Assembly (NCBI RefSeq): GCF_002210295.1
Contig: NZ_MWQH01000014.1
Span: 1-40,496, forward strand
Direction: 5' to 3'
Origin: Fibrobacter sp. UWB5
Lineage (GTDB): Bacteria > Fibrobacterota > Fibrobacteria > Fibrobacterales > Fibrobacteraceae
DNA: 40,496 nt
Shown here: piece by piece, positions 1-40,496 of the stretch
Layout of the letters: the number at the start of each line of letters is the position of its first letter
Position numbering within the stretch: position 1 is the stretch's first letter
Program-made: the position numbers and the translations under genes
The notes under the pieces: generated by a model
The model's input: the letters and a program-made list of their open reading frames with translations, nothing else
Told to the model about the DNA's origin: nothing
Database searches by the model: none

Positions 1-63
1 ACCGGTAATGAATATGGTCGTTCATGAACCCACTATTAAAAAACCTACAAATCCAGTTATGAT

Positions 64-360
64 TTGAAGTACAGGGACCAATCAAAGAAAACGCATTATG
101 TAGAAGTCAAGGCTTCAAGAAATAGTGATGTAATTTTTTCTTTGACAAATAACGAGCTCGCTTTTGCAAATGCGCATGCTTCGAATTATGAAATAATCTT
201 TGTTTTGTTAGATGATAAAGGAAAACCTATCGGCAATCCAAAAAATCTCGGGAATCTTTTTCATTTTAAAGACGGTGAGGACCTATTGAATAATGAAAAA
301 TTTTCTATAGAAAACAAGGAATTTACCATTTATGCAAAAATCGCAGATGAAAATAACTAG
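64..360 (+). CDS. DUF3883-like domain fragment, 5' end missing or disrupted
   Basis: The readable frame contains YDLKYRD...YVEVKASRN, then a stretch like NNELAFANAH, the order seen in the C-terminal DUF3883 domain (a PD-(D/E)XK-like fold with an IEVK core found in defence and restriction proteins). The frame has no ATG. It opens with TTG at 64 and is closed upstream by TAA at 37-39 and TGA at 25-27. A second frame (from base 2, ending HEPTIKKPTNP) is open until about base 57, so a +1/-1 frameshift near 45-57 in a longer gene that begins left of the window is the best reading. It could also be a free-standing remnant. Function cannot be assigned. Confidence is moderate for the domain and low for an intact gene. 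Confidence 0.5.
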   Translation: MKYRDQSKKTHYVEVKASRNSDVIFSLTNNELAFANAHASNYEIIFVLLDDKGKPIGNPKNLGNLFHFKDGEDLLNNEKFSIENKEFTIYAKIADENN

Positions 361-421
361 AATCCTTTTTTTTCATCTCGTGAATAACTTTTTCTAGGGA
401 GTAGATTTCTTTTCGGGTTCT

Positions 422-525
422 TAAGGGCAACGCCCTTAGGCCCCATCGGCAAGCTCTGGGCAACGGACGGGGGGGGGGTGAGCTACAGCGCTTGCGCTGT
501 GCGAGCCAGGGGGAGGCTTCCCCCT
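422..525. repeat. GC-rich cluster of three hairpins with a G10 tract
   Basis: The intergenic stretch between the DUF3883 fragment and the next minus-strand gene holds three inverted repeats: TAAGGGC/GCCCTTA (422-438), ACAGCG-CTTG-CGCTGT (485-500) and AGGGGGA-GGCT-TCCCCCT (508-525). A homopolymer of ten G lies at 469-478. The composition contrasts sharply with the AT-rich surroundings. It could be a REP-like extragenic element and may end transcription of the converging genes, although no clean T-run follows. The G10 tract is slippage-prone and could also be a sequencing weak point. Confidence 0.5.
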
Positions 526-936
526 TTACTTTTTCTTCATCCCCTTGATTTTTTCCTTGTGCATCGCCTTGAGTCTTGCTCGGTCTGCGTTGAGCGAGGC
601 GATTTCCCGGGCGACGGCTTCGATTTCGGTCGGGTATAGTTTTGTGGGCAGAGCCCTGTAGTATTTCTTGAAGTCCTTGTCGCGAATAGTCCCTTCGGGA
701 ATTTTGTCGCCCATCTTCGCGTTGTTTCCGAAAATCACCAGGTCAATGAACTTGTCCTTCAGTTTCGGAAACTTTTCGCACAACGCTTGGATGTGCCCGT
801 AGTTCTGGTGGTGCGGATTCTGTTTGCCGTGTGTTTCTCGCCGATGTGCCCGACCCCACGAAGTGGGGGAACGCCCGTTAGAACGGGAGGGCTTTGACAA
901 TCCAGCGACCGTCTCTTTTTGAACCGACTCGTTCAA
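526..936 (-). CDS. hypothetical lysine-rich protein, start uncertain
   Basis: I do not recognise this protein. The C-terminal ~95 residues (from GKQNPHHQNYG to the terminal KGMKKK) look like genuine protein: charged, helical, with DKFIDLVIFGNNAKMGDKIPE in the middle and a Lys-rich tail. The first ~35 residues are read out of phase across the last codons of the fic gene and through two hairpins (854-887), and there is no ribosome-binding site before the ATG at 936. The gene has therefore probably lost its own 5' end, or starts further in at a non-ATG codon. It overlaps fic by 59 nt. It may be the 3' remnant of another gene joined to the fic 3' end by the hairpin element. No function proposed. 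Confidence 0.4.
   Translation of the reverse strand: MNESVQKETVAGLSKPSRSNGRSPTSWGRAHRRETHGKQNPHHQNYGHIQALCEKFPKLKDKFIDLVIFGNNAKMGDKIPEGTIRDKDFKKYYRALPTKLYPTEIEAVAREIASLNADRARLKAMHKEKIKGMKKK
854..887 (-). terminator. double hairpin at the fic stop codon
   Basis: Two adjacent inverted repeats, CCCGTT-AG-AACGGG (874-887) and CCCCAC-GAA-GTGGGG (854-868). The fic stop codon (878-880) lies inside the first one. On the minus strand no T-run follows, so this is either a weak terminator or a REP-like element that replaced the original 3' end of fic. Confidence 0.4.
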
Positions 937-1897
937 GCGTTCCGTACTGCTGCAACTTCGCTAGATCACGTTCAATCGTCCTTGGGGTGACGGCAAACTT
1001 TTCTGCCAATTCCTTTTCGGTAAGGAAGTTGTTCTTTTTCAGCGCTGCGATAATCTTTTCTTGACGGGCGGTCAAGTGGATGGTTTCTGCAACTGGCGTC
1101 TCGACTTCAACATTCTGAACATCCTTTAGTGCTCCCAGAATCTTGTCCAGCATGAATTCGACAAAAATACTGCAGTCGCCGGCCGTGCTTGATGCGTTAA
1201 TTGCGTTGTAGTATTCCTGTTGGTTGGCGTAGACCAGGTTCTCGACGGGCAGGTGCGCAAAGACAGGATTCCACTTGCCTAGAATAAGGGATTGCCACAG
1301 GCGGCCCATTCGTCCGTTGCCATCACGGAACGGGTGGATGAACTCGAATTCATAGTGAAAGATGCAGGACCGAATCAGCCAATGCATCTTGCTCCTCTTT
1401 AGCCAAGAAAAGAGGTTCTTCATCAGGATGGGCACCATTTTCGGTGGGGGAGCGAAATGGACGCACTTTTTCCCTTTAAATACGCCTTCATTGCAATTCC
1501 TGTATTTGCCCGCGTCGGGAATCATGCCCTGCATCATTACGCCATGGGCCTTGAGCAGGTCCTTTTCAGAAAACGCGTTCAGCGAAGGGTACAGTTCGTA
1601 TGTCCGCAAGGCGTTCTTCACTTCCAGGATTTCGCGTGCAGGGGCCATAATCCGCTTGCCTTCGATGATGTCGGATACCTGATCTTCGGAAAGCATGTTG
1701 CCTTCTATCGCCAGGGAACTGTGGATGCTTTGAATCTGGTTGACCCTGCGCAGGCGCAGACTATCCGGCTGTTCCAAACGGATGGCAAACCGTTCGACCT
1801 TGGCCGCAATCTCTGCTGCAAGGTTGACTATCGCCGTGTTGAGCGTAAAGGGCGGCTCATATTTATCCGACATTTTCATGGACATCTTATCCGACAT
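878..1897 (-). CDS. Fic family protein with C-terminal winged helix
   Basis: Fic proteins usually transfer AMP from ATP to a Ser, Thr or Tyr of a target. The catalytic loop HPFRDGNGRMGR (residues 188-199) is a complete HPFxxGNGRxxR motif. The self-inhibitory motif SLAIEG (61-66, consensus [S/T]xxxE[G/N]) lies N-terminal to the Fic core, which makes it class II, regulated in cis. An N-terminal Fic_N-type region precedes it (about 20-100). Residues 275-335 form a winged helix with an HTH near ELAEKFAVTPRTIERDLAKL, typical of Fic regulators that also bind DNA. The start at 1897 gives MSDKMSMKMSDK, a 4-residue repeat encoded by 12-nt units; no Shine-Dalgarno sequence is visible, so a later start is possible. 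The last residues (ALPF) come from the hairpin element. The substrate is unknown. Confidence 0.9.
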   Translation of the reverse strand: MSDKMSMKMSDKYEPPFTLNTAIVNLAAEIAAKVERFAIRLEQPDSLRLRRVNQIQSIHSSLAIEGNMLSEDQVSDIIEGKRIMAPAREILEVKNALRTYELYPSLNAFSEKDLLKAHGVMMQGMIPDAGKYRNCNEGVFKGKKCVHFAPPPKMVPILMKNLFSWLKRSKMHWLIRSCIFHYEFEFIHPFRDGNGRMGRLWQSLILGKWNPVFAHLPVENLVYANQQEYYNAINASSTAGDCSIFVEFMLDKILGALKDVQNVEVETPVAETIHLTARQEKIIAALKKNNFLTEKELAEKFAVTPRTIERDLAKLQQYGTLERVGSKRDGRWIVKALPF

Positions 1898-1919
1898 TAA
1901 ACCGACATTATTCCGACAT
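1862..1919 (-). repeat. 11/12-nt repeats with two three-codon mini-ORFs leading into fic
   Basis: On the minus strand five ATG-led units follow one another from 1919: ATGTCGGAATA, ATGTCGGTTTA, ATGTCGGATAAG, ATGTCCATGAAA and ATGTCGGATAAA. The first two are 11 nt long and read M-S-E-stop and M-S-V-stop, each stop overlapping the next start as TAATG. The last three are 12 nt long and stay in frame as the N-terminus of Fic. The layout is what stop-start reinitiation would look like, but translation of the mini-ORFs is inferred. Confidence 0.6.
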
Positions 1920-1962
1920 TTTAAATATATATTATGCGCCGTTGCCGGTCAAGTAGAATGCT

Positions 1963-2148
1963 TTATTTCTTCCTCAATTTCCCGCCAGCAAATACCACCA
2001 GGAGGGCGCCAGCGGCTACGCCGCCGACCTTCTTGAGGTCGCTCCAGAATTGCCGCCGTTTTGCCTTGCATTGTTCGCAAAGCTTCTCGGTGTCTTCGGG
2101 CTTGTCGCAGCCGCACTTCTTGCATTTGTTCCAGAGTTTTTGAGTCAT
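1963..2148 (-). CDS. small zinc-ribbon protein with C-terminal membrane helix (61 aa)
   Basis: The ATG at 2148 has a clear Shine-Dalgarno sequence (AAGGAG) 7 nt upstream, so the longer upstream frame was not used. Residues 9-27 hold five Cys (C9, C12, C14, C24, C27) in a CxxC...CxxC zinc-ribbon-like pattern. Residues 42-57 (VGGVAAGALLVVFAGG) are a short hydrophobic segment followed by KLRKK, so the protein is probably membrane-anchored with a basic end. It starts 45 nt after the stop of the 265-residue unknown gene on the same strand, so they are probably co-transcribed. No function is known to me. Confidence 0.7.
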   Translation of the reverse strand: MTQKLWNKCKKCGCDKPEDTEKLCEQCKAKRRQFWSDLKKVGGVAAGALLVVFAGGKLRKK

Positions 2149-2192
2149 CGCGAGATCTCCTTGGCGTCTGGATTCTAATATACTCAATTGCG

Positions 2193-2990
2193 TTAGATGA
2201 AGTCCTCTACTTTCGGGACATAATTCTCGGGGCATTCCTCTTTCTTGGTTTGCCGGAGCGCCTTGCGGAGCTTTGCGGCGAGTGTCTTGGATACGGGCTG
2301 CGAGGGCGGCAGCACGTCGACTGTGGGGGGTATGTCGGTTCTGATGCAGAAGACGTCTGCGTCTAAGGGGTTGAGGATGGCAACGACATAGCGGTCGTCG
2401 AGTATGTCCGGGTAGTTGTCCGGGAATTTTTCGCCGGTTGCTCCGCCGAGTGCATCCCAGATGGGTTTCATTTGCTCCTTGGTGGCGGGCGTCTGCCAGA
2501 CGATTGCGAGTTCCACGAATTCATCGTTCGCAATTTCCACGATGTCGCCTTCCTTGAAGCGGATGGTTTCGGGATCCCTGCCGTAAAAGCCGGTGTCGCC
2601 CAGTTCCATGTTCTTCCCGTCGCAACGGCATACGCCCGAGGTGCTGCTTACTTGCCAGAGGGTGCCGTCTTTCAGGTAGCGCCTGGTGGATATGTCCCTC
2701 ATGCCCGAGATAATGTGGCCGAGCGGCCGTTCGCTGACGACAAAGCCGTAGAGGTCCCAGTCGCCTTGGGCGGCAATCCGCTTGATGTGCTTCTCGGCTT
2801 CGGCGAGCGTCTCGAAGTAGCCGGCGTCTGTCCCGAATATGCAGAATCCGGGCTTGTTGCGGTAATCTTTGGGGCGCCCGTCTTCGTCGAGGCGGTACTT
2901 GGGCGTTGAAAGGCCGACGATTTCGTAAACCTGCAGTTTGTAGATCGTCCTGAAGTTTTCTCTGTCCACGTGGATGACTTTTATGCCCAT
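2193..2990 (-). CDS. hypothetical protein (265 aa)
   Basis: I do not recognise the family. The start at 2990 (MGIKVIHVDREN) is chosen because AAGGAGG lies at 2996-3002 just upstream; the frame stays open 15 codons further without a better signal. The protein is soluble, without signal peptide or membrane segment. It contains YFETLAEAEKHIKR (a segment typical of small alpha/beta modules) followed by WDLYGFVVSERPLG, then an acidic central part and a Lys-rich C-terminus ending CPENYVPKVEDFI. The first half reads like a domain handling device- or request-style metadata proteins of unknown role, so no function is claimed. It is the first gene of a two-gene unit with the zinc-ribbon protein. Confidence 0.75.
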   Translation of the reverse strand: MGIKVIHVDRENFRTIYKLQVYEIVGLSTPKYRLDEDGRPKDYRNKPGFCIFGTDAGYFETLAEAEKHIKRIAAQGDWDLYGFVVSERPLGHIISGMRDISTRRYLKDGTLWQVSSTSGVCRCDGKNMELGDTGFYGRDPETIRFKEGDIVEIANDEFVELAIVWQTPATKEQMKPIWDALGGATGEKFPDNYPDILDDRYVVAILNPLDADVFCIRTDIPPTVDVLPPSQPVSKTLAAKLRKALRQTKKEECPENYVPKVEDFI

Positions 2991-3081
2991 GATGACCTCC
3001 TTATCTATATGAAATATAATCTCCAACTGCGACAAATAATGACATATAGGGAGGAAAATTTATTCCGACATTAATCGTTCA

Positions 3082-3166
3082 ATGAAACAGAAATGTCCAA
3101 TAAAATGTCCAATAAAGAATGATGGCGGTTGGGTGATGAGTTGGGCAATAAGTTGGGTGATAACGG
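3082..3166 (+). repeat. fossil of Fic/AlbA_2 linker repeats
   Basis: On the plus strand one frame from 3091 reads MSNKMSNKE, a TGA, then WRLGDELGNKLGDNG. The first half repeats ATGTCCAATAAA twice; the second is built from 12-nt units such as TTGGGTGATGAG. Both are the 4-residue linker units found at the start of Fic proteins and between the AlbA_2 and winged-helix parts of Schlafen-type regulators. The block is closely similar to 6931-6975. It lies between two minus-strand genes and has no surviving gene around it. Confidence 0.6.
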
Positions 3167-3168
3167 TC

Positions 3169-3684
3169 TTATTTCCTTTTCCACTTCGCAATACGCGTCT
3201 CGCATTCAGCCTTAGGCAAACGCATGTTCAAAGTCATCAGGGCTTCAAGATTCTCCGCTGCTTCCAACGCAGACAATAATCCATATTCAACGAAATTGTC
3301 AAACAGGTAGAGAACGCCAGAAACCTTCACGTTGTCTTTTTCTGCGGCGGAGCGAAGTTTGCCGTCACCCGTCAAAAGTCGCCCATCGACCTTTTTAGCA
3401 TAGTACCAAACTGAACAATCCGCAATGGATGTGTTGTTTTTGCTGTTAGACTGCAGAAGCAGAATTTCGCTAAACTCGTCGAAATCAAACGAGGCGACGC
3501 CCAACTTTTTTGCCTTGATAAACTTCTGAATAATTTTCTGTTGTTCCGGTCTCTCTATTTCACTGATTACGAAGTCGGTCGTAAAAATTTCGCAGGGTAG
3601 GGCAAAGAACGCTTCCAGCAATTGAACTGAAAGTAAGTCAATTATGACGTTTGCATCACTGATGACAATCCGTTCTTCAATCAT
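3169..3684 (-). CDS. PIN-domain protein, probable toxin partner
   Basis: PIN domains are Mg-dependent ribonucleases and commonly the toxin of toxin-antitoxin pairs. The acidic residues expected in the active site are present: D10 (ISDANVIIDLL), E42 (SEIERP), D89 (SIADCSVWYYAKK) and D107 (LLTGDGKLR). At 171 residues it is a little longer than VapC (about 130-140), with an added C-terminal helical part. Its ATG overlaps the stop of the upstream XRE-ImmA gene (ATGA at 3681-3684), so the two are translationally coupled. XRE-COG2856 proteins next to PIN, RES or similar toxins are a recognised arrangement; the antitoxin role of the partner and the RNA target here are inferred. Confidence 0.88.
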   Translation of the reverse strand: MIEERIVISDANVIIDLLSVQLLEAFFALPCEIFTTDFVISEIERPEQQKIIQKFIKAKKLGVASFDFDEFSEILLLQSNSKNNTSIADCSVWYYAKKVDGRLLTGDGKLRSAAEKDNVKVSGVLYLFDNFVEYGLLSALEAAENLEALMTLNMRLPKAECETRIAKWKRK

Positions 3685-4736
3685 ACCAGTGCGAGATCCC
3701 TACGGACTTGTTCGATGTCCAGGTGCAACAGGTTTGCCGCCTTGGATATGGTGATGAGTTCCTTGCTCAGCGCCTTATAGACCAGGCTCACGAAACGGGT
3801 GGATTCTTCGTAGTGGTACAGCGACTTTTCGATAAGTGCCCTAAATTTCGTTGCCTTGTTTTTCTGGATGCAGAAGGTGCGGTAGCGCTGTTCCGAGATG
3901 ATGCCGCATTCCTTCGCCTTGTACATGATTGCATCGCAAGAGATTCCGTAGCCGAGCTGGATGGCTCTCAGTTCCTGGTACGAGATGTCCTTGCGGGCCT
4001 TGCCGAGGATCCGCTTGAGTTCGGGTTCCGGGACCAGCATTTCGCTTGCGAACAAGTGGCAGAAAGATTCTTCCTGCTTTTTGTCGATGGGCTTGGGGAA
4101 GCGAAGCACGAGGTGCCCGAGTTCGTGAAGCGCGGTAAAGCGTTTGCGCTCGACAGAGAACGTCCTGTTCAAAATGACGACGTGGAATTTTTCGTTGACC
4201 AAACTACTCATGCCGTCAAAGGATTCCGGGGCGTCAATCTCGATGACTTTCACGCCGTGGTTTTCGAGCAGGTCGATTACATTCACGATGCCTGCCAGGC
4301 CGAGCTTCCATTCCTTGCGGACTACCGCTGCGGCCATTTTAACGTCTTCGGCGGAGTTGGCCTTGATTTGGGGAATGTGGTGTTTCGCGGCAGAGCTGCT
4401 GCAGATTTCCTCGATGTTGATGTAGCGTTCCATCAGGTCGGCGATGGTTTCGCGGAGGCTGTTTTCCTTTTTCTGCGGGAGCGAGCTTTTCTTGCGGAAC
4501 CTCACGGAATCTACCTGCACCGTAAAGGGCCTGAAAAAGTAGTCAATGGGCAGGCCCAGCGCCTTGGATAGTGCGATAATAATGCCACTATTCGGTGCGA
4601 GCTGGCCGTTCTCGTACTTTGAAATCGCCATCTTTGAGACGACATTCCCCATGGCCGTACAAAGTTCGTCCATAGAGAGCCCTTTCATAATTCGGGCGTT
4701 TTTGAGTCTAGCTGAGAAAATGGAAAGGTCTGCCAT
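3681..4736 (-). CDS. XRE-type regulator with ImmA/IrrE metallopeptidase domain
   Basis: Residues 8-67 form an XRE/Cro helix-turn-helix (recognition region VSKMAISKYENGQ). Residues about 140-260 are a COG2856/ImmA-IrrE zinc peptidase with HELGH at 204-208 and a candidate third ligand in QEESFCHLFASEML (221-234). The C-terminal ~80 residues are helical. Proteins of this build act as a repressor that can also cleave a partner, and serve as antitoxin-like members of TA operons. Start at 4736 follows GGGAG. A 9-bp perfect inverted repeat (4750-4786) lies directly upstream and is the obvious candidate operator for autoregulation. The gene runs into the PIN gene with a 4-nt overlap. Whether it cleaves or only sequesters PIN is not visible. 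Confidence 0.9.
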   Translation of the reverse strand: MADLSIFSARLKNARIMKGLSMDELCTAMGNVVSKMAISKYENGQLAPNSGIIIALSKALGLPIDYFFRPFTVQVDSVRFRKKSSLPQKKENSLRETIADLMERYINIEEICSSSAAKHHIPQIKANSAEDVKMAAAVVRKEWKLGLAGIVNVIDLLENHGVKVIEIDAPESFDGMSSLVNEKFHVVILNRTFSVERKRFTALHELGHLVLRFPKPIDKKQEESFCHLFASEMLVPEPELKRILGKARKDISYQELRAIQLGYGISCDAIMYKAKECGIISEQRYRTFCIQKNKATKFRALIEKSLYHYEESTRFVSLVYKALSKELITISKAANLLHLDIEQVRRDLALV

Positions 4737-4749
4737 AAAGTCTCCCGTT

Positions 4750-4786
4750 GTTTACAAATATATATCTTTTTATAGATTTTGTAAAC
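4750..4786. promoter_or_regulatory. inverted-repeat operator upstream of the XRE gene
   Basis: GTTTACAAA (4750-4758) and TTTGTAAAC (4778-4786) are exact reverse complements 19 bp apart, 14 nt before the XRE-ImmA start. The AT-rich spacer holds TATAAA-like candidates for a -10 element on the minus strand. Autoregulatory binding by the XRE protein is inferred. Confidence 0.55.
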
Positions 4787-4810
4787 CCGACTATATATCC
4801 GACTGCAAAG

Positions 4811-4860
4811 GCGACAATAACACTACAATAAATGCTACAAAAAAAACGCTACAATAAAAC
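4811..4860 (+). repeat. ACAATAAA-type 12-nt repeats
   Basis: Four units begin at 4811, 4823, 4835 and 4849 (GCGACAATAACA, CTACAATAAATG, CTACAAAAAAAACG, CTACAATAAAAC). They match the DTIN/DTIK-type linker coding seen at 6847-6884. No surrounding gene remains. The block sits between the XRE operator and the leader cassette of yhcG. Confidence 0.5.
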
Positions 4861-4893
4861 CTATGGATATAATGCAGGCGATACTTACTTGAG

Positions 4894-4923
4894 GACCATT
4901 TTGTTGGTGACAACCAAATGGTC
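4894..4923. promoter_or_regulatory. 30-nt palindrome between XRE and yhcG
   Basis: GACCATTT (4894-4901) pairs with AAATGGTC (4916-4923), and inside it GTTG pairs with CAAC around a GTGA tetraloop, with one mismatch between the two stems. It lies about 27 nt upstream of the -35 element of the yhcG promoter. It could be a protein operator or an RNA hairpin. Confidence 0.5.
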
Positions 4924-4949
4924 TGCTTTGTAAAATTTTTTCCTAACCC

Positions 4950-4978
4950 TTGCCACATCTGTCGATTTTAGGTACATT
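4950..4978 (+). promoter_or_regulatory. promoter of the leader cassette, copy A
   Basis: TTGCCA (4950-4955) and TACATT (4973-4978) are 17 bp apart, a sigma70-like layout. The block TAGGTACATTA and the upstream TGTAAAATTT are repeated before the AlbA_2 remnant at 7131-7171, with the same 17-bp spacing. Confidence 0.6.
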
Positions 4979-4985
4979 AACGCCC

Positions 4986-5042
4986 GACGCATCTCGCTGT
5001 TTTAAGGCGAGGTGCGTTTTTGTTTTAACCGGCTTTTCGGTT
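4986..5042 (+). ncRNA. leader hairpins, copy A (attenuator or small RNA)
   Basis: Ten base pairs, CGCATCTCGC (4988-4997) with GCGAGGTGCG (5007-5016), one of them G-U, are followed by TTTTTGTTTT. A second small hairpin AACCG/CGGTT spans 5027-5042. The predicted transcription start falls at the base of the first hairpin. Since no plus-strand gene lies upstream, the structure is best read as a 5' attenuator or a very short terminated RNA, not as the terminator of a gene. Confidence 0.5.
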
Positions 5043-5099
5043 TTGCAAGAACGCCTCTAACATCAACCGGTTGCAAATTGCGGCCACTTGGAGGCTATA

Positions 5100-6230
5100 A
5101 TGGAAAAAATAAGTCCTTTTTATAACGATGCTGTTCAGCAGATAAAGTCTGCTATTCTCGAAAGCCAGTTGGAGACGGCTCGGGCGGCCAACAAGCAGAT
5201 GCTATCGCTATACTATGCGATAGGCAAGTTCGTTTCCGAAAATTCCCGCAAGGGAACCTGGGGTACAGGGGCGATAGATACAATAAGTGCTCAACTTCGG
5301 CGGGAATTGCCTGGATTGCGAGGATTTTCGGCATCTAACATCAAAAAAATGAGGATATTCTTTGAGCGATGGCTCCCTGTTTTAAATCGCCAGCCAATGG
5401 CTGACGAATTAGAAAATGTCGAAAATAGCGAAAAATCGGCAAAAATACCGATTTTTGCGCTTCTTAATCTAAATCGTTCGCCATTGGCGAACGATTTGGA
5501 CTTCACCGAATTTCTAGAGCTGAGTTTTACTCACCATATGGAAATCCTTCTGAAGACCTCCACTTTGGAAGAGCGTGCTTTCTACATTCATCAGGCACTC
5601 ATAAACCATTGGGACAAGTACGCTCTGCGCGATTACCTCAAGGCGGATTTGTATCACCACCAAGGGCAACTCCCCAATAATTTCGCATTAACCTTGCCCA
5701 AAACGCTCCATGCGCAAAAGGCAATCTCGATGTTCAAGGACGAATACTTGCTTGACTTTGTCAATGTGGAAGAACTTGACGAGCGTAATCCCCAGGATAT
5801 TGACGAGCGCGTTGTCGAAAATTCCATTGTCCAGAATGTCAAGAACTTTATTTTGACGTTTGGAAAGGATTTCACGTACGTCGGTCATCAAATCCATATC
5901 GAAAAACTTGATCACGATATGTGGGTTGATCTGCTCTTCTATAATCGCGAGTTGCAGAGTCTTGTCGTTGTGGAATTAAAGAAGGGGGAGTTCAAGCCTG
6001 CGTATCTCGGACAGCTCTCGGCATATATGCGTGTGCTGAACGACGACGAACGGAAGGCAAACGAAAATCCGGTCATCGGCATTATTCTGTGTAAGGGTGC
6101 GGACAAGTCATTTGTTGAGTATCTGTTGCAAGATTACAACCAGCCCATGGGTGTTGCGACCTATAAGGTTATGCCGGAAAAACTGAAAGCCGTCATGCCC
6201 GACGAAAAATTGCTCTTGGAAGTTATGTAA
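5100..6230 (+). CDS. YhcG/DUF1016 family PD-(D/E)XK nuclease
   Basis: The ATG at 5100 is used because GGAGG lies just upstream; a TTG at 5088 opens the same frame. Residues 10-95 match the DUF1016 N-terminal domain (SLYYAIGKFVSE...GFSASNIKKMRIFFE). Residues 200-370 are the nuclease domain with D277 (WVDLLFYN), E292 and K294 (VVELKKGEF) and Q305 (YLGQLSAYM), the expected PD-(D/E)XK set. At 376 residues it has the usual family length. Members occur in defence and mobile regions, and the DNA target is unknown. Three palindromes (5387-5497) lie inside the reading frame, in the linker between the two domains, giving the related peptides NRQPMADEL and NRSPLANDL. It is transcribed from leader cassette A and is followed after 38 nt by a 119-residue unknown gene. 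Confidence 0.92.
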   Translation: MEKISPFYNDAVQQIKSAILESQLETARAANKQMLSLYYAIGKFVSENSRKGTWGTGAIDTISAQLRRELPGLRGFSASNIKKMRIFFERWLPVLNRQPMADELENVENSEKSAKIPIFALLNLNRSPLANDLDFTEFLELSFTHHMEILLKTSTLEERAFYIHQALINHWDKYALRDYLKADLYHHQGQLPNNFALTLPKTLHAQKAISMFKDEYLLDFVNVEELDERNPQDIDERVVENSIVQNVKNFILTFGKDFTYVGHQIHIEKLDHDMWVDLLFYNRELQSLVVVELKKGEFKPAYLGQLSAYMRVLNDDERKANENPVIGIILCKGADKSFVEYLLQDYNQPMGVATYKVMPEKLKAVMPDEKLLLEVM

Positions 6231-6268
6231 AACCCGAAATTAAGTTTAATCATAAAAACGAGGAAAAA

Positions 6269-6628
6269 ATGAACTATACATTTACAGAACAAGAAGTTGA
6301 AATGATGTATTACTGGGGACAATATGCTGATGGTGAAAGCGGCTTTACTGAAGAAGAACAAAAATTATACGATAAAATAGAGCGAATTTTTACGCCGTTG
6401 CAAAAAGAAAAAGATGAATCTCGCAAGATTGTAGAATTCTTTGAAGAGATATGCAGTACATATAAGGGGGTGTCATATTCTTTGCGATTCCCCGGAGGAA
6501 ATTGCATAAGATTCATTGACGTAGATAAAGACCTTTGCTTCGACACGAAAAAGTCAAAGTACACGGATGTGGTGTTGGAGGTATCTAAGATTATAAACAA
6601 ATTGAAGTTGAAAAAAAGGGAGGGGTAG
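6269..6628 (+). CDS. hypothetical acidic protein (119 aa)
   Basis: I do not recognise this protein. It starts at an ATG with GAGG 8 nt upstream and ends 32 nt before the first AlbA_2 remnant. It is soluble and rich in Glu and Lys. An N-terminal helical half (TEEEQKLYDKIERIF) is followed by a short beta-like middle (VSYSLRFPGGNCIRFIDVD) and a Lys-rich C-terminal helix. It follows yhcG by 38 nt on the same strand without a terminator between, so co-transcription with the nuclease is likely. That makes it a candidate accessory or immunity partner, which is inference from position only. Confidence 0.65.
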   Translation: MNYTFTEQEVEMMYYWGQYADGESGFTEEEQKLYDKIERIFTPLQKEKDESRKIVEFFEEICSTYKGVSYSLRFPGGNCIRFIDVDKDLCFDTKKSKYTDVVLEVSKIINKLKLKKREG

Positions 6629-6660
6629 ATTACCCAATTGTGAACTGAAGGAGATTATTA

Positions 6661-7109
6661 TGTCAATGCCTATAGATGTCGAGACCCTGTTGAACAGGCA
6701 GCGTATCGAAAGTGAGCGGATAGAATTCAAGAGAGGGTGGAACCCTGCGGGGATGTTGTAGTTATGAAATCACCTGAAGTTTCGGATGAAACAGAAATGT
6801 GGCCTAAAAAATGGCCCAAAAAGTGGCCAAAAATTCCGTGTGGATGACACAATAAAGACACAATAAATGATACAATAAAAGGCCGAAATTTTGCGGTCGA
6901 AAAGTTCGTCCGCAAATGAAATGTGATTTCGGTTGGGTGATGGGTTAGGTAATAAGTTGGGTGATAGGATAAACGACAGGATAAATGATAGGATAAGTGA
7001 TAGGATAAAACGGCCTTGACCCGAACAAGTGCCTGAACATGTATTGAACGACCGTCAAAAAGAAATAGTGTCGATTATAAAAGAAAAAAAACATACCTAC
7101 GCGAAGTAG
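6661..7109 (+). pseudogene. decayed AlbA_2 (Schlafen-type) regulator, copy 1
   Basis: An ATG at 6661 opens MSMPIDVETLLNRQRIESER followed by IEFKRGWNPAGML and a stop at 6760-6762, which is the start of AlbA_2 ATP-binding regulators. The bulk of that domain is absent. Downstream come linker fossils: MWPKKWPKKWPK (from 6795), DTINDTIK-type units (6847-6884), then LGDGLGNKLGDRINDRIND (6932-7010). A winged-helix start, LNDRQKEIVSIIKEKKHTYAK, ends at TAG 7107-7109 in yet another frame. The parts are in family order but in different frames, so the gene is dead. This also explains the ~650-nt stretch without an intact gene. Confidence 0.75.
6931..7010 (+). repeat. 12-nt tandem repeats (GTGATAGGATAA type)
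   Basis: Six to seven degenerate 12-nt units run from 6931 to 7010, reading LGDGLGNK then (RIND)n in one frame. The first 45 nt are nearly identical to 3130-3165. They correspond to the linker of an AlbA_2 regulator and sit inside the pseudogene. Confidence 0.65.
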
Positions 7110-7141
7110 TTGAAGCGCTCTGTAAAATTTCGTTAGGCCTC

Positions 7142-7170
7142 TTGCCAGTTTTCTGAATATTAGGTACATT
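7142..7170 (+). promoter_or_regulatory. promoter of the leader cassette, copy B
   Basis: TTGCCA (7142-7147) and TACATT (7165-7170), 17 bp apart, in the context TAGGTACATTA, the same as copy A at 4950-4978. The spacer sequence differs between the copies, while the boxes and spacing are kept. Confidence 0.6.
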
Positions 7171-7178
7171 ACATCCCA

Positions 7179-7231
7179 GCGCGTCATTCCCTAGAAAGGA
7201 ATGATGCGCTTTTGCTTTATTTGGCTTTGCC
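7179..7231 (+). ncRNA. leader hairpins, copy B
   Basis: Twelve base pairs, GCGCGTCATTCC (7179-7190) with GGAATGATGCGC (7198-7209), one of them G-U, are followed by TTTTGCTTTATTT and a second small hairpin GGC/GCC (7223-7231). Order, distance from the promoter and the T-rich tract match copy A, while the stem sequence is different, which points to conservation of structure. Confidence 0.5.
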
Positions 7232-7278
7232 GTAATGCGAGGGCGTTCCTAGTTGAAACAATAAATGCAGGAGGCCCT

Positions 7279-7566
7279 ATGGCAAGTGAAATCTTACGAC
7301 AAACAGTTTCAATGAAACTTAAAAACGTTCTTGCAATCGGAGAAACTGTCGCTGTAGAATTCAAGCGCGCTGGCGGTCGTGTTGGCGACGATGTTTATGA
7401 GTCTGTGTGTGCTTTCTTAAATCGTTTCGGTGGCGATATTTATCTCGGGGTCCTTGATAATGGTAAAGTTGAGGGCGTTCCAGAAAATGCGGCTATCGAT
7501 ATGATCAAGAACATCATCAATGTTGCGAATAATCCGACTCTATGGAAGACGATGTGTTTAGAATAA
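7279..7566 (+). CDS. AlbA_2 domain fragment (copy 2, N-terminal part)
   Basis: Start at ATG 7279 with AGGAGG 6 nt upstream; the longer frame from 7201 runs through the leader hairpin and was rejected. The 95 residues carry the AlbA_2 core: VAVEFKRAGG (about 26-35), then VYESVCAFLNRFGGDIYLGVLDNGKVEGV. Family members continue for some 250 residues more before the C-terminal winged helix, but here the frame stops at 7566 and the matching C-terminal part begins in another frame at 7542. The simplest reading is an internal deletion near 7535-7545. It might still make a small DNA-binding-like protein. It is driven by leader cassette B. Confidence 0.65.
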   Translation: MASEILRQTVSMKLKNVLAIGETVAVEFKRAGGRVGDDVYESVCAFLNRFGGDIYLGVLDNGKVEGVPENAAIDMIKNIINVANNPTLWKTMCLE

Positions 7567-7862
7567 CAGTATCGCTGAATGATTATGTGGGAGAGCCTCG
7601 AAATGAAGAGGTTAACAATAGGGTTAACAATGGGGTTAACAATAGGGTTAACAGTAAATTCAGTGAGATTCAGCAAAAAATTATTAATGTATTGCGTGAA
7701 AAACCAGCAATAACGCAAAGGGAAATGTCCAAGTGCATATCCATTTCTCTTGTACATATAAATAAGAATATGAGAGCTTTGCAAAAAATGGGGGCCGTTA
7801 GCCGTGTTGGCAATAATAAACAGGGATCATGGATAGTTAATGAAGAAAAGGAGAAGTCTTAG
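7542..7862 (+). CDS. winged-helix fragment (copy 2, C-terminal part of AlbA_2 regulator)
   Basis: The frame begins MEDDVFRITVSLNDYVGE, the edge strand that normally precedes the linker in AlbA_2 regulators. It continues with the linker VNNRVNNGVNNRVNSK encoded by four 12-nt units GTTAACAATAGG (7611-7658), then a winged helix (about residues 43-100: IINVLREKPAITQREMSKCI, GSWIV). It overlaps the N-terminal fragment by 25 nt in a different frame and has no own Shine-Dalgarno sequence, so separate translation is doubtful. Together the two fragments are one internally deleted gene. Confidence 0.6.
   Translation: MEDDVFRITVSLNDYVGEPRNEEVNNRVNNGVNNRVNSKFSEIQQKIINVLREKPAITQREMSKCISISLVHINKNMRALQKMGAVSRVGNNKQGSWIVNEEKEKS
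7611..7658 (+). repeat. four 12-nt repeats GTTAACAATAGG
   Basis: Four consecutive units GTTAACAATAGG, GTTAACAATGGG, GTTAACAATAGG, GTTAACAGTAAA, in frame, encode the (VNNR)n linker between the two halves of the regulator. They are the least degenerate of the linker repeats in the window. Confidence 0.8.
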
Positions 7863-7905
7863 ACCTGTTGAACCCAACAAGTTGAATGGGGAGTTGGAAT
7901 AACCC

Positions 7906-8997
7906 CTACCTCCCGACTTTCACCCGTTTCCCGTTCTTGAGCTGGTGCGTGGTGGCGTCGGGGTGGGTGTTTTTGCGGCCGACGAGGGTGCCGTCAATTC
8001 TGTAGGTTTCAACAGGGACAATTGTGGCGCGGTTTTGTGTCTGCGCCCAAATTCGCTCAACGTCGCTGGTATCGCGGACGCTTGAGTCCGCAGTGGTCGC
8101 GCTTGCCGTCACGGCGATGGAATCGGTAGATACGGTGAAGTTGTCGTAGCGTATAAAGCAGTCGTGGGTGGGGGCCCATTCGGCGCTGCTTCCGCCGTGG
8201 AATGTGGAGAGGTAGAACTTGTCGACCTTCACGGTGTCGTAGTCGCGGAGCCTGAGGGTATCCACGTCCAATACGAGTTCGCCGTCAAGCCAGGTTTGTA
8301 CGCGGCCGTTCTTGTCGCCGTTGCCGGGAGAGGCGATGGTATTCATACTTACTTTGTTTACAATGCGGTGCCAGGTGCCGGTGGTGAACACCTTTTGCGG
8401 GATGGTGCCGTTCAGATTCCACTTGAAATCGTCACCGTATACGGACTCTTGCCCCATAAAGTAGATGAGTTGTACGGCGTTGCCGTCTTTGCGCCACATG
8501 ATGCGTGCGCTCCAGCCGTCGCCGGTTTCGGGCATGGCGTTGCCGGTGTAGCACTTGCCGCCGCATAGGCCGGGGAGCTTTCCGCCGAGCTGGAACTCGA
8601 ATCCGTCTTCGAAGAATATGTCGTAGGCGCTCCACATGGTGTCGGCGGTCTTTACAAGGGGTTGGATGATTTGCGCGGCGCAGGCGGGCGTGTCGTTGTC
8701 ATTCGGGCCTACGCAGCCCTTGGGGTACTTGAGCTGCAGTACGTTGCCGTGTTCCTCGCCGTCGTAAACGATCTTGGAGTTTTCGCCATTGTTCTTGTCC
8801 ATGGCGTACCACCAACTTTTGTCGTAGTCGTTGCGCTTGAAGTCTTCCTTGGCCTCTGCATTGCCGTACACGCCGACATCGCGGTTCTCGAAGTTCACGA
8901 ACGAGACGGTGTCGGACGCAGTCTGCGCGAAGGCGGACGCTTGCATAAGCGCGACAGCGAGTGCCGCGACGAAGGTGTGGTGGATTTTCATACTCAT
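7906..8997 (-). CDS. secreted polysaccharide lyase, PL14-like
   Basis: A signal peptide (about residues 1-25, ending ASAFAQ) marks export. Residues about 110-300 resemble the beta-jelly-roll lyase fold of PL14-type enzymes: YDIFFEDGFEFQLGGKLPGL, ARIMWRKDGNAVQLIY, GTWHRIVNKVSMN, a DGELVLD strand, and STFHGGSSAEWAPTHDCFIR with YDNF closing the sheet. Such enzymes cut uronic-acid polymers by beta-elimination; the substrate (alginate, glucuronan or other) cannot be told. The C-terminal ~40 residues (VETYRIDGTLVG...LKNGKRVKV) look like a short sorting or basic terminal domain as on other Fibrobacter secreted enzymes. Start at 8997 or the ATG at 8991; neither has a clear Shine-Dalgarno sequence. 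It is divergent from the 9047 gene. Confidence 0.75.
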   Translation of the reverse strand: MSMKIHHTFVAALAVALMQASAFAQTASDTVSFVNFENRDVGVYGNAEAKEDFKRNDYDKSWWYAMDKNNGENSKIVYDGEEHGNVLQLKYPKGCVGPNDNDTPACAAQIIQPLVKTADTMWSAYDIFFEDGFEFQLGGKLPGLCGGKCYTGNAMPETGDGWSARIMWRKDGNAVQLIYFMGQESVYGDDFKWNLNGTIPQKVFTTGTWHRIVNKVSMNTIASPGNGDKNGRVQTWLDGELVLDVDTLRLRDYDTVKVDKFYLSTFHGGSSAEWAPTHDCFIRYDNFTVSTDSIAVTASATTADSSVRDTSDVERIWAQTQNRATIVPVETYRIDGTLVGRKNTHPDATTHQLKNGKRVKVGR

Positions 8998-9046
8998 GCT
9001 TTTAAAATAATCTTTTTTGGCTGGTATTAAACTATCTTTTTAATGT

Positions 9047-9268
9047 ATGGCCGATTCACTTGACGAAAAGCACAATGAAGTGGGCGCGACTCCCGTTGCC
9101 GCGGCACCTGCTGCCCGAACTTCAGCAGACCGCGCTGCCGAAGAACGCAAGGCCCGCATTCGCAAGATGCGCGGGTGGCTTTCGCCGCGTGATTCCGAGG
9201 TAGATGATTTCGGGCCCGAAGATGCCGCGCTTTATTACGGCGAAGGGCATAACGGCTGGAATAGGTAA
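9047..9268 (+). CDS. hypothetical small protein (73 aa)
   Basis: I do not recognise it. The frame runs from ATG 9047 to 9268 and is followed directly by a strong terminator (9281-9310), which supports it as a real gene. The N-terminal half is Ala-rich and likely disordered (GATPVAAAPAARTSADRAAE), the middle is basic (ERKARIRKMRGWL) and the C-terminus acidic (VDDFGPEDAALYYGEG). No Shine-Dalgarno sequence is visible, and the promoter must lie in the 49 nt shared with the lyase gene. Confidence 0.5.
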   Translation: MADSLDEKHNEVGATPVAAAPAARTSADRAAEERKARIRKMRGWLSPRDSEVDDFGPEDAALYYGEGHNGWNR

Positions 9269-9280
9269 TGTTTAAATGAA

Positions 9281-9310
9281 AAAATCCCTCGGCAAGTGCC
9301 GGGGGATTTT
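9281..9310. terminator. bidirectional terminator
   Basis: A 14-bp stem, AAAATCCCTCGGCA (9281-9294) with TGCCGGGGGATTTT (9297-9310), one wobble pair, a 2-nt loop and A/T-runs on both sides. It lies between the converging 73-residue gene and ahcY. Confidence 0.85.
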
Positions 9311-9351
9311 GAATTTTGTGGCGCTTGCAGCCTGCTTGCGCGCGATACCGA

Positions 9352-10812
9352 TTAATAACGGTAGTGATCAGCCTTGTACGGGCCTTCCACAGGTACGCCG
9401 ATGTAGTCGGCCTGGGCCTTGGTGAGGGTCGTCAGGTGGACGCCGAGCTTTTCGAGGTGGAGGCGTGCGACCTTTTCGTCGAGGATCTTCGGGAGCGTAT
9501 AGACGACGCCGCTTTCGTACTTGATGCCGGCGACGGTCTGCTTGCCCTGCGCGTTGAGCCAGAGGTCGATCTGTGCGATGGTCTGGTTCGTGAAGGAGGC
9601 ACTCATCACGAAGCTCGGGTGACCAGTAGCGCAGCCGAGGTTCAGCAAGCGGCCTTCAGCGAGGATAAGGATGCTGTGGCCGTCGGCAAAAATCCATTCG
9701 TCGTACTGCGGCTTGATTTCGTTGCGCTTGATGCCCGGAATCTTCTTGAGGCCGGCCATGTCAATTTCGTTGTCGAAGTGACCGATGTTGCCCACGATAG
9801 CGCGGTTCTTCATCTTTTCCATCTGAGCGGCGCTAATGATGCCGGTGTTACCGGTGGTGGTCACGAAGATGTCGGCGTAGCTCACGACTTCGTCGAGGGT
9901 CTTGACTTCGTAGCCTTCCATAGCAGCCTGCAGAGCGCAAATCGGGTCGATTTCGGTGATGATCACGCGAGCGCCCTGACCACGCAGGGACTGGGCGCAG
10001 CCCTTACCCACGTCGCCGTAGCCGCAAACCACAGCAATCTTACCGGCCATCATCACGTCGGTGGCGCGGTTGATGCCGTCGATCAAGGAGTGGCGGCAGC
10101 CGTAGAGGTTGTCGAACTTGGACTTGGTCACGGAATCGTTCACGTTGATTGCCGGGAACTTCAGACGGCCAGCCTGGGCCATCTGGTAAAGGCGATGCAC
10201 GCCGGTAGTCGTTTCTTCGGAAACGCCCTTCAAAGCTTCGCGGGCGCGGGTCCACTGCTTCGGATCCTTTTCGAAAATCTTCTTGCAGGTGGCGAGGAAC
10301 ACGCCCCATTCTTCGCTGTCGGTAGCCGGGTTGAATTCAGGCACCTTGCCGGCGTCTTCGAATTCGGCGCCGCAGGTCACGAGCATGGTAGCGTCGCCAC
10401 CGTCGTCCACGATCAGGTCCGGGGTCTTGCCGTCGGGCCACACGAGGGCGCGGGCGGTGTTTTCCCAGTAGTCTTCCAAGGATTCACCCTTCCAGGCGAA
10501 TACAGGCACGCCCTGCGGATTTTCCACGGTGCCCTTCTTGCCCACCACCACGGCGGCGGCAGCGTTGTCCTGCGTGCTGAAGATGTTGCAGCTGACCCAG
10601 CGCACGTCGGCACCGAGGTCCACCAGCGTTTCGATGAGGATGGCGGTCTGCACGGTCATGTGGAGGCTACCCATAATGCGGGCGCCAGCGAGCGGTTTCT
10701 TGCCTGCATATTCCTTGCGGAGAGCCATCAGGCCCGGCATTTCAGTTTCGGCCAAGTCGAGTTCCTTGCGGCCTTCGATCGCAAGGTTAATGTCCTTAAT
10801 TTTGTATTCCAT
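9352..10812 (-). CDS. ahcY: adenosylhomocysteinase (S-adenosylhomocysteine hydrolase)
   Basis: The NAD-dependent cytosolic enzyme splits S-adenosylhomocysteine into homocysteine and adenosine in the methyl cycle. The start at 10812 ([11 protein letters not shown]) is chosen by family alignment and AAAGGA upstream; the longer frame reads through an upstream palindrome. Key parts are the substrate region [13 protein letters not shown] (about 223-235), the Rossmann motif GYGDVGKG (264-271), [14 protein letters not shown], and the C-terminal KADHYRY that reaches the neighbouring subunit's NAD. It has the bacterial/plant-type insert of about 40 residues (about 150-195), which explains the length of 486 against about 430 in animals. 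A perfect 12-bp inverted repeat (10853-10886) lies 41 nt upstream of the start. No metK or metE is adjacent. Confidence 0.98.
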
Positions 10813-10852
10813 GTTATTATATCCTTTGGCACAAATTTTGCGCCCCATGTTT

Positions 10853-10886
10853 CTTTTATGCATAAATATAGTTATATGCATAAAAG
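10853..10886. promoter_or_regulatory. perfect 12-bp inverted repeat upstream of ahcY
   Basis: CTTTTATGCATA (10853-10864) and TATGCATAAAAG (10875-10886) are exact reverse complements around a 10-bp AT-rich centre. Size and position fit a dimeric repressor or activator site in the ahcY promoter; the protein is unknown. Confidence 0.65.
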
Positions 10887-10907
10887 GCGTCAACCCTACC
10901 CGGCAAT

Positions 10908-10934
10908 AAAAAATCCCCGACCAGGGGTCGGGGG
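10908..10934 (-). terminator. terminator of the SpoIIE-STAS unit
   Basis: CCCCGACC (10915-10922) with GGTCGGGG (10926-10933), 3-nt loop, followed on the minus strand by six T (10908-10913 read in reverse). It ends the STAS gene 33 nt after its stop. Confidence 0.85.
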
Positions 10935-10966
10935 TAAGTCTTGCGCGCTTGAACGCCTCGAATAAG

Positions 10967-11263
10967 CTATTCGATAGTCAGGATGTCGCAGAAACCGGTC
11001 ACTTCGAAAATTTCCTTGATTTCGGAGCTAGCGTTCTTTACGACCATGGTGCCCTGCTTGTTCATGACCTTCTGTGCCATCAGCAGAATGCGCAGGCCTG
11101 CAGAAGAGATGTAGTCAAGCTTCTTGAAGTCAAACACCAACGACTTCACGCCATCGAGCTTGCCTTGGATTTCGGCATCGAGCTGCGGGGCGGTCAGAGT
11201 ATCCAAGCGACCTTCGAGTGCGACGGTCAATTTATCGTTTTCGATTGTCTTGTTAATCTGCAT
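10967..11263 (-). CDS. STAS-domain anti-sigma factor antagonist
   Basis: At 98 residues this is a single STAS domain of the SpoIIAA/RsbV type. The phosphorylatable Ser lies in [12 protein letters not shown] (about 49-60), and the N-terminal strand [11 protein letters not shown] is typical. In partner switching the dephosphorylated protein binds an HATPase kinase and frees its target. The likely partner is the SpoIIE-HATPase fusion encoded 43 nt upstream in the same operon: its phosphatase domain would dephosphorylate, and its HATPase domain could phosphorylate, this protein. No sigma factor gene is nearby, so the output is unknown. Confidence 0.93.
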
Positions 11264-11306
11264 ATTTTTCCCTCTTTCTCTTAAATTTATAAAAGTTTAC
11301 AAGACT

Positions 11307-13763
11307 TTACAAGGTCTTGGTGATAGCCAGTTCGTTCTTGTCGCCGTTTCTGCGGTAACAAACGCTGTCCATGGTCTTTTTCACAATGAATATTCCAAGA
11401 CCGCCGACTTCGCGTTCTTCGGCCGGCAACGTAATGTCGGGGTCGGCCTGCTTGATCGGGTCGTAAGGTTTACCATTGTCGATAAAGGTGAGTCTTGCCG
11501 AAAGCGTCGCCTTGCGGATTTCTACAATCAATGTCACTTCGGTTGCTCCCGAGAACTTCACGATATTGCTGTAGATTTCGTCGATCGCGATGTTGATTTG
11601 CATCTGCGACTTCATGGAACCTTCCATCGGGGCCAAGATACCTTCGACGAATGCCGTCAAGATGTCTTGGTTTTCAGGAATCACGTCCACAATTTTTTCA
11701 TAACGCTCCCAAGCGTCTTGCATCTGCATCTTCTTTGCTCCATCCATTGGTGTAAGGATGTCTTCGACAAACGACTTGAGTGCGTGGCTCTTGCCGTTAT
11801 CGGAAACATCGATAGTTTTTTCGTAGCGCTCCCACACCGGTTCGTCGATTCCGTTGAACCTGACGGCAAGCATGGTGATGTCGTCGAATTGCGGAACGTC
11901 TTGTACAAAGTTGTCGATTTCTTTCTTGACCAGGTCGCAGGTGTCGGCGGGGCTCAGTTCGCCACCTTTACGAATGACTGCGAGGAGCCTGTCGTCTCCG
12001 AACAGTTTGTTCTCGCTGTTGGTTGCTTCGGTGACGCCGTCGGTGTAAAGGAACAGCGTGTCGCCCGGCTTGAGGTCGTAAGTCTGCTGCTTGTAAACCG
12101 TATTTTCCATGGCGGCCATGACTACGCTCGACTTGCTCGGAATAAATTCGGTAGAGCCGTCTTTGTGTCGTACCACGGGCGGGTTGTGGCCAGCCGAGGC
12201 AAAGTCGATATGGCCCGTGCGCAGGTCGATAATGCCTGCCCACACGGTTACGAACATGTTCAGGCGGTTGCGCTTGGCAAGAGCGTAGTTGGTCTTGCTG
12301 AACGCATCGCAGACCGACTTCAGGTTCTTGGTCATGGTGCGCAAGATAATGCGTGCAACCATCATGAACAAGGCGGCGGCAACGCCCTTGCCGGACACGT
12401 CGCCGATCACTACACACAAATGATCGTTGTCGATCTTGAAGAAGTCGTAGAAGTCGCCACCCACTTCCTTGGCGGGCAGCAGGAACGGTGCGAGTTCGTG
12501 GCGGTCATCGTCAGAATTTTCGTCGCGTTCTTCGCCGGGCAGCATCGAAAGCTGAATGTTTCGGGCAAGGTCGAGTTCGCGCTCGATACGCTTCATGTCC
12601 TTCTGCTTTTCGATGTTTTCCTTGATTTCGGTGAGCATGTGCGAGAACGCCCACGCGAATTCGGCCACTTCGTCATGACCCGTGATTTTCGGAATCGCCA
12701 CGTCGAAGTTTCCGCGCCCGAGCTTGCGGGCCGCAATGGTCAAGTCCTTGAGCGGCTTTGCCACGCGGAACGAAATCAGCAAGATAATTACGAGTATTAC
12801 GCCGTATCCGCCGAGAGCCATCATCAAGAACAGCCTGCGCATGGCGCTCTGGTCTTCCAGGTATTTCTGGATCGGCCACACGACCATGAACGTCCAGTTG
12901 GTCGAATGGATCGTGGTGTAGTAAATGGCAGATTCTTCGCCGCCGGCAACCGTACCGATAAACAGGCCGCTACTGTCACGACCCTTGCGGTCAAAATTGG
13001 TTAAGCTGTTGCCTCGTTTTTCTTTGACAATAATGTCGCGGTTTCTTTTTCCTTGGGCAAGTTCCTTGGGGTACGCCACAGCCAAGTTCTTGGCGGTGGT
13101 AACCAAGGCGTATCCGGAGTTCGAAACAGGAATCGATCCGATTTCTTCTTTCAGGAATTCGATGGACATGTCAACGGCAAGCACGCCGACTAGCACGTCT
13201 TCGCCATTCTTGTCTTTTTTGAAAAGGGGAACGGTATAGACTGCAATCGGTTCCGGGACAAATTCACCGATGAACGGTTCCTGCCAGCGGGCGGTCTTGC
13301 CGTCTCTTACGCTGTAGTACCATTCCTTGTCCTGGTAGTTCGCACCAGATACAAGCTTGGTATCAACGTGGTCAAAGCGGGCGAGTCGCATGTATTCGCC
13401 TTCTGTGTTTTCGGGGCCCATTCCCGGTTCGTAGGCGACTACCACAGCGACCACTTGGGGCACCAGGTTGCGGGCGTTAAAGAGCGACTGCAGCAAAAAG
13501 TCGTCCATGTCGCTTTTGGTCATGGGGTGATCGGTCAGTTTGTGCGACAGGTCGTCGCCAATGACCTTGCCCGCGTTAAAGAGCTTGTCGATGTAGTTCA
13601 CGTTCGCACGGCTGGTTTCTTCACCATTTTCGACAGTCATCTTGTTTAGCATGTTCTGAGTCTTGTAACTCATGATGCCAAAAATCAGGCCGAACACGAC
13701 TGTAATAGCCGCGAGAATCATCAAGGACTGCTTAAAAGCGAGCCCGCGGAAATTAAATCCCAT
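11307..13763 (-). CDS. sensor SpoIIE-type phosphatase fused to an RsbW-like HATPase
   Basis: Domain order in 818 residues: TM helix 12-32; extracytoplasmic Cache-like sensor about 35-305 (ANYQDKEWYYSVRDGK, AVYTVPLF); TM 310-332; HAMP about 332-385; coiled linker; SpoIIE/PP2C phosphatase about 425-636 with GGDFYDFF, GDVSGKG, TDGVTEATN and FDDITMLAV metal-ligand motifs; HATPase about 680-818 with N box NIAIDEIYSNIVKFS and G box GGLGIFIVKK. Phosphatase and kinase of a partner switch are thus on one chain. Residues 643-682 and 684-722 are a tandem duplication (EPVWERYEKTIDV / DAWERYEKIVDV, each ending in a DGAKKMQMQ or EGSMKSQMQ-like stretch). Start at 13763 follows GAGAGGAA. The STAS gene follows 43 nt downstream. 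The signal sensed is unknown. Confidence 0.93.
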   Translation of the reverse strand: MGFNFRGLAFKQSLMILAAITVVFGLIFGIMSYKTQNMLNKMTVENGEETSRANVNYIDKLFNAGKVIGDDLSHKLTDHPMTKSDMDDFLLQSLFNARNLVPQVVAVVVAYEPGMGPENTEGEYMRLARFDHVDTKLVSGANYQDKEWYYSVRDGKTARWQEPFIGEFVPEPIAVYTVPLFKKDKNGEDVLVGVLAVDMSIEFLKEEIGSIPVSNSGYALVTTAKNLAVAYPKELAQGKRNRDIIVKEKRGNSLTNFDRKGRDSSGLFIGTVAGGEESAIYYTTIHSTNWTFMVVWPIQKYLEDQSAMRRLFLMMALGGYGVILVIILLISFRVAKPLKDLTIAARKLGRGNFDVAIPKITGHDEVAEFAWAFSHMLTEIKENIEKQKDMKRIERELDLARNIQLSMLPGEERDENSDDDRHELAPFLLPAKEVGGDFYDFFKIDNDHLCVVIGDVSGKGVAAALFMMVARIILRTMTKNLKSVCDAFSKTNYALAKRNRLNMFVTVWAGIIDLRTGHIDFASAGHNPPVVRHKDGSTEFIPSKSSVVMAAMENTVYKQQTYDLKPGDTLFLYTDGVTEATNSENKLFGDDRLLAVIRKGGELSPADTCDLVKKEIDNFVQDVPQFDDITMLAVRFNGIDEPVWERYEKTIDVSDNGKSHALKSFVEDILTPMDGAKKMQMQDAWERYEKIVDVIPENQDILTAFVEGILAPMEGSMKSQMQINIAIDEIYSNIVKFSGATEVTLIVEIRKATLSARLTFIDNGKPYDPIKQADPDITLPAEEREVGGLGIFIVKKTMDSVCYRRNGDKNELAITKTL

Positions 13764-14019
13764 ATATTCCTCTCTTCTTATTGTTTAAAATATATGTAAT
13801 TTTCTGTCTTTTTTGCCTTTTTTTCTTGAAATTCCGCCTATTTTCATTTTTCGAAATCCGGAATATGAATACGGACTTATTATATTTATGTTCCCTAGAC
13901 TTTACGCTGTGGAAATGCGGTACTTTCCGTAAGAGAAGCACGTGGGTTCGGAAGCGTCCATACTTTTGGAATGCTTCTTAGGGACGTCCAACAAGTTTTG
14001 CTTACTTTTAGGAGCTTTA

Positions 14020-15555
14020 ATGGCAAATAAGTGCAAGCGCGGAATTTTGATTAGTAAGACCCCTTACGAAAAACGTATCGCCATCATGGAAGACGGCGAA
14101 CTCGTTGAACTTGTCGTCGAGGGTGTTTCTTCTAACCGAGTTCTGGGCAATATTTATAAGGGCGTGGTCCAGAAGGTGCTTCCGGCACTCAAGGCTGCGT
14201 TCATTGATATTGGCCTTGAAAAGGCAGGCTTTTTGCATCAAGAAGACGCCATGGACAGAAACGAACTTCTCCGCCGCGAATATGGCGACGACGATGACGA
14301 GGGCGGTTCTTCCAAGGAAGTCTCGATTGATGAAATCCTGCAAGAAGGCCAGGAAATCATGGTTCAGGTGGTCAAGGAACCGATTAGCACCAAGGGTGCT
14401 CGTCTGACCACTCACCTGAGCTTTGCAGGTCGTTTCCTCGTGTGCATGCCGGGCACCAACTTCATTGGTGTCTCCAAGCGTGAACGCGACCCGGCCAAGC
14501 GCCGCGAATTCAAGAAGGTGGTCCGCCGCCTCAAGGGTCGCGACGTGGGCTATATCGTTCGTACCAACGGTCTGAACGAATCCGAATTCGAAATCAACAA
14601 GCAGATGCGCGAACTCGAAAGCAAGTGGGAACAGACGAAGTACAACTTCGAAAACCAGCCTGCCGAAACCTGCATCTACGAAGAATCCGATTCTATTGAA
14701 CAGACCGTTCGCGAATACTTCAGCGATAACACCGACTATGTGTATATCGACAACCGCGACGAATACTTTGCCCTGCGCGAATACCTCAAGGTGCTCTCGC
14801 CGGACAAGCTCGACAAGGTGAAGCTCTGGAGTTCCAACGAAAGCCTGTTTGAATACTTCAAGATCGAAAACGACTACGCACGTTCCCTGCAGCGTCAGGT
14901 ACCGCTTCCGCGTGGTGGCAACCTCGTGATTGAACAGACCGAAGCTTTGGTGTCTATCGACGTGAACACCGGACCGAAGGTGCACGGCAAGGACCAGGGT
15001 AAGATCATTCTCGAAACCAACATCGACGCCTGCTACGAAATTGCAAAGCAACTTCGTCTGCGCGACGTGGGTGGCCTGATCATTATCGACTTTATCGATA
15101 TGGAATCCGAAGAAGACAACGAAAAGGTCTACCAGGAATTCCGCAAGGCAATCCGCCGCGACAAGGCCCCGATCAGCCCCGCTCCCATCAGCCAGTTTGG
15201 CCTTATGGAAGTCACCCGTAAGCGCGTCCGCGTGAACCTGATGACCGAAAAGACCGAACGCTGCCCGGTTTGCGACGGCGATGGTCGCATTGCAACGCTC
15301 GAATCCACGCTCGGCATGATCGACCGCTGGATGGCTCGCGCCAAGGCCAAGGGCAAGCTCCGCGAAGTGACCCTCGTGGTAAGCGCCCAGGTGATCGACG
15401 TGCTCTGCAAGGACCACAACCGCATGTTCAACTACTTGGAATACAAGCATGGCATGAGCATCAGCCTGGTCGAAGACGAACACGCCCACATCAACCAGTT
15501 CTGGTTCTACGACAAGAACAACGAAGATATTACCGACCTCTACAAGTTCGTGTAA
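14020..15555 (+). CDS. rng: ribonuclease E/G
   Basis: This endoribonuclease processes rRNA precursors and starts mRNA decay. The start at 14020 (MANKCKRGILIS) follows AGGAG; the longer upstream frame lacks support. The S1 domain (about 38-130) begins NIYKGVVQKVLPALKAAFID and carries an acidic insertion (REYGDDDDEGGSS, 86-98). Catalytic aspartates are D314 (VSIDVNTG) and D357 (IIDFIDM). The zinc link is CPVCDGDG (415-422). At 511 residues without a long C-terminal scaffold it is of RNase G size, and whether it acts as E or G in this organism is open. It is divergent from the SpoIIE gene across 256 nt in which I see no other gene, and it ends at a strong terminator. Confidence 0.95.
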   Translation: MANKCKRGILISKTPYEKRIAIMEDGELVELVVEGVSSNRVLGNIYKGVVQKVLPALKAAFIDIGLEKAGFLHQEDAMDRNELLRREYGDDDDEGGSSKEVSIDEILQEGQEIMVQVVKEPISTKGARLTTHLSFAGRFLVCMPGTNFIGVSKRERDPAKRREFKKVVRRLKGRDVGYIVRTNGLNESEFEINKQMRELESKWEQTKYNFENQPAETCIYEESDSIEQTVREYFSDNTDYVYIDNRDEYFALREYLKVLSPDKLDKVKLWSSNESLFEYFKIENDYARSLQRQVPLPRGGNLVIEQTEALVSIDVNTGPKVHGKDQGKIILETNIDACYEIAKQLRLRDVGGLIIIDFIDMESEEDNEKVYQEFRKAIRRDKAPISPAPISQFGLMEVTRKRVRVNLMTEKTERCPVCDGDGRIATLESTLGMIDRWMARAKAKGKLREVTLVVSAQVIDVLCKDHNRMFNYLEYKHGMSISLVEDEHAHINQFWFYDKNNEDITDLYKFV

Positions 15556-15579
15556 TTCTGCGTGTCGCGAAATTAAAAC

Positions 15580-15612
15580 AGGGCCGCACCTTCAAGGTGC
15601 GACCCTATTTTG
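15580..15612 (+). terminator. terminator of the RNase E/G gene
   Basis: AGGGCCGCACCTT (15580-15592) with AAGGTGCGACCCT (15594-15606), one mismatch, followed by ATTTTGT. It lies 25 nt after the stop. Confidence 0.85.
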
Positions 15613-15655
15613 TATAAATTAATGAATTTGGACCGGAATTAAGATTACCGTGAGC

Positions 15656-15683
15656 AAAAAGCGACCCGGTGTTAACGGGTCGC
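15656..15683 (-). terminator. terminator of pta
   Basis: On the minus strand GCGACCCG and CGGGTCGC (15676-15683 and 15661-15668) pair around a 7-nt loop and are followed by TTTTT. It lies downstream of the pta stop, back to back with the terminator of the RNase gene. Confidence 0.88.
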
Positions 15684-15738
15684 GATTGCGAGAGTGAGGC
15701 GATATCACATTCTTGTAAATGCGATAGAGCCGAATGGT

Positions 15739-17127
15739 CTAATTAGCTTGGACAGCGGTCAAAGCGATCGTGTAAACGATATCTTCCACGAGGGCGCCGC
15801 GGCTCAAGTCGTTCACCGGCTTGGCCAAACCCTGAAGCATCGGGCCAATGGCGATGGTGCCGTGGGCACTGCGCTGCACGGCCTTGTAGCCGATGTTACC
15901 GGCAGAAAGGCTCGGGAACACGAACACGGTTGCCTTGCCGGCGACGGTGCTGCCTGGGGCCTTGAGGGAACCGACGCTCGGCACGGTCGCGGCGTCGTAC
16001 TGCAGCGGGCCATCCACGAGCATTTCGGGGCGGGCTTCCTTCACGATCTTGGTCGCTTCGCGAACCAGGTCTGCATCCGGGCCCTTGCCGCTGTTCATGG
16101 TGCTGTAGCTGAGGAGGGCGACACGGCTCGGGAGGCCGAAGGCCTTCGCGGTGTCGTCGCACTGCTGAGCGATGCCGGCGAGTTCTTCGGCAGTCGGGTT
16201 CAGGTTAATAGCGCAGTCGCCGTAAATGTAAGTCTTGTCCGGCATGCACATGAAGAACACGGAGCTCACGGACTTCACACCCGGAGCGCACTTGATTACC
16301 TGCAATGCGGGGCGCAAGGTGTCGGCGGTAGAATGGATGGCGCCAGAAACAAGGCCATCGACTTCGCCCATCTTAAGCATCATGGTACCAAGCATTACGT
16401 TGTCGGCGAGTGCTGCGCGGGCCTGGTCTTCGGTCATGCCCTTGGATTTGCGGAGTTCCACGAGTGTCGGCACGTACTTTTCGGCAAGTTCTGCAGATGG
16501 TTCAATAATTTCGATATCAGCCGGGAGCGCGACACCCTGTTCCTTGGCGACGGCAAGGATCTCGTCCTTCTTGCCGATGAGCACGGGTACTGCGATGCCG
16601 CGGTCAATCACGAGCTTCGCGGCCTGCACGGTACGCGGTTCAGAACCTTCAGGGAGCACGATGCGCTTCTTGGCCTTGGATGCCTTCAGGAGGAGGCCTG
16701 CGCGGAACATGGCCTGGCTGGTCTTGCGTTCGGCCGGTTCGGCGGCAAGGTCTGCAGCGAGGCACTTGCAGCAGGCGAGCAGGCGCTTGGGGCAGAACAG
16801 GTCGGCGTCTTCGTTGTCGGAATAAATCTTTGCATCGAGGGCGGTAGCCAGAGAGTCGTTGTACTTCTGGGCCATCACGTCGCTCATACCCTGGGCACCT
16901 TCGACCACTACGGCATCCACGGAATCAAAGTCCTGCGAAAGAAAATCGGCTGCGATCTTTTCCATAAGCACGGCGGAATTGTGGGCCTTCAGTTCCTTGG
17001 CGGCTTCGGCACCGTTCACGCAGGGCTTGTAGGTGGCACCGATCAGGCCGGCACCTGCAACTGCATCCATGACTTCTTTGACCTTGGCTTCCATATTGGC
17101 GGAGGCAACCAGATACACTCGATTCAT
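15739..17127 (-). CDS. pta: phosphate acetyltransferase with a shortened N-terminal domain
   Basis: Interconverts acetyl-CoA and acetyl phosphate, used in fermentation to acetate. Residues about 140-460 are a complete PTA_PTB domain: [85 protein letters not shown]. The N-terminal ~135 residues ([11 protein letters not shown]...YKPCVNG...VVVEGAQG) look like a compressed version of the P-loop/BioD-like domain of long Pta enzymes, lacking a Walker A motif and the DRTGG part. Length 462 lies between class I (~330) and class II (~700). Start at 17127 follows AGGAG. The ackA partner is not in the window. Confidence 0.95.
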
Positions 17128-17357
17128 AAAAAACTCCTGTTGATTTGTAAATTCCTCCTAAAAATTAGGATTTTGATACCCCGCAGGCCTCCCATTTTGT
17201 ATTTATTTAGGGGTTTTTATTGGAATTCTCTCCATAACTCTCCTTTTTGCTATAAAAGCCCTACATAGTAAAGTATTGTTTGCTTTAATATAGCGCAAAA
17301 TAAACTATTATTTACTCCGGTTGTCTCTTGTGTGTGGGACATTTATGGAGAGAACGG

Positions 17358-20300
17358 ATGAAGTGCAAAAACTTTTTCCGGGGTTTAGCATTGTGCTTGA
17401 CCCTTTTAGTTGTTAACACATTTGCGCAGGACTGTGTAGCCATAGCCCATGTTATATACGATGGCAATAACCTTTTCTACGCTGATAACGAAGCCAATTT
17501 CAAGTATAAACAACTGAGCAAAGAAGACGACGGTACGTTTAAAGTCTGCTTCACTCAGGAGCGTCTTGAAGGTTCCGACCGACAGGGTAGAGAAGACGTG
17601 CGCCAGTTGCGCTTCGGCTCTTTCTGCGCCGAAGGCAAGGACTCCTGTGCCTCGTACCTGAACGAAGGCAATGAACCCTTCCTCGCCGAACTGTTCCCCG
17701 AGTACAAGAACGGCGTCGACAGCCAACAGGTTTTCCAGGTCTGGCTCCAGATTAACCCCGACGGTACGTTGACCAAGACAACAACCAAGCCGGTCATTGT
17801 GGAACCGGCCAAGAAGACGATCCGTTTCCTCGCCCCGTGGAGCAATACGGGTGTGGTCATTATGCTGAACGGCAAGGCCGACTATACCACTCCGGTGGGT
17901 AGCCCCTACTGCGGTTGGTTCGAATATCGCGCCGTACTGACCCCCAAAGACGCCTACGTGTCATTCAAGCAAACCATCGGTGACTTGCATATCGGTGCCG
18001 AAGGCGCCTCCAAGGAAGAAATTCCCGTGGAACAGGAAATCAAGCTGGATTCCCTGCTGCAAATTTCCGACACCGTCTGGATTGTGGGTTCCAAGTACAG
18101 CGAACCGGAACTCTATACGGAATTCCCTGGCGAACTCGGCGACTGCCCCATCAAGAAGCTTCCGGTCATGATGTTCGACTGGCTGCACGGTCCAGGCTCC
18201 GACGAAGAAAACACCAAGGCCCAGGCCGGCACCACGAGTCAGGACTTCGGTACGGGTGGCTGTAAGAACGATAACGGCCACCAGGTCATGAGGAACATGG
18301 TCGAACGAGAACTGGGCCCCAACGGCGTTCCTGTTCCTGCTTCGAATTTCCCGAGCAACTGTAAGACGACCGAACACCTCGGCAACTGGTTCTTGCCCGA
18401 AGTCGTAGCAACCGACGCCGCCGGCAATAGCTACACTAACGCCACCTGCCGCGACCTCGAACTCTCGCTCACTGACGACGGTTTCTGGTTTGGCCAGAAG
18501 AACAAGGAAAGCCCCGAAAAGGGTCTGTTCTTCCTGGATGACTTCCAGTTCCTCGACGAAGCTGGCACTGTCCCGAACCCCATGTACGACAGCATCCTGG
18601 GCGATTCGACTATCGGTCGCCACAACTACGGCTTTACCATGAAGATCCAGGCCACCTTCGAATACGTGCCTGGCCAGTACTTTGAATTCCTGGGTGACGA
18701 CGACGTGTGGGTGTTCATCAACAACAAGCTGGTGGTGGACATCGGCGGTCAGCACACGCAGATCGAAGGCAAGGTCAAGCTCGATACCATCGGCAAGAAC
18801 AATCCTGCAGACAAGTTAATTCCGGGCGAAACGTATTCCTTCCACATCTTCTACGCCGAACGTCACCGCAACGAATCGAATTTCAAGATGCGCACTTCCA
18901 TGGACTTGAAGGCCGAAGCCAGCATGTTCCTCACCGACCTTTCGGACGACCCGAAGTTGATTATCAAGGAAGTGTGGCAGATCGTGCGCGAAACGGTTCT
19001 CGCTTGCGACTTCTCCACGAGCCCCGAAAAGCAGCACACCGAACGCGGTCCGTCTAACTTTACCCTTTACGGCAAGAGCCTCGACAAGAACGGTATCGCC
19101 CTCAAGACGCTTGATTCCGCCTACTACAGCGGCATCACGGTGAGCGATGACTTTACCAAGATTACCATCGATACCAAGGCTATCACCAAGGCCCAGGCCC
19201 TGCCGCCGGGAAACTATTACGTCCGCGTGCGCCTCAAGAGCAACCCGGATGACTACAAGGATATTCCGTTTACCATCGAACCTTACGAACTGCCGAACCT
19301 CGCGTTTGCAAGCGTCAAGGATTCCACCTACTTTATCGTAGACTTCGATACGCAAGATACGATTAATTTCACGGAATACTGGAGCGCCTTCGGTAACGAA
19401 GTCAGCCGCGACGTGTCGAGCGATTCCCTGCCCATCAACTTGGACAAGACCGAAAAGATGTGGGCTGGCCGCTCTTACCCCGTGCACATCATGTATGCCG
19501 AAGAATGGGCCTCCATCTATAGCGGCATCGCGGTGCAAGTCAAGGCCTCGACTCCGAACCTGACCATTTGCGATTCGACGGGCAAGCCCATTACCGAAAT
19601 CGTGTTGATGGAAGGCCGCGCAAGCTTCTACGTGAAGGCCACCGACGAAGTGGTCGACGGCGTGCTTACCTTGACTACGGCCGGCGCCAAGAACAAGGAA
19701 ATTCACTGGACCAAGATCAATATTGCAGTACCGCCGGTACCGCAGATCGAAGCCGCCTACATTTACGACCGCACCGGTGACGGACGCGCCGACAGCATTT
19801 GGATCAAGCTGAACAAGGCGATTGACAACCGCACGGTCATCGACTCGGTCAAGTATATCTTCCAGGAAGAAAACGAAGACTACAAGAAGACCAAGGTTGC
19901 CTACAAGATCAGCAATTACAAGGTCGGCGATATTTCCATTTCGCTTTCCGCTGAAGGCTCTAGCTTCGAACCGTCTATCTTTACTGGCCGCAGGACGAAC
20001 AATAGCGACTTGTTCAGCCTGGTCAACATCTGGTACACCTATACCGGCGACGACGGCAAGCCCGCCATATTCCCGGTAGACGGCTCGCTCACCGACAAGG
20101 TTGGCCCTGTCATTGTCGCTGCCGAAGTCAAGTACCTGAAGGACGGCAACACCCAGCTTGCTCTTGAATTCAGCGAAGGCATTAACGGCACCGACGCGAA
20201 CACCGAATTCTTCCGCTTCCACTGCTGGAAAAACAACGTGCAAGACAGCGCCGTCAAGAGCGCAAGCGATATCTTGACCACTCCCGAAAACGAATGGAAG

Positions 20301-21275
20301 CTGATTTTCCCGAAGGGCCTCGATACCGACGTGGTGCCTGCCGTGGGCGACTCCGTGCGCTTTATGCCGCCGTCCCAGCTCGGTATGGCGCTTGACCTCG
20401 TAGACGTTGGCCCGCATGAACTGAACCCCTGGATTCGCATTACCGGCGAACAGAAGGTGACCGTGACCAGCCCGAAGGTGGTAAGCCTCTCGACGGAATC
20501 CGAAACCTTCGACAGCGCCCGCGCCATTATCCGGAGCGAAGAAGCGACCGTGCCCAAGCTGGTGGGTGGCGAAACTGTGCTGACCGCCGAACAGGTGGCC
20601 GCCGAATACGGCACGCAGGGCCATTACCTGGGGGACCTCGACATGGCTGAACTCGTGGAAAACGAAATCGCCGAAATCGTGAAGGCCGTCCAGAATCCGG
20701 ACAACGGCAAGCTCGTCAACAAGGACGAAGCCAAGGCCGCCGAAAAGGAAGGTGTCATCCCGCGCACCTACACCATCGAAGAAGTCATTGCCAAGGTGGA
20801 ATCCGGCGAAATGTCGATCAAGGATGCCCAGAAGAAGTTCGACCTGAACCCGGTCATCGTAGATGCTTACGAAAACGGCCTGTTGAACAAGGAAAACTTG
20901 AAGAACTACCAGAGCGGCACTCCGGCCGATGTCCAGAAGATCGTAAGCTCTGTTGCCGACAAGACCGAACTGCGCTACGAATCGATCTACTATTCGAGCC
21001 TGGGTCACTACGTGAACAGCCATTCGGGCACCATTACCTGCAACGACGACATCTTCAAGGCCAACGGTTCCAAGAACTGCCTCGAAAACAACGGCAGACT
21101 CTTCTTGGCCTGGAATATGCGTTCGGATAGCGGTCGCCTGGCGGCAACGGGTGTCTACATCGCCCGCCTCAAGTTCCGTATCAAGGTGAACACCAAGGTC
21201 ATTACCGACCGCACCCAGGACTTCCTGTGGGGTGTGCGCCGCGGCCAGGTGAACGCCATCGACCTCGGAATTTAG
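17358..21275 (+). CDS. fibro-slime domain protein 1 (1,305 aa), exported
   Basis: Start at 17358 (MKCKNFF) because GGAG lies 8 nt upstream; a TTG at 17328 opens the frame earlier. A signal peptide ends near NTFAQ (residue ~24). The PA14-like fibro-slime domain (TIGR02148) spans about 260-520: MMFDWLHG, CRDLELSL, GLFFLDDFQFLDE, FEFLGDDDVWVFINNK, VVDIGGQH, FHIFYAERH. Such proteins are surface or outer-membrane proteins of Fibrobacter tied to cellulose adhesion. Further on there is DRTGDGRADSIWIKL, a Ca-loop-like DxxGDG segment (about 805), and a long Ig-like part. The C-terminus (LFLAWNMRSDSGRLAATGVY, about 1248-1268) resembles FlgD-type Ig ends on secreted proteins. It is paralogous over its whole length to the next gene and ends at a terminator, so the two are separate units. 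Confidence 0.93.
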   Translation: MKCKNFFRGLALCLTLLVVNTFAQDCVAIAHVIYDGNNLFYADNEANFKYKQLSKEDDGTFKVCFTQERLEGSDRQGREDVRQLRFGSFCAEGKDSCASYLNEGNEPFLAELFPEYKNGVDSQQVFQVWLQINPDGTLTKTTTKPVIVEPAKKTIRFLAPWSNTGVVIMLNGKADYTTPVGSPYCGWFEYRAVLTPKDAYVSFKQTIGDLHIGAEGASKEEIPVEQEIKLDSLLQISDTVWIVGSKYSEPELYTEFPGELGDCPIKKLPVMMFDWLHGPGSDEENTKAQAGTTSQDFGTGGCKNDNGHQVMRNMVERELGPNGVPVPASNFPSNCKTTEHLGNWFLPEVVATDAAGNSYTNATCRDLELSLTDDGFWFGQKNKESPEKGLFFLDDFQFLDEAGTVPNPMYDSILGDSTIGRHNYGFTMKIQATFEYVPGQYFEFLGDDDVWVFINNKLVVDIGGQHTQIEGKVKLDTIGKNNPADKLIPGETYSFHIFYAERHRNESNFKMRTSMDLKAEASMFLTDLSDDPKLIIKEVWQIVRETVLACDFSTSPEKQHTERGPSNFTLYGKSLDKNGIALKTLDSAYYSGITVSDDFTKITIDTKAITKAQALPPGNYYVRVRLKSNPDDYKDIPFTIEPYELPNLAFASVKDSTYFIVDFDTQDTINFTEYWSAFGNEVSRDVSSDSLPINLDKTEKMWAGRSYPVHIMYAEEWASIYSGIAVQVKASTPNLTICDSTGKPITEIVLMEGRASFYVKATDEVVDGVLTLTTAGAKNKEIHWTKINIAVPPVPQIEAAYIYDRTGDGRADSIWIKLNKAIDNRTVIDSVKYIFQEENEDYKKTKVAYKISNYKVGDISISLSAEGSSFEPSIFTGRRTNNSDLFSLVNIWYTYTGDDGKPAIFPVDGSLTDKVGPVIVAAEVKYLKDGNTQLALEFSEGINGTDANTEFFRFHCWKNNVQDSAVKSASDILTTPENEWKLIFPKGLDTDVVPAVGDSVRFMPPSQLGMALDLVDVGPHELNPWIRITGEQKVTVTSPKVVSLSTESETFDSARAIIRSEEATVPKLVGGETVLTAEQVAAEYGTQGHYLGDLDMAELVENEIAEIVKAVQNPDNGKLVNKDEAKAAEKEGVIPRTYTIEEVIAKVESGEMSIKDAQKKFDLNPVIVDAYENGLLNKENLKNYQSGTPADVQKIVSSVADKTELRYESIYYSSLGHYVNSHSGTITCNDDIFKANGSKNCLENNGRLFLAWNMRSDSGRLAATGVYIARLKFRIKVNTKVITDRTQDFLWGVRRGQVNAIDLGI

Positions 21276-21297
21276 GCTAAAATCGCAAATTTTTTGG

Positions 21298-21323
21298 AAA
21301 ACGCCCGAAAGGGCGTTTTTTTG
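21298..21323 (+). terminator. terminator between the fibro-slime genes
   Basis: AAAACGCCC (21298-21306), GAAA tetraloop, GGGCGTTTT (21311-21319) running into a T7 tract. It is a near-ideal intrinsic terminator 22 nt after the stop of the first gene. The following ~185 nt up to 21510 is AT-rich, with small palindromes TACAATATTGTA and GTACGTAC near 21455-21480, and presumably holds the promoter of the second gene. Confidence 0.9.
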
Positions 21324-21510
21324 TTCTCAAAAAAAATCGCCGTCTTTTTCGGGAATTTTACCCCCAAAATATGCCGTTTACACGATTGTTAATCAGAATT
21401 AACCCTTTTCTGTTCTCGTCCAGTTGATTTTTTTGAAAAAAAAATTTATTTCTACAATACAATATTGTAAAAAGTACGTACAGTTAGGCCTATGGCCCTA
21501 GGAGATGTGG

Positions 21511-24500
21511 ATGAGGTGTAATATGTTCAAGAGAGCAACTCAGTTGCTCGCTTTGCTTGTCCCCGCGACTTTCGCGGCGACGTATACGCTTACAACTACT
21601 TTTGAAGGCGACCTTTACTACGCTATTTACGACAATTCCGATGGTACGTGGGCTAAAGAATGTGCTAGGCTCTCTAGAGACCTGAGATTCAACATTAATA
21701 GCCGCAGGGATTTGCCGAACTACGAACTCAACGTCTATACCGACGAAGCCTGCCAGACCCACCTGATTCAAGACGGCGTGTCGTTTAGCGACTTGTTTCC
21801 GACTTCCCAGCAGGCAAGAATCACCGTTTCGAACGATGGGACTTGGTCGTTCACCAGTGGCCGTACTCCCACTGGCCCCGGCGTTAATCCGGGCGTTCCG
21901 GGCGGCGATAATCCGGGCAACCCGGGAGAAGACAATCCGGGTGGCAATCCCGGTGGCGATGTCACCGTTGGCGAAGGCATGAAGGTTATCGCCTTCTTTA
22001 CGCCTTGGACCAACACCAACGCGCAGGTGTATGTAGACGGCGCCCCCACGGCCATGATTCCGCTGGACAACTATTGCGGATGGTTCATTGCGGCTGTCAA
22101 GGTCCCCGCCGAAAACTTTGGAGTTTACTTTAAGCAGACCATCGGCGGCAACTTTGTCGGTGCGAATGGTCTTACGGCTACTGAACCCACCATTGCAACC
22201 GAAATCAAGCTCGACTCCGTGGCCGCCCTCAGCGATACCGTTTGGGTCAAGGGCAACCAGGAAGGCGAACCCGGTGTTTACGCAGAACACCCCGCCGGCA
22301 TTTTGGGCGACTGCCCGGTCAAGAAACTCCCGGTCATGATGTTCGACTGGCTGCACGGCAGCAAGGGCGATACCGACAGGGAAGGACGTAACGGAGACCC
22401 TGCTAACGGAATCAGTGCGGACTTCGGTTCTGGCGGATGTAGCGCTAGCCCCATGCGTGGCATGGTGGACACCCAGCTCGGTGCAAACGGCGTCCCGGTT
22501 CCGGCAACTCCGTTCCCCGAAAACTGCAAGATTACCGATCATTTGGCCTACTGGTTTGTGCCGGAATCCTTGGCAGTCGATGCCCAGGGCAACAAGCTCA
22601 CCAACATGACTTGCCGCGACCTCTACATCTCTATGGATAAAGAGGGCTTCTGGCTGGCCGAAATTTCGAAGGATGCAATTTCCAAGGGTAACGAAGCCAA
22701 CAGGGGCGGCATGTTCCTGCTCGACGATTTCCAGTACCTCGACGAAGCCGGTACCATTCCGAACCCCTATTTCGACCAGTTGACTGGCGGTAGCGACAAC
22801 AAGCGTCACAACTTCGGCTTTACCATGAAGGTACACGCCACGTTCGAATACATTCCGGGCCAGTACTTCGACTTCCTGGGCGATGATGACGTGTGGGTGT
22901 TCATTAACAACAAGCTGGTGGTGGACATTGGCGGTCAGCACGCTCAGGTGGCAGGCGCCGTAGATTTGGATACTCTCGGCCTTACTCCGGGTGAAACCTA
23001 TCCCTTCCATATTTTCTACGCTGAACGCCATACCAGTTCTTCGAACTTCCGTATGCACACTTCGATCGACCTCAAGACCGAAGCTAGCATCATGCTCAAG
23101 AACCCGACCAACGACCCGTCCGTGATCGACAGGGAAGTCTGGCAGAAGATCCGCAAGAACAAGCTCGCCTGCGACTTTACCGAAGGCGAAAAGGAACTCA
23201 CGCTGGAACGCGGTTCCTCCATCTTTACGCTGTTCGGCGGCAACCTGCCCTCTAACGGTGTAGAACTCGATACGGCCGGCATGTGGTTCGGCGGTATTAC
23301 CGTGAACAAGGAATTCGATACCTTTAGAATCGACAAGGAATCTATCAAGGATAACCGCGGACTTGCTCCGGGCACGTACTACCTGCGCGTAACGCTCCGC
23401 TCCGACAACACCCAGTACAAGGACGTGTACTTTGTGGTGGGCGCCTACGCATTGCCGAACATCGTGTACACCGACTCCACTGGCAAGGTCCTCGGTTCTA
23501 CCGTTCGTAGCGATTCCCTGCCGCTCAACATGAACAAGAATGTTGTGATGTGGGTGGGCCAGTCTTACAAGGTCTACGTGCAGTACGCCGAAGACTGGGC
23601 CAACGACGATGTCGTTTATCCGACCACCAACGATGCCGCCTTGATTCCTTGCGACTCGCTGGGTAACCCGATTACCGAAGTCAAGCTCGTAAACGGCAAG
23701 GGTTCGTTCTACGTGAAGGCCGTGGGTGAACTTTGGGGCGGCGCCCTGTATGTGAAGGGCCAGGCTTCGGGTAACACCGCAATCTGGAACAGCATCAACT
23801 TCCAGTTGCCGCCGGTACCGCAGATCGAGCTTGCGCAAATCTTTGACCGCGACGGCGATGGCCGCGGCGACAGTATCTGGATGAAGTTTGATGGCACGCT
23901 CGGTGGCAAGAATGCGCTGGACTCCGTCAAGTTCATCTTCAACTCCGCCAAGAACGCAAGATTCAGCAACGCCTACAAGGCTAATTACAGGGACGGTTCC
24001 ACCGAAGCTTCTATCGTTGCCAATGGCACCGGCTTCAACAGCGCCATCTTTACGGGTGACTCCACCGGTAAGGTGTACACCGGCCTTGTGAAGGTCTGGT
24101 ACACCTATACCGATAACGGCAAGCGCTCCGTGTTCCCGGCAGATGGCGCACTGCAAGACCAGATCGGACCTATCGTCACCAAGGCTGAAGTTTCTTACAT
24201 GAAGGATGGTAACACGCAGCTTGAACTCAGCTTCAGCGAAGCCATTCAGAATAAGGAAAAGACTTCTGACATCTTTAATTTCCACGTATGGAATAACGGA
24301 ATCATGAGCACTGCCGTCAAGTCTGCAAGTGATATCTCTGCGACTGCTCCGAACCAGTGGACGCTCATCTTCCCGAAGGGGAACGATAACGACTTTATTC
24401 CGGCCGTGGGCGACTCCGTGCGTTTCGCTCCGACAATGAGCGCCGCTTTCGCTCTGGACATGGTGAATGTAGGTCCGCACGCAAACAACCCGTGGGTACG

Positions 24501-25317
24501 CATTACCGGCGAACAGAAGGTGAATGTGACCAGCCCGGGTGTCGTGAAGGTTGACCCTGGTTCAGCCTCTTACGACAGTGCAAAGACGATTATCACGAGC
24601 GAATCTGCAACCGTGCCGAAGGTGATTCAGGATCCCTCGATTCTCAACGCAGAACAGGCCGCAGCCGCTTACGGCACGCAGGGTCACTTCTTGGGTGACT
24701 TGAACATGGCCGAACTGGTTGAAAACGAAATCGAAGGCATCAAGAACGCCGTCCAGAATTTCGAAGACAAGGTGATTGTCGTTGACCAGGCAACCGGCGC
24801 TACGCAGTCTTACTCGATCGAACAGATTATTGCCGCCGTCGATGCAGGCCAGATGTCGATTGACGACGCCAAGAAGAAATTCGACCTTGACCCGGTCATT
24901 GTTGACGCCTACAAGAATCACATGATCGATTCCAAGAATGTCAGCAAGTACAACAGCGGAAGCGAAAGGGACATTCAGGAAATCGTGGAAGCGGTCGCCC
25001 AGAGTACGGAACTTCGCTACGAAGCTACCTACTACTCTAGCCTCGGCGAATTCGTGAACAGCTACTCTAACGTGATTACTTGCAACGACGACGTGTTCAA
25101 GGACCACGGCCAGGGAACCTGCCTCGAAAACAACGGCAAGCTGTTCCTCGCTTGGAACATGCGCGCCAAGAACGGCAGACTGGTTTCGACCGGCGTGTAC
25201 ATTGCAAGACTTGCATACCGCATCAAGGTCGGCAGCAAGACCGTGGTAGACCGCACGCAGGACTTCCTGTGGGGTGTGCGCCGCGGCAAGGCAAACGCAC
25301 TTGACCTCGGGTTCTAA
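21511..25317 (+). CDS. fibro-slime domain protein 2 (1,268 aa), exported
   Basis: Start at 21511 (MRCNMFKRA) aligns with the MKCKNFF start of its neighbour and has AGGAG 6 nt upstream; ATG 21505 and 21523 are alternatives. A signal peptide ends near ATFAA. Residues about 112-150 are a Gly/Pro/Asn linker (GVNPGVPGGDNPGNPGEDNP) absent from the paralogue, joining a small N-terminal domain to the fibro-slime domain (about 270-530, with FDFLGDDDVWVFINNK and FHIFYAERH). DRDGDGRGDSIWMKF follows as a Ca-loop-like segment, and the C-terminal FlgD-like end is LFLAWNMRAKNGRLVSTGVY. It appears to have arisen by tandem duplication; the flanking sequence diverged while the domain cores stayed close. The likely place is the outer surface, with adhesion to plant polysaccharide inferred from the family. 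Confidence 0.93.
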   Translation: MRCNMFKRATQLLALLVPATFAATYTLTTTFEGDLYYAIYDNSDGTWAKECARLSRDLRFNINSRRDLPNYELNVYTDEACQTHLIQDGVSFSDLFPTSQQARITVSNDGTWSFTSGRTPTGPGVNPGVPGGDNPGNPGEDNPGGNPGGDVTVGEGMKVIAFFTPWTNTNAQVYVDGAPTAMIPLDNYCGWFIAAVKVPAENFGVYFKQTIGGNFVGANGLTATEPTIATEIKLDSVAALSDTVWVKGNQEGEPGVYAEHPAGILGDCPVKKLPVMMFDWLHGSKGDTDREGRNGDPANGISADFGSGGCSASPMRGMVDTQLGANGVPVPATPFPENCKITDHLAYWFVPESLAVDAQGNKLTNMTCRDLYISMDKEGFWLAEISKDAISKGNEANRGGMFLLDDFQYLDEAGTIPNPYFDQLTGGSDNKRHNFGFTMKVHATFEYIPGQYFDFLGDDDVWVFINNKLVVDIGGQHAQVAGAVDLDTLGLTPGETYPFHIFYAERHTSSSNFRMHTSIDLKTEASIMLKNPTNDPSVIDREVWQKIRKNKLACDFTEGEKELTLERGSSIFTLFGGNLPSNGVELDTAGMWFGGITVNKEFDTFRIDKESIKDNRGLAPGTYYLRVTLRSDNTQYKDVYFVVGAYALPNIVYTDSTGKVLGSTVRSDSLPLNMNKNVVMWVGQSYKVYVQYAEDWANDDVVYPTTNDAALIPCDSLGNPITEVKLVNGKGSFYVKAVGELWGGALYVKGQASGNTAIWNSINFQLPPVPQIELAQIFDRDGDGRGDSIWMKFDGTLGGKNALDSVKFIFNSAKNARFSNAYKANYRDGSTEASIVANGTGFNSAIFTGDSTGKVYTGLVKVWYTYTDNGKRSVFPADGALQDQIGPIVTKAEVSYMKDGNTQLELSFSEAIQNKEKTSDIFNFHVWNNGIMSTAVKSASDISATAPNQWTLIFPKGNDNDFIPAVGDSVRFAPTMSAAFALDMVNVGPHANNPWVRITGEQKVNVTSPGVVKVDPGSASYDSAKTIITSESATVPKVIQDPSILNAEQAAAAYGTQGHFLGDLNMAELVENEIEGIKNAVQNFEDKVIVVDQATGATQSYSIEQIIAAVDAGQMSIDDAKKKFDLDPVIVDAYKNHMIDSKNVSKYNSGSERDIQEIVEAVAQSTELRYEATYYSSLGEFVNSYSNVITCNDDVFKDHGQGTCLENNGKLFLAWNMRAKNGRLVSTGVYIARLAYRIKVGSKTVVDRTQDFLWGVRRGKANALDLGF

Positions 25318-25349
25318 ACCCGGTCTAGGGAACTCTCTCGGCAAAAAAA

Positions 25350-25384
25350 GAAGACCGCGCCTTTGGGGGTGCGGCCTTCTTGTT
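25350..25384. terminator. terminator between fibro-slime 2 and the TPR gene
   Basis: GAAGACCGCGCC (25350-25361) pairs with GGTGCGGCCTTC (25368-25379), one wobble and one mismatch, with A7 before and TTGTTT after. It sits between converging genes and could serve both. Confidence 0.8.
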
Positions 25385-25402
25385 TAATGGCGTTTTTTTT
25401 GA

Positions 25403-26161
25403 TTATTTCTTGTCGAGCTTGGCGTTGATTTGTTTCTGGAGCTCTTTCAAGTGCCAGCGGCCGCGCTTGTCTTCAAGGAAGAAATTGGTGCGCACGCCGC
25501 GGGAAAGGCCGCGGTCAATGATGTTCAACGCATCGGCATAGCGCTTCTGGTCAAAGCGCAGTTCTGCCAAAAAGTAATAGTTGTAAAGGTCGCGCGGGTT
25601 CTTTTCGAGCGCAAGGCTCAAGTACTTGTCGGCAAGCTTCTTGTCGGGCCACGAAAGTACCAGCGGAACGTAGGGCAGCACAAAGTGGGCGCGTCCCAGC
25701 ACCTGGTAGTCTTCGGCCATAATGGCGACGTCGCGCACGGTGGTGGCCACGCCTTCTTTAACCGAGGTGAGGGCGCCGCGCTCGTTGCCCCACATCGAAA
25801 GGGCGCTCGCGTACACGTGGGCGATTTCCCTGTTTTTGGGGAACTTCTGGTAGGCAGATTCGCTGACGGTCTTCAGGCTGTCGAGCTTTGCCTTGCGCTG
25901 GTGCTTTTCGAAGTGTACAAAGCGGAACGCGAAAAACAAGCTCTTCACGTAGCCTTCGGTGGCCTTTTCCTCGACAGACGCATCGTTCATGGCTTTGCGG
26001 TAGCTGTCGATCATGAGTCTTGCATTCTTGGGGTTCGCCTTGTCGCCAATGGCTTTTTCGGCTCTGGCGGCGTAGCAAGAATCGGCAATGCGCAGGTCTT
26101 CGTTTGCAAAGCATACAACGCTTGCAGCAGACATCAGCAATGTGACCAGGATTTTTTTCAT
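25403..26161 (-). CDS. exported TPR-like protein (252 aa)
   Basis: Start at 26161 (MKKILVTLL) with AAGGGG upstream; the longer frame lacks a signal. A signal peptide ends near VVCFA. Helical repeats follow: AIGDKANPKNARLMIDSYRK and, more clearly, the TPR-like pair around KYLSLALEKNPRDLYNYYFL / RFDQKRYADALNIIDRGLS (about 190-230). A hydrophobic middle VLPYVPLVLSWPDKKLADKY resembles TPR proteins of TRAP-T-like families, but no assignment is made. It lies 17 nt after the 47-residue gene and 190 nt after pfkA on the same strand, so it may be the end of that operon. The location would be periplasm or outer-membrane lumen side. Confidence 0.75.
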   Translation of the reverse strand: MKKILVTLLMSAASVVCFANEDLRIADSCYAARAEKAIGDKANPKNARLMIDSYRKAMNDASVEEKATEGYVKSLFFAFRFVHFEKHQRKAKLDSLKTVSESAYQKFPKNREIAHVYASALSMWGNERGALTSVKEGVATTVRDVAIMAEDYQVLGRAHFVLPYVPLVLSWPDKKLADKYLSLALEKNPRDLYNYYFLAELRFDQKRYADALNIIDRGLSRGVRTNFFLEDKRGRWHLKELQKQINAKLDKK

Positions 26162-26178
26162 TTTCCCCTTAACAGAAA

Positions 26179-26322
26179 CTACACTCGCCAATTTTGCAGT
26201 ACTTTATTCAATTGGGCAATGCGCGACTTTTCGTCGTCGGTGCCGTGGTAAGTCTTGAATAAAAGATAGCGATATTCCATGAGTGCAGTGCGAATGAGCA
26301 CCTTGTCTTCTTGCTTTAGCAT
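26179..26322 (-). CDS. small conserved-looking protein (47 aa)
   Basis: A short frame from ATG 26322 to TAG 26179 reads MLKQEDKVLIRTALMEYRYL, then LFKTYHGTDDEKSRIAQLNKVLQNWRV. It fills the space between pfkA (stop 26354) and the TPR gene (start 26161), leaving only 31 and 17 nt. GAGG lies about 12 nt before the ATG. The composition is that of a soluble, helical, charged protein with an amphipathic C-terminal helix. No family is recognised and expression is inferred from the tight packing. Confidence 0.6.
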   Translation of the reverse strand: MLKQEDKVLIRTALMEYRYLLFKTYHGTDDEKSRIAQLNKVLQNWRV

Positions 26323-26353
26323 TGCTTTTTGTTTCCTCTTTTTTTATTTAGGA

Positions 26354-27688
26354 TTACTTCCCCTTCCCCTTACCGGAGAAGTAGTCCTGCTGGCGCGTGA
26401 TGCCGAGAACGGCGTGCCACAGCGCACCATTCGGGTTGATCTTCTTGCGTTCGCTGACAGCGTATTCGATAGGAACGTGCGAGAATGCATTGTTCATGCT
26501 GCCGACGACCATGTCGGTCTTGCCGGCCATGCCGGCGTGTACGGCAGCTTCGGCGAGCTGGAAGCAGAAAATGGCGTCGGTACCTTGGGCCGGAATGCTA
26601 CGGACCATGTAGCTCGGGTCAAAGTACTTGATATTCACTTCCTTGCCGACCTTGTCGAAATGTTCCTTGATCTTTCTTGTCAGGAATTCACCAATATCGT
26701 TTTTCAAGATGTTTCCGCTGGCGTCCTTGCGTTCGGGCTGGTCCTTGAAGAGTTCCTGGCCAGCGCCTTCAGCGACAACGATCACGGCATGCGTCTTGCC
26801 GCTGCTGTAGCGGCTTTCGAGAGCCTTGAAGAGTCCGTCGAGCGTAAAGGGTACCTCGGGTACCAAGCAAATGTTCACGACCGTCGTAGCGAGCGCTGCG
26901 TAAGCGGCAATAAAACCGGAGTCGCGGCCCATGAGCTTCACGAGTCCAAGGCCGTTAAAGGCACCGTTGGCTTCGTTGTGGGCGCTGGTAATCACGTCGG
27001 TAGCGCTGAGCACTGCGGTTTCGAAACCGAAGGTGCGGTCGATCAAATTCAAGTCGTTGTCGATAGTCTTCGGAATGCCGATCACCGAAATGGGCTGGTG
27101 GCGCTTCTTGACTTCTTCGGCAATGTCGTGGGCGCCGCGGAGCGTACCGTCACCGCCAATGCAGAACAGCACGTTAATGTTCAGGCGCATCAGGGTATCG
27201 ACCATCACCTTGGCGTCCTGGTTTCCGCGGGAGCTTCCGAGAATGGTGCCGCCGTCTTCCTGGATGGCGTCCACCACGTCGGGATTCAGGATCATCGGGG
27301 AATAACCGTAGGCCGGGTTCAAACCGCGGTAGCCGTACGGAATACCGAAAATGTTGCGCACGCCGTAGTCGAACCACAGCACCTGAACAAGACCCTTGAT
27401 CACGTTGTTAAGACCGGGGCAGAGTCCGCCACAGGTCACGATGCCTGCGCGTGTCCAGGCGGGGTCGTGGAAAATCGTTTCGCGAGGGCCGGCCGCTTCG
27501 AGCGACGGAATCGCCTTTCCGCTTTCGCAGAATTTCTGGATTCGGCCAATGTCAGCCGTAAGGCTTACTCGGTCAGATTCCGAAACAAACGGAACACCCT
27601 TCATGGGCGATTTCAAAGTCCCCTTGCCAACGGTTTCGATGGAAAGGTCGTACTTTTCCGGATTGTTTAGAATGTCTTCTTGAGTCAT
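26354..27688 (-). CDS. pfkA: 6-phosphofructokinase (ATP-type, long-form)
   Basis: Phosphorylates fructose 6-phosphate in glycolysis. The motifs are GGLCPGLNNVIKG (about 86-98), GGDGTLRGA, PKTIDNDL, and GRDSGFIAAYA. The residue after GGD is Gly, the state typical for ATP and not pyrophosphate as donor; this is family knowledge, not a proof. At 444 residues with an N-terminal extension of ~75 residues (LTADIGRIQKFCESGKAIPS) it belongs to the long group shared by spirochaetes and plants and not to the 320-residue E. coli type. Start at 27688 follows GAGGAG. Two small genes follow on the same strand, probably in one transcript. Confidence 0.93.
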   Translation of the reverse strand: MTQEDILNNPEKYDLSIETVGKGTLKSPMKGVPFVSESDRVSLTADIGRIQKFCESGKAIPSLEAAGPRETIFHDPAWTRAGIVTCGGLCPGLNNVIKGLVQVLWFDYGVRNIFGIPYGYRGLNPAYGYSPMILNPDVVDAIQEDGGTILGSSRGNQDAKVMVDTLMRLNINVLFCIGGDGTLRGAHDIAEEVKKRHQPISVIGIPKTIDNDLNLIDRTFGFETAVLSATDVITSAHNEANGAFNGLGLVKLMGRDSGFIAAYAALATTVVNICLVPEVPFTLDGLFKALESRYSSGKTHAVIVVAEGAGQELFKDQPERKDASGNILKNDIGEFLTRKIKEHFDKVGKEVNIKYFDPSYMVRSIPAQGTDAIFCFQLAEAAVHAGMAGKTDMVVGSMNNAFSHVPIEYAVSERKKINPNGALWHAVLGITRQQDYFSGKGKGK

Positions 27689-27790
27689 GACATGCTCCTC
27701 GGTTTGCCATAAGAATGTATTTTGGCGTCCTAAAAAATACTAAAAAATGCATCACCGCGATGAAATATTTTCTTTAGATATTTGTTACTT

Positions 27791-27826
27791 AAAACGCCCC
27801 GGACTTAAATCCGGGGCGAATTTTCA
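27791..27826. terminator. terminator of the histidine kinase operon
   Basis: CGCCCCGGA (27795-27803) pairs exactly with TCCGGGGCG (27810-27818), loop CTTAAA, A-run before and TTTT after. It lies 14 nt beyond the stop of the kinase gene and upstream of pfkA. Confidence 0.85.
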
Positions 27827-27839
27827 AATTCCGTAATGA

Positions 27840-29717
27840 TTAAATGTCGAGCGGCGGGAAGTGAATCTTGGTTCTGAGACCAGGACCCGCATTTTCGATT
27901 TCGATCTTCATGTTGGTGAGCGTACAAAGTTTCTTCACCATCGAAAGACCGATACCCGTTCCGCTTGTAGAACGCGTCATTTCGTTTTCCACGCGGTAGA
28001 ATTCCTGGAACACCTTCTTCATTTCAGAAGCCGGAATGCCCGGGCCGTAGTCGCGTACGGCAAGGTACATGTCGCCGTTGTTCACGCGCAGCTCGATGCT
28101 GATCATCTTGTAGCTTGCGTTCTTCGAGAACTTCAGCGAGTTGTCCACCAGGTTCATCAGAATCTGCATCACGGCGTCGCGGTCAATCAGGAGTGCCACG
28201 TTGTCGGCATCCGTATCGGTCGAAACCGTAAGCTCGAACCCTTGCTTTTCGATGTTCTTGCTGTAGGTCGCCACAAAGTCGTCAAGCACGGCCTTCGGGC
28301 GTTCCTTGCGCAGTTGCACGTTCCAGCGGTTGCCATCGAGTTTAGACAAATTAAGCACATTCTGAATCAGGCGCGAAAGTCTGTCGGCTTCGCTTGCGAT
28401 CTGGCCGTAATAGCGTTGCTTCTTTTCTTCGCTTGCTACCCAGGAATTCTGCAACAGTTCGGCATACATCTTGATAGCGGTCAGCGGAGTCTTGAGTTCG
28501 TGCGTAATGGCCGACACAAAGTCCTGACGCTTGGCGGCAAGCGCCACCTTGCTTTGCGTAAAGCGGTAAATGGTAATCAGGCACACCGCAATCACGATCA
28601 AAAGAATCAGTCCGCTAAACAGAATGGTCAAGTCTGCAGATCCGCTGATTTCGCTGGAGTACATCTTGAACAGAATCTTGTCGTAGGGCGGCGGCAGCGG
28701 GCGCTTGGTCCTCAGTTCGTATTCGGCGTTCTTCTTGCCGATGGTCAAGAGCACGTTGTCTTCGTAAACAAGCTCGATGGCGTAAGGCAACTTGGCATAC
28801 GCAATCTGTTCTTCCTGAGTCATGTAGTTCAGGTAGATGTTCTTGTCGACGACAAAGCCCTGCACAATCGGGAGCATGCCGATGTAAATCGTACGGAAGA
28901 ACACGATGTAGTCCGACGTCATGCGGATCTTCAAGTCGCTAATGTTGACGTTCGTGTTGCTACCGGTAAATACGGGAATGTCCGGCGTGAGGGTCGTATC
29001 GTTCTTGGCGGTTTCGGCCATGTAAGTCAGGGCTTCTTCTTCGGAGGTGAGTTCCACGCGGGTGGGAATCTGCAAGTCCGGAATCTCGTCGTAAAGTTGG
29101 TCGATGGCTTCGGTGGAGTCAACCGTCTGCACGGTGCGCTTCGGGAGCCCGTTTCGAATGTCGAGCTTTATGAGCAAGTACTGGATCAGGTCGCGCGTCT
29201 TCTTACGTTGTTCCTGGTCGTCGAAGGAGAAGTTGTCCCACATGGACTTGCCGATACCGGTGCTGGTGTCGGGGTAGAAGGGCGTCAGGAGTTCACCGCT
29301 ATGCGAAATCTGGAAATGCCCGAGCAAACCCTTGCGGCACTGGCGGTACAGGGAGTCGAAGTCGCAGTACGGGCCACTGGAATCCGGGAACGAGAAGAAT
29401 TCCGAGAAGAGTCGGCTGTTGCCGCCAATCACGGTAATCGAGTTCAGGATGCCGTAGTCCTTGTAGGAACGGCTGTTTTCCAGGTTGAAGTCCGAGGACA
29501 GTCTGAGTCTAAGGCTCTCGTAGGCAGAGTCAATGCGTTCCTCGACTTTCTTTTCTTCGAGCGCCGTGGACTGCTCGTAAGTCTTGACGAACAAGATGGT
29601 CAGAGGAATTGCGATGACCAAGAAAATGGAAATAAACACCAGGCGTTCCATGATGATTGCCTGGTGTTTCTTGAGATACGTTAGAGCCGCAGCTACTTTA
29701 GCTTTTACTTGTCGCAT
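27840..29717 (-). CDS. sensor histidine kinase with large periplasmic domain
   Basis: Membrane helices lie at about 25-45 and 361-385; between them is an extracytoplasmic domain of about 315 residues with no recognised family. The DHp H-box is AITHELKTPL with H406. The ATPase carries N box MNLVDNSLKFS (521-531), G1 DYGPGIP (556-562) and G2 TGIGLSMVKKL (587-597). The lack of HAMP is notable, since TM2 joins the DHp helix through only ~15 residues. The start at 29717 lies inside the end of the response regulator gene (13-nt overlap), so the pair is translationally coupled. The signal is unknown; co-transcription with an outer-membrane barrel gene suggests envelope or nutrient sensing. Confidence 0.93.
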   Translation of the reverse strand: MRQVKAKVAAALTYLKKHQAIIMERLVFISIFLVIAIPLTILFVKTYEQSTALEEKKVEERIDSAYESLRLRLSSDFNLENSRSYKDYGILNSITVIGGNSRLFSEFFSFPDSSGPYCDFDSLYRQCRKGLLGHFQISHSGELLTPFYPDTSTGIGKSMWDNFSFDDQEQRKKTRDLIQYLLIKLDIRNGLPKRTVQTVDSTEAIDQLYDEIPDLQIPTRVELTSEEEALTYMAETAKNDTTLTPDIPVFTGSNTNVNISDLKIRMTSDYIVFFRTIYIGMLPIVQGFVVDKNIYLNYMTQEEQIAYAKLPYAIELVYEDNVLLTIGKKNAEYELRTKRPLPPPYDKILFKMYSSEISGSADLTILFSGLILLIVIAVCLITIYRFTQSKVALAAKRQDFVSAITHELKTPLTAIKMYAELLQNSWVASEEKKQRYYGQIASEADRLSRLIQNVLNLSKLDGNRWNVQLRKERPKAVLDDFVATYSKNIEKQGFELTVSTDTDADNVALLIDRDAVMQILMNLVDNSLKFSKNASYKMISIELRVNNGDMYLAVRDYGPGIPASEMKKVFQEFYRVENEMTRSTSGTGIGLSMVKKLCTLTNMKIEIENAGPGLRTKIHFPPLDI

Positions 29718-30430
29718 TCAGGTGCAGAACGCATCTGGTAGCCTTCTCCACGGAAGGTGACCAAGAGTTTCGGATGCGAAGGATCGTCTTCGATTTTCTT
29801 GCGGAGCTTGGTAATGTGGATATCCACGGTGCGGGTGTCCACAGAATCAGCGTTTTCGTAACCCCAGACCTTGCGGAGCAGTTCGGAACGCGGAACGGCG
29901 TGGTCACGGTTGCGCCACAGGTATTCGAGGATTTCGATTTCCTTACGGGTGAAGGCGAGTTCTTCGGTACCGCGGGTGCCGGTGTATTCGCGGAAGTTCA
30001 CGCGCAGGCTGCCGGCGACGAGCTTGCCTTCGTTTTCCATGGTCTGACGGCTGCGACGGAGCACGGCGTCAATACGGGCCAAAAGCATCGGAACGGAGAA
30101 CGGCTTCGGAATGTAGTCGTCTGCACCGTACTTGAGGCCGTTGATGATATCGTCATCGGCATTCTTTGCAGAAAGGATGATAATCGGGAGGCTCTTGTCC
30201 TGTTCGCGGATTTTGTCACAGACGGTAAAGCCGTCCATGCCAGGGAGCATCAAGTCCAGGAGAACCAGGTTGTACTGCTTGGTGAGGGCTTCGGCAAGGC
30301 CGCTTTCGCCGTCGGCGCAATGCTTAACGTTGTAGCCATTCAGCTTGCAAAGGTCGATCAGGCCTTCGGCAATGGCGATTTCGTCTTCGATGATAAGAAT
30401 CTTGGTCGTGCTTGTGTTTTCAGTCGTCAT
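29705..30430 (-). CDS. OmpR/PhoB-type response regulator
   Basis: The receiver domain (about 10-125) has the acidic pair E15/D16, phospho-acceptor D59 (LVLLDLMLPGMDG), S87 and K109 (YIPKPFS). The C-terminal winged helix (about 140-235) has the FTRKEIEILEYLWRN and RTVDIHITKLRKKI segments of OmpR-type DNA-binding domains. Length 241 is typical. It overlaps the cognate histidine kinase gene downstream by 13 nt and starts 21 nt after the outer-membrane protein gene, with no terminator between, so the three genes probably form an operon. It may regulate that operon itself. Confidence 0.95.
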   Translation of the reverse strand: MTTENTSTTKILIIEDEIAIAEGLIDLCKLNGYNVKHCADGESGLAEALTKQYNLVLLDLMLPGMDGFTVCDKIREQDKSLPIIILSAKNADDDIINGLKYGADDYIPKPFSVPMLLARIDAVLRRSRQTMENEGKLVAGSLRVNFREYTGTRGTEELAFTRKEIEILEYLWRNRDHAVPRSELLRKVWGYENADSVDTRTVDIHITKLRKKIEDDPSHPKLLVTFRGEGYQMRSAPECDK

Positions 30431-30451
30431 TTATTTTACCTGGGATTATGA

Positions 30452-31252
30452 TTAAATTGCGAGTCCGACACCCAATTCAACGGTCATGTTACCGGGATCC
30501 ACTTCACTCGGATAGTCACCGCCGATGTAGTACTTGAAGTTGCCGTAAGCGGCAATCGGGATAATCGGGAGCTTGGCACGGAGGCCCACCAAGATGTGGC
30601 CACCGATGCTGGTGTTCAGGCCTTCGTCAAGAGCCTTGTCCTGGATTTGGGCTTTCATTTCCTGACCCTTGGCCTGGAGAGCCTGGGACTTGGCGTCGTT
30701 GTCCATAGTCTGGTCAAGCACAATTGCTGCGACTTCGTCGAAGGTGCTCGGCTGAATAAAGCTAGAAGCGAACTTCTGGTTCAAGACAAAGCTGTTCAGG
30801 TGGTAAGAAAGACCGCCACCGATGTAGGGGCGAATGATAGGCAAAGTCGTAATGGGGTAGGTGATGGAGAGGTCACCGGTCATGGCGACAAACTTCGGGT
30901 TTGCCTTGCCGAACGGGGTGCCGCCCAGTTCAATTTCGAGAGGGATTTCGTTGACGGTTCCGTCTGCCGGATTATCGACCCAAAGAGATGCGTCGTAGGA
31001 GCCGAACTGGATATTCAAGGTAGCTTCGATGTCGATCACCGGGAGGAGGTCAATCCATGCCTTGAAGCCGAAGCCCTGCATCATGCCGTCGAAGCCGTCG
31101 TGGCTCAGATTAATGTTGTTGGCAATGGGAGCCGGTTCAGCGGCTTTCATCTTGGTGCCAAAACCCGGGGCGTAGTGGAAGCCGACGCCCACAATGGCGA
31201 AGGACTGGGTGGCGAGCAAAGCGCCAGCAGCGACTAAAGCTTTTAAGTTCAT
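30452..31252 (-). CDS. outer-membrane beta-barrel protein
   Basis: A signal peptide (1-19, LLATQSFA) is followed by alternating strands with aromatic girdle residues: VGVGFHYAPGFG, FGFKAWIDLLPVIDIEATL, GDLSITYPITTLPIIRPYIG, GGHILVGLRAKLPIIPIAAYG, and a C-terminal strand MTVELGVGLAI. A helical insert (about 165-215, FDEVAAIVLDQTMDNDAKSQ) interrupts the barrel, which is unusual and may plug it or reach the periplasm. Start at 31252 follows AAGGAG. It is the first gene of a probable operon with the response regulator and the kinase. The transported substrate, if any, is unknown. Confidence 0.8.
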   Translation of the reverse strand: MNLKALVAAGALLATQSFAIVGVGFHYAPGFGTKMKAAEPAPIANNINLSHDGFDGMMQGFGFKAWIDLLPVIDIEATLNIQFGSYDASLWVDNPADGTVNEIPLEIELGGTPFGKANPKFVAMTGDLSITYPITTLPIIRPYIGGGLSYHLNSFVLNQKFASSFIQPSTFDEVAAIVLDQTMDNDAKSQALQAKGQEMKAQIQDKALDEGLNTSIGGHILVGLRAKLPIIPIAAYGNFKYYIGGDYPSEVDPGNMTVELGVGLAI

Positions 31253-31331
31253 ATTTGCTCCTTAAACTTTGCCTTTGAAACTACATTATTATTTCAAAAA
31301 GCGGATGTTATTTTTTCATAAAATACTAAAA

Positions 31332-32729
31332 TCAGTCAATCGAGGGAACGACGACAATTTTTTTCTGCCCTTTACCGACCTTAATTTTGCCCAACTTGTA
31401 GTCCCCGATGACTCTTCCCTGACCGTCCAGAGCAGAAATGGTCACGTCGTGGTCCCCGGCATCGACCGGAATGCGGGTCACGTTGATGGTGTTGGGCATG
31501 AATAGACCGATACGTAGGTCTGCCTGTTCCAACTGGCTCTGGCCCACGTCTACGGCGATGTTTTTCACGAGGTCGAAGATCCCGTTGCCCGTGTTGGTCG
31601 CCTTCTTGGCCTTTTGGGCGGCGATTGTGCGGAGCACTACGCGGGTAATGGTACGGACCGCGGTGGTCGCGTTCTCGTCTTTCATGTTCTGCTCGAGTTC
31701 GGAATCAATATTGGCCACTTTTTCGGGCGAGACGCGCATGGTTCCGTCCAGATTTACGCTGAACATGCTTGTGCGCTGGGGCAATTCCTTCTTTTCGGGA
31801 AGGGCGAACCCGACATGGAATGTATTGCTGCCGGCACCTGCAACAGGGGGTGCGAAAACGGTAAACGTATTGATTTTTCCGGTCTTGCCGTCTTTGTAGG
31901 TGAGGTTCATGGCGGTGCCGCTCACGTAGGTGCCTGACAGGTACATTTCGCCAAGGATTGGGCTGTGGCCAGCGTAACCCACCACGATGATTTCTTGGCC
32001 CTTGGTGCGGGCGGCCGTTGCCTTGGGCGTGCTCGTGAGTGCTTCGGTCTTGAGACTCTTCAGGTCGTCTGCGCGGTCCATCTTGGTGAGGCTTTCGTTG
32101 ATGTATTCCCAGACTTCCTTGGGCATCTTCACGTTGCCCTCTTCGAACGCCTTGGCTGCCTTCAGGTAGGCGATGGCGGCATCGTCTTCTTCGCCGGCCA
32201 TATCGTAAACGATGGCGCTCAGGTAACGTAGCCAGCCGTTGTCGTTCACCTTTTCCTTGTCTTTCTGGTAAAGGGCTTCGGAGGCGATTTGCGCCCTGCG
32301 GACTTCGACTAAGGCTCCGTCTAAATCACCGATGGCGAGGTAGTTCAAAATCTGGTACTGGTACATCATCAGTACTTCGAAGGGGCGGGCCCTGTAGGGG
32401 CGAATATTGTCGTTGGTCACGAGGGCTGCGGCTTCGTTAGTAACCGACTTGGTGTACAGGTCTTCGTAAATCTGTTCGGCCTGTGCAAAGTGCTTGATGC
32501 TTTCCTGGTTCTTGCCGGCGTAATGGTAAAGCATGCCTTCGTCGAAGTGGTAAAGGAAGGCGCTCTTTTCGCCGTAAAGGTCGTCTTTCTTCTTTTCGAT
32601 TTTTTCGATAGTGCCCTCGAAACCTTCCTTCTTGAGTACGGGGGCCAGCGTTTCATAACGAGTCATGGACTTGTTTGCGCAAGAACACAGAAGCAGTGCA
32701 GATACTGCGAGCAATAAAAGGCGTTTCAT
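31332..32729 (-). CDS. TPR lipoprotein, COG3014-like
   Basis: Start at 32729 (MKRLLLLAVSALLLCSC) with CGGAG upstream; the upstream frame has no signal. A lipobox-like LLCSC gives lipidated C19. Residues about 30-250 hold helical repeats (FHYDEGMLYHYAGKNQES-like TPR, LNYLAIGDLDGALVEVRRA, YDMAGEEDDAAIAYLKAAKA). The second half is beta-rich (GQEIIVVGYAGHSPI, FHVGFALPEKKELP). Such lipoproteins with TPR and a C-terminal beta domain are widespread (COG3014-type), of unknown envelope role. It lies downstream of the PEGA gene with a hairpin between and 79 nt before the barrel protein gene. Confidence 0.78.
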   Translation of the reverse strand: MKRLLLLAVSALLLCSCANKSMTRYETLAPVLKKEGFEGTIEKIEKKKDDLYGEKSAFLYHFDEGMLYHYAGKNQESIKHFAQAEQIYEDLYTKSVTNEAAALVTNDNIRPYRARPFEVLMMYQYQILNYLAIGDLDGALVEVRRAQIASEALYQKDKEKVNDNGWLRYLSAIVYDMAGEEDDAAIAYLKAAKAFEEGNVKMPKEVWEYINESLTKMDRADDLKSLKTEALTSTPKATAARTKGQEIIVVGYAGHSPILGEMYLSGTYVSGTAMNLTYKDGKTGKINTFTVFAPPVAGAGSNTFHVGFALPEKKELPQRTSMFSVNLDGTMRVSPEKVANIDSELEQNMKDENATTAVRTITRVVLRTIAAQKAKKATNTGNGIFDLVKNIAVDVGQSQLEQADLRIGLFMPNTINVTRIPVDAGDHDVTISALDGQGRVIGDYKLGKIKVGKGQKKIVVVPSID

Positions 32730-32769
32730 GAAAACTCCGGTAATGAATCTGCAATTAAATATAAATAAA

Positions 32770-32797
32770 ATAGCCTCCGACTTCGAGTCGGAGGCTT
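32770..32797 (-). terminator. hairpin between the PEGA and TPR lipoprotein genes
   Basis: GCCTCCGAC (32773-32781) and GTCGGAGGC (32787-32795), perfect 9-bp stem, followed on the minus strand by TATTTTATTT. It is an intrinsic terminator after the PEGA gene that may be partial, since the lipoprotein gene follows in the same direction. Confidence 0.8.
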
Positions 32798-32823
32798 GAT
32801 GGCATAAACCACTGAGAGAGAAA

Positions 32824-33357
32824 TTACTTCTTCTTCTTGCCGGAAGCGTCAAGGGTCACTTCGACAGTTTCTTCACCCTTCACGGTCACGAGAGCTTCGG
32901 CAGACTTGCGGTTGGAGCATTCGGCGCGAATCACGTGGTCACCGGCATCGAGGTTGTTGATGGTGAGTGCGGCACCGTCGGTCTTGTCGGCATTGTCGCC
33001 GTCGATGTAGATGAGGCACTTGCCCGGAATGGTGGTCACCTTGATAGCACCCTTAGGAATCTTGGTGCCGAAGTCGAACACGTTACGCTTGTCGTTACCC
33101 GGCCAAATGTTCACGCGCTGGTTCACCAGTTCGTAACCCTGGTCGATCACCACGAGGGTCTGGCGGCCAGACTTGACGCTGGCGTTTTCGATCGGGCTCT
33201 TGCCGAGAGGTTCGCCACCGAGGAACACGTCGCTGTTAGGCGGGTTGGTGATGATGGTGATGGTAGCGGCCTTACCGCGCGGAGGTGGATCGTCGTCAGC
33301 GACGGCGGCGGTAAAGAGGAATGCGACCAAAAGCGCAAAAATGTAAAGCTTTTTCAT
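32824..33357 (-). CDS. exported PEGA-domain protein (177 aa)
   Basis: A signal peptide (1-20, FLFTAAVA) is followed by two PEGA-like modules: ITIITNPPNSDVFLGGEPLG with SGRQTLVVIDQGYE (about 33-85) and IKVTTIPGKCLIYIDGDNAD with LDAGDHVIRAE (about 103-150). PEGA modules are small beta folds found in surface and cell-wall proteins. The C-terminus ends in KKKK. Start at 33357 follows AGGAGA. The protein is probably periplasmic or attached to the cell surface; the binding partner is unknown. Confidence 0.88.
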   Translation of the reverse strand: MKKLYIFALLVAFLFTAAVADDDPPPRGKAATITIITNPPNSDVFLGGEPLGKSPIENASVKSGRQTLVVIDQGYELVNQRVNIWPGNDKRNVFDFGTKIPKGAIKVTTIPGKCLIYIDGDNADKTDGAALTINNLDAGDHVIRAECSNRKSAEALVTVKGEETVEVTLDASGKKKK

Positions 33358-33477
33358 GGATTTCTCCTGTTTGTTTGTTCTAAAAATATAAAGTTTTTAG
33401 GGAATTTAATTTTTTTTTGTGCAAAAGTTTAGAAACGCGTGCTAAAAAAGCGCCCCTAAAAAACTACTTTTCACTAC

Positions 33478-35163
33478 ATGAAAGCCCTTTACCAGAAAAT
33501 TCGCACTTTAAATGGCAAAAATTACGGTCTCTACAAGTCCTTGGCAGACAAACCATGGGATTTTGGCGACTTCGCGCTGGAATTCCTGCATGTGCAGGGC
33601 GATCCGTATGCGCCGGCCTCTAGAGTCGTGATCAAGGCGAATCTTTCGATGCTCGGTTATGCGGGCGAATGGGGCGGCTCTTTTGAGCGTCGCTTGGCGC
33701 TGAGCGATTTCTTGCACCGCAAGCTTTCGCGACTGGTTAAGGAAAAGTACCCTGATAAGGACGCCGCCATCGTATTCGATACGGCTGGACCCGAGATGCT
33801 GGTGCGAAATTCCCTGTGGATTGATAACGGCGAGCTCCGGGCCTGCCTGCAGGTAAGGCTCCCGGGCGAAGGCCGCAAGATTCAGGCCGAAGTCGCTGCC
33901 GAAATTTTGACGATGGTATTGCCCGACTTGGTGTCGGCAGGCCTTTATTACAGCAAGTCCGACGAGGCCGCCTTGCAAGATTATTATCGTGTGCTCGCTG
34001 AACGCAAGGAGATTTTGACCCAGCTCGAAAGCCGCGGGCTGTGTGCATTCGTGCCCGATGGCGCTGTGCTTCCGCGAGCATCGGGCTTGAGCGAATTGCC
34101 GCTCGAGGGCGCGGTGCCGTTTACCGCTCCCGAACAGATGGCGGTGACCTTGAATGTGTGCGGTCGCGAAATTCGTGGCATGGGAATCCCGAAGGGAATC
34201 ACCGTGATTACGGGCGGTGCCTTTCATGGAAAGTCGACCTTGTTGCAGGCCTTGACCCGCGCGGTCTACCCGCATATTCCGGGCGACGGCCGCGAAGGAA
34301 TCGTGATTGACGAATCGGCACTCCGCGTGGGCGTCGAAGACGGCCGCAGCGTGCGCGGCACAGACTTGTCGCAGTTCGTGCGCGATTTGCCGGGCGGCGT
34401 TTCGACCAAGAATTTCAATACACTTTCGGCGTCGGGCTCTACAAGCGAAGCCGCGAACTTGCTCGAAGCTATGGAAGCGGGGGCTGGCACTTTCTTGATC
34501 GACGAAGATTCCTCGGCGGTGAACTTCTTGATTCGCGACGTGCGTGTGCGCAAGCTCTTGGGCGATGACCGCGAACCTTTGATTCCCTTGACTGACCGCA
34601 TCCGCGAAATTTCGGCACAGGGCTACAGCTTTATTCTGGTGGCAGGTGCCTGCGGCGACTACCTCGACCTTGCCGATAACATCGTGGTCATGGCGAATTA
34701 CAAGGCCGAATGCGCAAAGTCTTCGGCATCGCCGGAATCGCAACAATCCACAGCCGCGGCTTCAAGCGCGCGCCCGTTTGTAGGCTACATGCAACCCTTG
34801 CAAAAATCAGTGCGCCCCACCTCTGCGGTCGAGCGTCAGGTTAAGGTAAAACTTTCGGGCGATACTTTGTTGCAAATCGGGTTCCTGGTGTCAGACACTT
34901 CGCGCCTCAATACGCTTGTCGACAAGCAGCAGCGCCTGGGTGCGGGCTTTGTGCTTTTGAACCTGTTACAGAACGCCGCCAGCAATTCGGAATCGGATGC
35001 TAGCGCCGGCGATTCTGTCGCCGCGACTATCCAGAAGCTTCACGAAAAAATTCAGAACGTGGGCTTCCGCAACTTGCCGCAGGGCATGAGCCGCGAAATG
35101 AGCCTCCCGCGTGTCGTCGACATCGCCTGCGTGGCGTTCAGACTGAGGGAAGGCTCTAGGTAG
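33478..35163 (+). CDS. ABC_ATPase domain protein (COG3044-like)
   Basis: At 561 residues this is a full-length member of the predicted ABC-class ATPases (PF09818-type). The N-terminal domain (about 1-160) has WDFGDFALEFLHVQGDPYA and MLGYAGEWGGSFERRLALSDF. Walker A is GGAFHGKSTLLQAL (about 246-259), the signature-like TLSASGSTSEAANLL precedes Walker B GTFLIDEDSSAVNF (about 336-349). A small helical C-terminal domain follows. It has no transmembrane part, so it is cytosolic and not a transporter. Family function is unknown. It starts at 33478 without a clear Shine-Dalgarno sequence, and is convergent with the lipoprotein gene 17 nt downstream. Confidence 0.9.
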   Translation: MKALYQKIRTLNGKNYGLYKSLADKPWDFGDFALEFLHVQGDPYAPASRVVIKANLSMLGYAGEWGGSFERRLALSDFLHRKLSRLVKEKYPDKDAAIVFDTAGPEMLVRNSLWIDNGELRACLQVRLPGEGRKIQAEVAAEILTMVLPDLVSAGLYYSKSDEAALQDYYRVLAERKEILTQLESRGLCAFVPDGAVLPRASGLSELPLEGAVPFTAPEQMAVTLNVCGREIRGMGIPKGITVITGGAFHGKSTLLQALTRAVYPHIPGDGREGIVIDESALRVGVEDGRSVRGTDLSQFVRDLPGGVSTKNFNTLSASGSTSEAANLLEAMEAGAGTFLIDEDSSAVNFLIRDVRVRKLLGDDREPLIPLTDRIREISAQGYSFILVAGACGDYLDLADNIVVMANYKAECAKSSASPESQQSTAAASSARPFVGYMQPLQKSVRPTSAVERQVKVKLSGDTLLQIGFLVSDTSRLNTLVDKQQRLGAGFVLLNLLQNAASNSESDASAGDSVAATIQKLHEKIQNVGFRNLPQGMSREMSLPRVVDIACVAFRLREGSR

Positions 35164-35180
35164 TTAAAAGATTTTTTGCT

Positions 35181-37037
35181 TTAAAAGCTTTTGTAATCAT
35201 TATCGCACAGGCTTTGCTGTTCGCTGACAATCGTCTCGAAAGGAAAGCCTGTAAAATTCTTTACCGCGCATGCTACGGCTACTTTACCGTCGTTGGGGTA
35301 GTAGTCATAGAAAGATCCGTTAGTCGCTTCGCATTCTTCCTTGAATAGGCTCTTGGCTGGTCCTACTGAAGAATAGACTTCGCCATAGGCCAAGTAAGCG
35401 ATAGAATTGTTTGGGGTAAGAAGAATCGTTGCTTGAAGCGTTCCACGTGAATTGGGAGTGAATGAACGAATCAATCCTGATTCTTCTTGATACACATCAA
35501 CTATGCAGAAATACGGATTGTCTTCTTCGGGGATAGTGTATCGTTCTTTTTGTGTCGTAAAATGATACTGCGCGTCGTAATTGATGAAACGCGTCATTCC
35601 ATCAATTTGGTCTGTCGTAGATTTTTGCGGAAAAGCTTTTGCAAGGCTGTCCAAGATTGCTCGCTCTTCATCGGAGACCTCTAGGTTTTCGGTGTTGGGC
35701 GCAATGATGAATTTTCTGCCTGTGTTGATTGTGGAGTCGTTGCTAGTGGAACTGCTGTAAATGGCTAAATCAGTTCGGTACCATTCGCCGTAAGGCTTGA
35801 CATTGTCAGGGAAATTTCCCTTTTCGTCGCAATTCCATGATTCGCTACGGAGTTCTTTGCCGGTTATAATTATGTTTTTATTTATGGCGGTATTTTCGGT
35901 GTCGGCGACCAGGTACATGACAATGGGACCGGTTGCGTTAAGGAAACAGTTGTTCCCGGGATACACCACATAGATGTTGATTTCTTCGCCTGTAAATTTG
36001 TTCAAAACCAGAACCTGCGGAGATTCTCCCATACTGGTGATTACGGCGTAAAATTTTGTCTTTCCGTCTTCAGTCAGATGGTTCTCTTCTAGAACCGGTG
36101 CTGTTTTGGGGAAACATTCGGCAATGGCTTCGCCGGAGATGGGTTTCACGGGAATAATCATTTCATTTTCGTCGTATGAAACCATGATGTTTTCGCAACT
36201 GGGAGAAAGAGCCGTATTATATGCGATTACGTGACTGTCGAATTGGAGAACCTTTTCGTTGTTGGCTGTAAAAGGAGCGAGGAGGTTCTGAAATACGGGA
36301 ACGTCTGCTGCCACGGGTAAAGTGGGAAGGGAATCTTCGATTACCTCTAGGCTGCTGTCGGAATTCGATGCCTGCGGGTTGTATGTGGCAGTGTCAAAGC
36401 CATCTGCAATGCTCTCGCATATTGCGCCGGCTTGTCTTGAGAATTCATCAACGATATCGTTGAAGTTGAGTGTAGAGTCTGCTTCTGCAGTGGCGCAGTT
36501 ATCATCGGAACCATTGCATATTCTTACGGAATTGGTCTTGGAGGCGTTACAGAATATTTTTAGGTCCCCTCTTTGATTACATTCTGCATCGGGGGCTGCA
36601 TATGCCACGCCTGAAGAGCAGGACTCTTTGAATGATTTCAGGAGATCCTTACAGGTATCACCGAAGTTTCGCAGAGAGAGTGTGCTCTCCATGGCGTTCC
36701 CGTTAATGATGCTAATTTTTGCTGTGTATGATTTTGTTTTGGCATTTTTGCCGATAGAACATGATGCTTGTGCACCGTTTTCCAAACCATAGATGGTGAT
36801 TTCTCCTTGGGGGATAGCCTTTTTTGCGGTTGCTGTTGTTGTGAAAACGATGTCTTGCCCATTGATGATTGCATCAGACGAACTTGAGGATGTGACGTTC
36901 GAAGAACTGCTGACTTCGGCGGTCGCATTCGGAATAGTCGTGGAGCCCGCAGTGGTAGGGCTGTCAGAGGAACAGGCGGCCAGCGCAATAAGGGCAATTG
37001 CTCCCGCCATGTAGAAATTTTGTTTAATGTTAAGCAT
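35181..37037 (-). CDS. Ser-rich lipoprotein of unknown function (618 aa)
   Basis: Start at 37037 (MLNIKQNF), with AAGGAG 7 nt upstream; the TTG at 37052 is inside the Shine-Dalgarno region. The lipobox is ALAAC with lipidated Cys followed by SSDSPTTAGS, then a Ser/Thr-rich linker (VSSSSNVTSSSSSD) typical of Fibrobacter lipoproteins. The large domain has several Cys (for example in ASCSIG, DTCKDLL, ESCSSG, CNQRGD, CDEKGN), probably disulfide-bonded, as expected outside the cytoplasm. No known fold is recognised. The ATG lies inside the end of the TIGR02147 regulator gene (8-nt overlap), so expression is coupled to it. Confidence 0.82.
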   Translation of the reverse strand: MLNIKQNFYMAGAIALIALAACSSDSPTTAGSTTIPNATAEVSSSSNVTSSSSSDAIINGQDIVFTTTATAKKAIPQGEITIYGLENGAQASCSIGKNAKTKSYTAKISIINGNAMESTLSLRNFGDTCKDLLKSFKESCSSGVAYAAPDAECNQRGDLKIFCNASKTNSVRICNGSDDNCATAEADSTLNFNDIVDEFSRQAGAICESIADGFDTATYNPQASNSDSSLEVIEDSLPTLPVAADVPVFQNLLAPFTANNEKVLQFDSHVIAYNTALSPSCENIMVSYDENEMIIPVKPISGEAIAECFPKTAPVLEENHLTEDGKTKFYAVITSMGESPQVLVLNKFTGEEINIYVVYPGNNCFLNATGPIVMYLVADTENTAINKNIIITGKELRSESWNCDEKGNFPDNVKPYGEWYRTDLAIYSSSTSNDSTINTGRKFIIAPNTENLEVSDEERAILDSLAKAFPQKSTTDQIDGMTRFINYDAQYHFTTQKERYTIPEEDNPYFCIVDVYQEESGLIRSFTPNSRGTLQATILLTPNNSIAYLAYGEVYSSVGPAKSLFKEECEATNGSFYDYYPNDGKVAVACAVKNFTGFPFETIVSEQQSLCDNDYKSF

Positions 37038-37863
37038 GGCTTTCTCCTTCAATCTTATTTGTGAAAGGGAAAAGTTGAAGATTCAGTCCGTAGACTTGGT
37101 TTAAGTTATCGCTTTCATTTGCAATGGCGGCAATCTTCTTGGCGCAAATGTTGATTTCGTCAACAATTCGTGAATAGGTTTCTTCGTTAACACCGATCGT
37201 CATTCCAGTAAAGTAGCGCTCGCTTGCGTTGTATCGGTCTACTGCACGCACGGCCATGCTGCCCATTTCCTTGTGCATTTCGCGAATGGCGATCGGGAGG
37301 GCTTCTGGCGAACCGACGACGGCTTTTTCAGTTTGCGAATAGACTTTATCGCCGTCTTTCTTGAGGAATCCTGCTTTCACTAAGAAAGCGAGAATGTCGC
37401 GGACCTCTTCAGCCGAAACATACTCTTTGCATTCGTCGGCGATTTTTCGTGGCTGAGTGTTGGGCATCATGGGGGCAAGTTCACGAATGACGGGGTATTT
37501 CCAGGATTCGTAGTACTGGAATGCATCGCTATCGATAACGCGAACCTTGTGCTCTTGGGCAATCCTTGACATTTCCAAGAAAGCTGTTTTTTTGACGCTA
37601 TCCTTTATGGCATTTCCGAAAATAACGAGTTGCTCAAAGTATTCGGCTTCGTGACCAATCAACCCCATGGCTTTGGCAACTTGGGCTGTTTTGACCTTGC
37701 TCAGTTTGCTTTTGCCCATGCAAACCAGTTTCAGGTAGTTTGAAGACGAAAAACCGGCATTCTTGCTGAATTCACGCCACGAAAATGCTCCGCTTTTTTT
37801 GCGGGAATCGTAGTAATCCTGCATAAATGCGTGGTAATCTCTGTATTCGAGGACCGACTTCAT
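37030..37863 (-). CDS. TIGR02147/DUF4423 family regulator-like protein
   Basis: Start at 37863 (MKSVLEYRDYHAFMQDYYDS) by alignment with the family, whose members begin with this type of sequence; the upstream frame runs through AT-rich promoter sequence. The N-terminal ~80 residues are helical with an HTH-like segment (SWREFSKNAGFSSSNYLKLV, about 26-45). The DUF4423 part (about 105-275) includes a winged segment (ILAFLVKAGFLKKDGDKVY) and AIREMHKEMGSMAVRAVDRY. The family is strongly expanded in Fibrobacter; members often sit beside envelope lipoprotein genes, as here (8-nt overlap). A DNA-binding role in controlling that operon is inferred. ATAACACA boxes (37907-37997) in its promoter are candidate sites. 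Confidence 0.85.
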   Translation of the reverse strand: MKSVLEYRDYHAFMQDYYDSRKKSGAFSWREFSKNAGFSSSNYLKLVCMGKSKLSKVKTAQVAKAMGLIGHEAEYFEQLVIFGNAIKDSVKKTAFLEMSRIAQEHKVRVIDSDAFQYYESWKYPVIRELAPMMPNTQPRKIADECKEYVSAEEVRDILAFLVKAGFLKKDGDKVYSQTEKAVVGSPEALPIAIREMHKEMGSMAVRAVDRYNASERYFTGMTIGVNEETYSRIVDEINICAKKIAAIANESDNLNQVYGLNLQLFPFTNKIEGESHA

Positions 37864-37906
37864 ATCTATAAAACTAGATTCTGCAGTTGCAAAAGTCAAT
37901 GTTTTT

Positions 37907-37997
37907 ATAACACAAAAATCGCTGAATTTTACGAAAATCACTGATTTTTAGTCGGTTAATTCAAGTTTTTGATTCTAAATAACACACTTTGTGTTAT
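37907..37997. promoter_or_regulatory. repeated boxes in the divergent promoter region
   Basis: ATAACACA occurs at 37907-37914 and 37979-37986, and its reverse complement TGTGTTAT at 37990-37997; the last two form a palindrome with a CTT centre. Between them lie two direct repeats of the AAAATCRCTGAWTTTTA type (37915-37931 and 37934-37950). The region separates the TIGR02147 gene from the flavin reductase-like gene, so it could control either. Confidence 0.55.
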
Positions 37998-38066
37998 AGA
38001 GAAAAATAGCGATGAAATCAGAAAATTTTTATATCTTGTAAATCAAGAACTTAAAAGGAGCAAACA

Positions 38067-38627
38067 ATGCGTAAAGATCTCGGTGTTAAAGCTTACTTGT
38101 ACCCGCAGCCTACATTGGTGATTGCGACGTATAACGAAGACGGTTCTACGAATGCCATGGTAGCCGCATGGGGCTCCATTAGCGATACAAACCAGGTGGC
38201 TATTTACGTGGCGCATAGTCATAAGACCATGCCGAATATTTTGGCCCGCAAGGCCTTTACGGTAAGCATGGCCACGGCAAAGAACATCAAGGCGATTGAT
38301 TACCTGGGTGTTACTTTGGGCAACAAGGTGGCCGACAAGTTTGCTCATTCGGGCCTGACCTCTGTCAAGAGCGCACATGTGGATGCCCCGCTGATTGCAG
38401 AACTCCCGCTTGCGTTGGAATGCAAGCTCGTCAGCTACGACGAAGATTCGGAACTTTTGCTCGGCGAAATCGTGAATGTGTCTGTCGACGATTCCGTACT
38501 CGATGAATCCGGCAAGCTCTCAGTTGAAAAGCTCGCGCCGGTGTGCTACGATTCTGCAGGCCATGGCTACTACGTGATGGAACGCCGCGTAGGCAACGCC
38601 TTCAGTGACGGAAAGTTATTGGGTTAG
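38067..38627 (+). CDS. flavin reductase-like FMN-binding protein
   Basis: At 186 residues this is a single split-barrel flavin reductase-like domain. Features are the N-terminal PTLVIATYNEDGSTNAMVAAW (about 15-35), the segment HKTMPNILARKAFTVSMATA and the IDYLGVTLGNKVADKF loop, and a late LLLGEIVNVSVDDSVLDE. Family members bind FMN and reduce it with NAD(P)H or act as electron-transfer proteins; the substrate here is not known. Start at 38067 has a very good Shine-Dalgarno sequence (AAAAGGAG). The lipoprotein gene follows 13 nt downstream on the same strand, and a divergent regulator gene lies upstream. Confidence 0.9.
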   Translation: MRKDLGVKAYLYPQPTLVIATYNEDGSTNAMVAAWGSISDTNQVAIYVAHSHKTMPNILARKAFTVSMATAKNIKAIDYLGVTLGNKVADKFAHSGLTSVKSAHVDAPLIAELPLALECKLVSYDEDSELLLGEIVNVSVDDSVLDESGKLSVEKLAPVCYDSAGHGYYVMERRVGNAFSDGKLLG

Positions 38628-38640
38628 TTTGAGGGGGAGT

Positions 38641-39237
38641 ATGAAGAGTCTTCATTATGTTTTGTGTGTTGCGGTGGTTGCCTTGCTGGGCGCTTGCGGT
38701 GGTACCTCTAGCACATCGCACGAACCTGTAGAATCCAGCAGCTCTGTAGAAATAGTGGAATCCAGCAGCTCCGAAGCGGTTGCTCCGGAGTCAAGTTCAG
38801 CCATTGAGTCTACGGCCACTGAACCCGCTGCCGACACGGTATGGAACAAGGCGAACCTTACGTGGTATATTTCTTGGCCTGACCCAGGCAGCGAAGAATG
38901 CGTGGTGTACAACGGCTGCGAATGGGCGGGCTACTTTGCTGGCCTACCGGACCAGCAGACCGAAGAGTGGGTCAGCGAACATAACATCATCTCCATCCAC
39001 GAAAAGGATTGGGGCAAGTACAAACTGAAAACTTTCAGGCTGCGTCAGAATGGCCGCACCATAGATGCCACCGTTTACGACAAGTGCGCTGATAGCGATT
39101 GCGACGGGTGCTGCACTCAGAACGCAGGCGAACTCGGGTTCCTGATCGACATCGAAAGCTATACCTGCGAACGCCTTTCCGGTACCAAGGACGGCTGCGA
39201 TGGCGTAATCGAATGGACTTGCCTCGACTGCGAATAA
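38641..39237 (+). CDS. Ser- and Cys-rich lipoprotein (198 aa)
   Basis: Start at 38641 (MKSLHYVLC) with GAGGGGGAG just upstream; the frame from 38605 lies in the previous gene. The lipobox LLGAC gives a lipidated Cys at ~19, followed by a Ser-rich linker with two copies of VESSSS (VESSSSVEIVESSSSEAV), encoded by near-identical direct repeats at 38731-38775. The folded part has a Cys pattern (ECVVYNGCEWAG, DKCADSDCDGCCTQNAG, SYTCERL, KDGCDGVIEWTCLDCE), so several disulfides are likely. No family is recognised. It is probably a surface lipoprotein, in one unit with the genes on either side. Confidence 0.82.
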   Translation: MKSLHYVLCVAVVALLGACGGTSSTSHEPVESSSSVEIVESSSSEAVAPESSSAIESTATEPAADTVWNKANLTWYISWPDPGSEECVVYNGCEWAGYFAGLPDQQTEEWVSEHNIISIHEKDWGKYKLKTFRLRQNGRTIDATVYDKCADSDCDGCCTQNAGELGFLIDIESYTCERLSGTKDGCDGVIEWTCLDCE

Positions 39238-39252
39238 TCCGGCTTTTGCAAT

Positions 39253-40092
39253 ATGAAGATTCAGGTCCTTATCGATAACATCGCTAGTTGCTGTGGCCCC
39301 CGCAAGCTCTTTGGCGAATGGGGCTTGTCGGTGTACGTGGAATTCGAAGGCAAGCGTTATCTGCTCGATACGGGAGCGTCGCACCTGTTCGCGAAAAACG
39401 CGGGCGTGATGGGTGTGGACCTTTCGAAGATCGACATGGGCATTTTGAGTCACGCGCATTTTGACCATAGCGATGGCATGGCCAGGTTCTTTGCGCTGAA
39501 CAAGATTGCTCCTTTTTACTTGCGCAAGGGTGCGGGCGAAAACTGCTACCATGCACACAAATTGCTGGGGCGATTTACTTACCACGAATACATTGGAATC
39601 CACAAGGGCTTTTTAAAGCGTTTCGCAGACCGCATCCGCTTTGCTGAAGGCGATATGCAGATTGCACCGAATGTGTACTTGGTGCCGCACAAGACACCGG
39701 GCCTCTCTGCGATTGGCGAGCGTGCCCATCTTTCGGTCAAGGAAAACGGCAAGTACCGCTACGATAGTTTTGATCACGAACAAAGTCTCGTGTTCGATAC
39801 GCCTAAGGGCCTGTTTGTTATGAATAGTTGCAGCCATGGCGGCGCAGATAATATCGTAAAAGAGATTGAGGCTACGTTCCCCGGCAAAAAGATTTATGCG
39901 ATTCTCGGCGGATTCCATTTGTTCCGCTATAAAGATGAAGTGGTGCGCGCCTTTGCCGAGCGCCTGCGCGAACTGGATGTCCAGAAGATTTATACCGGGC
40001 ACTGCACCGGAAATCGCGCATTTGAAATCCTGCACGAGGTCCTGGGCGACCGCGCCGAACAAATGCGCTGCGGTTTAACTATAGAGCTATAG
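39253..40092 (+). CDS. MBL-fold metallo-hydrolase (COG1237-like)
   Basis: The dinuclear metal motif SHAHFDHSDG (residues 66-75, with H67, H69, D71 and H72) and later metal ligands in NSCSHGGADN (about 192-201) and GGFHLF mark a metallo-beta-lactamase fold. The start LIDNIASCCGPRKLFGEWGL (about 6-25) and the general layout resemble the COG1237 group (dihydropterin-related phosphate synthase-like hydrolases). A late GHCTGNRAFEIL is typical of that group. No signal peptide, so cytosolic. It starts 16 nt after the Cys-rich lipoprotein gene and is the last protein gene before the rRNA operon. The substrate is unknown. Confidence 0.9.
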   Translation: MKIQVLIDNIASCCGPRKLFGEWGLSVYVEFEGKRYLLDTGASHLFAKNAGVMGVDLSKIDMGILSHAHFDHSDGMARFFALNKIAPFYLRKGAGENCYHAHKLLGRFTYHEYIGIHKGFLKRFADRIRFAEGDMQIAPNVYLVPHKTPGLSAIGERAHLSVKENGKYRYDSFDHEQSLVFDTPKGLFVMNSCSHGGADNIVKEIEATFPGKKIYAILGGFHLFRYKDEVVRAFAERLRELDVQKIYTGHCTGNRAFEILHEVLGDRAEQMRCGLTIEL

Positions 40093-40200
40093 GGGCTTTA
40101 GGCCTTTTGTGCCGGGCAAAACGGGTTTTTGCTTGGGGCGTTTCCATAAATATGTTTATAGTGTGTTGATAGATTGTGTCGCGCATGGGCGGAATACCGT

Positions 40201-40276
40201 TATTTCAAAAAAATCGAAAAAAAAGTGAAATTTTTTGCCCTAACCCCTTGACGGACACAGCGTAAAGTTCTATAAT
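40201..40276 (+). promoter_or_regulatory. rRNA operon promoter with UP-like element
   Basis: TTGACG (40248-40253) and TATAAT (40271-40276) are 17 bp apart, close to consensus. An A/T-rich UP-like block lies at 40205-40236 upstream. Between the end of the MBL gene (40092) and this promoter I see no gene; weak hairpins at about 40095-40135 may end the MBL transcript. Confidence 0.85.
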
Positions 40277-40446
40277 TGGCCTCACCCGCGAACGAGAGGG
40301 TTCAAGCCCAAACGAACGCGAGACGGAGGCCCGCGAGGCCGCCGGGAAGATTGAAGGAATCGGAGATGTGCTTAGTGACGGGTCCAAGAGATTTCTTGGA
40401 ATAGTCAATTATACGAACGTGATTAACGGGACCAAGACTTTAAAAA
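40277..40446 (+). other. rRNA operon leader
   Basis: Transcribed leader before 16S, with GC-rich stems near 40283-40350 and the direct repeat ACGGGTCCAAGA (40378-40389) and ACGGGACCAAGA (40427-40438). These are probably part of the processing and antitermination structure of the pre-rRNA. No ORF is present. Confidence 0.6.
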
Positions 40447-40496
40447 TTAATGAAGAGTTTGATCCTGGCTCAGAACGAACGCTGGTGGCGTGTCTT
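40447..40496 (+). rRNA. rrs: 16S ribosomal RNA, 5' end only
   Basis: AGAGTTTGATCCTGGCTCAG at 40454-40473 is the universal 5' 16S segment (position 8 in E. coli numbering), which puts the 5' end near 40447. The gene continues beyond the window. The following GAACGCTGGTGGCGTG matches the start of helix 3-6 in many bacteria. Confidence 0.97.

Follow-up and report, generated by a model that had tools for sequence, protein, structure and literature searches.

The window, that is the whole stretch of 40,496 nucleotides of Fibrobacter sp. UWB5 DNA analysed here, carries two alignable copies of one promoter and leader, as the original prediction had stated. Copy 1 (4929-5099) ends at a start codon at 5100, ahead of a gene for a DUF1016 nuclease-like protein, and copy 2 (7121-7278) ends at a start codon at 7279, ahead of an AlbA_2 gene. 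The two downstream genes are unrelated, also as predicted, the second being recognised by its SLFN_AlbA_2 match. Both copies begin at TGTAAAATTT (4929 and 7121) and continue in the same order, with TTGCCA-N17-TACATT, a hairpin followed by a T-run, a variable part, an anti-Shine-Dalgarno and a Shine-Dalgarno (SD) sequence. A terminator scan also flags the hairpins with their T-runs at 4986-5018 and 7178-7210. An Rfam search of window positions 1-12000 (E up to 5) gave no match overlapping either leader, and no match above the gathering score assigns them to a known cis-regulatory RNA.

Cassette 1, like cassette 2, lies on the forward strand. Its left-end block (TGTAAAATTT...CCC, 4929-4949), which comparison of upstream ends identifies as the left homology border among units, is followed by the promoter TTGCCA-N17-TACATT (4950-4978), by the P1 hairpin and U-run holding strands A and B (4986-5018), by the anti-SD GCCTC, part of strand C (5053-5057), and by the SD GGAGGC, strand D (5090-5095). 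The gene (5100-6230, 376 aa) encodes a PDDEXK nuclease-like protein with DUF1016_N (Pfam, E 8.1e-26) and YhcG_C (E 2.9e-44) that matches PADLOC PDC-S02. Downstream of it lie a small gene without Pfam match (6269-6628, MNYTFTEQEVEMMYYWG...), homologues of which trail three different cassettes, DUF1016 in the window, ORF6N in L055 and AlbA_2 in L111, and, on the forward strand, a remnant of another AlbA_2 gene (6660-6761, MSMPIDVETLLNR...), whose 466-aa relative in L306 stands behind a leader. On the other side, cassette 1 is adjoined by two overlapping genes on the minus strand (3169-4736), one encoding a 351-aa protein with HTH_3 and an IrrE-like Peptidase_M78, the other a 171-aa partner without Pfam match; the pair is missing from the matching place in genome G094.

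Cassette 2 consists of a left-end block (7121-7141), the promoter TTGCCA-N17-TACATT (7142-7170), a P1 hairpin of 13 pairs with its U-run in a class III leader (7178-7210), an anti-SD in shifted register assigned from fold and sequence (GGGCGTTCCT, 7241-7250) and the SD GGAGGCCC (7270-7277). The internal deletion that had been proposed for its gene is confirmed, as about 0.89 kb is gone and the frame is split into an N-terminal part of 95 aa (7279-7566, forward strand) and a C-terminal part of 106 aa comprising linker and winged helix (7542-7862, forward strand, another frame), leaving no intact SLFN_AlbA_2 frame across 7279-7862. The SLFN_AlbA_2 profile match at 7342-7521 covers profile positions 1-64 of 118. 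Window positions 7040-7543 are 99.8% identical to 1101-1604 of locus L158, and from window position 7532 on the match resumes at L158 position 2481; the junction sits in a short direct repeat, ATCCGACT. The intact gene in L158 encodes 490 aa, and the frames of the relatives L154, L158 and L166 span 490-495 aa.

How widespread is the leader? A covariance model built from an alignment of 37 leaders scores the window copies at 151 and 116 bits (E 4.8e-22 for leader 2) and matches 66 of 80 genomes of the genus. Across the phylum, 73 of 167 genomes match (E up to 0.001, strict filters), all 73 in one family; the seven outside the genus belong to two other genera of that family, and the remaining genomes among the 167 searched gave no leader match. 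A strict pattern run over the GTDB collection found 49 contigs, all titled Fibrobacter, Fibrobacteraceae or Fibrobacterales. A viral vehicle was considered as well; three viral contigs carry the promoter pattern and reach only 25, 20 and 13 bits with the covariance model, which we took as chance. No paper on the leader or on a cassette system was found among literature titles and abstracts in a collection that leaves most subscription journals outside its coverage. The genome of the window (G000) has four leader copies, the two described here and two others, at C1:865820 before an HTH_3 gene and at C2:393817 before a 71-aa gene from a cluster in which some proteins have DUF2442.

Scanning 155 loci with the model gave 169 matches, or 167 distinct contexts once two identical ones were merged, with L158 representing the window's second copy in the merged counts. 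Leaving out three weak or degenerate matches (L076 1067, L157 2460, L154 8602), 164 remain; 16 of these have downstream frames below 60 aa, which were omitted from the Pfam scan, giving 148 proteins. Pfam assigns DUF1016_N to 39 of them, SLFN_AlbA_2 to 32, Bro-N to 32 and ORF6N to 7, and single proteins to RhuM plus Fic, RelB, an HI1420-type antidote and, below the cut-off, BrnT. The downstream genes in relatives are thus strongly enriched for DUF1016, Bro-N, AlbA_2 and ORF6N, and RhuM-Fic and toxin-antitoxin parts also occur. Altogether the leader stands before eleven BLAST clusters of at least two members each, and before singletons. An association with AlbA_2 genes only, which would have spoken against the original prediction, is excluded by these many unrelated families, and no random housekeeping gene was recognised behind the leaders, where several small families have no Pfam match. 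The latter include clusters c7, c8, c9 and c10 and a small MKSKEIFST family. Given that such families sit behind the leader, it can serve as a search handle for new defence genes.

In PADLOC, 40 of the 148 cargo proteins match PDC-S02 and 37 match PDC-S13; single scans pair DUF1016 with PDC-S02, Bro-N with PDC-S13, ORF6N with PDC-S05 and RhuM-Fic with PDC-S23. PDC systems are termed phage defence candidates in PMC13356809. Three of the four largest cargo families therefore match single-gene phage-defence candidates, whereas the AlbA_2 protein (one member scanned) has no strong PADLOC match, and the PADLOC models, unlike the cassettes, cover proteins only. In 13 genomes of the genus there are 33 YhcG_C and 35 AlbA_2 matches in all, indicating that these families are rare genome-wide and dominant behind the leader. 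By their coordinates, about 5 of the 33 and about 8 of the 35 carry the type A leader, that is the leader described so far, so these genes can do without it. We conclude that in Fibrobacter and its closest relatives one promoter and folded leader precedes dozens of genes that are unrelated to one another and in many cases are candidates for virus defence.

The conserved pairing of anti-SD with SD places the leader among SD-sequestering leaders, or translational attenuators. In an alignment of 98 leaders, P1 (A:B) is paired in 99.3% of cells with both-side changes in 7 of 11 pairs, and C:D, the anti-SD to SD helix, in 98.0% (inner stem 95.7%), counts biased in favour of the model, to which the alignment had been fitted. 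A further helix, B:C, is absent from the model, and it is paired in 99.3% of cells, one of its pairs being UA in 40, CG in 44 and UG in 13 of the 98. The B position of that pair cannot pair with its expected P1 partner in 18 of the 98 leaders but fails to pair with C in just one, which means that it tracks C. Against shuffles, two of five measures of B:C are not clearly better (double-change pairs 36 of 500, pair types 189 of 500). From these pairings, A, B, C and D are predicted to form a chain of overlapping, mutually pairing strands. Background offers a parallel: in four-strand attenuators of the trp leader type, pairing is likewise mutually exclusive, 1:2, 2:3 and 3:4. The leader differs from these in that D is the SD, the terminator-like hairpin is 1:2 and no leader peptide is conserved. 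A leaderless peptide at the transcription start was considered and rejected, its ATG being not conserved and missing from many copies.

Folding, by computed energies only and with the transcription start assumed from the promoter, predicts that the SD is hidden. Seven weak, truncated or degenerate matches were omitted from it, as were leaders with frames below 60 aa, without SD motif or of outlying length. The predicted probability that the SD is unpaired has a median of 0.009 in 141 leaders against 0.29 in 92 shuffles. Blocking nucleotides 1-14 raises its mean from 0.05 to 0.37 in 136 leaders, and blocking nucleotides 6-19 raises it to 0.41. Blocking B (21-34) leaves it at 0.05, with no opening, the mean is 0.05-0.14 for blocks placed between 11-24 and 51-64, and it is 0.21-0.47 when the anti-SD region is itself blocked, an opening that has to occur. 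In 115 of the 136 leaders, a block on the 5' arm lifts the SD unpaired probability by more than 0.2; when every third leader was compared with shuffles retaining the anti-SD to SD part, that rise was reached by 34 of 39 real leaders against 6 of 117 shuffles. In accordance, leader 1 goes from 0.001 to 0.34 with its first 14 nucleotides blocked. Leader 2 only moves from 0.078 to 0.086 with its 5' arm blocked, and no relay is predicted for it. With its class III leader, broken AlbA_2 gene and lack of a predicted relay, cassette 2 appears to be a decayed instance.

A second leader, type B, was found in 21 of 80 genomes (two matches being weak). It shares the left block, the start of the promoter and the cargo with type A and has a different RNA, in which a terminator-like hairpin is nested inside an SD-hiding stem and the A-D chain is absent; its SD is predicted to be closed (below 0.1) in 13 of 19 cases. 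Different RNAs built on one plan argue that hiding the SD is the point. Type B leaders were seen at L256, L257, L258, L261, L271-L289 and L310, before DUF1016, AlbA_2 and an unnamed family (MTKQSFHDVNVF...); a gene behind type B, MTKQSF..., had no match among the known cargo. A possible type C leader, on the same plan as type B, begins at position 458 of L295 with ACCTCCAAG, followed by a hairpin with T-run and by TTGGAGGT before the start codon.

Could the leader be a ligand-sensing riboswitch or an RNA thermometer that controls a defence regulon, its movement being incidental? The conserved promoter and the multi-helix relay architecture agree with this, but the window leaders have no Rfam match (positions 1-12000, E up to 5), P2 is highly variable with no evident conserved pocket, and type B leaders lack the A-D chain yet keep a terminator-like hairpin and an SD stem. 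We regard this explanation as unlikely, though it fares best among the alternatives to the reading that we prefer, an exchangeable single-gene cassette with an SD-hiding leader.

The preferred reading draws on the borders of the unit. Among 5633 alignments crossing the leader, 4707 have their left end 15-45 nt upstream of TTGCCA, and homology mostly begins at TGTAAAATTT. We compared 53 pairs of cassettes that share the same gene at 92% identity or more. Sixteen of them, 14 Bro-N and 2 AlbA_2, have tight borders, with a left end at -33 to +1 and a right end at most 5 nt from the stop codon; L051 and L150 are 96.4% identical over 999 nt, and L150/L196 is a tight pair across genera. Near-identical units in unrelated flanks indicate that a bounded unit has moved, and not just that a functional region is conserved. 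A flank longer than 100 nt is shared on the left by 12 of the 53 pairs and on the right by 13, as expected for units at the same place.

The places themselves recur with different contents. The 184 cassettes with a usable left flank fall on 125 flanks, 25 of which occur more than once, and 10 of these 25 bear two or more gene families, one of the ten (5 members, ...GGGGAACGCC) resembling a dispersed repeat that may not be one place. The 3' end of a nitroreductase gene (Pfam) is an exchange place whose cargo differs between genomes: with type A it holds DUF1016 and leader II, Bro-N and leader III, or ORF6N and leader I, and with type B a DUF1016, an AlbA_2 or an unnamed gene. The nitroreductase gave 33 matches in 28 of 80 genomes, and the 20 places read comprise 6 with type A, 4 with type B and 10 without leader. 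L260 lacks a cassette, and there the nitroreductase gene is followed by a homologue of the polysaccharide-lyase gene found in the window (7906-8997, Polysacc_lyase_14 by Pfam); homologues of it also lie downstream of cassettes in L146 and L257. In G066, G049, G046 and G051, ahcY lies 3-5 kb beyond the nitroreductase place, as in the window. The 21 nt at 7097-7117 (forward strand) are identical to the nitroreductase 3' end flanking other cassettes, and together with the lyase gene and ahcY they put cassette 2 at the same exchange place. On its own ahcY was rejected as an anchor, because synteny holds in some genomes only and in G004 it is about 77 kb from the cassettes. G004 lacks window positions 7011-7902 at the matching place, and G094 lacks about 3117-6860. 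G067 (L275) has the left flank of cassette 1 too, there with a type B leader and a different gene behind it.

Leader and gene can also part. L171 and L310 share a left flank (96.6% over 384 nt) and an AlbA_2 gene (95-97% over two stretches, between which L310 lacks about 155 nt), and one of them has a type A leader, the other a type B leader. Their RNA parts differ; a 27-nt left block is common to both types. Its variant AAGCCCC occurs with 16 type A and 6 type B leaders and GCCCCTC with 13 and 6, as expected if recombination runs through the block. The original prediction that the leader travels independently of its gene thus holds in part: the leader stands before many families and can separate from its gene, as in L171/L310, but the two usually move together.

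Sharp borders, single-gene units and swaps at shared flanks are also what an integron-like or other site-specific system would leave, in which a recombinase supplied in trans would use either the left block or P1, folded as DNA, as its att site. The left block shared by both leader types is very specific, matching 63 of 80 genomes while its reversed control matched none, which fits such a system. Integron gene cassettes (attC/IntI) are likewise single-gene units with sharp borders and accessory cargo, exchanged at shared sites. In our case, however, each unit has its own promoter and leader on its 5' side; unlike attC, the hairpin is found between a promoter and the 5' end of the gene; and the many G-U pairs in P1 suit an RNA better than a DNA hairpin. 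The window's contig gave no match to a tyrosine recombinase, and the shortest distance from such a match to any of the four G000 leaders is about 30 kb, so in G000 no integrase of this family is linked to the cassettes. No shared 3' element was seen by eye after the stop codons. We consider a site-specific system rather improbable.

Still less probable, and already disfavoured, is an ordinary native 5' UTR, the promoter region of horizontally spread families without modular exchange. Leader class III stands almost only before Bro-N genes and accounts for 20 of 33 Bro-N leaders, which indicates common descent of leader and gene in many cases; the one exception among the intact leaders scanned is an AlbA_2 type (window/L158, L154, L166). 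A native 5' UTR does not sit well with one leader before so many clusters, with different leader-gene units on the same left flank, or with L171/L310, where gene and flank are kept and the leader differs. Finally, a non-autonomous IS200/IS605-type unit, in which a Y1 transposase would act on P1 as its end hairpin and the SD lock would be the brake that transposon genes usually carry, is very improbable: PMC12594629 describes a 5' stem-loop in the IS200 tnpA mRNA that hides the ribosome-binding site and keeps the mobile gene silent, as the leader is predicted to do, but the genes behind the present leader are many and unrelated, the 25 Pfam families matched most often by the 148 cargo proteins include no transposase, Y1_Tnp matches are absent from G000 and present in only 4 of 13 genomes of the genus, tight-pair homology ends at the stop codon and inspection by eye found no shared right-end element beyond it.

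Taken as a whole, we think that the feature is probably the front half of an exchangeable single-gene cassette with an SD-hiding, relay-switched leader, swapped at shared chromosomal sites. Such a cassette would start with the UP-like block at TGTAAAATTT, continue with a promoter of the sigma-70 type and the structured leader RNA, and close with the stop codon of its single gene, in many cases a candidate for defence. If the RNA is made as the promoter suggests, it would keep the gene off by hiding the SD and probably also by early termination at P1. With A and B paired in P1, C would be free to pair with D and lock the gene; with A occupied, B would pair with C and D would be released. We take the leader to be a lock on risky genes that an occupied strand A would open. 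The most likely route of exchange would be recombination within the left block and leader that the cassettes have in common. A question then arises from the predicted relay that can be put to the test, which signal opens the leaders, and does phage infection do so? More speculative, and in our estimate doubtful although a little less so than any of the alternatives, is a Fibrobacteraceae-specific system for exchanging single-gene defence cassettes, where a short stretch of DNA would combine the roles of recombination handle, promoter and RNA lock, and where a single trans signal on the 5' arm would open every cassette in the cell together. Cassettes of this kind would, if real, explain how a genus keeps and shuffles many possibly self-harming defence genes, in standard units under the same switch.

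The 12-nt repeats upstream of both copies had been proposed to belong to the exchange unit. They are present at 6943-7009, where one frame reads NKLGDRINDRINDRISDRIK, and weaker units at about 4811-4860 were read from the sequence and not flagged by a thresholded period-12 scan. The proposal does not hold, since the 450 nt ahead of the leader contain such repeats in 7 of 159 cases, compared with 42 of 815 controls, these controls being downstream-side stretches of the same loci, including AlbA_2 genes with such linkers. At cassette 1, the repeats are part of the flank that also occurs in L275 ahead of a different cassette. Repeats of this kind are local to certain flanks.

Some cassettes are further modified. 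By eye, about 14 copies have a REP/MITE-like palindromic element immediately ahead of the promoter, always at the same point between the left block and a -35 that reads GTGCCA in these copies (L036, L045, L061, L081, L086, L092, L109, L112, L113, L123, L145, L157, L187, L201), and related elements lie inside the leader, in the U-run region, in L043, L060, L293, L294, L301 and L308. In L038, L148, L151, L116, L121 and L059, a partial leader tail with the SD part lies between the stop codon of the first gene and the start of a second, which gives the impression of units stacked into one leader. Elsewhere in the window, two large tandem paralogous genes with PA14 domains (17328-21275 and 21505-25317) share many direct repeats at a spacing of 4.04-4.19 kb.
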